Of a stretch of DNA of 46,919 bases, positions 1 through 46,919 are shown piece after piece (within the stretch, counting starts at the first letter, position 1; the number at the start of each line of letters is the position of its first letter). The DNA is from a virus. Where the stretch lies: the IMG/VR virus record IMGVR_UViG_3300036846_000438, positions 1 through 46,919 of that record; one strand, 5' to 3'. The notes beneath the pieces are model-generated. The model saw only the letters and a list, made by a program, of their open reading frames with translations, was not told where the DNA came from and ran no database searches. Both the position numbers and the translations under genes were made by a program.

Positions 1-205
1 CTATGGTGGCTGCCTGGCGCTCTGTGAGGTTCTTTTCCTTGCCCGGCATCTTCATCTCTATCCCGAAGAACTCGCCCTGTAGGCAGCCGATGATGTCCGG
101 AAGCCCCGATCTTTGAAAGGGGCTCCCGTGCATCTTGACCGCAAAGCACTCCGGCAACTTGTTCAGTCGCCTGACGCAATCACGGGTCAATTCAGCTTCG
201 TTCAA
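1..205 (-). CDS. VRR-NUC domain nuclease, 3' end cut by window edge (HNH-less allele)
   Basis: This is the first 68 codons of a VRR-NUC type PD-(D/E)XK nuclease; the 3' part lies beyond the window start. It matches the complete copy at 46165-46446 with only two residue changes after the start (K12R and G19E). The motifs GLPD and the E-x-K pair (IEMK) of the nuclease core are visible. Start: TTG at 205-203, overlapping the TGA of the upstream ssDNA-binding gene (TTGA). Bases 1-97 are identical to 46242-46338, while bases 98-205 differ at about a quarter of positions, mostly silently. Role inferred: DNA processing in replication or recombination, as for VRR-NUC proteins elsewhere. Confidence 0.75.
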   Translation of the reverse strand, partial: MNEAELTRDCVRRLNKLPECFAVKMHGSPFQRSGLPDIIGCLQGEFFGIEMKMPGKEKNLTERQAATI

Positions 206-344
206 ATCTCATCCAGGTCCAAATCTTCAATCTCTTCCTCGTCCTCTACCGCCGCCTTAGAGCTCTTCTTGGACCGCTTGCGGGGCGCAGGCTCTTCTTC
301 CTCTTCCTCCTCATCTTCTTCGTCCTCTTCCTCGTCGAGGACCT
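1..344. repeat. Contig-end overlap with allelic difference (matches 46242-46919)
   Basis: Bases 1-97 equal 46242-46338 and 218-344 equal 46793-46919. Between them the left copy is about 334 bp shorter (no HNH gene) and the flanks are diverged. A closed circle would be 46,575 bp (218-46792, HNH present) or 46,241 bp (1-46241, HNH absent). The final match of exactly 127 bp suggests an assembly-graph overlap. Confidence 0.85.
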
Positions 345-726
345 CAGCATTCACGTAGTCACTCACCTTTGAGCTGATGCGACCGTCGTACTCGTCGTCT
401 GTGACCGTGATGCCCAGCTCCATGCCGGGGTAGCGCGAGAGGTCGAGGGCGACGCGCTTGCTGGGTACGCTGATGCCCATCGCCTCGAGCAGCTGCTTCA
501 GCTTCCACAGCGAGTTGTCCTGAAGCACGGTGCGATCCCTGAGCGTCTTGTTCTTGAACTTACCCTCAGTGATCTTGAACTCCCATACAAGCATGGGGTT
601 GCCATTCTTAGAGGTCTCGTGCTTGACTGACTCTACCTCAGCCTTGTAGTCACCCGGTGGGATACGCACTCGCCCTCCAGTGGAGTTGGTGTTGGTGAAG
701 TCTACTACAGTCTTTTTACTCGGCAT
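202..726 (-). CDS. DUF669-like single-stranded DNA-binding protein
   Basis: 174 aa. The N-terminal ~110 residues resemble DUF669-type phage ssDNA-binding proteins (G-x-Y-x-A-E-V followed by an N-G-N-P-M-L-V-W-E-F core), which commonly sit beside Sak4-type recombinases, as here. The C-terminus is a long Glu/Asp run, a short basic patch, then an acidic tip ending DLDLDEI. An acidic tip is the usual partner-recruiting tail of SSB proteins. Start ATG at 726 has AAAGGA upstream and overlaps the preceding gene by 11 nt. It probably coats ssDNA for the neighbouring ATPase, nuclease and polymerase. The last 143 nt of this gene are present again at the right end of the window. Confidence 0.75.
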   Translation of the reverse strand: MPSKKTVVDFTNTNSTGGRVRIPPGDYKAEVESVKHETSKNGNPMLVWEFKITEGKFKNKTLRDRTVLQDNSLWKLKQLLEAMGISVPSKRVALDLSRYPGMELGITVTDDEYDGRISSKVSDYVNAEVLDEEEDEEDEEEEEEEPAPRKRSKKSSKAAVEDEEEIEDLDLDEI

Positions 727-1507
727 GATTGTCCTTTATGTCTGCGTCTATGAACATCTGCATGGTGGGGTTCCTCAGTACGCGGGGCAGAGCTAGTCGC
801 GTGCCCGTGGGGTAGGTCTCATGGGGACCCACAAGCATGTACGACTCCCACCTCTTTGTCTCTTGCCCCGACCCCTTCTTTACTACTCTCACCTCCCGTT
901 GGAACATGCGACCGATAACGTCGACGGCCGCCATCAGCGTACCCCTGGACACAGGGGACAGGTCGGGTACCCGCTCGTTCTCGCCCTCCTCGTTGTCCAC
1001 GCTACGTTCCTGTGCTAGGAAGATGCCGTGCATGGGCAGATTGCGAAAGAAGAGGATGTGGGGCTTCATCAGTTCCCCTACCTTGAGCCAGTCCTGCATC
1101 TTGGGTGTCTGGGGGTCTCGGTAGGGGTCTCTGTCCTCAGCCTCTTTGAGTACGTGCTTCATGCAGACATGCTGCATCTGGGTGACTGTGTCCAGGCAGT
1201 AACAAGTGAAGCGTCTGTCAGTCTTGCCCTCGACGCTCGCCCTCAAGTACCAGTAGGCGTACACCACGTCTGCCCAGTTCCTCGCTTGGAAGACGTGTAC
1301 GTCCTCGGCGTGACGCACTGACTTGGTACCCTTCTCGTTGATGTCTATGATGAGCGTCCCGGGCAACGTAGCGCCGAAGCGTGTCTTGCCCTTCTTGTTA
1401 GGCGCCTGTACGAGCACACGGGTGTAGGGATCGACTTCTCTCACGTCGATGATGCGCTTCTCAACTTCCTTGATCTTAGAACTTCTTGAGTCGTCGGCGC
1501 GAGCCAT
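716..1507 (-). CDS. Sak4-like AAA/RecA-fold ATPase (single-strand annealing/recombination)
   Basis: 263 aa. A P-loop of the form APNKKGKT lies at about residues 34-41, followed by a short LPGTLIIDI strand and a Walker B-like YCLDTVTQM at about 104. This is the architecture of Sak4/RecA-like phage ATPases. The neighbours (DUF669 ssDNA-binding protein downstream, PD-(D/E)XK nuclease upstream) form the typical recombination trio. Start ATG 1507 is preceded by GAAAGGACGGGG and overlaps the nuclease gene by 32 nt. One GGACACAGGG site lies inside (947-956). A general phage AAA ATPase of another kind cannot be excluded. Confidence 0.7.
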   Translation of the reverse strand: MARADDSRSSKIKEVEKRIIDVREVDPYTRVLVQAPNKKGKTRFGATLPGTLIIDINEKGTKSVRHAEDVHVFQARNWADVVYAYWYLRASVEGKTDRRFTCYCLDTVTQMQHVCMKHVLKEAEDRDPYRDPQTPKMQDWLKVGELMKPHILFFRNLPMHGIFLAQERSVDNEEGENERVPDLSPVSRGTLMAAVDVIGRMFQREVRVVKKGSGQETKRWESYMLVGPHETYPTGTRLALPRVLRNPTMQMFIDADIKDNHAE

Positions 1508-2459
1508 CCCCGTCCTTTCCCTGCTCGAAGTTCATCTTTATCAATGGGTCTATGTTCCCTCCGTATAGCTCGGCGATGCACAGGTCCCTGTACTCACACT
1601 GCCAGGTGCAGGACGTATCGAAGGTACGGGGGAACCTGTGTCTTTGTTCAGCCTGCTGGATCTCCTGGGCAGTCTGTACAGCCTCTCTCATGGTAGTCTG
1701 TATGACTGGGCGATCCTTGGGTATCGGCGTCCTACGAAAGAACCTGTCCTTCTGATTGACAGCGATGTGGCGGAGGATGTCCTCGTAGTCAGCCGGGTCG
1801 AGGTCGTATCGCTTGATCTCGTGCATGTAGGTCCACACGTCAGTGTCGATGGACTTCGCCTTCGATAGACCCCCGTCCTTATTGAGATGGGGTGCCGACG
1901 GAGCCTTAGTCCTGATCTCGTCGTACTGGGCTCCTCGAATGGGCTTGTATCCCATTTGCTCCATCGACCAGAAGTACAGCGTCATCTGCGGGTCGAGCAT
2001 CATGTTCTCGGACCTGGTGAACTTGTCCCTCGTTTTATAGTCCCTGAGCCAGATGCCGCCGTCGATGATGTCCTCGAGCACTACATCGACGATGACGTTG
2101 AGCTTCAGCCCGTTCGGTAGAGACACTACCTCGTCAAGCTCTGAGTCTATGACTCGGTACCGTTGAGCGTCGCTCTTGTAAGTCCTGAGATAGGCGAACA
2201 TGATGCGGGCACACTCCCCGGGCAGATCGCCCAGATCCTCTCGCTCCTCCTCCCACAAGTTCTGGAACTTCTTGGTGAGCTGACGGTGGCGTATGCGCCA
2301 GTCCTCGCCGTCGTTGTGCACCATGAGCAATTCGTGTATCCAGGAGCCCCTTTCCAGCTGTACGACTCTCTTCTTGGGTCTCAGTTTGAGCACGTAGCGA
2401 TAGCGAAACTTGTTCGGACACCTGCGATAGGTGTTCAGCTTGGAGTTACTTATCTGCAT
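1476..2459 (-). CDS. PD-(D/E)XK nuclease, Cas4/RecB family with Fe-S cluster cysteines
   Basis: 327 aa. The signature runs in order: an N-terminal cysteine in RRCPNKFRYRY, the motif GSWIHELL, the catalytic D...DYKT (DGGIWLRDYKTRD), and a C-terminal CTWQCEYRDLC cluster. One early plus three late cysteines fit the 4Fe-4S site of Cas4 and AddB nucleases. The start ATG at 2459 overlaps the stop of the previous gene (TAATG); a longer reading frame upstream has no better start. Probable role: 5'-3' resection that feeds ssDNA to the ssDNA-binding protein and Sak4-like ATPase encoded just downstream. Confidence 0.8.
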   Translation of the reverse strand: MQISNSKLNTYRRCPNKFRYRYVLKLRPKKRVVQLERGSWIHELLMVHNDGEDWRIRHRQLTKKFQNLWEEEREDLGDLPGECARIMFAYLRTYKSDAQRYRVIDSELDEVVSLPNGLKLNVIVDVVLEDIIDGGIWLRDYKTRDKFTRSENMMLDPQMTLYFWSMEQMGYKPIRGAQYDEIRTKAPSAPHLNKDGGLSKAKSIDTDVWTYMHEIKRYDLDPADYEDILRHIAVNQKDRFFRRTPIPKDRPVIQTTMREAVQTAQEIQQAEQRHRFPRTFDTSCTWQCEYRDLCIAELYGGNIDPLIKMNFEQGKDGDGSRRRLKKF

Positions 2460-2683
2460 TAGGATTTGCTCAGTCTCTGACCTATCTGTCGGCACAGTTC
2501 AGCCTCAGCGTGCATACGTTCCCGCAACCTGCCAATCAGCTCCCGCTCCCTGAGTGAGAATATGTCCTCGCCCCACTCGAGATGATTGAACGTGAGCTGG
2601 AAGTGCAGGTTGCTCATGGAGGCGAACACGAATAAGAACACCTTCCCTGCTGCCTTCCTCTTGTACTGCTTCATCCCTGACAT
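2459..2683 (-). CDS. Hypothetical basic protein, 74 aa
   Basis: Not recognised. The N-terminus is Lys/Arg rich (MSGMKQYKRKAAGK), a beta-like hydrophobic stretch follows (VFLFVFA...LHFQLTF), and the C-terminal third is a charged helix (LRERELIGRLRERMHAEAEL). The start ATG at 2683 was chosen because AAGGGAG lies 4 nt upstream and the promoter at 2710-2718 lies just before it. The stop overlaps the start of the nuclease gene, so the two are probably translationally coupled. Confidence 0.6.
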   Translation of the reverse strand: MSGMKQYKRKAAGKVFLFVFASMSNLHFQLTFNHLEWGEDIFSLRERELIGRLRERMHAEAELCRQIGQRLSKS

Positions 2684-2709
2684 TGGACTCCCTTTTGTTG
2701 CGTATGTAA

Positions 2710-2718
2710 ATTGTATCA
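2710..2718 (-). promoter_or_regulatory. Extended -10 promoter (TGATACAAT) for the recombination genes
   Basis: Minus strand TGATACAAT is an extended -10 element overlapping the stop codon of the polymerase gene. No good -35 was found 17 nt upstream. The leader ACATACGCAAC then AAAAGGGAG resembles the leaders of the other minus-strand promoters in this window (around 7548, 10158, 12867). It would drive the 74-aa gene, nuclease, ATPase and ssDNA-binding gene. Confidence 0.5.
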
Positions 2719-5109
2719 ACTGGGATCATCCCACGGTTTGGTCTCCCCCCAATGCTGCCCGACCTCGATCTCAGCTAGTATCGGTACATCTATCTGAGCC
2801 CCAAATACCTTTTCGACGTGGTCCATGTCTTGCATCGTGTCTCGAATGAGTGGAGCAATCTCATCCACGTGGTCGTCTCGAATCTCAAACATGAGTTGGT
2901 CGTGGGTAGTGCCGATAATTCTCGCCACGCGACTTGGGAGGGATGCCGCCAACCGCACGAGGGACACAAGCATGAGATCACTCGCGAGAGATTGGACTGG
3001 GGAATTGATGGCTTGTCGCTCGGCTTCAGCGCGTACCGACTGATCAGATGACTGCATGTCCGGCAGATGGCGTATACGTCCGAGAGGGTTTTGTACACGT
3101 CCGTACCGGGCAGCAAGCCGTTTCTGTCGGTCATGCCATGAGCGTAGACCCGGGTATGTCTCGTGGAACCTGTTATATACCCGCCGAGAGTCGTCGTAGG
3201 ATACCTCGATCCCATTAGCCCAACAGTAATCTCTGTAGCCACCTTTCTTCCCTTCTGTGCCGGGACCCATGCCGTATACCAGACCAAAGTTAGGATGCTT
3301 GCCCCATATGACTCGGTCGTCCTTGGTGATATCTTCCGGCAACTTGCGCAGAATGGACACAGCCGTGTTGGTGTGCATGTCTGCGCCTGAGTTCAGCACC
3401 CGCAGCATGGTGCGCTCATGGGCTAGCATGGCGGCTATTCTGAGCTCAATTTGCGAATAGTCAGCTTCGACAAAGATCCATCCTGGCGATGCTCCGAGGA
3501 TACTACGTATGAAAGGATCTCGAGGGACTTGTTGCAGGTTTGGACCTCGAGAGGAAAGTCGTCCGGTGACAGTTCCATGCAATAGGTAAGAAGTATGAAT
3601 TCTGCTTCGTTCATCTCGGCGCTCACCCCAGGGTAGTAGGTAGGTGGTCAACCATTTATGCCACTTGCGGTATTTCAGCAGCGCCTTGACGTACTCGCTC
3701 TGGGACTCGAGGGCGAACAGCACACCCTCTCTCGTGCTCGGGCTACCCTTGTCAGTCTCTTCTATCACTGGCAACCCTAGATCCCCGAACAGCCACGCCG
3801 CTACTTGTTGGGGTGAATTGTAGTTGATGCCCCCTGATGAACGATCCATGTACTTACGGAGCTTACCCAGTACTTCCTCCGCCCGCTCAGTACGCTCACG
3901 GAGTCTGTCGTCGTCTACCCAGATGCCGCCTCGCTCGATCTTAGTGAGAGCGTTGCTGGCAGGCATGATGAGCTTAGTGAATAGACGCGCGACCCTGATA
4001 TCCTCCGCCAGCCTGGGCTTGAACATCTCTCGCAGCCTGAAGGTGTAGTCACAGTCTTTGCCGTTGTATAGCGAGAGTCGTTTGAGAGCAACCCCCTGTG
4101 CGCCCTTGACTTCATCGCCGATGTCATAGTCGTTCGCCCCCAGATGCAGCTGAGCTAGGGGCTTGAGACCCTTAGCGTTGTTCTCGTCCAGCAAATGGGC
4201 ACCGAGCATAGTGTCGAACTTGACGTCTACGAAGATACCCGCGCTCGCGAGCCATCGCGCATCGAACTTGCCGTTGTGCCCCACCAGCTTAGGGTGCCCC
4301 TCGAGTACGGGCTTGAGCTTGCGTATGGTGTAGGTTGGGTTCAGTGTGCCGTCGGGGTGGTGGACAGGTACCACCGCTGCTGTGCCTGCTTCCCACGAGA
4401 AACCAATAGTCACTATCTGCGAGTCGCTGTGCCACTCCTCCAGCCCCGTGGTCTCAAGGTCGAACGCTACTACTGGGGCTCCCTTCAAACGGGCCACAAG
4501 CCAGTTGAGCTGGGATGGGAACCTGATGACCTTGACCTTGGTCTCGGGTCCTTCGCTGGGGGCTCCGCTGATGAGTCGAGCGAAGGCAGCGAAGTCCGCT
4601 TTGATTGTAGGGAGATAGCGAGGTGACCGTAATGCCGCTGCCGGATGAAAAGTCGGTAGTACGGTGCACCCTCTCCGATCGAAGGTTCTACCGCGGTACT
4701 TAGTAATACCAGACCTACCAGTCGTGACCTGAAGCGCAGTATTACCGAGAGAGAGTACATAGGCAGGGCTGACTCGTGAGATCTCTTCTGAGAGGTAAGT
4801 CTCAGAGCATGTCTTCGCCTCGCCTCGCGATGGCGTAGCGTTTCCTGGGGGTCTGCACTTGACGGCGTTGGTGATGTAGCACTTGTCCCGTGCGATGCCA
4901 GCGTCTTCGAGTAGTGACGTAAGAAGTCTTCCCGCAGGCCCGACAAACGCTTGGTGTGTTTCATCTTCCCTCGCTCCCGGCGCCTCGCCGACGATCATGA
5001 TGTCTGAGTCAATAGGACCTGTTCCCATCAAGCAGACCCACTCAGCGCCCTCGTGGAGTGGACACAGGGAGCAGGAGGGGTTGCGGACTTCGTCCCGCCA
5101 ATCAGTCAT
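2716..5109 (-). CDS. DNA polymerase I-type replicase with N-terminal uracil-DNA glycosylase domain
   Basis: 797 aa in three parts. Residues 1-180 are a family 4-like uracil-DNA glycosylase: GEAPG at 41-45, KCRPPGN at 84-90, FHPAA at 154-158, and cysteines 13, 16, 85 and 101 positioned as 4Fe-4S ligands. Residues 200-365 are a proofreading exonuclease (FDLET with D217/E219, NGKFD with D283, YNGKD with Y348/D352). The rest is a family A polymerase: motif A D550 in EADYSQIE, motif B K604-F608-Y612 in KHPNFGLVYG, motif C H736-D737-Q738. Gln replaces the usual Glu of the HDE motif. UDG-polymerase fusions are known in phages such as SPO1. It is the probable replicase. Confidence 0.93.
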   Translation of the reverse strand: MTDWRDEVRNPSCSLCPLHEGAEWVCLMGTGPIDSDIMIVGEAPGAREDETHQAFVGPAGRLLTSLLEDAGIARDKCYITNAVKCRPPGNATPSRGEAKTCSETYLSEEISRVSPAYVLSLGNTALQVTTGRSGITKYRGRTFDRRGCTVLPTFHPAAALRSPRYLPTIKADFAAFARLISGAPSEGPETKVKVIRFPSQLNWLVARLKGAPVVAFDLETTGLEEWHSDSQIVTIGFSWEAGTAAVVPVHHPDGTLNPTYTIRKLKPVLEGHPKLVGHNGKFDARWLASAGIFVDVKFDTMLGAHLLDENNAKGLKPLAQLHLGANDYDIGDEVKGAQGVALKRLSLYNGKDCDYTFRLREMFKPRLAEDIRVARLFTKLIMPASNALTKIERGGIWVDDDRLRERTERAEEVLGKLRKYMDRSSGGINYNSPQQVAAWLFGDLGLPVIEETDKGSPSTREGVLFALESQSEYVKALLKYRKWHKWLTTYLLPWGERRDERSRIHTSYLLHGTVTGRLSSRGPNLQQVPRDPFIRSILGASPGWIFVEADYSQIELRIAAMLAHERTMLRVLNSGADMHTNTAVSILRKLPEDITKDDRVIWGKHPNFGLVYGMGPGTEGKKGGYRDYCWANGIEVSYDDSRRVYNRFHETYPGLRSWHDRQKRLAARYGRVQNPLGRIRHLPDMQSSDQSVRAEAERQAINSPVQSLASDLMLVSLVRLAASLPSRVARIIGTTHDQLMFEIRDDHVDEIAPLIRDTMQDMDHVEKVFGAQIDVPILAEIEVGQHWGETKPWDDPS

Positions 5110-5296
5110 TCTTGTAAGCCTCAGCGAGATGAGCGCAGATTTTGCACAGACCCCTGTGGTTCCTAATCAGTGGCTGGTCTAGTCGCCTAGTCCCGCAAAG
5201 TGTCTTGTCTCTCGAGGCGTCTACGAACATATGCAGTCTCGTGGGTACATCAGTATGGGGTAGCCACGCCCCCGTCGGATAAAGGGGCTCACTCAT
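5102..5296 (-). CDS. Small cysteine-containing protein, possible zinc ribbon, 64 aa
   Basis: Begins MSEPLYPTGAWLP and contains CGTR near residue 34 and CKIC near residue 52, which could form a CxnC...CxxC zinc site of the kind seen in small phage proteins. The start ATG at 5296 overlaps the stop of the 58-aa gene upstream (reading ATGAGTGA), and the stop overlaps the polymerase start by 8 nt. It therefore belongs to the same transcript as the polymerase. Function unknown. Confidence 0.6.
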   Translation of the reverse strand: MSEPLYPTGAWLPHTDVPTRLHMFVDASRDKTLCGTRRLDQPLIRNHRGLCKICAHLAEAYKND

Positions 5297-5465
5297 AGCT
5301 CGCCTGTATCGGTCGGTCGAACGAGTCGACGATGGCTTCCTTCTCAATAGCGATAGCGTCCCCGCCACCCTCGGGCTCGCGGACCTCTTCGTACCTGACT
5401 ACAGTCTGTATGCGCTGCTTCACTTCAAGGATCCGCTTCATTGAGAACTCGTTCCAATCAGCCAA
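5289..5465 (-). CDS. Small hypothetical protein with TTG start, 58 aa
   Basis: This reading frame closes the gap between the dCMP deaminase and the 64-aa gene. It starts at TTG 5465 with GGAGGTGA placed 6 nt upstream, overlaps the deaminase stop by 8 nt, and ends at 5289 overlapping the next start. The product begins MADWNEFSMKRILEVKQ and ends in an acidic, Gly-containing tail. No family was recognised. The good ribosome binding site and tight coupling on both sides support it as real. Confidence 0.6.
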   Translation of the reverse strand: MADWNEFSMKRILEVKQRIQTVVRYEEVREPEGGGDAIAIEKEAIVDSFDRPIQASYE

Positions 5466-5892
5466 GATAACTCACCTCCATACCTAGATCTCCAAGCATA
5501 CTGAGATGCTCTCTTACGCGGTAGTAGTCAGCGAACACTACGCGGCGTATGCCAGCAGCCGCCATAGCGTGCGCGCAAGCGACGCAAGGGGAATGCGTGC
5601 AATACATCGTCCCACCGTTGCAGGGCGTCCCATATCGCGCCGCAAACGCTACTGCGTTCATCTCAGCGTGTGTCGCGCGAGTGCAGCCGTTGGGGTACTC
5701 GCCCTCTACCTCGCCACCACAGCCCAAGTCCTCGCAGTGTGGGAGACCGGGGGGCGCGCCGTTGTAGCCTGTGCTGACTATCCTCTCGTGCAGTGTGATT
5801 ACAGCCCCTGTGTGTCCTCGCCGGCAGGTGCTGTGCTGAGACAGTAGCGAAGCTATGTTGAGAAACATCTGGTCTCGCTCGCCCCTGTTCAT
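5458..5892 (-). CDS. Deoxycytidylate (dCMP) deaminase
   Basis: 144 aa from ATG 5892, which overlaps the TGA of the synthase-like gene (ATGA). Longer in-frame starts would read through that gene. Zinc and catalytic motifs are present: HAE at residues 75-77 and PCVAC at 102-106. CTHSPCVACA and GYNGAPPG are typical of dCMP deaminases. It should convert dCMP to dUMP in the cytosol. It sits in one operon with the TS-superfamily enzyme, implying phage-directed pyrimidine pool remodelling. Confidence 0.92.
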   Translation of the reverse strand: MNRGERDQMFLNIASLLSQHSTCRRGHTGAVITLHERIVSTGYNGAPPGLPHCEDLGCGGEVEGEYPNGCTRATHAEMNAVAFAARYGTPCNGGTMYCTHSPCVACAHAMAAAGIRRVVFADYYRVREHLSMLGDLGMEVSYLG

Positions 5893-6704
5893 GACCAGTC
5901 GTACCCATCGTCGTAGGCGTGCTTGACATCTGCGTAGTAGCCGTCGGGGTCTAGCACCGGCAAGTCTCCCGCGAAGCAGTGCAGTGAGACGATGTGCATA
6001 GTGAGAGTGCCGGGGTGGGACCCCTTCACCCACAAGTCGCCACCCAGCTTCTCCCACACCCATTGCACCAGGCGACACGCCATATAGACATCGTCCATGA
6101 GATACCTGATGAGGTCACAGGACCGTATGAAGTAGGTCATGTTCAGCTCGCCCCCACGCAGCATGAAGTGGTAGCCCAGAGTGCAGGGTACCCGTTCGCC
6201 CTTGTTAGCAGCAGTGAGATCCTCGGGGAACCATACGGGCAGATATGCTTGCCGTGTGTAGGGGTGCTCGGCGAGTAGCTGGACGAGGTCGTCGAGGTCG
6301 CCGTAGTAGAACCTGATGCCGTGCCTGTGGTGGGATCCCATCGCATGCTTCGGCCACATGCGCTCGGGGTACGTGTGTGAGAACTTGCCCCCAGTCATGT
6401 GCTCCTCGTTCCCTCGCTGCGCGTAGGGCCACGTCGCTGCTGACGGCGGGGGATTGAGGGGCTGCCCGCTCACTCGCTCTTGGAAGTGGTCCTCTGCCCA
6501 GGGTAGACTGGGACGAATACCCACCTGCAGGGACACAGGGTCATGGGGTATCGGGTACTCGAGCACTACGTTACGCAGCTCTATCGTCGTCCACTGGGGA
6601 TCGTCCTTGAGCTCCTTCATCTGGTGTGGTGGCTCATTCACCGTAGCGCCAAACGACACCAACCTACCTGCTAGATTAGCGAAGATCTCTTGGAACTCAT
6701 TCAT
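5889..6704 (-). CDS. Thymidylate synthase superfamily enzyme, probable dCMP (hydroxy)methylase
   Basis: 271 aa. The TS core is readable: HPYTRQAYLPVWFPEDL (residues 147-163), the nucleophile Cys174 in RVPCTLGYHF, RSCD at 194-197, and HPG...MHIVSLH near 230-242. Aligning the DLIRYLMDDVYMA block with the canonical D..LG.PFN.A block puts Asp205 where dUMP-specific enzymes have Asn. An Asp here is the substrate switch described for T4 dCMP hydroxymethylase. I therefore favour dCMP over dUMP as substrate. Whether the product is hydroxymethyl- or methyl-dCMP cannot be told. It is coupled to the dCMP deaminase by an ATGA overlap. Confidence 0.82.
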   Translation of the reverse strand: MNEFQEIFANLAGRLVSFGATVNEPPHQMKELKDDPQWTTIELRNVVLEYPIPHDPVSLQVGIRPSLPWAEDHFQERVSGQPLNPPPSAATWPYAQRGNEEHMTGGKFSHTYPERMWPKHAMGSHHRHGIRFYYGDLDDLVQLLAEHPYTRQAYLPVWFPEDLTAANKGERVPCTLGYHFMLRGGELNMTYFIRSCDLIRYLMDDVYMACRLVQWVWEKLGGDLWVKGSHPGTLTMHIVSLHCFAGDLPVLDPDGYYADVKHAYDDGYDWS

Positions 6705-6883
6705 TCTGCTGGCGCCTTCACCTCGACCTCGAGCGTGTCGTGCTCTGCCCGAGGGTCGCTGGGCTGGATGTAGAGGGTACCGACTAGCGCGTCCCCTGTC
6801 TCGCCGATACGGTACCTGCGCAAGCCCTTGGCTGTGTCCTTCTCGTAGTCAGCGGTGAGAGTTTGAGTTTTACGAGTCGGCAT
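6701..6883 (-). CDS. Hypothetical protein, 60 aa
   Basis: Not recognised. Small and mixed-charge, beginning MPTRKTQTLTADY, with a likely beta-rich middle. The stop overlaps the start of the synthase-like gene (ATGA), and the start overlaps the end of the 66-aa gene by 14 nt. This places it firmly in the nucleotide metabolism operon that begins at the promoter near 7548. Confidence 0.6.
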   Translation of the reverse strand: MPTRKTQTLTADYEKDTAKGLRRYRIGETGDALVGTLYIQPSDPRAEHDTLEVEVKAPAE

Positions 6884-7070
6884 CTGGACCCCAATCTTGT
6901 AGCTGTCGGATGTATTTGAGAAGGTCTAGTGTGGTCAGTATTCTGCTTTGGTTCTCGGCGGTGTGGGGTGTGGACGGATACACAGACAGCTCCTCAGTCT
7001 GCCTGTCCAGTGCCGTCATCACCCGCTCCGCCGCGTCCTCGAGAGTGAAGTCAGGCTTAGGACGGGGCAT
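6870..7070 (-). CDS. Hypothetical protein, 66 aa
   Basis: Not recognised. Predicted mostly helical (DFTLEDAAERVMTALDRQ ... LLKYIRQLQDW). It starts at ATG 7070, overlapping the stop of the HTH gene (TGATG), and is therefore coupled to it. Confidence 0.6.
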   Translation of the reverse strand: MPRPKPDFTLEDAAERVMTALDRQTEELSVYPSTPHTAENQSRILTTLDLLKYIRQLQDWGPDADS

Positions 7071-7504
7071 CAGTCGTCATCGTCCTCGTCGTCCTCTTCC
7101 GTAGGAATGTCCTCGACTACGTTCAGCCCCGCCTTAGGGTCACGTACCCAATACTGCCCGCCCTTGTTGAGGAACCTGTCCTTGTTGCGATACAGGTGGG
7201 AGGACACAGTGTTCTGGGTCACGCTGAAGTGCTCAGCCATTTGCCCAGGTGTCGCCCCAGGGTGACTGCCCAAGTAGTCGAGAATGTCCTCGAGATGCAG
7301 TCTGTCGCTCGTGCCCCCTGTCGTGCGGGGACCATGCCCCAGCAGGGCACGTCTCGCCGACAGCAACTGCTGCTTCACTTCTAGGTGCTTCTTGTATGGT
7401 GAGAGTCGCCTCTCGATCTCCTCGAGTTGTTCATCAATGAGATTCACTTGCTCATCAATGAGATCTTGAGGGTCGAATCTCACGACCTTCTTAGGGGTTG
7501 CCAT
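7070..7504 (-). CDS. Winged-helix DNA-binding protein with acidic tail
   Basis: 144 aa. Residues 10-60 form a charged coiled-coil-like helix (DLIDEQVNLIDEQLEEIERRL). Residues about 75-120 read as a helix-turn-helix of winged type (EDILDYLGSHPGATPGQMAEHFSVTQNTVSSHLYR), followed by a GGQYWVRD wing. The tail is EEDDEDDDD. Start ATG 7504 has AAAAAGGAGG 9 nt upstream. First gene after the promoter at 7548-7576, whose start region carries a perfect palindrome; it could be a regulator of its own operon, but that is inference. Confidence 0.7.
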   Translation of the reverse strand: MATPKKVVRFDPQDLIDEQVNLIDEQLEEIERRLSPYKKHLEVKQQLLSARRALLGHGPRTTGGTSDRLHLEDILDYLGSHPGATPGQMAEHFSVTQNTVSSHLYRNKDRFLNKGGQYWVRDPKAGLNVVEDIPTEEDDEDDDD

Positions 7505-7526
7505 TGTTAGCGGCCTCCTTTTTGTG

Positions 7527-7576
7527 TGTATGTGCGTTCACACATACATTGTCGCATCTGGACGACCAGGCATCAA
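7527..7576 (-). promoter_or_regulatory. Sigma70-type promoter with perfect inverted repeat at the start region
   Basis: Minus strand: TTGATG (7576-7571), 17-bp spacer, GACAAT (7553-7548). Immediately downstream is an inverted repeat with 8-bp arms, TGTATGTG / CACATACA, around a 6-nt loop (7548-7527), overlapping the expected transcription start. The leader continues CACAAAAAGGAGG. The dyad could be an operator or a 5' stabilising hairpin. Variants of the same leader occur at 12850 and 19335. Confidence 0.75.
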
Positions 7577-7580
7577 ATAC

Positions 7581-8021
7581 CTAATGCTTCAGTTCACGAA
7601 GTCGATGGTGGAGTCGTTCCATCTTCTTGCGATTGATGGGTCTCTCGCAAAGGATGAGGGCTACTCGGGCTTGCGGTCCTTTGAGTTGTAGGTAGGGAAG
7701 AACCCCAGAAAGAATCCACTCAACATCAGTTCCCCTCCTCAGTCTCCACCATACATCTCGACTTCTAGGAGACAATGTGCCACACTTGAAGGTCTCATAT
7801 AACCACTCTAGAGGGGCGGGGCGTACTTGCTTGATAGTCACTTGCACTCCGTAAGAAACCCACAGGCCACTCCCACTTCGCTTCGTGGTAGATATGCACC
7901 CCTCCCCATCTAAGAAACCCGCCAAGTATGCCCACTCCTCCGACCTTATCCGCGGTCGCGCAGGGGTTGGAGCGTAAGAGTTTCCACGGGACACGTAGGG
8001 AGAGGCTCGTTTCTCATCCAC
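7581..8021 (-). CDS. LAGLIDADG homing endonuclease, 146 aa
   Basis: The motif YLAGFLDGEGCIS at about residues 32-44 is the LAGLIDADG helix with its catalytic acidic residue. Downstream come beta-strand-like segments (SYGVQVTIKQV) and a basic C-terminus. Only one clear LAGLIDADG motif is seen, so it probably acts as a homodimer. Its first 76 nt overlap, in another frame, the 3' end of the second synthase-like gene, and it ends just upstream of the promoter at 7548-7576. Thymidylate-synthase-type genes are recurrent homing targets. The GAAGAG before the ATG could act as a weak ribosome binding site. Confidence 0.8.
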   Translation of the reverse strand: MDEKRASPYVSRGNSYAPTPARPRIRSEEWAYLAGFLDGEGCISTTKRSGSGLWVSYGVQVTIKQVRPAPLEWLYETFKCGTLSPRSRDVWWRLRRGTDVEWILSGVLPYLQLKGPQARVALILCERPINRKKMERLHHRLRELKH

Positions 8022-8785
8022 TCTTCGTAACGCCTCCTAACTCTTCGTAACGGTCCGTAGCGTTCCTCTTCTAATGGTACACTATTCTCATACTTCTCAA
8101 CGATTCCTTTGGCCCACTTGCGTATGAGCTTGAGGGTAGGGTGGTTCTCAGACGGATACTCAGCCGAGGCGTCAGGGTCCACTATCAAAGGCCACAGGCC
8201 CGATCGGAACAAGTACGGGATGCCCTTGAATGAGTGAGCCTGATGACTTGCGCAGTTCCATCTGAACGCGAAGTCCTCTGGCTTCTTACCTATCCGTCTA
8301 CCTATCTCTCGGGCTATGACGTGGCACAGGGCGAGATCAGCTCCGCCCATGTAGGTGATGTAGGTCACACGAGACTGCAGTGCCAGCACGGGCTGACCCT
8401 CGTTGGACACGCGGAAGTTGAGCGCGGACATGCAGCCACCCCAACGATGCTTCTTCGCCCTGAACTCGGGCGAGCGGAACATCATGCTGGTAACAACTCC
8501 ATGCTTGACACCTCCAAGACCAATCTCTTCACTTCTTCGGAGGAAGGATTCAAGACGGCTAAGATCAAGATATTCTCGCTGGAGAACTGTAAAGCGACTA
8601 CGGTTGAGCCACAAATCTCTTCCAAGATCGAACTTATACGCCATCGATCTGCAGCCGACAAGGTTGTCGTATCTAATGACATCGAGTCCTGAGACAAAGT
8701 CTATCTCCTTATCCTTGGCACACACCATGCTCGTAGCTTCTCCGTGCCAGAGCTCAGTCAGATTCTTATACTCCTTTACTCTCAC
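7946..8785 (-). CDS. Second thymidylate-synthase-superfamily enzyme (divergent)
   Basis: 279 aa. A divergent TS fold is suggested by GGCMSALNF (Cys118 as candidate nucleophile), then Q-S-R-V-T-Y at 137-142 and a GGAD block ending in Asp150, where dUMP enzymes have Asn. The middle is conserved-looking; both ends are unusual. Start GTG 8785 has GGGGGGAAG upstream and overlaps the MazG-like stop by 20 nt. The 3' end overlaps the LAGLIDADG gene. It may act on a second pyrimidine substrate or a later modification step. The assignment rests on motif order only. Confidence 0.6.
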   Translation of the reverse strand: MRVKEYKNLTELWHGEATSMVCAKDKEIDFVSGLDVIRYDNLVGCRSMAYKFDLGRDLWLNRSRFTVLQREYLDLSRLESFLRRSEEIGLGGVKHGVVTSMMFRSPEFRAKKHRWGGCMSALNFRVSNEGQPVLALQSRVTYITYMGGADLALCHVIAREIGRRIGKKPEDFAFRWNCASHQAHSFKGIPYLFRSGLWPLIVDPDASAEYPSENHPTLKLIRKWAKGIVEKYENSVPLEEERYGPLRRVRRRYEEWMRNEPLPTCPVETLTLQPLRDRG

Positions 8786-9095
8786 TGCTTCCCCCCACCG
8801 GGTCTGCTATCCAGTCACGCGCCATCACCATCTTGGCTGTGTCCTCGTAGATGCTCATCATGTCCCACCCCTTGTAGGAACAGAACCCAGCGAGATAGAT
8901 GAGAATGTCGCCGATGGCATCGTATGCCTCTGCCTCATGCAGCTCGCTGTTACCCCTGATGTGCTGTATCCGCTTGAGCACTGCATGAGACAGTTCACCT
9001 ACCTCCTCTACTACGCCCAGTAGTTGCTGAGTGGCGTCAGCCCCAGGAAAGTTACGTTGCCTCCATCGGTGGAGCATGATCTGGGTGTCATTCAC
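8766..9095 (-). CDS. MazG-like NTP pyrophosphohydrolase
   Basis: 109 aa. EEVGELSHAVLKR at about residues 30-42 and AYDAIGDILIYLAGF at about 57-71 match the metal-binding ExxE and D-x-x-x-D motifs of single-domain MazG proteins. The enzyme would hydrolyse (d)NTPs to monophosphates, feeding dNMPs to the kinase and synthase-like enzymes, or lower ppGpp. Start ATG 9095 overlaps the stop of the 74-aa gene (9092-9094). Confidence 0.8.
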   Translation of the reverse strand: MNDTQIMLHRWRQRNFPGADATQQLLGVVEEVGELSHAVLKRIQHIRGNSELHEAEAYDAIGDILIYLAGFCSYKGWDMMSIYEDTAKMVMARDWIADPVGGSSESKGV

Positions 9096-9316
9096 TTAGT
9101 CTCCTTCTGTAGGTCGTCAAGGCCATACACCTTGGTCTTTTGCAGAAAGTTGCCCATGCCCGTGTGTAGCTCTACAGCAGCCTCCCGAGCGATAGGTATG
9201 AGCAGTGTCGTGTTGGGGAGGCCCTCGATGCCGTTGAGTCTGATAGTGACGCCGCCACTGGGCTCGGCAGCTATCGCTACGTTACAGTTGTCGAGTATGA
9301 GCAGCAAGCTCTTCAC
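9092..9316 (-). CDS. Hypothetical protein, 74 aa
   Basis: Not recognised. Reads as a small alternating beta/helix protein (SLLLILDNCNVAIAAEPSGG). The frame opens with GTG 9316, overlapping the kinase gene by 35 nt; a TTG at 9307 preceded by GAAGAG is an alternative start. The stop overlaps the MazG-like start. Confidence 0.5.
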   Translation of the reverse strand: MKSLLLILDNCNVAIAAEPSGGVTIRLNGIEGLPNTTLLIPIAREAAVELHTGMGNFLQKTKVYGLDDLQKETK

Positions 9317-9833
9317 GCTCCCGTCTGCTGTAGAGGTACTCGGCTATCAATGGGGTCAGTACGCTTGGATGGTCACGGGTGTAGTCGTACTCGTTGTACT
9401 CATCAGCGAGCTGTAGGTAGTAGGCGTAGATGTCGGGGGTCTTCTCGATCACCCTGTCTAGCTGATGGGTGTTGGTCAGGTTATCCATCACTGTCTGGAG
9501 TGGCGGCACGCATACGATCACTAAGGCCACAGCCCGAGCTATGTGGTCGAACATCTCTATTTCGTTTGAGGTGAAGCTCCCGTACCGTTCGTGGGGGATG
9601 CCGCTTGCCGCGTAGATAGGGTCGCTAAACGGTCCCAGTCTGTCCCATACGAGCGGGGGGTGGTTGCAGGCGAGCTCCCTATACACCGCCCGCCACGTGT
9701 CGAGCCTAGTAGTGCGATAGATCTCGTCGCGGTTCTTTATGCTGCGTTGCCCCATGCGCAGCCCGAAGTTGTCAGTTATCCAGCTACAGAGAGTGGACTT
9801 GCCGCTACCGTCTACCCCCTCGACTACGATCAA
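9282..9833 (-). CDS. P-loop deoxynucleoside monophosphate kinase (thymidylate-kinase-like)
   Basis: 183 aa. The Walker A motif GVDGSGKST lies at residues 6-14, in the MIVVEG strand context of dTMP kinases. WDRLGPFSDPIYA at about 63-75 corresponds to the DR(Y/F) substrate-binding motif region. It starts at TTG 9833, overlapping the previous TGA, with AGAGCAGG upstream. With the synthase-like enzymes it would raise normal or modified dNMPs to diphosphates. Confidence 0.82.
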   Translation of the reverse strand: MIVVEGVDGSGKSTLCSWITDNFGLRMGQRSIKNRDEIYRTTRLDTWRAVYRELACNHPPLVWDRLGPFSDPIYAASGIPHERYGSFTSNEIEMFDHIARAVALVIVCVPPLQTVMDNLTNTHQLDRVIEKTPDIYAYYLQLADEYNEYDYTRDHPSVLTPLIAEYLYSRREREELAAHTRQL

Positions 9834-10129
9834 GGACCTGCTCTCCCCGGACGGTCAGGTGTCGGATGTCCTTCCATTTGCGCCTCCTCGGGTGTCTCGT
9901 CTTCCATGTCTATACCCGCTTGCAGTCCTTGCATGGTCGCTTCTTGATAGACAGGGTGCCCCTCAGCACCAATGACTGGGTTCTCAGTCTCGTCAGTGGC
10001 TTCGTCCTGCTCTTGGAGCCTTGGATCTTGGTGAAGTTGAGGGTCCTCGCGAGGTTCTTGCTCCCCTCGACTGCCCCTAGGTTCTCTTTCAGGATCTCTA
10101 TCCTCTGGTGGTTGTCGTCCCGTTGACAT
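9830..10129 (-). CDS. Disordered charged protein, 99 aa
   Basis: Very rich in E, D, P, R and Q (RDPEREPRGSRGEQEPRED), with no hydrophobic core, so probably intrinsically disordered. Start ATG 10129 follows AGGAGGGG by 2-3 nt and lies behind the promoter at 10158-10166. Coupled to the kinase by overlap of its stop with the TTG start. Function unknown. Confidence 0.55.
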   Translation of the reverse strand: MSTGRQPPEDRDPEREPRGSRGEQEPREDPQLHQDPRLQEQDEATDETENPVIGAEGHPVYQEATMQGLQAGIDMEDETPEEAQMEGHPTPDRPGRAGP

Positions 10130-10155
10130 TACCCCCTCCTGTTGTGTATGTAAGG

Positions 10156-11565
10156 TCATCTTATCATCTCGCCGATCAACTCAGGCTTAGTGTGAATCAA
10201 CTGAGCTACTGCCTGCTTCGAGCGCAGCGCGACCCAAATGTACTCGTCCACAGTGTCAGTCGCCATCAGCACCTTGTAGTTACACGGCATCTTTTGCGGC
10301 GGGCGCCACGTGCGTCTCATGCTCTGCTCGAACTGCACGTAGTCGTAGGACAGCGAGTAGTAGACAGTGTCGTGTGCCGCCGCCAACGAAATGCTCAGGG
10401 ACCCTGTGGCTATCTGGGAAGCGAACACTGTGAGCTTGTCAGACTCCTCGAAGTGCGCGATGAATCTGTCCCGTTGGTCTTGCTTGATCTTGCCGTAAAA
10501 AGGTATGACGTGGTACCCAACTTCTTTACATGCTGCAGCCACAGTCCTCAGGTCGTCTATGAATCTGACGTACACCACGACCTTCTGCACCTCGTTCTCC
10601 ATGTACCCCTGCATGAGGTCTTTGAACACGCGCTCCTTCTCACGCCCCACGCGACGCTTGTGCTCGTTGCTGGCGAGGTAGCCCCCAGTGAGCTGCGACA
10701 GTCTCAATAGCCGAGTCAGCACCATAGGCGCCTCGAACTCAATGTCCTCGAAGTACACCAACGCCTCAGCTGCCATCTTGTCGTAGATCTTGCGTGACTC
10801 AACCAAGGACACAGGGACGATCTCGGGTGCTCCGCGCTTGGGCATGTCTACGCAGTCCTCGAGTTTACATGCGTAGGTATACGGCTCGATGCGCTGAAAG
10901 AGCTGCTTGAGATTGATGAGCTTGATGAGTTGGTGTCCCCCGTAGCCGCCCCAGACGCCGTACGTGCGTTTGAAGACTCCCCAGGAGCCGCCTAGGATCC
11001 CCTCGTCGATGTTGCGGTATTGACCGAACTGATCTAAAGGGTGATTACGTATCGGCGTCCCTGTCATGTTCAGGACGCGCGCGGCTAATTGACTGAGGAC
11101 GAAGGACGCCTTTGTCCGTTTACTGTTGGGGTTAGCGAGCGAGTGACCCTCGTCGAAGACGACTAGCGTCGGCGCATCCTGCAGGTAATGAGCGAGCTCA
11201 GTGAAGTGATCTACCTCAGTGACGCTCTTGAGATCGCCTGTCTCCTTGTCTCGTCTGTTGATCGTATACCTGAAGGTGCGGTCGTAGTTGACCACCTTCC
11301 ATCGTAGGGTCTTCGACCCGCAGTGCTCTAGCACCTGCAGGTTCCACACCCCTATAGCTGAGAGTGGACACACCACCAGCACTTGCTTGATATTGCCGAG
11401 CTGCTCTTGGATGCAGGCGTAGTCTATCGCCGTCTTCGTCTTACCTGTCCCCATATCCATAGGTAGCGCCCCGCCTACTTCTTTACACGGCTCGCTCAGT
11501 AGCTTCTTCAGTGCTGCTACTTGATGTGCCCAGGGTTTAGTTTGGAAGTGGTAGGAGTTACTCAT
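10156..11565 (-). CDS. SNF2/superfamily 2 DNA helicase
   Basis: 469 aa. Helicase motifs in order: PMDMGTGKTKTA (motif I, about 35-46), VVCPLSAIGVWN (Ia), VFDEGH (II), NMTGTPIRN (III), VVVYVRFIDD (IV), FASQIATGSLSISLAAA (V), and QSMRRTWRPPQ (VI, about 417-427). This is the SNF2-type layout seen in many phage replication helicases or remodelers. Start ATG 11565 overlaps the end of the previous gene. One GGACACAGGG copy lies at 10807-10816. Confidence 0.88.
   Translation of the reverse strand: MSNSYHFQTKPWAHQVAALKKLLSEPCKEVGGALPMDMGTGKTKTAIDYACIQEQLGNIKQVLVVCPLSAIGVWNLQVLEHCGSKTLRWKVVNYDRTFRYTINRRDKETGDLKSVTEVDHFTELAHYLQDAPTLVVFDEGHSLANPNSKRTKASFVLSQLAARVLNMTGTPIRNHPLDQFGQYRNIDEGILGGSWGVFKRTYGVWGGYGGHQLIKLINLKQLFQRIEPYTYACKLEDCVDMPKRGAPEIVPVSLVESRKIYDKMAAEALVYFEDIEFEAPMVLTRLLRLSQLTGGYLASNEHKRRVGREKERVFKDLMQGYMENEVQKVVVYVRFIDDLRTVAAACKEVGYHVIPFYGKIKQDQRDRFIAHFEESDKLTVFASQIATGSLSISLAAAHDTVYYSLSYDYVQFEQSMRRTWRPPQKMPCNYKVLMATDTVDEYIWVALRSKQAVAQLIHTKPELIGEMIR
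10158..10166 (-). promoter_or_regulatory. Extended -10 promoter (TGATAAGAT) at the end of the helicase gene
   Basis: Minus strand TGATAAGAT is an extended -10. The leader CTTACATACACAACAGGAGGGG resembles other leaders in this window (ACATAC plus a CACAA stretch before the ribosome binding site). It would drive the 99-aa protein, kinase, MazG and second synthase genes. The -35 is not convincing. Confidence 0.45.
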
Positions 11566-11821
11566 ACTCTCCTTTGTATCGCTGTCTGAAGTACTCTAGT
11601 CTGTGTGCCCACTTCTGAGGGTTGTGTCTACGCTTGTACTCGTACTTCGCTCGTGACTCTGCCTTGAGTAGGGCTTTGTGCTCGGCACAGCCCAGCATGT
11701 ACCCGTGGTTCTGGATGCGCGCAGCGTCGCACGCCCTCAGTCTCACAAGCTCCCCACACACGCAGCAGGGTAGCTTGACGTAGTGAGTGAAGTTCTCGGG
11801 GTAGTCACTCGACGGTGTCAC
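11558..11821 (-). CDS. Small Cys/His protein, possible zinc finger, 87 aa
   Basis: LPCCVCGELVRLRACDAARIQNHG... followed by GCAEH gives a CxxC...C...CxxH arrangement that could bind zinc. The C-terminus is Arg/Lys/Tyr rich. Start GTG 11821 is chosen because it overlaps the previous gene by only 17 nt and is preceded by GGGGCGGG; an ATG at 11905 would overlap by 100 nt. Not otherwise recognised. Confidence 0.55.
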   Translation of the reverse strand: MTPSSDYPENFTHYVKLPCCVCGELVRLRACDAARIQNHGYMLGCAEHKALLKAESRAKYEYKRRHNPQKWAHRLEYFRQRYKGEYE

Positions 11822-12125
11822 CCGCCCCGCCCCTGAATTTGATGCCGTCGGTGATGTCTTCGTGCTGTTCTTGGAGCCACCCCAGTATCGCCATGTCTTG
11901 GACACAGGGTCCCCCGCAATAGCCGGCGACGATGCCCTGGTGGGTGACGAACAGAATAGTGGTCTCGCCCAGCTTGGAGCCGCAGGTCATGCACTTGCCC
12001 TCAGTGAGCGGCCGATACACCTCCAGCATGTCCCCCTCGAGCATATCGTCCACGAATCCTATCGCCTCGATGAGAGTCCTAACGTTGCTTGGCACGTCTT
12101 CGAACACGTCTGGGTCTTCTGCCAT
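11805..12125 (-). CDS. Hypothetical protein with putative zinc-binding cysteines, 106 aa
   Basis: An acidic N-terminus is followed by KCMTCGSKL and GYCGGPC, compatible with a CxxC...CxxxC zinc site. Start ATG 12125 has GGAGGTCGT directly upstream. It overlaps the 3' end of the preceding gene by 47 nt in a different frame. Contains GGACACAGGG at 11900-11909. No family recognised. Confidence 0.55.
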   Translation of the reverse strand: MAEDPDVFEDVPSNVRTLIEAIGFVDDMLEGDMLEVYRPLTEGKCMTCGSKLGETTILFVTHQGIVAGYCGGPCVQDMAILGWLQEQHEDITDGIKFRGGAGDTVE

Positions 12126-12591
12126 ACGACCTCCACTCTATGGTAGTTGCTTTAGGGTTGTGCAGCCTGACGTAAAAGTCTTTAGTCGAGACGCTGCACA
12201 CGGGACAGTGCACGGACCGCTTGAGCGTGTCCGCCTCGAACCGCCGGAGCTTGATGCAATAGGGGCACCAATAGATGCCGCGCGCGTTGTAGTCAGGCAT
12301 AAGATCCTCGTAGGTGATGACCTTACGGCGGTATCTCTTGCCTCCCCGTTTGACTATCTTGTAGCTGACTTGCTCGTGCTCGGTGATGGACACAGGGGGA
12401 GGGAAGCCGATGTTGCAACACCTCAGGGTGACGCCCTTGCGCCCCGCTTGCTCGAGCTTAGAGTACAGCTTCAGAGCTGCTCCAAAGTCTTCATCGAACC
12501 TCTTGTGGGCGTACCCGTTGGACGATGCCGGGGGACGCCATATCACCTCCCAGCGCGCGCCGTTGTTCAGGGAGTTCTGACTAAGTGCCAT
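12079..12591 (-). CDS. Zinc-ribbon protein with basic C-terminus, 170 aa
   Basis: WCPYC at about residue 108 and HCPVC at about 128 form a two-knuckle zinc ribbon. The final 20 residues are Arg-rich (RRPRRVRRRAKQR). Nucleic-acid binding is likely, but the specific role is unknown. Start ATG 12591 overlaps the tiny upstream frame by 11 nt. A GGACACAGGG copy lies at 12388-12397. Confidence 0.6.
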   Translation of the reverse strand: MALSQNSLNNGARWEVIWRPPASSNGYAHKRFDEDFGAALKLYSKLEQAGRKGVTLRCCNIGFPPPVSITEHEQVSYKIVKRGGKRYRRKVITYEDLMPDYNARGIYWCPYCIKLRRFEADTLKRSVHCPVCSVSTKDFYVRLHNPKATTIEWRSYGRRPRRVRRRAKQR

Positions 12592-12640
12592 ATACCCAAT
12601 CGCAGATCTTCACCCATAAGCGTCTGATCCTACGCCTCAT
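12581..12640 (-). CDS. Tiny cationic peptide frame, 19 aa
   Basis: Opens with ATG overlapping the stop of the 61-aa gene (TAATG) and closes 11 nt inside the 170-aa gene. The product MRRRIRRLWVKICDWVYGT is Arg/Trp-rich. Such a position is typical of a coupled leader or a translation bridge. Whether a stable peptide is made cannot be judged. Confidence 0.35.
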   Translation of the reverse strand: MRRRIRRLWVKICDWVYGT

Positions 12641-12825
12641 TAGAACTTGCCTCCGTCTCGTGTTGAGCCGTCTGCTTGGAGCCACTTGCCCTTGCCTTGC
12701 CCGATGTACTTTGTGGGCTCTGCGAACACCATGCCCGTCTCGTAATGGACAGCAGTGACAGTGTAGTCGAGATCCTTGTCCGCGAGCGTCCTCAGGACTC
12801 GGCGAGTGAGATAAACTTGATCCAC
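12640..12825 (-). CDS. Hypothetical protein, 61 aa
   Basis: Begins MDQVYLTRRVLRTLADKD, followed by a beta-rich segment. Not recognised. Start GTG 12825 has AAAAAGGAGG 9 nt upstream and is the first gene behind the minus-strand promoter at 12867-12895, so it opens the large leftward operon. Confidence 0.65.
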   Translation of the reverse strand: MDQVYLTRRVLRTLADKDLDYTVTAVHYETGMVFAEPTKYIGQGKGKWLQADGSTRDGGKF

Positions 12826-12866
12826 GGGAACGGTCCTCCTTTTTGTGTATACGTGCGTTCACGTAC

Positions 12867-12895
12867 ATCGTATCAACGTGGTCAACCAGTGTAAA
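12867..12895 (-). promoter_or_regulatory. Leftward sigma70-type promoter
   Basis: Minus strand TTTACA (12895-12890), 17-bp spacer, TACGAT (12872-12867) with an extended TGA just before the -10. Downstream is an inverted repeat TACGTG-AACG-CACGTA, then CACAAAAAGGAGG. It fires leftward into the 12.8-to-10 kb gene block, back to back with the PrimPol promoter. Confidence 0.75.
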
Positions 12896-12928
12896 CTGCG
12901 TGGGATGGGAGTGGACACAGGGGTCGGC

Positions 12929-12955
12929 TTGGGGCTCGTTTTCCAGTGATACGAT
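12929..12955 (+). promoter_or_regulatory. Rightward promoter of the primase-helicase operon
   Basis: TGATACGAT (extended -10, TACGAT at 12950-12955), with a weak TTGGGG at 12929-12934. A GGACACAGGG site (12913-12922) lies just upstream. Divergent from the 12867-12895 promoter, so the roughly 160-bp gap is a bidirectional control region. Confidence 0.55.
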
Positions 12956-12987
12956 TGTTGATTTTTCACCTATCTCGGAGGCGAGTC

Positions 12988-13788
12988 ATGGATCCAATGG
13001 AGTTCTTGCGGAGGGTATGGTCTAAGCAGGGTGAGGGTGTGGGTTTCATATGCTCACGCAGGAGCAATACCTCGTGGTTTGAGAAGGCAGTATCGTACCC
13101 CCGAGAGCTGTCGGCGTTTGAGTTGGAGAGGTATGCCGATGGCGACAACTACTTCAGCCCCAATCTTTACGGCAGTCGTACTCGCAGGAGGAACAACGTA
13201 CTGCCTTCCCGGTGGCTGTACGCTGATCTCGACGGCGTAGATCCTAGTGGGTTAGACGGCAAGTTACGCCCGACAGTTGCGTGGTCAACAAGTGAGGGCC
13301 GATATCAGGCGATGTGGTTGACACAGCCTCTTGAGAGAGCAACTCACGAGAGACTGAATAAGCAGCTGACTTACCTAGTGGGTGCAGACAAGAGTGGGTG
13401 GGACGCTACGCAAGTGCTTCGTATCCCGGGGACGAAGAACTACAAGTACGAGAGTGAGCCCATTGTGGAACTCTTGTGGTTCAACGATGGCGTCCGAAAA
13501 ATACAGGGGTCAGGGATGGAGGTACCCGAGGACACAGGGGGAGGGGTGTTCAGGGTTGCCGAGTTAGGTGGGAAGGAGGTACCCGCTTGGATCCGACAAA
13601 GGTTGCGTACACAAGTACCTGCAGGGGACAGGAGCAGGGTCCTCTTCAAGATGGAGCTAGACTTGTTATCCAAGGGTTGGTCGAAGGCTGAGGTCTTCAC
13701 CCTGCTTCGTTCGTCAGTGTGGAACAAGTTCGATGATCGAAGACTGTCGGACGATATCCGCAGGGCAGCGAAGAGGGTCGGACGATGA
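12988..13788 (+). CDS. PrimPol/RepB-type DNA primase
   Basis: 266 aa from ATG 12988, which has CGGAGG 7 nt upstream. The catalytic D-x-D is seen in WLYADLDGVD (D80, D82). It is followed by WSTSEGRYQAMW near 99-110 and a DATQVLRIPGTKNYK block at 139-153, the order of motifs in archaeo-eukaryotic-type primase domains of phage RepB/PrimPol proteins. It would make primers for the UDG-polymerase. Overlaps the helicase gene by an ATGA. One GGACACAGGG copy lies inside (13530-13539). Confidence 0.8.
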   Translation: MDPMEFLRRVWSKQGEGVGFICSRRSNTSWFEKAVSYPRELSAFELERYADGDNYFSPNLYGSRTRRRNNVLPSRWLYADLDGVDPSGLDGKLRPTVAWSTSEGRYQAMWLTQPLERATHERLNKQLTYLVGADKSGWDATQVLRIPGTKNYKYESEPIVELLWFNDGVRKIQGSGMEVPEDTGGGVFRVAELGGKEVPAWIRQRLRTQVPAGDRSRVLFKMELDLLSKGWSKAEVFTLLRSSVWNKFDDRRLSDDIRRAAKRVGR

Positions 13789-14822
13789 GTGACGACGGCG
13801 AACTCAGACTAGTCAGGTTCGACCCCTCCAAGGCGAGGTCAGCAAGGTGGATGTGGAGGGATAGTTATGGGGGCTATCTGCTAAAAGGCGACCTCAACTT
13901 TGTCACCGGTAACCCCAGCGCAGGCAAGAGTAACTTGGGTGCGTGGATCCTAGCTGCACTTACCGAGGCGAGTCTACCCGGGTGTCATCAACGCAGACCC
14001 GTCAACTGCGCGTTGATAGCCACTGAGGATGACTTCAACGAGAAGTGGGGTCCGATGGTCATAGCTAACGGCGGGAACATGGATCGCGTCTTCTTGGTAG
14101 AGCACAAAGAGTACGGGTTGATAGATCTCCAACGTCAACTGCAACCAACGATGGAACTGTTCAGGCGTTGGAGGGTCAAGGCTGTGCTGATCGACGCCAT
14201 CCAGGACCACCTTGGAATAGCTGACGCCAACCACAACCAGCAAGTCCGCAAAGTTCTCACGCCATTGCAGAGAGCGCTAAGAGGGGTAGATGCGTCAGCC
14301 ATAGCATACGCCCACCCAAACAAGAAGGGCGATACCTTCGAGGCGATGGTGAATGGTGCCCGAGCGTTCTATGCTGTCCCCAGGATAGCAACTTACTTAG
14401 GCACTGACCCTCAGGATGAGAAGCGCAGGGTGTTGGTTCAGCGGAAGAACAATGCTGCCGCTGACTTGGCGATCTCAAAGGAATTCAGGATAGTAGGAGA
14501 CCACGTAAGACCTAACGGTCGGAATGTGGAAACTTCCCGGGTTGTCGGGATGAGGGATTGCGAGCTGACCTTTGATGACTTACTAGCTCCGAGCAAACGC
14601 GGACCCACGAGCTATGTCGATGATGAGTTACTTCTGCTTCTCAGTAAAGGTCCGTGCCTATACAAGGAAGCACTGGAGAAGATCGGCTGCCACCGGCACA
14701 CCCTAGATAAGGCGATTGTGAGGGTGGGAGCGAGAACTAAAAAGTATGAGTACCAAGGCCCCAGTTTTATCATTCCTCGCGGGCATACGTCGGGTGCTCG
14801 AGAAGCTACGTCGCGCGCGTAG
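13785..14822 (+). CDS. RepA/AAA_25-like RecA-fold replicative helicase
   Basis: 345 aa. Walker A GNPSAGKSN at about residues 41-49, Walker B VLIDAIQD at about 137-144, and an AYAHPNKKGD block near 175-184 match RepA/DnaB-related hexameric ATPases of the AAA_25 type. The C-terminal 80 residues look like a winged helix (YVDDELLLLLSKGPCLYKEAL). Coupled to the primase by ATGA, so primase and helicase are made together. Confidence 0.82.
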   Translation: MSDDGELRLVRFDPSKARSARWMWRDSYGGYLLKGDLNFVTGNPSAGKSNLGAWILAALTEASLPGCHQRRPVNCALIATEDDFNEKWGPMVIANGGNMDRVFLVEHKEYGLIDLQRQLQPTMELFRRWRVKAVLIDAIQDHLGIADANHNQQVRKVLTPLQRALRGVDASAIAYAHPNKKGDTFEAMVNGARAFYAVPRIATYLGTDPQDEKRRVLVQRKNNAAADLAISKEFRIVGDHVRPNGRNVETSRVVGMRDCELTFDDLLAPSKRGPTSYVDDELLLLLSKGPCLYKEALEKIGCHRHTLDKAIVRVGARTKKYEYQGPSFIIPRGHTSGAREATSRA

Positions 14823-14989
14823 CCAATTACCACTATGCAGTTTGTCCAGTTTGTCCGGTTTGCGGTGGATCTCAAATTGGCTAAATTGTATAAAGAGTAC
14901 AGAGTAGAGAGACCCCACATGTGTTCGCCTTCTGCTAGAGCTGCCTGATCGCGCGGACGCGATATCCTCGTTCGCGGACGCGAGGGAGG
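14823..14989 (+). repeat. Convergent intergenic region with direct and inverted repeats
   Basis: 167 bp between convergent genes. It holds AGCCAATT / AATTGGCT arms (14821-14828 and 14875-14882), a tandem AGTTTGTCC (14839-14847 and 14848-14856), and a repeated 11-mer CGCGGACGCGA (14952-14962 and 14973-14983). Each copy of the 11-mer lies in a small hairpin: ATCGCG-CGGA-CGCGAT and TCGCG-GA-CGCGA. Paired hairpins suit bidirectional termination. No open frame of interest. Confidence 0.5.
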
Positions 14990-15214
14990 CTACTCATACC
15001 CCATCTCTTTCATTATCTTGCGGACCTTTAGAACTTCAGCCATACCCAGAGTTCCCAGTATTGCCCGATCCATAGCATCTTCCATATTGGACAAGGGCTT
15101 ACCCATGACTATGAGGGCATACCACTCTCCCTTAGTCCTGAACACAGCAGGTCTGAACTCCTGCTCACCAATAACTGGTCCCTCATAGAACAGCCCATCG
15201 TTTCCTGACTTCAT
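14990..15214 (-). CDS. Hypothetical protein, 74 aa
   Basis: Small mixed protein with a predicted helical second half (MEDAMDRAILGTLGMAEVLKVRKIMKEMGY). Start ATG 15214 overlaps the stop of the upstream gene (TGATG) with GGAGG upstream. No family recognised. Confidence 0.6.
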   Translation of the reverse strand: MKSGNDGLFYEGPVIGEQEFRPAVFRTKGEWYALIVMGKPLSNMEDAMDRAILGTLGMAEVLKVRKIMKEMGYE

Positions 15215-15831
15215 CAGTTGCCTCCTAGTAGCTCGTCCACTTCTTTATCCTCATCCGTGGACACAGGGGACGGTTGGTCCTCGTCCGCATCATCGGCCTG
15301 TGTCCTCGCCGCTTCTTCCAGTGCTTGTTCCGTCGCGGCTCTCAAGTCAAAGGTGTGTGAGTCCTGCCATTCCCTGATCCATTGCTTGCACTGGACGGTT
15401 AGCTCTTCGAGTTTCTTCTCTCTCTCGAATAGCTTGCGGATCCTCGTCAGGTCTTTCTCTGGGATGTCAGGTACCAGGAAGTGTGTGGCTCTACCGTAGC
15501 TGTACATCTGGACCTGATCGTTCTTACCCTCGTCCGTTCCGTCGTTGATCCATATGAGCAGTCTGTACCTATCGCTGGCGTGGAACCCCCGTGCGAGAGC
15601 CGGGTATAGGTTGGGTCCGTCGAGATAAGTGAACGGTACAGCCACGCGGATCTGTTGCTTGCGATACTCCATACGCGCGGCGCGTAGAGCTTGCTTCATG
15701 CTGTCTCCCTGGGCTATAACGCCGTGCCCATCTCGCTCCCGTACAAGGAACTTGCCCTCGGAGTCTACGTGGATCTCGACCTGGTGGTCGAGGATAGTCT
15801 TGGTGGTCACTAACAATGTTCGTTGCCTCAT
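15214..15831 (-). CDS. Hypothetical helical protein with acidic tail, 205 aa
   Basis: Begins MRQRTLLVTTKTILDHQVEI. A beta-rich first half is followed by a long charged helix (DLTRIRKLFEREKKLEELTVQCKQW is split by no breaks) and an acidic end (DEDKEVDELLGGN). ATG 15831 is preferred; the frame stays open to 15924, but that extension is Cys/Arg-rich and lies in repeat-dense DNA. No good ribosome binding site is seen before 15831. Not recognised. Contains GGACACAGGG at 15259-15268. Confidence 0.55.
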   Translation of the reverse strand: MRQRTLLVTTKTILDHQVEIHVDSEGKFLVRERDGHGVIAQGDSMKQALRAARMEYRKQQIRVAVPFTYLDGPNLYPALARGFHASDRYRLLIWINDGTDEGKNDQVQMYSYGRATHFLVPDIPEKDLTRIRKLFEREKKLEELTVQCKQWIREWQDSHTFDLRAATEQALEEAARTQADDADEDQPSPVSTDEDKEVDELLGGN

Positions 15832-15966
15832 TTCGTTTGCATCGAACGTCGATTGCACGGCGTCCCTGGCACGTCCCTGGGCGTTTTTGCGACACTCCCA
15901 CACATCGATGCATGATCGATGCACACAATTCGCGTTTCGACGTTAGGGACGTCCTGGGAACGTCAA
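15832..15966. repeat. Iteron-rich non-coding segment, candidate replication origin or control region
   Basis: Repeats seen: ATCGATGCA at 15904-15912 and 15915-15923, with an inverted near-copy TGCATCGA at 15838-15845. CGTCCCTGG occurs at 15861-15869 and 15872-15880, with related CGTCCTGGG at 15950-15958 and inverted AGGGACG at 15945-15951. The orientation of the genome-wide GGACACAGGG sites flips between 15268 and 17539, spanning this segment. Origin function is inference. Confidence 0.45.
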
Positions 15967-15971
15967 AATGA

Positions 15972-16058
15972 GGGAGCCCCCCACCTTTCGGCAGGAGGCT
16001 CCCGGGTTGGTCACACAGTCAGCAGGTGCTGACCTTGAGGCGGAGGCAGTGCCTCAAG
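15972..16058 (-). terminator. Compound terminator: three consecutive hairpins
   Basis: Downstream of the 16060-16941 gene: CTTGAGGC/GCCTCAAG (16034-16041, 16051-16058), GTCAGCA/TGCTGAC (16018-16024, 16027-16033) and GGGAGCC/GGCTCCC (15972-15978, 15997-16003) with a CGAAAG-type loop region. On the minus strand the last is followed by TCATTTTGAC. This fits rho-independent termination of the strong promoter at 16981-17009. Confidence 0.65.
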
Positions 16059-16059
16059 C

Positions 16060-16941
16060 TTAGTCCTCGTCCTCCTCGACCACGCGCTTGCGGCGAGTCT
16101 TGGTAGCGGTAGTCTTGGTAGCGGTCTTCTTCGCTACAGGCTTCTTCGTTACAGGCTTCGCCTGTGGCTTCGCGGCAGCCTTCTTTGCCCTCATCTTGTC
16201 GAGCGACTCACGTTGGATCTTCTTGTGCTCGCCGGCACTGATGAGCTTCCCGATCTTGACTACCTGCGGAGAAGTTAGCGATCTCCACTCGTACCTGTTG
16301 GAGTCCGGGTCGACGGGGATGTTGTTCTTCCGGAGCAGCATGCGGAGTGAGCGGGAGTCGATTCCGAAGTGTTCTGCGACCTCGGCACTACCGACCTTGC
16401 CGTCAGCTGCAGCTCTGGATTGGGTCTTCTTGGGGGTAGACTTTGCCTTGGTGGACGTACCCTTACGGGTACGTGCGGCTCGACGCGGAGCTTCCTCTTC
16501 TTCCTCCTCGTCTTCGTCTTCCTCCTCGTCTTCCTCTTCCTCGTCTTCTACCTCGTCCTCGGGCTCCTCTTCTTCGTCCTCGTCTTCTTCTTCCTCGACT
16601 TCTTCCTCCTCCTCGAAGTCCTCGAGCTCCTCGATCTCAGCTTCCAGGTCCTCGATCGCCTCCGACTCTTCCAGCTCTTCCTGCTCGACTGCACGCTTCC
16701 GGTTCTTGGTACTTGCCACGATGATTACCTCTCGTAGGGATGACTGTAGTTTGACTAACGAGTGCTTCCTGGTACCTACTGCTGTCCTGAAAGACTTTGA
16801 CTTGGGCGGGCGTCTCAGAGACTTTATTACGATCTCATTGCCCGTGGGTGAACGGTACACGGCGCGGTAAGTTCTCATGAGCTTCCAATTGATATGGACA
16901 GGCGCCGTTTGTTTCGGGGTTGGAAATCTACGTGGAGCCAT
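16060..16941 (-). CDS. Acidic-basic nucleoid-like protein with HTH-type domain, about 293 aa
   Basis: Three segments: a basic N-terminus (about 1-75), an almost pure Glu/Asp stretch (about 83-152), and a domain SAEVAEHFGIDSRSLRMLLRKN at about 187-208 that reads as helix-turn-helix with an NRYEW wing. The end is a Lys/Ala/Thr tail like histone H1. A GTG at 16719 preceded by GAGAGG is a plausible internal start, giving a form without the N-terminal part. Strong promoter upstream and terminator downstream suggest an abundant monocistronic product. It may bind phage or host DNA; unproven. Confidence 0.6.
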   Translation of the reverse strand: MAPRRFPTPKQTAPVHINWKLMRTYRAVYRSPTGNEIVIKSLRRPPKSKSFRTAVGTRKHSLVKLQSSLREVIIVASTKNRKRAVEQEELEESEAIEDLEAEIEELEDFEEEEEVEEEEDEDEEEEPEDEVEDEEEEDEEEDEDEEEEEEAPRRAARTRKGTSTKAKSTPKKTQSRAAADGKVGSAEVAEHFGIDSRSLRMLLRKNNIPVDPDSNRYEWRSLTSPQVVKIGKLISAGEHKKIQRESLDKMRAKKAAAKPQAKPVTKKPVAKKTATKTTATKTRRKRVVEEDED

Positions 16942-16980
16942 CACCTCACTGTGTGACCTTATTGTGTATGCAATACGGGG

Positions 16981-17009
16981 ACACTATCAGGAAGTCAGTC
17001 AGATGTCAA
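16981..17009 (-). promoter_or_regulatory. Strong leftward promoter TTGACA-17-TAGTGT
   Basis: Minus strand consensus -35 TTGACA (17009-17004), 17-bp spacer, -10 TAGTGT (16986-16981) with a TGA extension. It directly follows the stop of the DUF2786 gene and precedes the acidic-basic protein gene by about 40 nt. Confidence 0.75.
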
Positions 17010-17013
17010 GGGG

Positions 17014-17700
17014 CTATTGCCCGAGCTTCCCTGAGGTTATGTCCGCCTCTCGTCCCGCCTTGTCCCCATGCACCATGCCCTCGACGTTGCTCAGCCCTCT
17101 TCGGCGAGTCTCTCGGACGTTGGTGAACAAGTCTTGTGCGTAGCGATCGTTTTGTGCGTCCCGGGCTAGGACAAGATCAGTGCCCTTGGTGTGGGCATGC
17201 TCAAGGTAGTCTCGTTGCTCTTGGAGCCTGGTATGGATCCTCCGTCCCGCTCGGTCGTAAAAGGCTCTGTTGAAGGCGTTGGGGTTGGATGGCATGCTCG
17301 CCCTACGCGCAATCGTAGATTGCGATTTCAGCCAGGGAACGAGTGCTTCCCAGAGAACCTCGACTGCTTTGATGTTGTCTGGGGTACCGATCAAGGTCCA
17401 TCGGGTCACGTTCTTGGCTGTGCGGACGTAGACGACTTTGCAGTTGAACGGAATGCTTATGTAGTGTAGCAGCATGCCTTTCCATTGCATCGTCTTGCCG
17501 TCCACGAAGATCTCTGTGTGAGTCACCCCCGACCCATTCCCTGTGTCCTCGCCGATCTCGTACATCTTGAGGTCGTGCTCGAACATGAGCTTTTGTGCCT
17601 TCTCCATGGCAACGTCTCGCTCATTGTCCGTACCGCCCCGGGCTGGGTCCGCTAGGTTGAGTAACTTACGGACCTTGGCAATGACTTCGTCATTGGTCAC
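17014..17700 (-). CDS. DUF2786-containing protein, 228 aa
   Basis: VIAKVRKLLNLADPARGGT followed by NERDVAMEKAQKLMFEHDL near the N-terminus is the recognisable DUF2786 helical module, frequent in actinobacterial and phage proteins of unknown role. The rest contains a beta-rich core and a helical C-terminus. Start GTG 17700 overlaps the previous stop (GTGA) with GGAGG upstream, rather than the longer frame from 17766. Carries a CCCTGTGTCC site (17539-17548), the first in the flipped orientation. Confidence 0.75.
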   Translation of the reverse strand: MTNDEVIAKVRKLLNLADPARGGTDNERDVAMEKAQKLMFEHDLKMYEIGEDTGNGSGVTHTEIFVDGKTMQWKGMLLHYISIPFNCKVVYVRTAKNVTRWTLIGTPDNIKAVEVLWEALVPWLKSQSTIARRASMPSNPNAFNRAFYDRAGRRIHTRLQEQRDYLEHAHTKGTDLVLARDAQNDRYAQDLFTNVRETRRRGLSNVEGMVHGDKAGREADITSGKLGQ

Positions 17701-18050
17701 TTCCTTGCCTCCATCCTGTCTTGTATGTGAGCAACCTGCCGATGGAACTTCGCATAGTCCCCGCAATTGATGCCAAGAGCGCAGTCTACGTCCTGGAGTA
17801 TGGTTGCCTTCGTGTCGATCCCCAGGTCGTGGAGCCCTTTCAGGAAGTGAACCCCTTCGGGGTTCAGGTATTGGACGCAGAGCTGTGGGTAGGGGTAGTC
17901 ACAGGCATTACATGGTCCCCCTACGACCTTGAACTTGCCAAGCTTATCCCCGCCTTCGTACCTTGTCTTGTTTCTCACCTTTCGCCTCCTGTAGGACCTT
18001 GTTTGGGACTCATCGAAGAGTCGTTGGATCTCCCGCAAGTGTAGTCTCAT
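17697..18050 (-). CDS. Cys-rich basic protein, possible degenerate HNH or zinc protein, 117 aa
   Basis: CNACDYPYPQLC around residue 48-59 and DCALGINCGDYAKFHRQ near 90-105 recall the paired CxxC and (V)C-x-NC-x-x-x-H layout of small HNH proteins, but a clear catalytic His motif is missing. It may be a zinc-binding relative rather than an active endonuclease. Start overlaps the preceding stop (ATGA). Confidence 0.45.
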   Translation of the reverse strand: MRLHLREIQRLFDESQTRSYRRRKVRNKTRYEGGDKLGKFKVVGGPCNACDYPYPQLCVQYLNPEGVHFLKGLHDLGIDTKATILQDVDCALGINCGDYAKFHRQVAHIQDRMEARK

Positions 18051-18295
18051 CGGATGTACTTCAACTGCCCCCGGGACATCTGGTATGCGCAGTCAACCCA
18101 CAGCTTGGGGCTGCGGTGGAATTCGTTTGGCGGTTCGCCGTCGTGGTCGATGATACTCACCCGCATCGACCAGTAGGCACCTCGACCCCGCTCTAGGACC
18201 TTGAACGTGGTTACATGGGGCGTCCAGTCTGGTGGCAATGCGACCGTCAAGGTCCAAATCTCGCCCGGCTTGGGTAGTCCTGTGGGTGTCGGCAT
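18047..18295 (-). CDS. Hypothetical small beta-rich protein, 82 aa
   Basis: From ATG 18295 the product begins MPTPTGLPKPGEIWTLTVALP and is likely a small beta-barrel. The longer frame up to 18502 is an antisense-like Arg/Pro-rich shadow of the 69-aa gene. No family recognised; the stop overlaps the next start. Confidence 0.55.
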   Translation of the reverse strand: MPTPTGLPKPGEIWTLTVALPPDWTPHVTTFKVLERGRGAYWSMRVSIIDHDGEPPNEFHRSPKLWVDCAYQMSRGQLKYIR

Positions 18296-18315
18296 TGTGT
18301 GGCTCCTTAGCAGTC

Positions 18316-18525
18316 TCAATAACCCCGCTCCTGATCGTCCGCGCAACGGTCGCACTGGTAGCCCTTTGCCACGTCGCGTGGCGTCAGGACATTCTCGGCA
18401 CCGCACGTCGGGCACGGCAGGTTGCGCGGGTTGTCCTGGGTCTCTGGGTGCAGGGCTGAGTTGCCGCCAGGATCGGCGAAACGGTCTACCATCTCGTCCC
18501 ATTCATCGTCTTCGTAATAGCTCAT
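18316..18525 (-). CDS. Small zinc-ribbon protein, 69 aa
   Basis: Acidic N-terminus MSYYEDDEWDEMV, then CPTCGAENVLTP and CDRCADD, a two-CxxC zinc ribbon. Start ATG 18525 has AAGGAGCC upstream. Common small phage accessory type, function unknown. Confidence 0.65.
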   Translation of the reverse strand: MSYYEDDEWDEMVDRFADPGGNSALHPETQDNPRNLPCPTCGAENVLTPRDVAKGYQCDRCADDQERGY

Positions 18526-18534
18526 GGTGGCTCC

Positions 18535-18624
18535 TTAGCAGTTACAGCTCACTGTCTCGATGATCAATAGCACCACGACCCCTGTGGCTACGACTACAAG
18601 GGCTATCGCTGCCCAGAGTCTCAC
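18535..18624 (-). CDS. Tiny single-span membrane peptide, 29 aa
   Basis: GTG 18624 overlaps the stop of the 80-aa gene (GTGA). The peptide is almost wholly hydrophobic (LWAAIALVVVATGVVVLLII) with a short VSCNC end, hence one membrane span. The coupling on the upstream side and the ribosome binding site for the next gene just after it support it. Role unknown. Confidence 0.45.
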   Translation of the reverse strand: MRLWAAIALVVVATGVVVLLIIETVSCNC

Positions 18625-18863
18625 GACCCTGTTGAGTACCTCAGTAGTGTTTGGACCTCGGGCAGTTCGTCGGGTCCCATTGATAGGCGGAGTGTGATGT
18701 AGATCCCGCGGTAGTCGTCAAAGACCGTCACGTCCCATCCCGAGGTTTGTGAGTCGTCTTCGTATTCCCAACCCTCGAACTCGACCTTCGCGGTGTACTC
18801 GGTCGCGTCCCACACGTCGTCGGCGACGAGTCGGGTGGGCGCGGTATGACCTATCATGCTCAT
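18621..18863 (-). CDS. Hypothetical acidic protein, 80 aa
   Basis: Beta-rich acidic protein (ATEYTAKVEFEGWEYEDDSQ). ATG 18863 overlaps the previous stop as ATGA; coupled downstream to the 29-aa membrane peptide. Not recognised. Confidence 0.6.
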   Translation of the reverse strand: MSMIGHTAPTRLVADDVWDATEYTAKVEFEGWEYEDDSQTSGWDVTVFDDYRGIYITLRLSMGPDELPEVQTLLRYSTGS

Positions 18864-19090
18864 GAGCGATCCTTTCGTGTGCCTCGTGCCCTTGCAAGGT
18901 TCATTACGTAAGCAGAGACGGGTCGGGGTGCGTAGCCTGTGATGAGTTGTTCAGCGGGCGTCGGTGATTGTATGGGACGAGTGCGTTTGTGCGCGCATAT
19001 GCCCCGTTTGTTGGACCCTCGCCGTGCGGGTCGGAGCACTGTACGGGTTAGCTTTACATCCCGTTTCATGCCCTTGCGAGAGATCTTCAT
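18860..19090 (-). CDS. Hypothetical basic protein, 76 aa
   Basis: Strongly basic (MKISRKGMKRDVKLTRTVLR...KRGICAHKRTR). ATG 19090 is chosen because it overlaps the preceding TGA (ATGA) with GGGGGCA upstream. Possibly RNA or DNA binding; no family recognised. Confidence 0.55.
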   Translation of the reverse strand: MKISRKGMKRDVKLTRTVLRPARRGSNKRGICAHKRTRPIQSPTPAEQLITGYAPRPVSAYVMNLARARGTRKDRS

Positions 19091-19314
19091 GATTGCCCCC
19101 ATTCGGGGTCGTAGGTTTCGCCCCAGGCTTCGAGACGTTCGTCGGACCCTGTGTGCAAAGCATGCTCAACAGCGTACACAGCGTCGATGATAGCTTGCTC
19201 TGGGATCTCATCGCGGATGAGTTCGCTCACCCTCGAGACGAAAAATGGGACATCGGGCAGTGCATCCTGCCACGCCTTCCCAGTCGTCTCATTGATCGTT
19301 GCATTGACCTTCAA
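19087..19314 (-). CDS. Hypothetical protein, 75 aa, TTG start
   Basis: Starts at TTG 19314 with AAAGGGGG 6 nt upstream. A GTG at 19342-19344 coincides with the expected transcription start and would be a leaderless alternative. Helical, acidic; ends YDPEWGQS. First gene of the operon driven from 19351-19379. Not recognised. Confidence 0.55.
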   Translation of the reverse strand: MKVNATINETTGKAWQDALPDVPFFVSRVSELIRDEIPEQAIIDAVYAVEHALHTGSDERLEAWGETYDPEWGQS

Positions 19315-19350
19315 GGTGTGCCCCCTTTGTGTGTGTACGTTCACACACGT

Positions 19351-19379
19351 ATTGTCGACGCCACGGCGCTCAGGCGCAA
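19351..19379 (-). promoter_or_regulatory. Leftward promoter TTGCGC-17-GACAAT
   Basis: Minus strand TTGCGC (19379-19374), 17 bp, GACAAT (19356-19351). An imperfect dyad (GTGTGT / ACACAC) lies at the start region, then CACAAAGGGGG. It shares GAGGTAAGTTGCGCCT and GGCGTCGACAAT with the 20195-20223 promoter. Confidence 0.7.
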
Positions 19380-19391
19380 CTTACCTCGGCA

Positions 19392-19718
19392 TTAGTCGCG
19401 CAGGGCATTCTGCTTGGTCGCGTTGAGTATGGCGTAGCTCAGCTCCAAAGCCTTGTAGATCTCGTTCTCCTCAGGCACGAGTTCGGACATCCTGTGAAGC
19501 ACCTTCATCGCTATGTCCAATTCTCCGCCTGTGGCTATGGCGTTCTTTCTCTCCTCGTGGTCCTTGTAGTTGTAGGTCTCTTGGATTGCTTCAATCACGG
19601 CTTCGATGCGGTCGTAGTCGTCGGAGTCGGTGGGGTACTCCTTGTTGAATTTGCTCAGCCAGTCCTGCACGAAAGCGTTCTGCTCTGAGTCCTCGATGTT
19701 GACGGTGGGTAGGTTCAT
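19392..19718 (-). CDS. Hypothetical acidic helical protein, 108 aa
   Basis: Acidic, mostly helical (YDRIEAVIEAIQETYNYKDHEERK). ATG 19718 is preceded by AAGGAGCTAACC. No family recognised. It lies with the 143-aa gene between two related promoters. Confidence 0.65.
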   Translation of the reverse strand: MNLPTVNIEDSEQNAFVQDWLSKFNKEYPTDSDDYDRIEAVIEAIQETYNYKDHEERKNAIATGGELDIAMKVLHRMSELVPEENEIYKALELSYAILNATKQNALRD

Positions 19719-19728
19719 GGTTAGCTCC

Positions 19729-20157
19729 TTATGGTCGTGGGACGATTTCGTCGTCGAAGTTAGCTCTCGCTTCCTCGTGGGTCTCGCGTCCTGCGTCCCA
19801 TCGTTGGAATGCGAGCTGATCCCAAATTACGCGGCACACTGTGAGGCACCGTTCATTGCCATTCAAGGCATCGAGTTGGTGACCGAGGTGTACGAGCGCG
19901 GAGAAGTTAGCGGGGAAGTAGTCGTAGTGATCGTCGTCAGCTCCGTGGATAGCTGAGCAACCAACGGCGTATTCGAGCCACGAGACGTGCATGCCTTCGA
20001 TGGTCTCGGACTCAATTACGATCACCTCCATGTCCTCGTCGGGATCCCCGTCGTTGTAGCCGTAGCCTTGTACCTCAGCCATGAATGGCTCGACCTTCAC
20101 GGACGGCGGGATATAAGACTCATACGCATGGTATGAGCTTGTTTGGATGCGATACAT
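19729..20157 (-). CDS. Hypothetical acidic protein, 142 aa
   Basis: Begins MYRIQTSSYHAYESY; acidic, Tyr-rich, with DDDHYDYFPANFSALVHLGHQLD in the middle. ATG 20157 has GAAAGGG upstream; ATG 20184 sits almost at the predicted transcription start and is an alternative. Not recognised. Followed closely by the 108-aa gene. Confidence 0.6.
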   Translation of the reverse strand: MYRIQTSSYHAYESYIPPSVKVEPFMAEVQGYGYNDGDPDEDMEVIVIESETIEGMHVSWLEYAVGCSAIHGADDDHYDYFPANFSALVHLGHQLDALNGNERCLTVCRVIWDQLAFQRWDAGRETHEEARANFDDEIVPRP

Positions 20158-20194
20158 TTGGGCCCTTTCGCGTGTGTTATTCATGCGCACATAC

Positions 20195-20223
20195 ATTGTC
20201 GTCGCCAGGGATCCAAGGCGCAA
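20195..20223 (-). promoter_or_regulatory. Leftward promoter TTGCGC-17-GACAAT
   Basis: Minus strand TTGCGC (20223-20218), 17 bp, GACAAT (20200-20195). Nearly the same core as the 19351-19379 promoter, including the upstream GAGGTCAGTTGCGCC. Divergent from the small terminase promoter about 100 bp away. Confidence 0.7.
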
Positions 20224-20248
20224 CTGACCTCGGTATTGGTTGTTTTTC

Positions 20249-20272
20249 GACTGGTCCATAGCTCTTAGGCCG
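20249..20272. repeat. Direct repeat flanking the small terminase gene (left copy)
   Basis: GACTGGTCCATAGCT followed by CTTAGGCCG. The right copy at 20779-20802 reads GACTAGTCCATAGCT followed by TCAAGGCCG (about 20 of 24 matches). The right copy contains the TAG stop of the terminase gene. The two bracket the gene at about 530 bp spacing; they may mark a packaging site or a past recombination. Confidence 0.5.
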
Positions 20273-20308
20273 TCTTTCGTCCCTGAAAAGGCCTGCTAGT
20301 GGGGTCGA

Positions 20309-20337
20309 TTCGGACGACGTGCGGGTTAGCGTACAAT
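20309..20337 (+). promoter_or_regulatory. Rightward promoter TTCGGA-17-TACAAT, leaderless transcript
   Basis: TTCGGA (20309-20314), 17 bp, TACAAT (20332-20337). Seven nt after the -10 comes the GTG start at 20344, so the transcript probably begins at or next to the start codon. Confidence 0.65.
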
Positions 20338-20343
20338 GTGGAT

Positions 20344-20784
20344 GTGGCAAACCTACCTGCTTTGAGGGCTCCTACGGCCGTTTCGGACGAGACTGTGGAC
20401 CGTTTGGTCATGCAAATGGCCCGCGGACGTCATCCTCGCGAAATTGCGCGCCGAATTTACCCTAACCACGCCGACCGAACTCGTCGGCGGACTCTATACC
20501 TCAAACTTCGCAGCCTCGTTCTCCGTGACCCGCGGATTGCTCAGGGTATTTCGGACGAGGCGCGAGTTGAGTTGATGGTTGGCCTTGTTCCTGCGACTCA
20601 CGCCTTGGCTGGCCGTGCAGCCCGAGGTCGGCCCGACGCCATAAAGGTCCTCTTCGAAGCATCGGGTTTTCACAACCCCCGCGTTCGGCACGAGCACTCG
20701 GGCGAGATCAAGATCAAGTTGGACATGCCGCGTCCTGCGTTTGGATCCGACGACGAAGTCGTCGATGCCGACGTAGTCGACTAG
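20344..20784 (+). CDS. Putative small terminase subunit, 146 aa
   Basis: N-terminal helix-turn-helix-like region (TVDRLVMQMARGRHPREIARRIYP), helical middle, and a C-terminus GFHNPRVRHEHSGEIKIKLD. The last block resembles the N-P-x-V-x-H-E-H-S-G segment seen in many phage small terminases. Expected to recognise the packaging site and bring in the large subunit (26480-27925), although the genes are 6 kb apart. GTG 20344 chosen from the promoter; longer frames start before the -10. Confidence 0.6.
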   Translation: MANLPALRAPTAVSDETVDRLVMQMARGRHPREIARRIYPNHADRTRRRTLYLKLRSLVLRDPRIAQGISDEARVELMVGLVPATHALAGRAARGRPDAIKVLFEASGFHNPRVRHEHSGEIKIKLDMPRPAFGSDDEVVDADVVD

Positions 20785-20802
20785 TCCATAGCTTCAAGGC
20801 CG

Positions 20803-20932
20803 GCTCTGGCTCCGCGCCACCTACACACTACGTGGCTGGCCGTGTCGCCGATGACCTGTTGGCTGGCCGGCGCGGAGCGAAGCGCGAAGCGCGGAGGCGA
20901 GCGCATGATGTGACGCGTGACCGAAGTCACGC
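20803..20932. repeat. GC-rich repeat segment after the small terminase gene
   Basis: Inverted arms GCTCCGCGCC (20809-20818) and GGCGCGGAGC (20869-20878), direct repeat GGCTGGCCG (20834-20842, 20861-20869), then iterated GCGAAGCGC-like units. A perfect hairpin GCGTGAC-CGAA-GTCACGC follows (20915-20932). The last can terminate the leftward cassette. The rest is a candidate packaging (pac/cos) region given its position beside the small terminase gene; inference. Confidence 0.45.
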
Positions 20933-21067
20933 GCCAATCAGAATGCGGACGATTCCCACGATTGCGGTGAACGCGAGTGACATCATCACCAGTACGATGA
21001 CGATGTCTAGCAGCGTTTCCATTGTCCGCTCGAATACTGCAATCAGAATGTCTGCGAGTCTGTTCAT
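20927..21067 (-). CDS. Small membrane protein, 46 aa
   Basis: After a short amphipathic start (MNRLADILIAVFERTME) comes one long hydrophobic span (DIVIVLVMMSLAFTAIVGIV). ATG 21067 overlaps the stop of the 51-aa gene (ATGA). Size and topology suit a membrane-acting moron product or a small holin-like protein, but nothing specific is recognised. Confidence 0.55.
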   Translation of the reverse strand: MNRLADILIAVFERTMETLLDIVIVLVMMSLAFTAIVGIVRILIGA

Positions 21068-21219
21068 CGAGTCACCTGATAGTAACGATGCAGGTGACGA
21101 TTTGAGTACGTGATGGCAAGCTGATAGAGCCGCTCCATCGGCTCGGGCTGACGTTTCCTGCCGTAGTCAATCCGCGCGATATACCACTGGCACATTCTCA
21201 ACAGTGTGTCTCTGAACAT
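21064..21219 (-). CDS. Hypothetical basic protein, 51 aa
   Basis: Basic and aromatic (MFRDTLLRMCQWYIARIDYG ...), ending HRYYQVTR. ATG 21219 has GGAGG 5 nt upstream. Coupled by ATGA to the membrane protein gene. Not recognised. Confidence 0.55.
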   Translation of the reverse strand: MFRDTLLRMCQWYIARIDYGRKRQPEPMERLYQLAITYSNRHLHRYYQVTR

Positions 21220-21231
21220 GATGCCTCCAAA

Positions 21232-21278
21232 GTAATGTGACGCGCTACCGATGAAAGTAGCGCGTCACGTGACATTAC
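21232..21278. repeat. Long hairpin between moron genes
   Basis: Perfect 12-bp arms GTGACGCGCTAC (21237-21248) and GTAGCGCGTCAC (21257-21268) with an 8-nt loop. The outer GTAAT/ATTAC arms extend it, with a 5-nt GTGAC insertion on one side. There is no U-tract, so attenuation, processing or an operator is as likely as termination. Confidence 0.7.
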
Positions 21279-21341
21279 ACCTGTGGTGGCGTGCCTCCCG
21301 GACCCTTGCCACCGTAAGGGCGTCGTGTGCTAGCGATCACG

Positions 21342-21683
21342 TTACTTCGCCTGCGGGATCGCGCGATTGACGATCATCGTGGCGACCTTCGCAGGTATGA
21401 CAGTCGGGTAACGATTGCCGTCACGGTTGACCTTTTGAGCCTTGCGGAGCTCGGGCCACACCTTCGCGACAGCATCGAAGTTGCTGCGAATGTATGAGCG
21501 GTTCAGCTTCGCTGCCTTAGTGACATCGACACCCTTACGCTTTGCGAACGCAACGTGGATAGACGAAAACGCAACGTTGCGCGGCGCGGACGGTGAATCA
21601 TCCTTGCGCTTGCGCGTGACCTTCGGCGCGGTCGGTTCGGGAGTGACATCCTGCGAGCCCTGCTCCTGCGTGACTTCCAACAT
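21342..21683 (-). CDS. Basic putative DNA-binding protein, 113 aa
   Basis: Thr/Pro/Lys-rich N-terminus, then a likely helical DNA-binding core (SSIHVAFAKRKGVDVTKAAK ... YIRSNFDAVAKVWPELRK) ending in a wing-like NRYPTVIPAKVATMIVNR. The general layout (helices then NRY...) recalls the C-terminal domain of the 16060-16941 protein. ATG 21683 has GGAGG 4 nt upstream. First gene of the leftward cassette; it could bind the palindromes around its promoter. Confidence 0.55.
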   Translation of the reverse strand: MLEVTQEQGSQDVTPEPTAPKVTRKRKDDSPSAPRNVAFSSIHVAFAKRKGVDVTKAAKLNRSYIRSNFDAVAKVWPELRKAQKVNRDGNRYPTVIPAKVATMIVNRAIPQAK

Positions 21684-21711
21684 GGTGCCTCCATTGGGGT
21701 GATGATTTCGT

Positions 21712-21752
21712 GCTACGCCACGTAGCGTAACGTCACATCATGGGTATGTCAA
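21712..21752 (-). promoter_or_regulatory. Leftward cassette promoter TTGACA-17-TACGCT with overlapping palindrome
   Basis: Minus strand TTGACA (21752-21747), 17 bp, TACGCT (21729-21724). The perfect palindrome GCTACG-TGG-CGTAGC (21726-21712) covers the -10/start region, a classic operator position. Confidence 0.7.
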
Positions 21753-21990
21753 GGCATCACAACATGATGCTAACAATACGTCACCGTGTGCGCATGACAT
21801 CAGATGTGCGTGACGTCATATGATGCCGCCACGATTCAACATTGGCCGCGCATTCGCGAACCCCTGCCACCAGTGCCCGGGGGCGTTCGGGACATGCGAT
21901 CCCGCGCGTAATAAGTGATGGGCCCGTGAAGTTTAGGCGCTTTTTCGGAGTTCCCAGCTGCCCCCCTGTGTCCACTGCCTAACCCCGCCA
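21753..21990. other. Divergent non-coding region upstream of the nozzle gene
   Basis: About 240 bp without a convincing gene. It contains CATCATG/CATGATG dyads, the perfect palindrome TGACGTCA (21811-21818), CGTCAC/GTGACG repeats shared with the cassette hairpins, and a CCCTGTGTCC site at 21964-21973 at the -35 position of the downstream promoter. Short frames here lack ribosome binding sites. Confidence 0.5.
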
Positions 21991-21991
21991 A

Positions 21992-22004
21992 CGTATAATC
22001 CCGC
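21992..22004 (+). promoter_or_regulatory. Late promoter core CGTATAATCCCGC (first copy)
   Basis: Perfect TATAAT at 21994-21999. The 13-mer CGTATAATCCCGC recurs exactly at 31906-31918. The GTG start of the nozzle gene lies 8 nt after the -10, so the transcript should be leaderless. No consensus -35; a CCCTGTGTCC repeat occupies that position. Confidence 0.7.
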
Positions 22005-22007
22005 GCT

Positions 22008-23534
22008 GTGTCTCTGCAGCGGGTACCGATAAACAACTTCCGCGGTGGTCTCAATACTCGAGACGGCCCGTTCGATCTTCAGCCTAACGAGTCACCTGAC
22101 TTGATGAATGTGACACTGACCTCCCTCGTTGGTCAGTTACAGGTGAGGCAGGGGAAGTCGCAGGTTGGCACTGCTGTCCCTGGCATCATCGATCACGCTA
22201 GGCAAGCTGCTCTCACTGGCGGACATCGCTTTCTGATGTGCTCTATAAACGGGGCTGTCTACTCTTGCGATGCCGGCGGTAACTTCGTTCTCAGATTCAC
22301 TGGCACTGCTGGCACTATTTGGGACTGGGCTCAGATACCAGACGCCACCGGCGCTGACAAGCTGTGGATGATGAACGGAGTAGATCCCCCACAAAAGTGG
22401 GACGGTGTGTCCTCGGCTACCACTGCCTGGGCCGGTAGTCCCCCCAATGGTAACCGAATTCTCGTCTGGCGTAACAAGATGGTAGTGATAGGGGTCGGCG
22501 CTACTCCCTCGCGTATGTATCTGTCCAAGGCTGGCGACCCCGAGGCTACCACCGGGGGGTATGACTTCATTGATCTACGAGGGGACGACTTCGAGCTCGA
22601 GGCCCTGACTGATCTCGCGGTACTGTCCGACAGGCTGTATATCTTCAAGGAACGAAGCGTGTGGCTAATGACGGACCCTGTGTCCTTTGCCAACCGGCGG
22701 GTAGGCGAGCCCGGGTGTCATGCTAGGTTCCAGTCCGACGTGATAGAGGACAAATTATACTTCTTCAATCGACAAGGTTTGTGGTCGACGGCTGGAGTCG
22801 CTATCGCTCTCGAGACTGGCAGCATCACCAACTACTTCCCGCAAAATCTGAACGCTGCGGCGATCGACAAGGTCCGCATAGTAGGCACCCAGGACTCGTA
22901 TCCTAGGATCCTGCTGAGCATACCTATAGGTAACGCTACTCAGAACTCCGTGCTGATCGAGCTGGTGCCGCACATCAACTTCCGTCGCATCGGCGGACGG
23001 CGTTATCTGCTGCTGCCAGCGTTCATGCTGCATACTTTCAGCGCTACGAGCCTAGCTGCATGGAAGCCTACGCCGAGTTCACCGTGGGGGGTATACGGTG
23101 GGGACCCTAATGGCAAGTTGTACCAATACTTTTACGGGCAAACGGACGACGGCACTGAGGTCTCAGCGAGATGGCAAAGCGCGTGGATGGCGATACAAGG
23201 CGAGGAGCCCTTCGAGCGTATCCGACGGTGCAACGTTGAGCTGAGTGGCGACTGTGTAGTGGACATTTTCCGTGACTTCGAGCAGGCGCCTACATTTTCT
23301 CAAGCCCTGCCTAACCCGCCCAAGCCCGCCAGTGACCCTATTGTCTGGGACGGTGGGGGTACATGGGATCTGGCTGGGGGGACGTGGGACCCAGCGAAGG
23401 TATACAGATTCTCCCGTGTGAGGCCTGAGAGTCGCGGCAGGTTCCACGCTATCAGATTCCGCACCATACCGGGAGGGTCGCCTTTCCTGATCAATGTAGC
23501 TGAGTTCGCCGTCAGAGGCGGCAAGGAGCACTGA
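22008..23534 (+). CDS. Podoviral tail nozzle / stabilisation-type protein, 508 aa
   Basis: Begins MSLQRVPINNFRGGLNTRDG, with NESPDLMNV following. This NFxGGLNT...NESPxxxN opening is shared by podoviral tail nozzle and similar needle-base proteins. The body has repeated beta segments, including KLWMMNGVDPPQKWDG and LSDRLYIFKERSVW, that suggest a beta-propeller. No signal peptide. Followed directly (TGATG) by the collar-domain fibre gene. First gene of the rightward structural block; leaderless GTG start. Confidence 0.7.
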   Translation: MSLQRVPINNFRGGLNTRDGPFDLQPNESPDLMNVTLTSLVGQLQVRQGKSQVGTAVPGIIDHARQAALTGGHRFLMCSINGAVYSCDAGGNFVLRFTGTAGTIWDWAQIPDATGADKLWMMNGVDPPQKWDGVSSATTAWAGSPPNGNRILVWRNKMVVIGVGATPSRMYLSKAGDPEATTGGYDFIDLRGDDFELEALTDLAVLSDRLYIFKERSVWLMTDPVSFANRRVGEPGCHARFQSDVIEDKLYFFNRQGLWSTAGVAIALETGSITNYFPQNLNAAAIDKVRIVGTQDSYPRILLSIPIGNATQNSVLIELVPHINFRRIGGRRYLLLPAFMLHTFSATSLAAWKPTPSSPWGVYGGDPNGKLYQYFYGQTDDGTEVSARWQSAWMAIQGEEPFERIRRCNVELSGDCVVDIFRDFEQAPTFSQALPNPPKPASDPIVWDGGGTWDLAGGTWDPAKVYRFSRVRPESRGRFHAIRFRTIPGGSPFLINVAEFAVRGGKEH

Positions 23535-24274
23535 TGACTTTCGTCAGCATACCTAACAGGCCGCTGGGCACTGATGTTCGCTCGATCGAGATGATTCTCG
23601 CTGACTTCGACGCTATCACCAGCGTCATCAACGGGGGTCTAGACCAGAGCAATATGTCCTCTTTGGGGCAACAGTCTGGCCTAGTACCGGGCGATCTCGT
23701 AGTGAGTGCTGCTCCTGGTCGGTCGGGGTGCTTGCTATGCGACGGCTCAGCTGTCAGCAGGACGATATACGCAGCGCTGTGGGCAGCTATTGGCGGCTAC
23801 TTCGGTAACGGCGATGGGAGCAGCACCTTCAACATACCTGACTATCGCGGGCGAGTCATCATGGGCGCTGGTGCTGGGCCGGGCCTTACGGGTCGGTCAC
23901 TGGGTCAAGAGATAGGTGCTGAGACTCAAGCCCATAACGTGCCTCAGCTGAGCATACCTGCGCTGTCAGTCAATAGTCATACCCACCCACTGGGCGGCAG
24001 CGGTGGTGCAGCGATCAGTATTGCCTGGGGCACTAACACTTTGACTGTCTACGATACTCCGAACGGGGCGCTGGGCTATAACGCTGGGCACGGGCACGTC
24101 ACCGGTACGGGTGGTTACGATGGCGGCTCCACCGCTGTCAATCCCGCGGTGCTGATTGGTAACACTGAAGCTGCTGGGGGCTCTACAGTTGGCAGCGCCA
24201 CTGGCACCGGCATCACTGACTATCAGAACATCGTGCAGCCCTCTACAGTAGCCAACGTCTTCATCAAAACCTAG
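23534..24274 (+). CDS. Tail fibre protein with phage tail collar domain, 246 aa
   Basis: [34 protein letters not shown] is partly the collar signature (W/G-x-L-x-C-D-G-x-x-x-S...YxxL); the following [19 protein letters not shown] completes it (about residues 50-118). A His/Gly-rich C-terminal region ([10 protein letters not shown]..., HGHVTG) is typical of metal-binding, trimeric fibre tips. Likely receptor binding. Confidence 0.82.
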
Positions 24275-24278
24275 CCCT

Positions 24279-26483
24279 GTGTCCACGATCGCGCCTATAT
24301 ACCTCCCCGCTACAGGTCAGATCAAGGACGAGCCTGTCAAGCAGAACTTCGAGTTCATTGAGTCTCATTGGCCGACTGGGGGTAGTGGTGGCGGAGGGGG
24401 CGGCACGGGGGCGGTAGTTAGTGCTAAAGCTTATCGTAGTGCGGCGATCAGCACACTAAATGGCTTCGCCAAGATTCCCCTCGACACTCTAGTCTATGAC
24501 ACTGGGGGCATGTGGGACTCAGCGAACGGTAGATTCCTCATCGTTACTCCTGGCTACTACCAAGCTAATGCTGTCGCGGGTGCGCCCGTCAGCGGCGCTG
24601 GGTATCGTATTCAGGCTGGCATCTTCCACAATGGTGGCGGGGTGGCCATGAGTGAGGGCAACTCTGGCACCAACGGCAACAATCCCATACCGTCTATCTC
24701 AGACATCGTCTATTGCGTCAAGGGCGACTACCTCGAGCTGTATATTTGGTCCAACGCAGCTGGGTGGGCAGTCACTACTTCTGCGGCTTATTGTTTTCTG
24801 TCCATATCCCTAATTCAAGTGGGGCCACAGGGTCCACCTGGGGTGCCTGGGTCGACTGGCGCTCCCGGCCCTACGGGTCCTACTGGTGCTACAGGGGCGA
24901 CTGGCGCTACAGGTGCTGCGGGGGCTGACTCGACGGTACCCGGGCCGCCTGGTGCCACGGGTCCTGCGGGTCCTATAGGTTCTACGGGCGCTACAGGGGC
25001 AACTGGCTCAACGGGGCCACAGGGACCAATAGGTAATACGGGTCCAGCTGGGCCGACAGGTCCTACTGGGCCGGCGAGCACTGTGCCGGGTCCCCCCGGC
25101 GCAACGGGTGCTACTGGTCCCGCTGGGGCGACGGGCGCGACTGGCGCAACGGGACCTACGGGACCAACTGGGCCAGCGGGTACGCCGGGCACGGTCGCTT
25201 ACACATCGAGGATGCACCGCACTGCCGCGTTCACAGCGGGTGCGACCGGCTGGATCAAGATCCCGCTCGACACCGCTGACTTCGATACGGGCTCGAACCT
25301 CAACCTAGCGAACAGTCGCTGGGTGTGTCCGGCGACAGGCTACTACCAGGTTGAGGGGGCGTCGATGTTCGCTCAGTTGACAGCGAACGTGAACACGGCG
25401 TTCTGGGCCGGTCTGTTCGTCAACGGTTCTGTGACCTCTTACGGCGACCGGATCAGCAACGTTGACGCGCAGGGCGCTGTGTCCTCGACCGTCACTGACG
25501 TGCTCCATCTGAGCGCGGGCGATTACGTCGAGCTATGGACTTACGTCAGCGGCTTGTGGCCGCTCTACGTGACCGCTCCGGCATCAGCGGCCAACTATCT
25601 GTCGATCTCGATGGTTGGCGCCGGGCCGCAGGGACCGCCAGGACCGCAAGGGCCCACGGGGCCCACAGGACCCCTACTGACAGCGCGATGGGCGACTGTG
25701 TCTCCGCTGCCTGCGTATACAGTGAGTGGCGGTGTGCTGACTGCATCAGCAAACGGGGCGCTCGTAGTGGACGGGGTGACGCCGGGCACCAACGCCGTGG
25801 TGCTGGTAAAGGACAATACGAGCGACTGTGGCCTTTATCTCGTTACTGTGGTCGGTAATGCCACTACGCCATGGAAGCTGACTCCATCGACTAACCAGCC
25901 GGCGACTGATATGCCTGTCTACATCTACTGCGGTGCGGGTCAGACGCCCGGCACACAGGACAAGCAGACGTGGATACTAGCGAGGGCTGCTGGCTCAGCT
26001 TCGCCGTATGAGTCGCTGAGTCCTACGGTGATGCCGGGTGCAAGAGTGACGCTGAGCACCCCGCAGGCGATAGCGACAGGTGCTACTCCTGTACAAATTC
26101 TCTTTGACACGGTGATCTTTGCGCAGGCGGGCGCTGTCCGTGCTAGTGGCGGCGTGCAAGTGCCTTCGGCGGGGCTCTATCAAGTCGACGCTAATGTATT
26201 GCTCAACGTCAATGCGCCAACGGGCCGTATTGACTTCGGCGTTTACAACGTGACTCAGAACCCCTCGCCAACTGATGTTGGGGCTGTCTGTGCAGGCGCC
26301 GTAGTCTTCAACCACGCCGCTGGTCTATATCAGAGCATTGTAGCTAGCGCTGTTATCCAGGCCAACGCCAACGACGTCATCGGCGGCATGGTGGGCAATC
26401 AAAGTGGGGCCCCCGGTGTCTCGGGCGGCATCTACGGCGGCTCGAACTGGACGTCGCTGAGCGTGGTGAAAGTGAGCACATGA
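24279..26483 (+). CDS. Collagen-like tail fibre with three C1q/TNF-like domains, 734 aa
   Basis: Three similar beta domains at about 46-180, 307-447 and 591-734 share the pattern (I/P)xDT...P-x-x-G-x-Y-Q-x-x-A and end LSIS(L/M) or LSVV, as in C1q/TNF-type jelly rolls. Between the first two lies about 125 residues of uninterrupted Gly-X-Y repeats (181-304); a short Gly-X-Y tract follows the second (about 449-465). Such proteins form trimeric, stalk-like fibres. Start GTG 24279 overlaps a CCCTGTGTCC repeat. The stop overlaps the terminase start. Confidence 0.85.
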
Positions 26484-27925
26484 AACTCGCAGCTGAACCA
26501 GAAGAAGTAGAGATTGAGCTTGACTACAAGCCCAGTCCCAAGCAGCGTGAGTTTCATGGCATGGCGAAGAAGTACAGATTCTTCGTCGGCGGATGGGGCA
26601 ATGGCAAAACTGACGCTGGGTGTGCTGAGGCCTTGATGCTTGCTCTTGAGTACCCTGGGTGTACCGGACTAATCGCTAGGCGCACACGTCCTGAGTTGAA
26701 GGCGACCACGCAGAAGCAGTTCTTCGAGGGCGGCGGTGGTCCTAAGGGCTCGTGGCCCGGGTGTCCTCAGGAGCTGATCAGGCGGTTCCACAAAACCGAG
26801 GGCAAGCTCACACTCATCAACAACTCCAGCATACACTTCTGGCCCCTGGACGAGCCTGAGAAGCTGTCTAACCTGAACTTGTCGTGGTTCCTGATCGACC
26901 AGGCTGAAGAAGTGCCTGAAGAGATGTTCCAGATGCTGTATGGACGTTTGCGTGAGCAGATTGGCCCGCGCGTGGGCATGTGCCTCGCTAACCCCAACGG
27001 GCACGACTGGATATGGCGACGCAACATCTTCCTGAAGCAAGGCGGGGCGTACAAGGACCACGGCATGATCCACGCTACCACCTACGACAACCCTAATCTG
27101 CCCTCTGACTACATAGAGTCGTTGAGCCACATGCCCGAGGCGTGGATAAAGAGATTCGTCGAGGGGAGCTTCGACGTCTTTTCTGGTCAGATATGGCCTG
27201 AGTTTGATCCTGACGTTCACACCATACGGCCGTTTCCGATACCTGACAACTGGGACATCATCGAGGGCATTGACCACGGCCGCCGTAATCCTACGTCAGT
27301 GCTATGGGCGGCATTCGACGAAGTCGGCAATTGCTTCATCATTGACGAGCACTACGAAGCAGGCAAGCTCGTGGGACATCACGCCACTAAGATCCATGAG
27401 AAGCGGGCGTTTTATCGGCATCCTGTCTACACTGTGATCGACGCCTCAGCGAGTCACAAGGACCCCAACACGGGGCGCTCAGTGATTGACGAGTATTGGG
27501 ACTACGGCATTATCACTATCCCCTCAGACCGACACGTTCCCGCCCGCATCAACCGTGTGGCTGAGTGGTTGATGATGAATAGAGATTGGCCGCACCCAGT
27601 AACGGGGGAGACAGCTGACGCTGGGTGGCCGAAGCTGTATATCTTCAAGAACTGTGTCAATCTGGTCGAGCACATCCAGCAGTATCAGTGGAAAAAGAAG
27701 CCACCAATGAAGGAAGAGGATGCTAAGGAGCAACCCCTAGAGAAAGACGACCATGACGTTGATGCTCTGGGGTATATACTTATGACTAGGCCTCATCCTG
27801 CTTCCCCGATGGTGCACATAAACGAGGATATGAGTCCTGCTGCCCAGTACTGGCGTCGTGTGCGTGCGCGTATGGACAGGGGAAGCTCAGAACGAGGACA
27901 TTCAATGCTTGGTTCGGAGGTATAA
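26480..27925 (+). CDS. terL: Terminase large subunit
   Basis: 481 aa. ATPase: Walker A GGWGNGKT at 37-44 and a Walker B LIDQAEE near 136-142 (the catalytic Glu). Nuclease: [15 protein letters not shown] near 260, VIDASASH near 320 and a late [10 protein letters not shown] near 420 supply the RNase H-like acidic triad. It packages DNA into the prohead and cuts it. Located after the fibre genes and far from the putative small subunit, an unusual order. Start overlaps the fibre stop (ATGA). Confidence 0.92.
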
Positions 27926-28276
27926 GTGCCCTGGAAGAGATTGAACGGTATGCCCGAGACGCCCCAATGCTGTGTCGCCTGTGGGGGCAATCCCGCTGAC
28001 TTCGAAGGCAACCAGCGCCAAGCGCTGTGGGCCGAAGGGGTAGACATAGACTGGGGTGGCATGTTGTATCTGTGCTGGGACTGCGGAGAAATAGTGGCTG
28101 ACCTAGTGGGACGTGCTACGAGGGGAGGCTTCGACGATCTCACTAAGAAATATGAAGTCCTTCTCGAGGAGTACACCGAGCTAGTAGAAGAGCACGAGAA
28201 GCTGTTGGGGGAGGTCACTCGTGTCAAGGAGGGTGCAGCTGCAAGTCGGAGAATTCGAGAGCGCACAGCGCGGTAA
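27926..28276 (+). CDS. Zinc-finger plus coiled-coil protein, 116 aa
   Basis: CCVACGGNP (about 15-23) and CWDCGE (about 50-55) form a two-CxxC zinc ribbon. The C-terminal half is a heptad-like charged helix (YEVLLEEYTELVEEHEKLLGEV). Starts with GTG one base after the terminase stop. Possibly an accessory factor in packaging or head assembly; not recognised further. Confidence 0.6.
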   Translation: MPWKRLNGMPETPQCCVACGGNPADFEGNQRQALWAEGVDIDWGGMLYLCWDCGEIVADLVGRATRGGFDDLTKKYEVLLEEYTELVEEHEKLLGEVTRVKEGAAASRRIRERTAR

Positions 28277-28286
28277 GGTGTAACTC

Positions 28287-28667
28287 ATGCCACAACAAGC
28301 CTATGTCCGTTGGTTGCAGGGATCGAGCTATGCAGCTCCAGCTACTGCCAACGGCAATGGCGTCCTAGGTGAAGTCTCGGGTGTAACTGGAGCCATCATG
28401 GCGGAGGTAGTGGAGTCCGCGGGGGGCACTGCTACGCTCAATCTCGAGGGCGCCCTAGATGCTAACTTCACCAACGCCTATCTATTGGGCTACCAACCGG
28501 TCAACGGTCAGTCGGCGCTCGCCCGTGCAGCTGTAGCTCTATCTGTGACAGCTAACCTGAAGGCCGTCTACCAGATTCTAGACCCGTACCCCTTCATCAG
28601 AGCCCGTATATCAGCTATCGCTGGTGGAGCTCTCATCGTAGTTCGCCTCTATTACGTGGCCAACTGA
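28287..28667 (+). CDS. Putative minor capsid/decoration protein, 126 aa
   Basis: Beta-rich and small-residue rich (NGNGVLGEVSGVTGAIMAEVV), ending IVVRLYYVAN. Composition resembles capsid fibre or decoration proteins and the 109-aa protein after the capsid gene. No direct family match. GGTGTAA upstream of the ATG. Confidence 0.45.
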   Translation: MPQQAYVRWLQGSSYAAPATANGNGVLGEVSGVTGAIMAEVVESAGGTATLNLEGALDANFTNAYLLGYQPVNGQSALARAAVALSVTANLKAVYQILDPYPFIRARISAIAGGALIVVRLYYVAN

Positions 28668-28723
28668 TGGTAACAGCGCTAGACAAATTGAAGGCCAAGC
28701 TGGGTAAGGGGCTCAAGAAATGA
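28667..28723 (+). CDS. Tiny amphipathic cationic peptide, 18 aa
   Basis: MVTALDKLKAKLGKGLKK. Its ATG overlaps the previous stop (TGATG) and its stop overlaps the next start (ATGA). The residue spacing places Lys on one helix face and Leu on the other. Either a coupling leader or a membrane-active micropeptide. Confidence 0.45.
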   Translation: MVTALDKLKAKLGKGLKK

Positions 28724-28965
28724 GCTACGCACTTGTAGCCGTAATCGTCGTCCAAGCACTCATATTTTTTTATGCAGTGGTCCTACTAAATACACGCGCG
28801 CGCGAGGAGCGTGCGTCCCTGGAAGACAGACTGATGGCCCTGACGAACATGGATTCGCTGATTCTTCACAAGGCCCACGAGACCCCCTCACCCGGTGAAG
28901 TGAGCTACGTGGATGAAAATCGCGAGTGGGAGCTTTCCCCGGGGGGTGGCGGTCTTGGCGAGTAA
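28720..28965 (+). CDS. Small membrane-anchored protein, 81 aa
   Basis: One N-terminal span (ALVAVIVVQALIFFYAVVLL), then a charged cytoplasmic- or periplasm-side helix (RAREERASLEDRLMAL) and a Gly-rich end. N-in/C-out or signal-anchor topology. Role unknown. Confidence 0.6.
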   Translation: MSYALVAVIVVQALIFFYAVVLLNTRAREERASLEDRLMALTNMDSLILHKAHETPSPGEVSYVDENREWELSPGGGGLGE

Positions 28966-29158
28966 CGGTAGACTTCAAAGAGCCGCTATCGGCCCTATCA
29001 AAAAGTCCAAGCAGGGCTCCCTCCATTCAGCACTGAAGATCCCCTCGAGCCAGAAGATCCCTGTGTCCACTATCAATCAGCGCCTCGCGGGCAATCCTAG
29101 TGAGGCGATGCGCAAGAAGCTCCAGTTCGCGAAGAATGCGAGATCGTGGGGTAAGTAG
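28955..29158 (+). CDS. Hypothetical basic protein, 67 aa
   Basis: Basic (MASNGRLQRAAIGPIKKSKQ...MRKKLQFAKNARSWGK). TTG 28955 preceded by GGTGG is the most economical start; GTG 28946 and ATG 28913 are in-frame alternatives with larger overlap. Contains CCCTGTGTCC at 29059. Its TAG overlaps the next GTG. Confidence 0.5.
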   Translation: MASNGRLQRAAIGPIKKSKQGSLHSALKIPSSQKIPVSTINQRLAGNPSEAMRKKLQFAKNARSWGK

Positions 29159-29313
29159 TGCCCGCACAAAGCCAACAGCAACGTAAGTACTTGTATGCCA
29201 CGAAGGGTCCAGCGTGGGTAAAACGCCACCACTTCGACAATCCCGGGAAGCTGCCTGAGTACAAGAACAAAGTTCACGAGGCAGCGGTAGCCCACATGAA
29301 ACGGAGGAAGTGA
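29158..29313 (+). CDS. Small basic phage protein, 51 aa
   Basis: GTG 29158 overlaps the upstream TAG (TAGTG). The product MPAQSQQQRKYLYATKGPAW continues into VKRHHFDNPGKLPEYKNKVH, the kind of short basic head-cluster protein often found before portal genes. The stop overlaps the next ATG. Confidence 0.55.
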   Translation: MPAQSQQQRKYLYATKGPAWVKRHHFDNPGKLPEYKNKVHEAAVAHMKRRK

Positions 29314-29726
29314 TGTGTGCTCAAATAGACCCCAGACTTTTGCTGCAGGCTGCTATGAATTCTCAGCCCGGAGCGGCCACAGGCGCCCCTACGGGAGCCG
29401 CCCCCCAGGCTGCTGGCGTCACCCCGCAAATGGGTGCGCCCACTGATGCGACACCCACGGGGAGCGCCGCTGCGGCTCCTACCGGCGCCCAAACAGCTGC
29501 CCCCCAGGGTACCGGCGGCATGTCGAACGTTGACCTCGCTCAAATGGTGGGGTCGGGCACAGAGCTTTCACAGGACCCCGCGGCGATACAGCAGATGGTG
29601 CAAATACTACAGGATCCCGGCACGCCGCCTGACCAGCGAGCGGCAATTCAAATGAGACTCCAGCTGGCGGCACTTCAGTCCATCGCTGGCGGACCTTCTG
29701 GGGCTGCCGGGACCCCGCAAAGTTGA
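29313..29726 (+). CDS. Ala/Pro/Gln-rich hypothetical protein, 137 aa
   Basis: Low-complexity Ala/Thr/Pro/Gly middle (about 20-70), then a Gln-rich helical end (IQQMVQILQDPGTPPDQRAA). Probably disordered in part. Position upstream of the portal suggests a head accessory or connector factor. Confidence 0.5.
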   Translation: MCAQIDPRLLLQAAMNSQPGAATGAPTGAAPQAAGVTPQMGAPTDATPTGSAAAAPTGAQTAAPQGTGGMSNVDLAQMVGSGTELSQDPAAIQQMVQILQDPGTPPDQRAAIQMRLQLAALQSIAGGPSGAAGTPQS

Positions 29727-29820
29727 TGGATGACTCATGGCATCCGTCAAACGGGGTTGAGCGCTCCGCGGGGAGTCCTCGCCTTCGCGTTGAGCGCCCC
29801 CCCGATCTTGAGAGGTAGAT

Positions 29821-31905
29821 ATGGCAATAGCAGATAATGACCCACAAACCCTGCCACCCCCAAGGAGCGAGGATGACAAGAAGCTGTACGGATGGGCTAT
29901 GGCCCTCTACAAAGAAGGCTTGGGCCGTCGGCGTCACTGGGAGGGGATATGGTGGGAGTCAATCGCAGTCTACATGGGAGATCTGTGGGTTGAGTGGGAT
30001 ATTCACAAAAGACGGCTTGTTGAACCTGTCAGACGGCCTGACCATAGGGTCAGGGTTCCGATCAACCTCGCCCAGCCGGTCGTCAGGACTGAACTTGCGA
30101 AACTGACCAAGAACCGGCCGATCATCGACGTTCTAGCCCGTTCGTCCGACCAGAGTGACTTGAACTCAGCGAAGGTCGGCGATAAGGTCATGAACAACTA
30201 CGTGGAAAGTGCGTTCCACATGGCGCGCGTGCGACGGCGTATGTTGGTCTGGGCGCTTACGTGCGGGATCGGTGGCATCATCGTCGACTACGACAAAACG
30301 AAGCTGGGCGAGATAGAGGTTCTGTGCGACCAAGGGGGCAACCCCATCTTCGACCCCCAGGTGATCGAGGCTTACAAGCAGCAACTGGACTCAGATGGTG
30401 TCAAGCCCAACTACAAGAGAATCCCCCAGGGGGAACTCATCATCAAGCAGGTGTCCCCGTTTCAGATCATATGGGACTTCAGTCAAATGTTCATCGAGGA
30501 CGCTGGGTGGTGCATCTACACTGACACCTACGACATCGATGAAGTCTACCGCCGATGGGGCGTCCATGTGAGCCCTGACCCCCATGCCATCCCGGGTATC
30601 ATCGAGCAGCGGCTGATGGGTAGGTTTGACTACACCGGCAAGCTGGCGACACGCCCTGTCCACGTGCAGAAGCTGTCGGAGATACATCAAATGTGGATCA
30701 AGCCGGGGCACCCGAAGTTCCCCGACGGCCTGTGTCTAGTCTTCAACAAAGATGGCATCCTAGACAAGACGGCGTTCGAGTACAGTCACGGTGAGCTCCC
30801 AGTTCACATGATGGGTCACGTTCCGTTCCCTATGGGCCCGTACGCTATGTCTGTGATCCCCCAGATCAAGGGCGCTGTGCTCGAGCTGTCCAAGACTGAG
30901 TCGCAGATGATGGAGAACAGGAATCTCATGGCGAACCCCCCGTGGCTGATTCCGAAGCAGCTTCAAATCACCAAAGAGATCCAAAACAAGCCCGGTGCTC
31001 GCATCGAGTTCAACTACATGCCGAATGTCCCTGAGCCCAAGCCCATCGAGATGCCAGAGATGCCGAAGTATGTGAGTGATCTCATCACCATTCTGAAGGA
31101 ACACATTCTCGAGATCGGGGGGCAGGGTGAGACGTCTCAGGGGCGCGTGCCCCCCGGCGCCAGGTCTGGTGTCGCTATCGCCTACCTGCAGGAGGAGGAT
31201 GACACCAGGCTTGGCGTCACAGTACAAGAGTTCGAGGAAACGATGGAGGGGGTGGCTAATCACATTCTCAAGGTCATCGCTGAGAAGTACACGACGCCGA
31301 GGGTAGTTCGTATTTACAAGAAGCACTCAGACGACGAGGTGTTTGACTTCTTCGGCTCAATGCTCGATGGGTGTGCAGCGGTGAACGTTCAGGCGGGGTC
31401 GGCACTACCGAGATCTAAGGCTGCCAAGCAGCAATACATCTTGGACTTGTGGGATCGTAAACTAGAGCAAGACCCACGCAAGGTAAGGCAGATGCTCGAG
31501 CTATCTGAGGGCGAGCCCGACGAGTGGGAGATTGACCTCGACCAGGCGGAACGTGAGAACCATATGCTGCAAAATGGTCAAGATCCTGGTGTCAAAGAGT
31601 GGTACAACCACCCAGCCCATCACTACGTCCACCGCAACTATATGAAAAGCGCTGACTACACTGCCCTGTCTCAGGACATCCAGGAGCTCTTCGAGCAGCA
31701 CGACGAAGAGCATACCTACTACGAGCAGATGCAGATGCAGGCAGCGTCGCAACCAGCACAGCCCCAACAGGGCCAAAACGGCTCCGCACCGCAGGGCTCT
31801 AGCGTTCCCTCTAACGCTAACGGGCAGAACGTTCCTCAGGGGCCACCGAGCCAATTCACATCAGCTACATCGCCGAGAAGCCTCCTTGAGGCTCAGCCCC
31901 AGTAG
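29821..31905 (+). CDS. Portal protein (podovirus size), 694 aa
   Basis: Length, position and content fit the large portal of podoviruses: an N-terminal domain with RRRMLVWALTCGIGGIIVDYDKT near 138-160, a core with ELSKTESQMMENRNLMANP and a long helical C-terminus ending in Gln/Ser/Pro-rich residues. It would form the dodecameric DNA gate at one capsid vertex and bind the terminase and the adaptor at 36156. Downstream stop abuts the 31.9 kb promoter. Confidence 0.75.
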   Translation: MAIADNDPQTLPPPRSEDDKKLYGWAMALYKEGLGRRRHWEGIWWESIAVYMGDLWVEWDIHKRRLVEPVRRPDHRVRVPINLAQPVVRTELAKLTKNRPIIDVLARSSDQSDLNSAKVGDKVMNNYVESAFHMARVRRRMLVWALTCGIGGIIVDYDKTKLGEIEVLCDQGGNPIFDPQVIEAYKQQLDSDGVKPNYKRIPQGELIIKQVSPFQIIWDFSQMFIEDAGWCIYTDTYDIDEVYRRWGVHVSPDPHAIPGIIEQRLMGRFDYTGKLATRPVHVQKLSEIHQMWIKPGHPKFPDGLCLVFNKDGILDKTAFEYSHGELPVHMMGHVPFPMGPYAMSVIPQIKGAVLELSKTESQMMENRNLMANPPWLIPKQLQITKEIQNKPGARIEFNYMPNVPEPKPIEMPEMPKYVSDLITILKEHILEIGGQGETSQGRVPPGARSGVAIAYLQEEDDTRLGVTVQEFEETMEGVANHILKVIAEKYTTPRVVRIYKKHSDDEVFDFFGSMLDGCAAVNVQAGSALPRSKAAKQQYILDLWDRKLEQDPRKVRQMLELSEGEPDEWEIDLDQAERENHMLQNGQDPGVKEWYNHPAHHYVHRNYMKSADYTALSQDIQELFEQHDEEHTYYEQMQMQAASQPAQPQQGQNGSAPQGSSVPSNANGQNVPQGPPSQFTSATSPRSLLEAQPQ

Positions 31906-31918
31906 CGTATAATCCCGC
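31886..31918 (+). promoter_or_regulatory. Late promoter TTGAGG-16-TATAAT (second 13-mer copy)
   Basis: TTGAGG (31886-31891), 16 bp, TATAAT (31908-31913). The 13-mer CGTATAATCCCGC at 31906-31918 is identical to that at 21992-22004. The next gene starts at 31940 behind GAGAAGGGA, so this transcript has a short leader. It boosts the scaffold and capsid genes. Confidence 0.75.
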
Positions 31919-31939
31919 CCAACTCGAGAAGGGATCCCA

Positions 31940-32485
31940 ATGCCGAAGAACAGAGACACGGAAGAGACACACGAAGAGGAGGTGTCCGAGGAAGTGCCCA
32001 AGGAGGGCAATGATTTCCTCAAAGAGGAGGCTGTAGCGGCTGAAGCTCAGTCACCCGCGGAGCCGCAGGTCGTTCCCGAACAACGACCCCAGGCTTTCAT
32101 CTCCCCAACCGGCGGCGACTCCGAAGCCGGCAAGCGAGCCGCGAAGCTAAGCAAGGCGATGGGCAAGGAAGCATACGACCGTGCCAAGGTAGACCCGAAG
32201 CATCACGGAGGAGAGGGGCAACTCCCGCGTCTCTATCCCGGCCAACGGGTGCAGATCATTGGGGACCACCCCGAAGCGGGTCGTATGGCCTTCGTCCAAA
32301 CGCCGATATACGAGGATGCGATCAAGGAACTGATCGGCAACTCGGGCACCAGCGAAGCTCGCCTCGTTGAGGTCGATTCCTACGTCGTGAGAACTCGCGA
32401 CGGGCGCTCAGACTTGATGGTTGTACCCAGCGAGGATCTAAGGGTCCTTGAGGTCCATCAGGGGTGGGGGAGAGGCCAAATCTAA
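31940..32485 (+). CDS. Hypothetical head-cluster protein with acidic N-terminus, 181 aa
   Basis: Residues 1-50 are highly acidic (EETHEEEVSEEVPKEGN); the C-terminal 90 residues look like a small beta-barrel (LYPGQRVQIIGDHPEAGRMA, RSDLMVVPSEDLRVLE). First gene after the promoter. May assist assembly. Not recognised. Confidence 0.55.
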   Translation: MPKNRDTEETHEEEVSEEVPKEGNDFLKEEAVAAEAQSPAEPQVVPEQRPQAFISPTGGDSEAGKRAAKLSKAMGKEAYDRAKVDPKHHGGEGQLPRLYPGQRVQIIGDHPEAGRMAFVQTPIYEDAIKELIGNSGTSEARLVEVDSYVVRTRDGRSDLMVVPSEDLRVLEVHQGWGRGQI

Positions 32486-32979
32486 TGGGTCTCACTGCAC
32501 CGCCAGCTGGCGCAGACCCTACGGGTGGCATGGGTGGGGGTGGGGGCGACCCTACCCAGGGCGGCGGCGGGATGCCCGGCCCGGGTCAGAGCTCAGTACT
32601 GCTCCAGCAAGTTCAGAGCTTGTTGGCTCAGATCATGCAGAACGAGCCCGAGCCCGCTATTCAACGTGCGGTCGGCGCGATGCTGCAAATGACCAGTGAT
32701 CTGGGCAAAGTTTTGGGCCAGAACGATCAACAGGATATGACGAGTGGCCTAAATACTCCGGGGGGCGCGATGGCCCCTGGAGGTGGGATCGGGGGGCCTG
32801 ACCTGTCAGGCGGCACTCAGTCGTCTGAAGGTCCGGCCTCCTCCCCATCATTCGCCGGCGCACGGAAGGCAGCAATGGCGAACTTCGCAGAAAAGGGGCA
32901 CTTCTCAAAATCAGGGTCCAAGGGCGAACAGCTACAGACCGCTAAAACCAAGAACCGCACAAAGGGGGGTAAGAGCTAA
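32485..32979 (+). CDS. Gly-rich hypothetical head protein, 164 aa
   Basis: ATG 32485 overlaps the previous TAA (TAATG); a start at 32464 would overlap more. Gly-rich flanks (GGMGGGGGDPTQGGGG) surround a helical Gln-rich core (VLLQQVQSLLAQIMQNEPEP) and a basic tail. Not recognised. Confidence 0.5.
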   Translation: MGLTAPPAGADPTGGMGGGGGDPTQGGGGMPGPGQSSVLLQQVQSLLAQIMQNEPEPAIQRAVGAMLQMTSDLGKVLGQNDQQDMTSGLNTPGGAMAPGGGIGGPDLSGGTQSSEGPASSPSFAGARKAAMANFAEKGHFSKSGSKGEQLQTAKTKNRTKGGKS

Positions 32980-33005
32980 GGCCCACTGAGGCACAGCTCA
33001 CCGAC

Positions 33006-33905
33006 ATGGAAGCATCAGTTGCCGCACCAGCTCAAGGGACGCCACCCGCTGCTCAGCCGCCGGCCAGCGGCCAAGGGTCTAGCGGGCAAGGTCAGTCTAC
33101 AGGCTCCCAGCAGCAACAGGGCAGTTCCTTCAATTGGGGTCTATTCCCCAACGTCCCTGAAAATCAACGCGAGCTCCTACAACCTCACCTGACCAACGTG
33201 CTTGGCCATGTGACCCGTATGGAGCAGCAGTACGCGCCGTATAAAAGTCTCATGGATCAGGTCACTCCAGACCAAGTCCAGAACCTTCTCACGTTTCTGG
33301 GTAACTACTCAACGGACCCTGTGTCCACGTGGTTGGGACTGGCACAGTCGCTTCAGGAGGAAGGTCTGATCCAAAATCCTGAGTTCTCCGTCGATTCGAT
33401 ACAGGCACTCTTGAGTGCCCCAGGTCCTATGGACGGGGTGGAGATGGGAGACGTGCCGTCGTGGGCTCAGCAGATGATGACCGACCAGCAATCGGTCATG
33501 CAGTACATCAACCAGCAGCAGGAAGCTGAGAATCAGCGAGCTGCCGCTGATGAGTCCCGTCAGCAAGAAGCCCTTCTCACTGAGGCAAAGGGGACTATCA
33601 GGGAGAATTTGAAGGCATCGGGGATCCCAGACGATCTCGTATCCGATGAGCAGATAGTAGCCGCACTAATCGTCCACAAGGGCGATATTTCCACTGCGGC
33701 TCAGAGTTTCACTGGTCTGAGGGACGGGTTTCTAAAGGACTTCACGACTAATAACTCAAACGGCAGCCGTGCGCCGACAGTCAGAGGAGAAATGCCTCAG
33801 GCGCCTAAGCAAGGGCTAAACCCCCGTAGGGGCGATCCCTTCCGCGAAGCGACTGTAGGTGCTCAGCAGTTCCTCGCTCAAAGCGCCGCGGCTGAAGGCA
33901 GCTGA
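33006..33905 (+). CDS. Putative scaffolding protein, 299 aa
   Basis: Disordered Gln/Ser/Pro/Gly N-terminus (1-45), then a helical, acidic and Gln-rich body (SLQEEGLIQ, QQEAENQRAAADESRQQEAL), immediately upstream of the capsid gene. That combination is typical of podoviral scaffolds that shape the procapsid and leave or are degraded. It carries a CCCTGTGTCC site at 33317. Confidence 0.65.
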   Translation: MEASVAAPAQGTPPAAQPPASGQGSSGQGQSTGSQQQQGSSFNWGLFPNVPENQRELLQPHLTNVLGHVTRMEQQYAPYKSLMDQVTPDQVQNLLTFLGNYSTDPVSTWLGLAQSLQEEGLIQNPEFSVDSIQALLSAPGPMDGVEMGDVPSWAQQMMTDQQSVMQYINQQQEAENQRAAADESRQQEALLTEAKGTIRENLKASGIPDDLVSDEQIVAALIVHKGDISTAAQSFTGLRDGFLKDFTTNNSNGSRAPTVRGEMPQAPKQGLNPRRGDPFREATVGAQQFLAQSAAAEGS

Positions 33906-33917
33906 TAAGGAGTCTCA

Positions 33918-35246
33918 GTGGCGCAGACTACTGCGAACGCCGACGCTATTCTCAAGGAGTACTACCTGACTCCAATCAGGGAGCAGCTCAACCAGCGTTG
34001 CGTTCTCATGTTCGCTGCCGACGACAACGAGGACTCAGGTGGAGTCCCGTCCTCGTCGGGAGCAGAAGGGTCTGGCCAGAAATACGATTGGCGCGGCTTC
34101 ACTCGCGAGAGTGAGGGCGTGCAATTCGCTGGCCGCGAGTGGGTACTACCCGCTCACATGGCCCGCAACGAGGGGCTGGGAGCCATCGTCGAAGGTGGCC
34201 CCCTCCCCACCGCGGGTCAGCAGGGATGGACCGACCTCAAGGACAGGTTGCATCACAACCTCGGGTCGATTCGACTGTCTCGCTATGCAATCAAGCTAAG
34301 CGAGCGTCAGCCCGGCGTCTTCCTCCGTCTGTTGGAGGCCGAGACAAAGGGTATGGTCATGGACATTCGCAAGGATGTCAACAGGCAGGGGTTCTCTTCG
34401 CAGTCGGGAGCCCTCGCCGCGGTCACAGCTGACGGAGCGAATAGTGTCACCGTCGACTCAGTCCAGTACCTCCGGGTCAATATGGTCCTTGACCTGGTGG
34501 ACTTCATCGGGGTGCCGGGTACCATCCTCGCGGCAGCCCGGATCATCACCGCGATCAACCCCTCGACTAAGGTCGTGACGTACTCCGGTGCAGACGTCAC
34601 TGCCACTACAAACCACCGCTTCGTCCGAACCGGTTCTTACGGGAACGAGATCAATGGGTTGGGCAACATGATCACCAACACGGCTGGACCGGGTCCCACC
34701 TACAACGTGCTGCATGGCGTAGATGGCTCGGCGGCGGCGAACTCGTGGTGGAACTCAGCGGTCTTCGATGGCGGGGGTAACCCGTTCTCAGAAGATCAGG
34801 GCCAGCAAGTGGTCGACCGTGTCGGGGCTTCGGGTCAGGCAGAAGTCGAGCTGATCATTACGACCCGTGGTATCCGTCGCCGCTACGTCAACACCCTCAA
34901 GTCCCAGAAGAGGTTCAACGACTCTGACTCCGTCACACTGCGTGGCGGGTTCAAGGCCATCCTCTTCAACGAGATGCCGATGGTGTTCGACGACGACTGT
35001 CCGAAGGGGGCCATGTGGTTCCTCAATGCGGACGCGATGATGTGGGTCTACCTCGATGCCGGGCAAGACGGCAAGGGTGGATGGAACTGGGTGGACGACG
35101 ACGGGGCAATTCTCGCCCGTGCCGTCGACCGCACGGACAACTTCGACGCCTACCTGGCGGCGGACCACGACTTCGCAACGGTCGGACGTAACAGGTTGGG
35201 CAGGATCGTCAACCTTCAGGACGACGCTGCTTCAACCTGGTCGTAG
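33918..35246 (+). CDS. Major capsid protein (HK97-like fold expected), 442 aa
   Basis: Follows the scaffold and has the size of an HK97-type capsid subunit with some insertions. ILKEYYLTPIREQLN, an REWVLPAHMARNEG segment and the late LNADAMMWVYLDAGQ / GRIVNLQDD stretch fit such capsids. GTG 33918 lies behind AAGGAG. No delta domain is evident since the separate scaffold is encoded upstream. Confidence 0.78.
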   Translation: MAQTTANADAILKEYYLTPIREQLNQRCVLMFAADDNEDSGGVPSSSGAEGSGQKYDWRGFTRESEGVQFAGREWVLPAHMARNEGLGAIVEGGPLPTAGQQGWTDLKDRLHHNLGSIRLSRYAIKLSERQPGVFLRLLEAETKGMVMDIRKDVNRQGFSSQSGALAAVTADGANSVTVDSVQYLRVNMVLDLVDFIGVPGTILAAARIITAINPSTKVVTYSGADVTATTNHRFVRTGSYGNEINGLGNMITNTAGPGPTYNVLHGVDGSAAANSWWNSAVFDGGGNPFSEDQGQQVVDRVGASGQAEVELIITTRGIRRRYVNTLKSQKRFNDSDSVTLRGGFKAILFNEMPMVFDDDCPKGAMWFLNADAMMWVYLDAGQDGKGGWNWVDDDGAILARAVDRTDNFDAYLAADHDFATVGRNRLGRIVNLQDDAASTWS

Positions 35247-35254
35247 GAGGCGGC

Positions 35255-35584
35255 ATGACTGTTGTCGCCACGCCTGTAGTACTCCCGTCGGGTAACCGTC
35301 AGTCGGCTCTCGGAGATATATGGTCGATGTTTCTCAATCTGGCCTTCTCCGGTAGTTACGTGACAGGGGGAGATGCCCTCGACCCGACTTCGCTCTTCTC
35401 CAGCGGAGTGGGTAGTATCCTATCGGTAGACGTAGCGGGAGGTGCGGGTTACGGGTTCGAGTACAACCCTACGACCAAGGTACTCAAAGTATTCAGTGCT
35501 CCCGGCACTGAGTTGGCGGCTGGAGCATACCCTGCTGCCCTGACGGGCGATACCAACGTGGTCGCCCAAGTATTCGCAAAGTAG
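35255..35584 (+). CDS. Putative capsid decoration/minor head protein, 109 aa
   Basis: Beta-rich, with GSILSVDVAGGAGYGFEYNP and LAAGAYPAALTGDT. Directly after the capsid gene, where decoration proteins often lie. Similar in style to the 126-aa protein at 28287. Confidence 0.5.
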   Translation: MTVVATPVVLPSGNRQSALGDIWSMFLNLAFSGSYVTGGDALDPTSLFSSGVGSILSVDVAGGAGYGFEYNPTTKVLKVFSAPGTELAAGAYPAALTGDTNVVAQVFAK

Positions 35585-35590
35585 GCCGGT

Positions 35591-36064
35591 ATGAAACCAA
35601 AGCCCCGACAACTCTCCAAGCCTGGTCTGTCCATCGTGGATGCCAACAAGGGTAGACTCATCACCTATCAGGACGACGTCCTAGACATCAAGCGACGGAT
35701 AGAGCGAGAGTGGCCGGGGCAGGTTTCTGTGTTCTTCGACGAAGATCCTAGCCAGGAGTGCTGGGTAATCGTAGAACACTGCAAGGATGGCACTGACTCA
35801 GTGATGTTCACTACGAAGTTTCTTAGCCAAGCCACGATCGACCGCATCAAGCGGGCTGACCAGGCGAGCAGTTCGTATATAGACCCCAACAAGAGATACG
35901 AGGCAATGGATCGCGAGGAGGAACGAGAGAAAGATCGCTCTATGTCTGAGGCTGTCGGCGAAGCGGGGGAACGCCTGTTCTTGGCTCTTCGTAAGGACGG
36001 AGTCATTCACGCCCCGAGAGTGTACTTCTCCGACAGCGGGGTAAGATCGAGAGGTGTGACATGA
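35591..36064 (+). CDS. Hypothetical head/connector protein, 157 aa
   Basis: Beta-alpha N-terminal half (LITYQDDVLDIKRRIEREWP, QECWVIVEHCKD), then a charged helix (RYEAMDREEEREKDRSMSEA). Coupled to the 31-aa membrane peptide by ATGA. Not recognised. Confidence 0.5.
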   Translation: MKPKPRQLSKPGLSIVDANKGRLITYQDDVLDIKRRIEREWPGQVSVFFDEDPSQECWVIVEHCKDGTDSVMFTTKFLSQATIDRIKRADQASSSYIDPNKRYEAMDREEEREKDRSMSEAVGEAGERLFLALRKDGVIHAPRVYFSDSGVRSRGVT

Positions 36065-36156
36065 AAGTTGGGTCAATGGCAATCTCAATCGCTGATATAG
36101 CACTGCTCTGCATCGCGGTCGTAGTCGTGCTCGCCTACGCTAACGGCTGGGGCTAA
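36061..36156 (+). CDS. Small single-span membrane peptide, 31 aa
   Basis: MKVGSMAISIADIALLCIAV followed by VVVLAYANGWG: one transmembrane stretch. ATG 36061 overlaps the previous stop (ATGA) and the TAA overlaps the next start (TAATG). Tight coupling on both sides argues it is translated. Confidence 0.55.
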   Translation: MKVGSMAISIADIALLCIAVVVVLAYANGWG

Positions 36157-36818
36157 TGAACTTCCAGGACATGCAGAACGTTCTCATGCGGTACGGTTTC
36201 GACGAGACCGACCCCCTTGAGGAGTGGATCAACGCATCGCTGCATGAGATCGAGGGGTCCTTTGATTGGCCCTGGCTCTACGCCACCCCTGTGTCCTTGG
36301 TTGTTCCTGCTGGATCCAATACTCTCACGTTGCCTGCTGACTTTTCCAAGATCCACTCCCTCAAAGACCTAGACCATCTCGCCAAAATCAAGTATTGGAA
36401 CAGGCACAAGTTCACGCGCAACATTCAGGATGAGACGGACACAGGGCTCCTGGAGGTATACACGCTGATCGGCACTAATCATCTTCAAGTATGGCGGGTG
36501 CCGATCACAGACACCAACGTCATGCTCATCTACCAAGCCCTAACGTCTGATCTCGTCAATCCCGTAGACGTGCCCACTACAACCGGCAACGTGTGGCCCA
36601 CTATGCTGCACTATCCCATCGTTATGCGCGCGGCATCCTATGCGCTGCAAGCTGAGAACGAGGAGGATAGGGCCAAAACTGCTCAAGACGAGTTCGAGAA
36701 GGCTCTGATTCGCTGCATGGGCAGGTTCGGTGAAGATCAGCTCGACGAGCCCGATACGGTGGAGGATGCGCAGGGTTACGGCAGTGACATGCCCCTCCGA
36801 GGGGTAGCTGGTTGGTAA
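36156..36818 (+). CDS. Tail adaptor (T7 gp11 / P22 gp4-like), 220 aa
   Basis: LEEWINASLHEIEGSFDWPWL at about 21-41 and FSKIHSLKDLDHLAKIKYWN around 63-82 follow the helical adaptor layout seen in podoviruses (W-I-N-x-A...W-P-W). It forms the ring linking portal and nozzle. Contains two opposed GGACACAGGG copies (36287 and 36437). Confidence 0.7.
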   Translation: MNFQDMQNVLMRYGFDETDPLEEWINASLHEIEGSFDWPWLYATPVSLVVPAGSNTLTLPADFSKIHSLKDLDHLAKIKYWNRHKFTRNIQDETDTGLLEVYTLIGTNHLQVWRVPITDTNVMLIYQALTSDLVNPVDVPTTTGNVWPTMLHYPIVMRAASYALQAENEEDRAKTAQDEFEKALIRCMGRFGEDQLDEPDTVEDAQGYGSDMPLRGVAGW

Positions 36819-37867
36819 TGGCTACTCTGGGCGCACCCACACTCGCTCGGCCCCCTGTAAAGCAACCTACCAGCTTTGCTAGGCCCCCGGCTGCTCGTAT
36901 TAGCCCTACTGGGGGCGTCAGCCCTGCTGCTGTCACGGGGCAACTTCAGGGCAAGCTACCCGCACCGGGATCCCCGAGAATCAATCCAGGCGGTGCGGTA
37001 CAAGGGCTCAGACCTGCAGCGAGACCTCCAGCTCGGCCCGTGACCCCCAGACCTGTGGCCCCTAAGCCTGTAGTCCCTAAGCCGGTAGCAGTTGCCCCTA
37101 AGCCCCCCGCGCCTGCTCCAGCACCCGTGCCTTACAACATAGGTCTCGTCCCCGCTGACGAGCAAGCGAAGGCAGCAGCTACGACTACGTATGGGCTAGA
37201 TGCTTCTACCGCCCTTAGGTCATTGCAGAACCAGGCGATGACATACGGTGACCCATCGGTTATGGCGGGGCTCGGGCTAGGCACGACAGTCAACCCTAAC
37301 TCTACCCTCGCGATGGCAGCGTTGAGAGCTCAAAACTCTCAGTTGGCTGCTACCAGCGCGAGGGAGCGCGCGGGCACTTTGTTTTCCAGCCTCGCTCTAC
37401 AGGACAGGCAGAACATCATGGATGCCCAGCAACGAGCCCAGTTGGGGGGATGGAACACATACCAGAACGCGCTGGGCAACTTCAACTTGGCTATGACGAG
37501 GGCTCAGGCCGCCCAGCAGCAAGCCATCGACAACGCTAATCTCGACGAGCGACAGAACGCCCTGAACCAGCTGCCTACTGCTAACACCGCGGCAGGGGGC
37601 TTCCAGACAGGCACCACTAACATCCGATCTAGGGTGCCCGCCCCGTCTCCAAAAGCGCCAGCGAAGGCAAAGACTCCAACGCTCAAGGGACCCCAGGTGC
37701 CTAAGACTAAGGGTAAGCTCCCGAGCGTCGGCAGCAAGAAGGCCCCTGTGTCCAATAAACCGACAAAGCCAAGTACGGTCAAGAAAGTAACAGCGAAGAA
37801 GCCCACGACTAAGAAATCCACCACCACAGTGCCACCTAGGCTGATAAAGGCAGCGGCGACTAAATAA
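36818..37867 (+). CDS. Internal virion/ejection candidate, Pro/Lys-rich, 349 aa
   Basis: ATG 36818 overlaps the adaptor stop (TAATG). Ala/Pro/Lys-rich ends flank a Gln/Ala-rich helical centre (about 130-250, LQDRQNIMDAQQRAQLGGW). The basic C-terminus (KKPTTKKSTTT) may bind DNA. The size, composition and position between adaptor and lysozyme resemble ejected internal core proteins. Confidence 0.55.
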   Translation: MATLGAPTLARPPVKQPTSFARPPAARISPTGGVSPAAVTGQLQGKLPAPGSPRINPGGAVQGLRPAARPPARPVTPRPVAPKPVVPKPVAVAPKPPAPAPAPVPYNIGLVPADEQAKAAATTTYGLDASTALRSLQNQAMTYGDPSVMAGLGLGTTVNPNSTLAMAALRAQNSQLAATSARERAGTLFSSLALQDRQNIMDAQQRAQLGGWNTYQNALGNFNLAMTRAQAAQQQAIDNANLDERQNALNQLPTANTAAGGFQTGTTNIRSRVPAPSPKAPAKAKTPTLKGPQVPKTKGKLPSVGSKKAPVSNKPTKPSTVKKVTAKKPTTKKSTTTVPPRLIKAAATK

Positions 37868-39345
37868 TGGCAGCTCTAACCCCCGCACTTCCCAGAGCCA
37901 AGCAGATCCAGGCTCCCACCTCGAAGGTATCGGGTATGAAGGTGGTAGGGACTCCGCTACCGATCAACAAGCAGGGGGTGAAGCCAGGAGCTAAGCCGGT
38001 TGCAGCCGCTAAGCCCCTAGCCAGGGCTCCCGTCAAGGCCGCCCCTAAAGCCCCCCCGCCTGTCAATCCCCTCACCTCTACTTTCGGGCTCAACACAACC
38101 AGTAAGGCAGCGTTCAATCCTCTTGCAGCTGGACCCACAACCCTGGGCTCGTTCAATCAATCAGTATTGAATGCTGCCAAGCCGCAATACCTACCGCAAC
38201 TCCAAGACATACAGGGTCAGACAGCTGCTGAGAACACAGCGAACGCTCAGCGCAGAAGCGCTATCGGGTCTATCTATAACCAGTACCAGCAACAGGCTAA
38301 GACGGCGTTCGGTCAGGTTCAAAAGTCGCTCAATGACATCATTGCCCAGAACAACGCGGGGCCAGGACAAGCTAACCTAGGCGCTGCACTTCAATCTGCT
38401 CAGGGCGGCCCTAACTCGCTCGCTCAGATGATGGGCATCACGGCTCCCGAGGGCGCAGCTGAAACGTTGCCTTACACGGGCGCGGCGCAGGCAGCTACTA
38501 CTGCTACTCAGGACGAGCTCAACAATCTCGCCAGTAGCTATCTAGCTGTCCCGTCAGAGCAATTGGGCAATGTGCCCCTCGAGCGCGCGACTGAGCTCAA
38601 TACAGAGAGTCTTCGTCACCAAGCAGCAGCTCAGGGGCTACGCACCCAGCAACAAGCCCTGGTCGATCAGATTCCCGGCATCATCGAGAAGGCAAGGGAG
38701 CAAATGGTATCTGACCTACAAAGCTCTCAGTCGCTCACATTCCAAGAGCAACTCGCCAAGCAGCAGTTCGGTCTTCAGTCACAGGCGCAGGCGTTCAATC
38801 AGACTCAGACGGCGAAGCAGTTCGCTGAGACTCAGAAGAATGACGCTGCTAACAGGGCGGCACAAGCAGCGACTACTGCTCAGAACGCCCAGACGATTGC
38901 TAACCAACAGCAGCAGATATCGTCTAATGCTGCTGACGCAACTGCTAAGGCTCAGGGTCAGGCTCAAGCGAACGCAATCAAGTACATCCAGAGTGTCCTG
39001 ACGCCGACTAAAGACCAACTCACGACGAAGACTGTGAAGAACCCCGTCACGGGCATCACTACCAAGCAACAGGTCATTGATCCTACTACATGGCATCCTG
39101 ACCTCGGCTCCGCACTGCGCGGCATGATGACGCTGTATGGCCTCAATCAGGATGAGGCCCTGAAGTTGATTGCAGCCGTAGGCGGTGGTACCTTCGTCTC
39201 CGGTGGCGGCGGTCAGACTATCGCCCAGTGGGCAGATACGTTCAAGCAGCGCGCGGCCAAGGCAGCAACGCCTACTAGCAGGACAGCTACTGGTGTCGGT
39301 GGCGCTCTCAAGAGCATAGGTACCTCCATTCCTAAGATCTTCTAA
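37867..39345 (+). CDS. Internal virion/ejection candidate, Gln/Ala-rich, 492 aa
   Basis: Long Gln/Ala helices (LAKQQFGLQSQAQAFNQTQ, AAQAATTAQNAQTIANQQQQ) follow a Pro/Lys-rich N-terminus. Coiled-coil, probably oligomeric, consistent with an internal core or ejection protein. TAATG start coupled to the preceding gene. Confidence 0.55.
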   Translation: MAALTPALPRAKQIQAPTSKVSGMKVVGTPLPINKQGVKPGAKPVAAAKPLARAPVKAAPKAPPPVNPLTSTFGLNTTSKAAFNPLAAGPTTLGSFNQSVLNAAKPQYLPQLQDIQGQTAAENTANAQRRSAIGSIYNQYQQQAKTAFGQVQKSLNDIIAQNNAGPGQANLGAALQSAQGGPNSLAQMMGITAPEGAAETLPYTGAAQAATTATQDELNNLASSYLAVPSEQLGNVPLERATELNTESLRHQAAAQGLRTQQQALVDQIPGIIEKAREQMVSDLQSSQSLTFQEQLAKQQFGLQSQAQAFNQTQTAKQFAETQKNDAANRAAQAATTAQNAQTIANQQQQISSNAADATAKAQGQAQANAIKYIQSVLTPTKDQLTTKTVKNPVTGITTKQQVIDPTTWHPDLGSALRGMMTLYGLNQDEALKLIAAVGGGTFVSGGGGQTIAQWADTFKQRAAKAATPTSRTATGVGGALKSIGTSIPKIF

Positions 39346-42300
39346 TGGCTGATCTTAGTACTCTCTATCAGGGGGCGTTGTTGGGTCAATCCCTGTCGGG
39401 TCAGCTTGGAACTACCATTGCTGAGAGTACAGGCATCAACCAAGCGGTCAGAACTAACCTACTGGCTACGGCTGTGGCCACAGGCAAGATCAATCCCGCT
39501 TTCCTGTCGCCCCAAGACACAGCGTCTCTAAGTGAAGGCATCGGTACCCCCCCGCCAATTCAAAAGACAGGTGGCGGGGGCATCATGGGCATCCTCGGGG
39601 CCGTCGAGAAGCCGTTTGAGGCTGGGTTGAATACAGTCACAGACGCTGGAAAAATGTTGGCAGGGCTCCCACAGGGTCTCATGACTTTAGGTGGAGCTAC
39701 AGCTAGAACAGTCGCTGAGCTTACGGGCACGGCGAAGGGGGCGGGACCTGACCTGACTGATATTGCTAAGGCCACAGTACAGGGGACTGTCCACGACTTC
39801 ACTCACTTAGATCCGATGCACCCGTTGTTCCCTGCGCTAGACGTACTTAGCTTAGCTTCTCTGGGTGCTGGCTCAGTTGCCCGCGGTGGAGCAGCATTGT
39901 CTCGTATCGGTGAAGAGGGTAGTGCCCTTGCGAAGGTAGGCGAGGCGTTGACTAAGACTGTCCCCGCAGGCAGGGCAAGGGACATACAGCTAGTCCATCC
40001 TGAGATTGACTACACTACGCCCGGCCTAGAGGCCCCCGCCGTGCCTTTGCCGTCATACTCACAGGCTCCCCTCAGGGCGTTCTTGGAAAAGAACGTAGTA
40101 GATACAACCCTAGGATCGAAGATAGGTAGTATACCTGTACCCAGCGCCATACCGGGGGTAGCTGAGGACACTGCGCTTAGAGATCTTCGTAGTGCCTTCA
40201 ATCTCCGAAAAATCGTGAACGTCACTAGGGGCCGAGCTAGCGCCCAGGCAGTGAGCGGGGTTGTCAATGCCACTCAGGGCTTCAATAGGGCAATGGATGC
40301 TCTATTGAAGGAAGAGGGCGGTAGGACAGATATTGCCGCGATGAAGTTCAATGCTGCAGTACTGTCTAGAAAGCTCGCGGCTGATAATTTGACCCCCGCT
40401 GAGAGACTAGAGTTGCTGAGTACGTACCGTGAGCGGATGCCGATAGATCCAGAGAACTTCCAGGAGGGCATCGTTCGGGGTGCTGATGCAGACAAGATCA
40501 GGGCGCTCGAGAGGGACCTTACCAGTAGTAAGGAGTATAGGGAGTACTTCTCAGAACCCACTCCGGCTATGCAGAACCTCATGGATGAGTTGACCAATTC
40601 AACCATTGAGGGTCTCAAGGCGCTCAACATAGACCCCAACGAGGTATTGAACACGTCGCTGGGCCCTATTGCGTACCTACAGGGCAAGACTCCTGAGGAG
40701 GCATTGAGGGAGCAGCCCGCTCTAGTCCAGAATCAGACTAACTTCACGATCAAGGCCAATGACGTAGAGCAGGCGCTTTTGAAGTCGGGGGGTAGCCCTG
40801 TAGCAGAGGAAGCTACGCCGATGGCTCAATTTCTGCCCAGCTCGATTCCTCTAGCCGATAGACAAAAGCTAGTTCAGGATGCTATTGACTCGCTCAAAGA
40901 GGATATCGCCGCTAGGTATACCAGGAGGGACCTGAACAACAACGCTACCTCTACCGGATACCTGCAGGGCAACACTATTGCCCAGAAGGTGGCGGCTGGA
41001 CTGCACGACCGATTTGGGATAGACCCAGAAATCTCCTCTAGGTATGCTATTGGGGGCCTGCACAATTACTTCCCCTCCGCGTCAGCTCTGAGAATGAAGA
41101 TACGTCCAGGGGGTACTCGTATCTCTCGCGCGATGGACAGGCTGACAGGACGTGAACCTGCTAAGCCATACCTGTCTGAATACAAGCATGGTAACCCAGT
41201 CAAACTGCTGAGGACACAGGAGCTGGGCGTGGCCCCGTTCTCGGGCTTTATGCATCAGAACGACCTGACCCTCTTCAAAAGCGGCATAGAGCGAAGGGAC
41301 CCTGCGACCTTCGTCCGACATATGCAACAGGTTCAGAGGAGGCTTGCTCATGAGCTGATAGCCGAGCCAGTTCAAAGGCAGATGGCGATCAAGGATGCTG
41401 CGACAGGCGCGATCAAGGGTTACAGCAACGAGGACGAGTTGATCCAAGATATAGGTGTAGATGGTGCTCGTCGTTACATGCTAGTGCCTATACAGGCTAT
41501 GGGGGTACTGTTTCAAGCCCAAGGTCAGGCGGCTGTCGATGTAGCCAAGGTTCTCACGAGGTCTGAGGGTCACATCTCCCCCGAGGTAGATGCTGAGATA
41601 ACTAACATCGTGGACGAGTCGGCTCACGAAACAGTGAGGCAGCTGTCAAACACTGCCATAGCTACCCAAGGCAAATTAGCTGCTTGGCCTCGCCCGTACG
41701 CAGAGCAAGTGATAAAGCATGCTCAGCTACTGGACAACCCCAAGGTTGCGGGCAAGTTCTTTCGAGCGTTCACCGATCACTGGAGGACGGCGGTTCTTGC
41801 GCTCACACCTGGCTGGGTGCTACGCACCGTTATGGGTCACGGCTTAGTTCTAGTTATGGGGGGCGTGTGGAATCCCGCCCATTACATACACGCGATGAGG
41901 TACTTCGGCGACGGTTTCAAGGTCCCAGGTACTGACCTCAAAATTGCTCAGGGTCTAGACCGACCCACTGTACCGGGTATCGACCAGGGTTCCCCTCATA
42001 CAGACTTCAATGACCTAGATACTCATAACGTGGTCACGAGCAAGATCATCGGGGCTACCACGGGGACAGTGCATAGAATCGCTAACTTCCAGCGTAGAGC
42101 TGCGTTCATCGCCCTGCTGAACAAGGCAGTAAAGGCTAGATTCGATGAGCTAGACAGCGCGATGAAGATACCAGCCATACTGAGATCTAAAGATCTAGAC
42201 TACGTCATTGCTAACCACCCCGAGCTAGTTCACGATGCGCTGAATGAGCTAGACCGTATTTCTTACACCTTCGGTCAGATGTCCCCCTGGGAACGCAGAC

Positions 42301-43076
42301 TTGCCAAGCATGTGATGCCCTTCTACGGGTGGTACAAGTTCATCAACAAGTTCGCCTACAGCCTCCCTGTGACCTATCCAGGTAGATCCCTCGCTATGGC
42401 TCGGATAGGGCAAATAGGTTCGTCAGAACAAGACCAACTAGGCATGATACCCGGCTGGCTGCGTTCGTCGCTGATGTTCGACACCCACAATCTCGCTCAG
42501 CTTCACTACATAAGCATGTTGGGTCTCAACCCGCTCGGAGACGTAGCTAACCCCTCTGGGGGTATTGAGGGTATCGCAAGACTGGGCCAATTGAACCCCC
42601 TTATTCAAGCCACGTTGGAGGCGATGGGTACTAACCCGCTCACAGGCGGACCAGAGTCTATCGACCCCACGTCAGGCATCATCGAGGTCAATGGTCAGTA
42701 CTACAATGCGCTTACAGGCCAACCTGCTGGCGAGAACCTGGGTACGTCTAACTTGGGTGCTGACATAGAACGATTCTTCGGCGGGCTCGCGAGGGAGTTC
42801 CCACAGATTCGTCTAGGTGAGACTTGGTATACGCAAGGCCGCCCGTTGTATCCAGAGTCCCTACCGTTCATCTCAGAGAAGGTCATTCCACAAGCTGCAG
42901 GAGTACCGCTCAAGCCCTTCTCCCCTGTGGCCTTGGGATTGCAGTACCTTGGCGTAGGACCCAAGACGTACAATCTCTCGCATTGGCAGCAGACGCAGCA
43001 GGCTAACATCCTGCGGGCAAGAAGCACCTACCTCAACGCGATCGCTAAGCAGAAGGCTCAGGGCCTCATAAAGTAA
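39345..43076 (+). CDS. Very large internal virion protein candidate, 1243 aa
   Basis: Largest gene. N-terminal Gly/Ala hydrophobic stretches (LFPALDVLSLASLGAGSVARG) are followed by long helices. Near 985-1005 lies WERRLAKHVMPFYGWYKFIN, a hydrophobic segment often seen in giant phage internal proteins. No transglycosylase motif was found inside; that activity sits in the next gene. Function inferred only from size and position. Confidence 0.55.
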   Translation: MADLSTLYQGALLGQSLSGQLGTTIAESTGINQAVRTNLLATAVATGKINPAFLSPQDTASLSEGIGTPPPIQKTGGGGIMGILGAVEKPFEAGLNTVTDAGKMLAGLPQGLMTLGGATARTVAELTGTAKGAGPDLTDIAKATVQGTVHDFTHLDPMHPLFPALDVLSLASLGAGSVARGGAALSRIGEEGSALAKVGEALTKTVPAGRARDIQLVHPEIDYTTPGLEAPAVPLPSYSQAPLRAFLEKNVVDTTLGSKIGSIPVPSAIPGVAEDTALRDLRSAFNLRKIVNVTRGRASAQAVSGVVNATQGFNRAMDALLKEEGGRTDIAAMKFNAAVLSRKLAADNLTPAERLELLSTYRERMPIDPENFQEGIVRGADADKIRALERDLTSSKEYREYFSEPTPAMQNLMDELTNSTIEGLKALNIDPNEVLNTSLGPIAYLQGKTPEEALREQPALVQNQTNFTIKANDVEQALLKSGGSPVAEEATPMAQFLPSSIPLADRQKLVQDAIDSLKEDIAARYTRRDLNNNATSTGYLQGNTIAQKVAAGLHDRFGIDPEISSRYAIGGLHNYFPSASALRMKIRPGGTRISRAMDRLTGREPAKPYLSEYKHGNPVKLLRTQELGVAPFSGFMHQNDLTLFKSGIERRDPATFVRHMQQVQRRLAHELIAEPVQRQMAIKDAATGAIKGYSNEDELIQDIGVDGARRYMLVPIQAMGVLFQAQGQAAVDVAKVLTRSEGHISPEVDAEITNIVDESAHETVRQLSNTAIATQGKLAAWPRPYAEQVIKHAQLLDNPKVAGKFFRAFTDHWRTAVLALTPGWVLRTVMGHGLVLVMGGVWNPAHYIHAMRYFGDGFKVPGTDLKIAQGLDRPTVPGIDQGSPHTDFNDLDTHNVVTSKIIGATTGTVHRIANFQRRAAFIALLNKAVKARFDELDSAMKIPAILRSKDLDYVIANHPELVHDALNELDRISYTFGQMSPWERRLAKHVMPFYGWYKFINKFAYSLPVTYPGRSLAMARIGQIGSSEQDQLGMIPGWLRSSLMFDTHNLAQLHYISMLGLNPLGDVANPSGGIEGIARLGQLNPLIQATLEAMGTNPLTGGPESIDPTSGIIEVNGQYYNALTGQPAGENLGTSNLGADIERFFGGLAREFPQIRLGETWYTQGRPLYPESLPFISEKVIPQAAGVPLKPFSPVALGLQYLGVGPKTYNLSHWQQTQQANILRARSTYLNAIAKQKAQGLIK

Positions 43077-44269
43077 TGGCAACTGATCCCACCCTATTCG
43101 CTGCAGCAGTTTTGAAGGGCGTCGGGGCGCCAGTCACCCCCGGCAACATCGCTGGGTTCATTGGATGGTCACAGGCTGAGGGGCCTCTTGCGTCGAGCAA
43201 TTGGCAGCGCAACAACCCACTGAACACTACGGAGGGACAGGGGGCAGTGGGCGGTGCGTTCAATAGCTCAGGGGTGAGGACCTACCCCGACACTCAAACC
43301 GGTATCGCAGCAACTATCAAGACGCTGCTGAATGGGAACTACGGCGGTATTCTTAGCGCCTTCAAGTCTAACAATCCAAGTGGTCTCGGTGGCGCAATCG
43401 GGTCTAGTCCCTGGGGCACGTCAGGGCAACTAGCATCGCAGACTATTGCAGCAGCACTCAAACAGGGCTATAAGGTACCGTCTGGGACCCTAGGCGCTAC
43501 TCCCGCTGCTACGCCAGCGAAGGTGCCCACAGTCAGTGCTAACTTCACACCTATTCAGTCGTCAGCTCCTAACATCTTCAATACCCTCGCTGGACTAGAG
43601 CAGACCCGTCAAAACATACTCGCCAACGCTGGGGTGAAGCAATCGCCAGCTACTTCAGCCGTCGAGGCCGGTTGGACAGCGCTGGGCAACTTGTTCACCT
43701 CCCGTCAGTCTGAGATGACAGCTCAGCAACAGGCAGCTAACAGACTCAATCCCGCGAGCTCGCCCGCGACAGTGGGCCCTCAAGCTAAGGCTAGCAGTAA
43801 GGGGATCGTGAATCCCTTCCCCCACGGCTTCAAACCTAACCGGCTAGACGCTGGCTTTGACGGCACCTTTACCCACCAGATAGTAGCGCCGATCACAGGC
43901 ACTATTACCTACGCGTCGCCCAGCTTCTCGAACTGGGGTGGCTATCTCGTACTGAAGTCAGCGAACGGGGAGATCTCTAATCTTGGTACCGACTCACTGT
44001 ATTTCGCCGAGGGCTTGACTCCACTGGTGAAGATCGGGACCCGTGTGACTGCGGGACAGCCAATCGCTCAGGCCGCCTCGTCGCCATGGAATGGCATCAC
44101 TGGCAACATCGAGTGGGGGCTAGCACAGCCGGGCGTGATGGGACAGCCCACCGACCCCTACGCATACGTGGCGCCTAACAAGCCGGGGTCAGTCATAGCT
44201 CTTGCTAACTGGGCTAAGGGTCTCGGGGTACCAGGACCGACTCAAACATCCCACGCTGGGTATGCATGA
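43076..44269 (+). CDS. Virion-associated lysozyme-like protein with degenerate M23 domain, 397 aa
   Basis: N-terminal about 110 residues read like a glucosaminidase/lysozyme-type module (GFIGWSQAEGPLASSNWQRN followed by NPLNTT). The C-terminal part (about 240-370) has the LytM/M23 fold pattern (GFDGTFTHQIVAPITGTITY, GTRVTAGQPIAQ), but the zinc ligands are missing: NRLDAGFDG lacks the first His and GNIEWGL replaces the H-x-H. It is probably a cell-wall binding rather than cleaving domain. Coupled TAATG. Confidence 0.65.
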   Translation: MATDPTLFAAAVLKGVGAPVTPGNIAGFIGWSQAEGPLASSNWQRNNPLNTTEGQGAVGGAFNSSGVRTYPDTQTGIAATIKTLLNGNYGGILSAFKSNNPSGLGGAIGSSPWGTSGQLASQTIAAALKQGYKVPSGTLGATPAATPAKVPTVSANFTPIQSSAPNIFNTLAGLEQTRQNILANAGVKQSPATSAVEAGWTALGNLFTSRQSEMTAQQQAANRLNPASSPATVGPQAKASSKGIVNPFPHGFKPNRLDAGFDGTFTHQIVAPITGTITYASPSFSNWGGYLVLKSANGEISNLGTDSLYFAEGLTPLVKIGTRVTAGQPIAQAASSPWNGITGNIEWGLAQPGVMGQPTDPYAYVAPNKPGSVIALANWAKGLGVPGPTQTSHAGYA

Positions 44270-44442
44270 GAGCCCGCGTCTACCTCATAGTGGGCGCGGT
44301 GATGATGATGTCGGTCGGCATTATCGTGGTTGCCCTCAATCGAGACTTGTCCACAGACTTATTGGGAGGCGTTGCTATTCTTGGCGGGATAGCCGTGATA
44401 GTCAACGCAGTGCTAGATCTGACGGGGAATGGAAAGGACTAG
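44266..44442 (+). CDS. Holin candidate, 58 aa with two membrane spans
   Basis: MRARVYLIVGAVMMMSVGII continues as the first span, a short polar turn (LNRDLSTD) follows, then a second span (LLGGVAILGGIAVIVNAVL) and a polar end. Class II holin topology. ATG 44266 overlaps the previous stop (ATGA). It lies just before the amidase and carboxypeptidase genes, the expected lysis context. Confidence 0.7.
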   Translation: MRARVYLIVGAVMMMSVGIIVVALNRDLSTDLLGGVAILGGIAVIVNAVLDLTGNGKD

Positions 44443-44443
44443 A

Positions 44444-44611
44444 ATGGATGAAGAACGTAGTGATCCGCACCTCGGGCCACTCGACAACGACGATGACGCC
44501 CGCTACCTAGACCCAGTCGACCCTCGCCGTATAGAGATAGAGCGTCGGCGTGGTCGTTCATTCCGAGAGGAGGACTATGACTCTGAACAGGGTATGGATC
44601 CCCAGCCCTAA
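44444..44611 (+). CDS. Small acidic-basic protein, 55 aa
   Basis: MDEERSDPHLGPLDNDDDAR then RRIEIERRRGRSFREEDYD: strongly charged, probably disordered. Start ATG 44444 has GGAAAGGA 5 nt upstream. Overlaps the amidase start by 35 nt. Possible lysis accessory; not recognised. Confidence 0.5.
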   Translation: MDEERSDPHLGPLDNDDDARYLDPVDPRRIEIERRRGRSFREEDYDSEQGMDPQP

Positions 44612-45263
44612 CTACTCAAGTCGAGGGGGCGCTGACGTACGGCTGATAGTGATTCACACGGCGGAGGGTGCCCTCACGATCGAGAGTCTCGGGGGTTGGT
44701 TCGCTCAGCCCAACGCGCAGTGCTCCTCGCACGTAGGGGCTGACGACAAGGTCAACACTGTCGGCGAATACGTCCGACGGCCCGACAAGGCGTGGACACA
44801 GTCGAACTATAACCCTGTCGCTGTGTCGGTCGAGCTGTGTGGGTTCGCGTCGTGGAGCACAGCAGAGTGGGACCGGCACCCTAACATGCTCGACAACTGC
44901 GCCAAGTGGATCGCTGAGGAGTCGGGGTATTGGAACATACCGATCACTCATCTCTCTGACTCACAAGCGCAGGGCTCAGGGCGTGGTGTGTGCGATCACT
45001 ACTCGCTTGGACCGGGGGGTGGGGGGCACTGGGACGTAGGCAATGGCTTCCCGTGGGATAAGGTGCTTGAGATGGCACGCAACGGCACGTCAGCCCCTGC
45101 CCCTGTGTCCTCGGCTGTGTTAGCCTCAGGTACAGTAGCGCTGAACAAGGACGGGCGCATGGAGGAGTTCGTTGTGACTGACTCGGGCGAGGTCAAGCAC
45201 AGATACCAAGTAATGCCGGGCGGTGCTTGGATCGACGACTGGGTCTCACTTGGTAGGCCCTAG
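44577..45263 (+). CDS. N-acetylmuramoyl-L-alanine amidase (endolysin) with lectin-like blade
   Basis: 228 aa from ATG 44577 (AGGAGG 3 nt upstream). Amidase_2 domain: His27 in IVIHTAEG, the late CDHYSLGPGGGGHWDVG (His141, His151, Asp153) provide the zinc ligands. The C-terminal 45 residues (ALNKDGRMEEFVVTDSGEV...) form one lectin-like beta-propeller blade shared with the next protein. Degrades peptidoglycan at lysis. It has a CCCTGTGTCC site at 45101. Confidence 0.88.
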   Translation: MTLNRVWIPSPNYSSRGGADVRLIVIHTAEGALTIESLGGWFAQPNAQCSSHVGADDKVNTVGEYVRRPDKAWTQSNYNPVAVSVELCGFASWSTAEWDRHPNMLDNCAKWIAEESGYWNIPITHLSDSQAQGSGRGVCDHYSLGPGGGGHWDVGNGFPWDKVLEMARNGTSAPAPVSSAVLASGTVALNKDGRMEEFVVTDSGEVKHRYQVMPGGAWIDDWVSLGRP

Positions 45264-45874
45264 TGGCTGAGAACGGTAAGCTACCGGCATCTGAGCTGGC
45301 GCCGATCGAGCAGGGACAGCTAGCGGTCGACAACTACTGCGCCTCGTCGTGGAACGCGATGAACGTGGAAGCACGCGCCCTCGGGCAGGAGCTATACCCC
45401 ACGGGCTCGATGTCGTCCTACAGAACTTACGACCAGCAGGTCTATCTGTACGAGCAGTACCTCAACGGCACGGGTGCCCTAGCTGCTGTCCCCGGCACAA
45501 GCAATCACGGATGGGGCCTAGCGGTAGATGTTGCCACCCAGGACATGCGCGCGATGATAGATCACATCGGGCGCAAGTATGGCTGGGCGAAGGAGTGGTC
45601 AGACGCACCCAGCGAGTGGTGGCACCTGAAGTACAAGTCAGGCGTTTGGTCTGGTCCTGACCCCGGACCGTCGGGGCAACCTAAACCCCCACCTCAAGCC
45701 CTAATCATCAACTTCCCACCAGGAGGTCCCTTGGCTACACTAGGAGTAATGCAGAACAAGGACGGACGTCTCGAGGTTTTCGTTATCAAGGACGACGGCG
45801 AAGTCAAGCATATCTACCAGGAGTCCCCTAACGGCAAGTGGATCGACAAGTGGCTCTCGATGGGTAAGCCGTAA
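45263..45874 (+). CDS. VanY-type D-Ala-D-Ala carboxypeptidase with the same C-terminal blade
   Basis: 203 aa. VanY/M15 core: SSYRTYDQQ, SNHGWGLAVD with His82 and Asp89, and EWWHLKY with Glu118 and His121. The final 45 residues (MQNKDGRLEVFVIKDDGEV...) repeat the blade of the amidase. Start GTG overlaps the previous TAG (TAGTG). A second lysis enzyme or peptide cutter targeting D-Ala cross-links. Confidence 0.88.
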   Translation: MAENGKLPASELAPIEQGQLAVDNYCASSWNAMNVEARALGQELYPTGSMSSYRTYDQQVYLYEQYLNGTGALAAVPGTSNHGWGLAVDVATQDMRAMIDHIGRKYGWAKEWSDAPSEWWHLKYKSGVWSGPDPGPSGQPKPPPQALIINFPPGGPLATLGVMQNKDGRLEVFVIKDDGEVKHIYQESPNGKWIDKWLSMGKP

Positions 45875-45875
45875 A

Positions 45876-46172
45876 CTACTCTCTGACACGGGGCGGGAGC
45901 GATGTCAGTATTTGCTCCCGCTCTTCGTCAGTCAATTCGTCCATCGTAGTCAGGGGCCACACTTTCGCCCTGAGCAGTACGTTCTCTGCACCGTCCCTGT
46001 TCAAGTGGGGCAGACGACGCAAAACATCGTATACTCGCGTGCGTCCTAGCGATTCTGGGGGACGTTCTAGGAGCTCGCGAACACTGATTCGATGATCACT
46101 GAGGGCAGCGAACAACTCAGCGTTAGCAGCTCTTGTATCGCGCGCCTTATCTAGGCGCTTTTCTCTAGTCAT
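45876..46172 (-). CDS. mIHF-like DNA-binding protein, 98 aa
   Basis: The region ISVRELLERPPESLGRTRVY followed by DVLRRLPHLNRDGAENVLL resembles actinobacterial integration host factor (mIHF), with its conserved basic helix and H2TH-like repeat. ATG 46172 overlaps the VRR-NUC stop by 8 nt. It would bend or compact DNA in replication or packaging. Convergent with the carboxypeptidase gene with only one base between. Confidence 0.6.
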   Translation of the reverse strand: MTREKRLDKARDTRAANAELFAALSDHRISVRELLERPPESLGRTRVYDVLRRLPHLNRDGAENVLLRAKVWPLTTMDELTDEEREQILTSLPPRVRE

Positions 46173-46446
46173 GAAGTATCTCCCAGCATTCCCTGTAACT
46201 AGTAGCCACACCTGCCCTGCCCCCTGAGTTGCGGATCTTTTCTATGGTGGCTGCCTGGCGCTCTGTGAGGTTCTTTTCCTTGCCCGGCATCTTCATCTCT
46301 ATCCCGAAGAACTCGCCCTGTAGGCAGCCGATGATGTCTGGTAAACCGCTCCTTTGAAACGGACTTCCGTGCATTTTGACTGCAAAGCACCCAGGTAGCT
46401 TATTCAGCCGCTTGACACAGTCTCGGGTTAGTTCAGCCTCATTCAT
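46165..46446 (-). CDS. VRR-NUC domain nuclease, complete copy
   Basis: 93 aa. VRR-NUC signature: acidic Glu3/Glu5 region, GLPDIIG at 34-40 (Asp37), IEMKMPGK with the E-x-K pair at 50-52, and QAATIEKIRNSGGRA. Start ATG 46446 overlaps the HNH stop. These nucleases act on branched DNA or as PD-(D/E)XK endonucleases. A truncated alternative allele lies at 1-205. Confidence 0.82.
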   Translation of the reverse strand: MNEAELTRDCVKRLNKLPGCFAVKMHGSPFQRSGLPDIIGCLQGEFFGIEMKMPGKEKNLTERQAATIEKIRNSGGRAGVATSYRECWEILHD

Positions 46447-46777
46447 CCGAGCAGGTGCATCTTCCTAATATACGTTTGGCAAAGTTGCAGTTGTGGCAAA
46501 GGATCTGATAATCATTTGAGAACTCTGAGGCAATTATGTCTCTGAGGAAACCCGTAGACCCAAATTGCTCTCTATGAGCTCTTCCCCCACCATTCACGTG
46601 ATCTATCGTCAAATGGTGTTGGTAGTCGGTGCCGCAACACGCACACCGACTGCCATAGGCTTCTAGGATAACTTGTCGGAACTTCTCCCTTGTTCTTTTG
46701 CTTCTAGTCTGCTTCTTGCGTTTGAAACTCGGCGCCCTCCTACGAGCCTTACGAGCTTCCGGATCCTTATAGGGCAC
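46439..46777 (-). CDS. HNH homing endonuclease, 112 aa, present in only one allele
   Basis: Basic N-terminus, zinc cysteines 45 and 48 (CACC), TIDHVNGGG with Asp59-His60, and LCHNCN at 93-98 completing the HNH/zinc motif. Start GTG 46777 shares a base with the stop of the ssDNA-binding gene (TAGTG) and its stop overlaps the VRR-NUC ATG. The gene is absent from the matching locus at 1-344, where the same neighbours are joined by a TTGA. Confidence 0.85.
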   Translation of the reverse strand: MPYKDPEARKARRRAPSFKRKKQTRSKRTREKFRQVILEAYGSRCACCGTDYQHHLTIDHVNGGGRAHREQFGSTGFLRDIIASEFSNDYQILCHNCNFAKRILGRCTCSDE

Positions 46778-46919
46778 TAAATCTCGTCGAGATCCAAATC
46801 TTCAATCTCTTCCTCGTCCTCTACCGCCGCCTTAGAGCTCTTCTTGGACCGCTTGCGGGGCGCAGGCTCTTCTTCCTCTTCCTCCTCATCTTCTTCGTCC
46901 TCTTCCTCGTCGAGGACCT
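46777..46919 (-). CDS. C-terminal end of the DUF669 ssDNA-binding gene (second copy, cut by window edge)
   Basis: The last 47 codons of the gene at 202-726, ending with LDLDEI and a TAG stop at 46779-46777. Bases 46793-46919 equal 218-344 exactly (127 bp). This is contig-end overlap rather than an extra gene. Confidence 0.85.
   Translation of the reverse strand, partial: VLDEEEDEEDEEEEEEEPAPRKRSKKSSKAAVEDEEEIEDLDLDEI

Follow-up and report, generated by a model that had tools for sequence, protein, structure and literature searches.

The window analysed here is the whole of an IMG/VR virus record from a soil phage (46,919 bases), in which the 10-mer GGACACAGGG, read on the opposite strand as 5'-CCCTGTGTCC-3', occurs 19 times against 0.13 expected in dinucleotide shuffles (sd 0.34). 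The sites are spaced on average about 2.4 kb apart, and no other 10-mer of the window reaches this frequency. Their positions, together with those of the replication genes among which they lie and of the intervals in which their orientation switches, are collected in Table 1.

Table 1. Motif sites, selected genes and orientation switches of the window (PVS, Pro-Val-Ser codons; DTG, Asp-Thr-Gly codons; sense and antisense refer to the gene that holds the site)
Feature	Position	Strand	Remarks
Motif GGACACAGGG	947..956	+	In-gene, antisense, PVS
Motif GGACACAGGG	5060..5069	+	Antisense, near start of PolA gene
Motif GGACACAGGG	6531..6540	+	Antisense, PVS
Motif GGACACAGGG	10807..10816	+	Antisense, PVS, within SF2 helicase gene
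Motif GGACACAGGG	11900..11909	+	Antisense, at gene overlap
Motif GGACACAGGG	12388..12397	+	Antisense, PVS
Motif GGACACAGGG	12913..12922	+	Intergenic, directly upstream of primase gene
Motif GGACACAGGG	13530..13539	+	Sense, DTG, within primase gene
Motif GGACACAGGG	15259..15268	+	Final plus copy before switch
9/10 match GGACACAGGC	15296..15305	-	Faces the 15259 copy across 27 bp; earliest possible switch, the facing pair being suggestive only
Motif GGACACAGGG	17539..17548	-	First exact minus copy; sense, DTG, in DUF2786 gene
Motif GGACACAGGG	21964..21973	-	Intergenic
Motif GGACACAGGG	22676..22685	-	Antisense, PVS
Motif GGACACAGGG	24275..24284	-	Spans gene junction and GTG start
Motif GGACACAGGG	29059..29068	-	Antisense, PVS; exact in two relatives (78% nucleotide identity)
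Motif GGACACAGGG	33317..33326	-	Antisense, PVS; GGCCACAGGG or AGCCACAGGG in three relatives
Motif GGACACAGGG	36287..36296	-	Antisense, PVS
Motif GGACACAGGG	36437..36446	+	Single orientation exception; sense, DTG; kept in one relative (78% nucleotide identity)
Motif GGACACAGGG	37744..37753	-	Antisense, PVS
Motif GGACACAGGG	45101..45110	-	Antisense, PVS; last minus copy before junction
RepB-type archaeo-eukaryotic primase	12946..13788	+	Catalytic domain (aa ~17-180) joined by a flexible linker to a helix-bundle domain (aa ~201-277); putative motif reader
AAA_25 RecA-like helicase, primase partner	13785..14822	+	AAA_25 part fused to primase in GTE2, Eleri, Jasmine and Shocker
Orientation-switch interval	15269..17538		Candidate origin side of the map
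Second switch interval, right-hand part	45111..46919		Runs on to 946 across the junction; end of minus-biased arm
Cas4-like PD-(D/E)XK exonuclease (PDDEXK_1)	1476-2495		Basis: Pfam

The product of the primase gene matches the Pfam family PF16793 (RepB_primase; E 9.2e-11, 42.4 bits against a cutoff of 24.3) and phrog_3123, and an HMM comparison pairs it with PDB entry 3h20, the RepB' protein of plasmid RSF1010 (3.2e-4). Its AlphaFold model (pLDDT 85.6) consists of a catalytic domain, a flexible linker and a helix bundle, and has 3h20 (4.7e-11) and 3h25 (3.4e-7) as its top Foldseek matches. As judged by sequence and by modelled fold, the primase is a homologue of RepB', which is also its closest solved homologue; D94, D96 and D148, invariant in 48 primase sequences, would correspond to D77, D78 and D134 of RepB'. 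The gene travels with those for PolA, an SF2 helicase, an AAA_24 ATPase and the Cas4-like exonuclease, a module that is syntenic between the window and the Gordonia terrae phage GTE2.

Most of the sites lie inside genes, and 13 of the 16 in-gene copies are antisense to the gene that holds them. Nearly all of these antisense copies read Pro-Val-Ser on the coding strand (C CCT GTG TCC, codons spaced) and all three sense copies read Asp-Thr-Gly (G GAC ACA GGG), a regularity that might be taken for a coding artefact in which a Pro-Val-Ser peptide written with preferred codons yields both the word and its antisense orientation. We give this explanation next to no credence, since synonymous shuffles, which retain 0.2 copies where 16 are observed, refute it; moreover, 11 of the 13 Pro-Val-Ser tripeptides of the proteome use exactly this one of the many possible encodings, and intergenic copies exist. 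The preference for one frame is probably explained well enough by the cysteine codon that the remaining two antisense frames would bring in. Selection therefore acts on the DNA word itself, and the proteins have accommodated the word, not the reverse. The 8-mer GGACACAG without the following GG shows no polarity, which makes the full 10-mer the oriented unit, and the flanks of the 19 copies have no sequence in common. An unconstrained EM motif search drifted to codon periodicity and was discarded.

All 19 copies and their strands were confirmed as originally described, plus from 947 to 15268 (9/9) and minus from 17539 to 45110 (9/10), with the exception at 36437. Position accounts for 18 of the 19 sites (best two-arc partition of the circle, permutation p 0.003; p 0.038 if strands are permuted only among sites of like gene strand), and the two sites that had been held to follow position and not gene strand, at 13530 (plus site in a plus gene) and 17539 (minus site in a minus gene), do so. 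The second switch had been placed at the contig junction, and this junction is real: bases 1-204 overlap 46242-46445 at 87% and 204-344 overlap 46779-46919 at 98%, end overlaps with strain variation that close the record on itself as a circle of about 46.2 kb. The right-end copy of the overlap region (46242-46919) carries an extra HNH-like gene (46439-46777) that is absent from the left-end copy (1-344), the two ends being variants of one region. Nearby, on the minus strand at 45876-46211, lies the gene of a small protein that resembles by eye the actinobacterial integration host factor (mIHF), for which no Pfam match was found. Cumulative GC skew over the whole genome, proposed as a check of the first switch, has its low region near 12-19 kb and its maximum near 36 kb, the curve being confounded by gene direction. 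Head-to-head motif pairs near the primase, considered as an origin signature, gave no consistent pattern.

An over-represented word with the core TGTG accompanies this primase family in diverse phages. A search with the primase returned 80 loci from very different phages, and in 75 of them hexamers were scored relative to a Markov background. CACA/TGTG is part of the top hexamer in 29 of these 75, against 2 of the 41 random viral loci (Fisher 5e-5; Mann-Whitney p 3e-13 for the best CACA score), a control drawn with one 16-mer whose shorter loci (median 10.9 kb) give it somewhat lower power. Only two of the 41 random contigs encode the primase, and in one of these two CACA is enriched more strongly than in any other of the 41. 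Of the 28 complete genomes with the primase, 22 have a CACA hexamer at the first rank; a TGTG hexamer is not top-ranked in G010, G013, G014, G020 and G027. In G010 (IMGVR_UViG_3300049987_000002), with a primase 44% identical to that of the window, CACGGA/TCCGTG and TCACGGA rank highest and may represent yet another version of a priming word, and two further primase-bearing loci (L091 and L092) have a strong extra word, ATTTCGCG/CGCGAAAT, with 15 copies against 1.4 to 2.1.

The named phages follow the same pattern. GTE2, with a primase of the same family, has CCACACC 45 times against 11.6, while GTE7, also a phage of Gordonia terrae and provided with an AEP-TOTE primase, shows no enrichment. 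D29, which has other primase genes, shows no enrichment of a CACA/TGTG word; the same method recovers from it the word TGTCAAG, which resembles the D29 stoperators. The Arthrobacter phage Jasmine, chosen as a control, proved strongly enriched in CCACAG and was then found to encode the same primase family, and the Microbacterium phage Shocker, whose primase is divergent, carries 45 copies of a word of its own, CTGTAAAG. Shocker (L244/L257) also carries a second word, TACCCTA, in 25 copies, many of them clustered near the record ends.

These phages bear on two further explanations. Since all motifs of the window but one point toward about 16 kb, the word could be a KOPS- or packaging-type polar guide for a translocase or terminase; the window, GTE2 and Eleri, however, share the word type despite different virion gene modules, and Shocker, a relative of the window by its capsid protein, has a different word. 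The presence of the word has thus in part already proved uncorrelated with the terminase family, and we regard such a guide as very doubtful. The word could also be a Chi-like site, protecting or stimulating recombination at broken forks, for a recombination nuclease that would be either RecBCD/AddAB of the host or the Cas4-like exonuclease of the phage. The PDDEXK_1 nuclease and the recombinase-like AAA_24 ATPase are indeed present, in the syntenic module that travels with the primase, and, Chi sites being leading-strand biased, the direction of the strand bias would fit. Nevertheless, GTE2 and GTE7 share one host species and the word occurs in GTE2 only, the one with this primase, which makes a host enzyme unlikely as the reader; D29, with PolA and a phage exonuclease, has no enrichment, and the word differs between closely related phages. 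On these grounds a Chi-like role appears unlikely to us.

In capsid-protein relatives with the same gene order GGACACAGGG is not numerous, and variants stand in its place: AGCCACA in three complete genomes (G005, G006 and G008), of which it is the most over-represented 7-mer relative to synonymous shuffles, and GGCCACAGGG in a fragment. The word varies by lineage, with GGACACAGGG in the window and AGCCACA, CCACAGG, CCACACC, GGCCACAC or CTTTACAG elsewhere. A TGTG core is found in the motif of most relatives, and the window word CCCTGTGTCC contains GTG. Individual sites turn over, as few of them are shared with relatives at 75-78% identity. A word that varies among relatives around a constant core speaks for a reader encoded by the phage.

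The orientation of the words was compared across genomes with the same primase by rotating or flipping each one so that the primase is on the plus strand and by taking as sites the genome's own top word. The right arm was defined as beginning 2.5 kb downstream of the primase and ending, round the circle, 15 kb upstream of it, limits that coincide with the window's two switch points. In the pooled set, the CACA strand of the right-arm sites is plus or minus in the ratio 187:344 (p 9e-12) and that of the left-arm sites is even (176:163; right against left, Fisher 1.5e-6), tests that treat sites as independent and whose significance near relatives inflate somewhat, G029, G032, G035 and GTE2 being related Gordonia phages; in a less redundant genome set the pattern is the same (p 2.8e-5 for right-arm plus genes). 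The arm limits for the pooled counts, the GC skew and the logistic model were chosen after viewing binned data, and a simpler limit at 2.5 kb gives the same result, with right-arm ratios of 71:151 in plus genes, 27:47 in minus genes and 30:54 in intergenic regions. In the logistic model for 27 other genomes, arm has an effect (z -4.64) and gene strand does not (z 0.27), the gene calls of IMG/VR records being those of a simple purpose-written caller. Orientation thus follows map position and not gene strand, which upholds the original prediction that position rather than transcription sets it. Comparison with relatives also qualifies that prediction, because the perfect left-arm polarity of the window is not general: 9/9 sites are plus in the window, the three nearest relatives are weakly plus (27:20) and the wider set is unbiased. 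Two-arc tests of single relatives were mostly not significant, the positional bias becoming visible on pooling only, and Eleri, the sole substantially rearranged relative tested for polarity, gave no clear outcome.

The pooled set also bears on whether the words are repressor sites like the stoperators of Cluster A mycobacteriophages, which are transcription-oriented and exist as lineage variants. The number of sites, their asymmetry and their variation between relatives are similar, and the 13 of 16 in-gene sites antisense to their genes would suit such a role. It seems highly unlikely to us all the same, given that gene strand has no effect in the 27 genomes, that most window sites lie inside genes, that no integrase or repressor was among the proteins searched (part of the window's genes), and that very differently built phages sharing the primase have this type of word in common.

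GC skew was measured at four-fold sites and averaged over plus and minus genes, which removes the part due to transcription. The replication-linked component is +0.040 in the right arm (p 0.009) and -0.009 in the other arm, and the positive value implies that the plus strand is leading in the right arm, so that TGTG lies on the lagging-strand template there. This enrichment on the lagging-strand template is seen in the pooled right arm; most genomes do not show it in the left arm. Together with the pooled arm bias, the skew supports an orientation of the motif by replication. The origin-to-terminus-like polarity that had been proposed is retained in this respect. What is revised is the nature of the motif, for which the evidence favours a primase recognition site over a guide like KOPS or Chi.

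In our judgement, the RepB-type archaeo-eukaryotic primase of the phage probably starts its primers at CCCTGTGTCC, which would serve as its recognition sequence on the lagging-strand template. Replication would start near 15-17.5 kb, adjoining the primase and helicase genes, and forks would run outward to meet near the junction, where the second switch lies. With forks in this direction the TGTG strand would be the lagging-strand template, on which the primase would lay primers at CCCTGTGTCC, its helix-bundle domain presumably reading the GTG core. Homologous and related enzymes provide precedents: the pRN1 primase needs GTG in the template, where its helix bundle binds it (PMC8076596), in ssiA of RSF1010, RepB' is proposed to initiate at a GTG (PMC4434180), and the NrS-1 phage primase has a preference for GTGG/GTGA (PMC8718748).

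Several results do not fit this primase reading well. Beyond the window's nearest relatives the left arm shows no bias, whereas a bidirectional origin would, if the lagging-strand model held strictly, bias it the reverse way, and in the window itself the GC-skew component of the left arm is positive (+0.06) instead of negative; an even left arm in most phages may mean that this arm is copied in both directions. The 10-bp site is, moreover, longer than the GTG core of the characterised primases. Because the primase travels with a replication module, another protein of that module, or the helicase partner, could be the reader, with the word serving as a signal for assembly, restart or regulation and the primase being only a passenger, and the synteny of the whole module between the window and GTE2 is compatible with this. 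Such a reader is in our opinion improbable, as the GTG required by homologous primases is part of the word and as D29 and GTE7, which have another primase, are without the word.

The arrangement proposed for the window differs from each of the systems that it resembles. RSF1010 has a homologous primase (by Pfam, HMM and fold) and sequence-specific initiation at template sites, ssiA and ssiB, with a proposed GTG start. However, it carries one 40-nt hairpin ssi site per strand and replicates by leading-strand synthesis, whereas the window has about 19 short sites genome-wide; with 19 copies and unshared flanks, its motif is not an ssi site of the RSF1010 type. NrS-1 is likewise a phage with an archaeo-eukaryotic primase (a primase-polymerase), a helix bundle and GTG-type template words (TTTGGTTA; GTGG/GTGA), while the window word is a strict 10-mer. 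In pRN1, an archaeal plasmid, the helix bundle of the primase ORF904 reads GTG on a single-stranded DNA template, as is proposed for the window's reader, but GTG alone is required. The stoperators of Cluster A mycobacteriophages are also asymmetric oriented sites, 20-30 per genome, with lineage-specific variants; they are read by the immunity repressor and oriented by transcription, unlike the words pooled here, on which gene strand is without effect. Chi and KOPS motifs of chromosomes share the polarity around an origin-like point, but are read by the host, whereas the window word goes with a primase encoded by the phage.

Only a few archaeo-eukaryotic primases, studied in vitro or in plasmids, are known to prime at specific sequences, and we found no report of genome-wide over-representation of primase sites in phages in the open-licence literature. 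We incline, by a narrow balance, to the broader view that the phages with phrog_3123 primases form a large, mostly unrecognised group with a lineage-specific, genome-wide priming code that co-evolves with the primase, is embedded in coding sequence and is polar enough for the fork map of an uncultured phage to be read from its sequence. If this is true, hundreds of phage genomes record the template word of each primase, from which primase specificity could be predicted directly; the coevolution of a replication enzyme with dozens of sites in the genome could be studied, and fork direction could be mapped in uncultured phages.

The annotation of these primases varies among records. Primase-helicases of phrog_3123 are labelled 'RecA-like recombinase', 'DNA recombinase' or 'primase' in actinophage records (L256:2332-4197, L245:16643-18325, L242:39509-41506), and phrog_3123 itself is listed as of unknown function. 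In the three nearest relatives of the window (G005 44849-46803, G006 23051-21163, G008 8667-6785), the primase catalytic domain is encoded in one frame and the helix bundle with the helicase in another, overlapping or adjacent frame, which may point to expression by frameshifting, the split point differing from that of the window.

Follow-up and report, generated by a model that had tools for sequence, protein, structure and literature searches.

Why should the two ends of a single viral contig carry the same pair of genes in two forms, once directly joined and once with an endonuclease gene between them? The question is raised by the window, i.e. the whole stretch of 46,919 nucleotides analysed here (IMG/VR record IMGVR_UViG_3300036846_000438), the ends of which an earlier note had interpreted as two alleles of one locus. 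Direct comparison of head and tail bears this out, with an HNH-free version of the locus at positions 1-344 (allele A) and an HNH-bearing version at 46242-46919 (allele B), all of the genes lying on the minus strand. The pair consists of an SSB-like gene assigned by family match (DUF669, PF05037; 202-726 in allele A) and a VRR-NUC or Hjc-like nuclease gene (PF08774, PF01870), which is complete in allele B at 46165-46446 and is cut by the contig end in allele A, where codons 1-36 occupy 98-205 and codons 37-68 occupy 1-97.

In allele A the SSB stop codon TGA (204-202) lies over the VRR-NUC start codon TTG (205-203), giving the TTGA overlap at 202-205 that had been described for the empty junction. 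In allele B a predicted free-standing HNH endonuclease gene of 112 aa (46439-46777) stands between the two, and start and stop overlaps are indeed kept on both of its sides. Upstream the TAG stop of the SSB gene and the GTG start of the HNH gene share one base (TAGTG, 46777), and downstream the HNH stop lies within the VRR-NUC start in an overlap of 8 nt (ATGAATGA, 46439-46446). All reading frames, starts and stops are intact on both sides of both alleles. The identity of the outer parts is exact, extending over 97 bp in VRR-NUC (1-97 = 46242-46338) and over 127 bp in the acidic tail of the SSB (218-344 = 46793-46919). Apart from these repeated end segments, taken as identical arms plus diverged inner portions, the window has no long self-repeat. 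The DNA of the acidic tail also cross-matches a gene at 16060-16944 (minus strand), the protein product of which has long acidic runs (E/D repeats).

The nearest relative, L031 (IMG/VR 3300047160_013051), has an empty junction (TGATG) and a gene order of polA-Cas4-Sak4-SSB-VRR-NUC-orf111-lysis that runs unbroken across the point at which the window ends. Since L031 is continuous through the junction, circular permutation of the contig follows, and the two ends show a single locus twice. Cultured phages also provide the empty state: in Gordonia phage Cleo VRR-NUC is adjacent to, and overlaps, the gene that takes the place of SSB, and in Microbacterium phage Nucci the corresponding gene adjoins VRR-NUC. 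The search of relatives for both states that had been proposed thus recovered the empty one, while an HNH gene between SSB and VRR-NUC was found at no other surveyed locus of the relatives. The gap between the two genes is variable in a further four contigs (L089, L090, L092 and L093), being filled by a transglycosylase-like gene in L093, a GH25-like gene in L090 and small ORFs of unknown function, and as these are other cargo genes at the same junction it evidently takes inserts of other kinds. A protein search of viral_contigs gave no further close relatives spanning the locus besides L030 and L031, an exact 42-mer search for relatives of the locus found none, and there was no DNA match in cultured phages and no relative in genome_contigs. 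A contig of metagenome 3300036791 (L076) is 100% identical over 6082 bp to window positions 27821-33902, a region elsewhere than the HNH locus, and judged by this identity it represents this phage population in a second record.

The two alleles differ by more than the HNH gene. VRR-NUC codons 1-36 (98-205 in allele A, 46339-46446 in allele B) show 28 nucleotide differences, with 20 of the 23 changed codons silent; the exceptions are the start codon (L/M), R12K and E19G. On the other side the last 17 bp of the SSB gene (allele B-specific end at 46777-46792) differ at three silent sites and in the stop codon (TGA vs TAG). Beyond these limits there are no differences at all in 97 bp and in 127 bp, and the change is abrupt; the probability that 28 evenly placed differences would all miss one block of 97 out of 204 columns is ~2e-9. 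Perfect identity over 97 and 127 bp around a tract that is ~25% diverged rules out uniformly diverged strains as the source. Whatever path the assembler took, identical arms around a core of such divergence must, as aligned, mark a recombination boundary. Because the diverged inner flanks lie between the identical arms and the HNH gene, what is seen is a replaced tract and not a clean insertion; on sequence comparison a recombination tract of ~460 bp distinguishes the alleles, in which the HNH gene lies between ~107 bp of VRR-NUC and ~17 bp of SSB. The reading of the locus as an insertion polymorphism in one phage population stands in that presence or absence of the HNH gene is the best interpretation, and needs revision in that the HNH allele comes with diverged flanks and is no simple insertion. 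In favour of the polymorphism are the circular permutation of the contig, the intact reading frames at both junctions and the shared end of 127 bp; 127 is a common maximum k-mer size of metagenome assemblers, so the ends have the look of an assembly-graph bubble, although k-mer size does not account for the 97 bp side.

Composition points in the same direction. GC3 is 0.50 in the HNH gene and 0.46 in the allele B flank; the equivalent codons of allele A have 0.69, the remainder of VRR-NUC 0.71 and SSB 0.74. Low GC3 shared by the HNH gene and the allele B flank indicates that they probably arrived together, their source being one with a lower GC3. Taken alone, the way in which third bases changed between the alleles is only suggestive (sign test, p 0.08). 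Polarising the 28 sites by L031 is uninformative, as 11 match allele A, 9 match allele B and 8 match neither. Sharp limits together with atypical GC3 fit closely, as a pattern, with a co-conversion scar.

The protein encoded by the inserted gene matches 12 PHROG families, including PHROG 2255; 11 bear the name HNH endonuclease and the twelfth that of endonuclease VII, with a best value of 3e-8. Pfam gave no match at the cut-off. The signature of a zinc-ribbon HNH protein is kept among 11 relatives, with C45, C48, H60, C94, N96, C97 and N98 invariant; the motif positions are C45/C48 (CxxC), D59-H60 (DH) and C94-N98, the last within LCHNCN. An AlphaFold model was obtained with fair confidence (pLDDT 86). 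A sequence search found no homologue of solved structure, and matches of the model to solved structures, HNH enzymes among them, are weak: the best Foldseek hit is to the HNH nicking enzyme 4h9d (E 0.22, Z 3.9) and Z is at most 4.2 in the structure comparison. The gene lies outside any intron or intein, both neighbouring genes having intact frames, and there was no Rfam match within the window. A packaging nuclease of the HK97 gp74 type was considered and rejected; the gene does not lie beside the terminase (TerL at 26480-27925, ~19 kb away), its immediate neighbours being SSB and VRR-NUC.

Relatives of the HNH gene occur at a variety of positions in other, unrelated phages. In L015 one is lodged between genes resembling gp47 and gp46, where start/stop overlaps of the kind seen here recur (ATGA and TAATG), one follows TerL in L011, those of L007 and L014 lie between two other genes, both unassigned, and that of Arthrobacter phage Glenn follows polA. 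Occurrence at such unrelated sites is the behaviour predicted of a dispersed mobile family. A second type of endonuclease gene is also present in the window, a LAGLIDADG gene (PF00961; 7581-8021, minus strand) directly after the gene at 7946-8785. In L093 a homologue with 38% identity (4660-5031) stands directly before the counterpart of that gene (5034-5870), and no LAGLIDADG match was found at the corresponding spot in L089, L090 or L092, which suggests that insertion next to this gene happened on two separate occasions.

Taken together, the locus probably holds a free-standing HNH homing endonuclease gene that is polymorphic, with empty and occupied alleles, in the sampled population of tailed phages, both alleles presumably coming from one such population. 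SSB and VRR-NUC, neighbouring recombination genes with coupled start and stop, would have received the HNH gene at the point where they meet. In a mixed infection the enzyme would cut or nick the empty allele at or near this junction, and the break would be mended with the HNH-carrying genome as template, so that donor flank would be copied along with the gene, ~107 bp on the VRR-NUC side and ~17 bp on the SSB side. The copied arm is longer towards VRR-NUC, and this suggests cutting on that side of the junction. Cleavage by the enzyme, repair of the break and the gene's present mobility are what we infer; observed as a basis for homing are both alleles, the sharp limits of the tract, the unusual base composition of both the tract and the HNH gene, the empty relatives and the dispersed HNH relatives. 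A further possibility, though a doubtful one, is that homing is in progress, with the SSB/VRR-NUC junction as target and the silently diverged start of VRR-NUC shielding the HNH allele from cutting. The ratio of silent to replacement changes relative to L031 looks skewed (Fisher p 0.035 for A and 0.08 for B). In control windows from nearby structural genes of the phage group with at least 94% amino acid identity, a silent share of differences of at least 0.6 was found in about 11-13%; a stricter cut makes such a share rarer (1/269 variable portal windows). Selected silent recoding of the target is not required, as by these controls the divergence of the flank lies within the ordinary range between lineages.

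The main rival, itself unlikely, is that related phages swapped a short segment by ordinary homologous recombination, in which the HNH gene was passenger cargo and no homing took place. Two crossovers close together, with no cut involved, would be expected to leave the same scar, the diverged flank resembles normal divergence between sister lineages, and the gap between SSB and VRR-NUC is a variable spot where relatives carry the transglycosylase-like and GH25-like genes and small ORFs noted above. Against this, the tract is very short and has at its centre a nuclease gene belonging to a dispersed HNH family, which is fitted in without loss of any codon, as neatly as at the gp47/gp46 site in L015. 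That one of the two junctions is an assembly chimera absent in nature is very improbable. Both do lie at contig ends, and the 127 bp shared end has the length of the k-mer mentioned above; the empty state, however, occurs in relatives, and intact frames, starts and stops on both sides of both alleles, with start/stop codon overlaps, are not expected from a random join. Least credible of all is that the HNH protein serves the phage in a recombination operon with SSB and VRR-NUC and is not the product of a selfish gene, for although the gene is co-oriented and start/stop coupled within the Sak4-SSB-VRR-NUC block, it did not turn up in the surveyed relatives that have this block, is missing from allele A and is atypical in composition.

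The window offers a clear natural example of a homing-type nuclease gene whose co-conversion-like scar can be delimited at single-base precision on either flank, all within a single metagenomic contig. This suggests that the ends of viral-assembly contigs could be mined for such polymorphisms, and the A and B junctions form a defined pair of substrates for a cleavage test. The mechanism of homing is already well known and the general idea of it is unchanged.

Free-standing endonucleases of T4 cut alleles lacking them, and repair copies the gene together with flanking markers; both co-conversion and a start/stop overlap (UAAUGA of mobE) have been described for these enzymes (PMC2988022). Among the closest parallels in arrangement are MobA and MobE in the intronless homing of T4-like phages, which share with the present case a free-standing HNH gene between DNA-metabolism genes, a start codon over the upstream stop, a patchy presence and a flanking co-conversion tract (PMC2988022). 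The gene described here differs in encoding a zinc-ribbon HNH protein of 112 aa, in another group of phages and at another site (SSB/VRR-NUC). In the intronless homing of SegF and SegG of T4, between close relatives, markers that flank the free-standing endonuclease gene are likewise replaced, but those enzymes are of the GIY-YIG type (SegF being a hybrid) and their cut sites are sometimes far from the gene (PMC2988022). Presumptive homing HNH genes have also been found at several locations among close relatives in lactococcal Skunavirus phages (PMC12724721); those come from cultured isolates, whereas here two alleles are preserved in one metagenomic contig.
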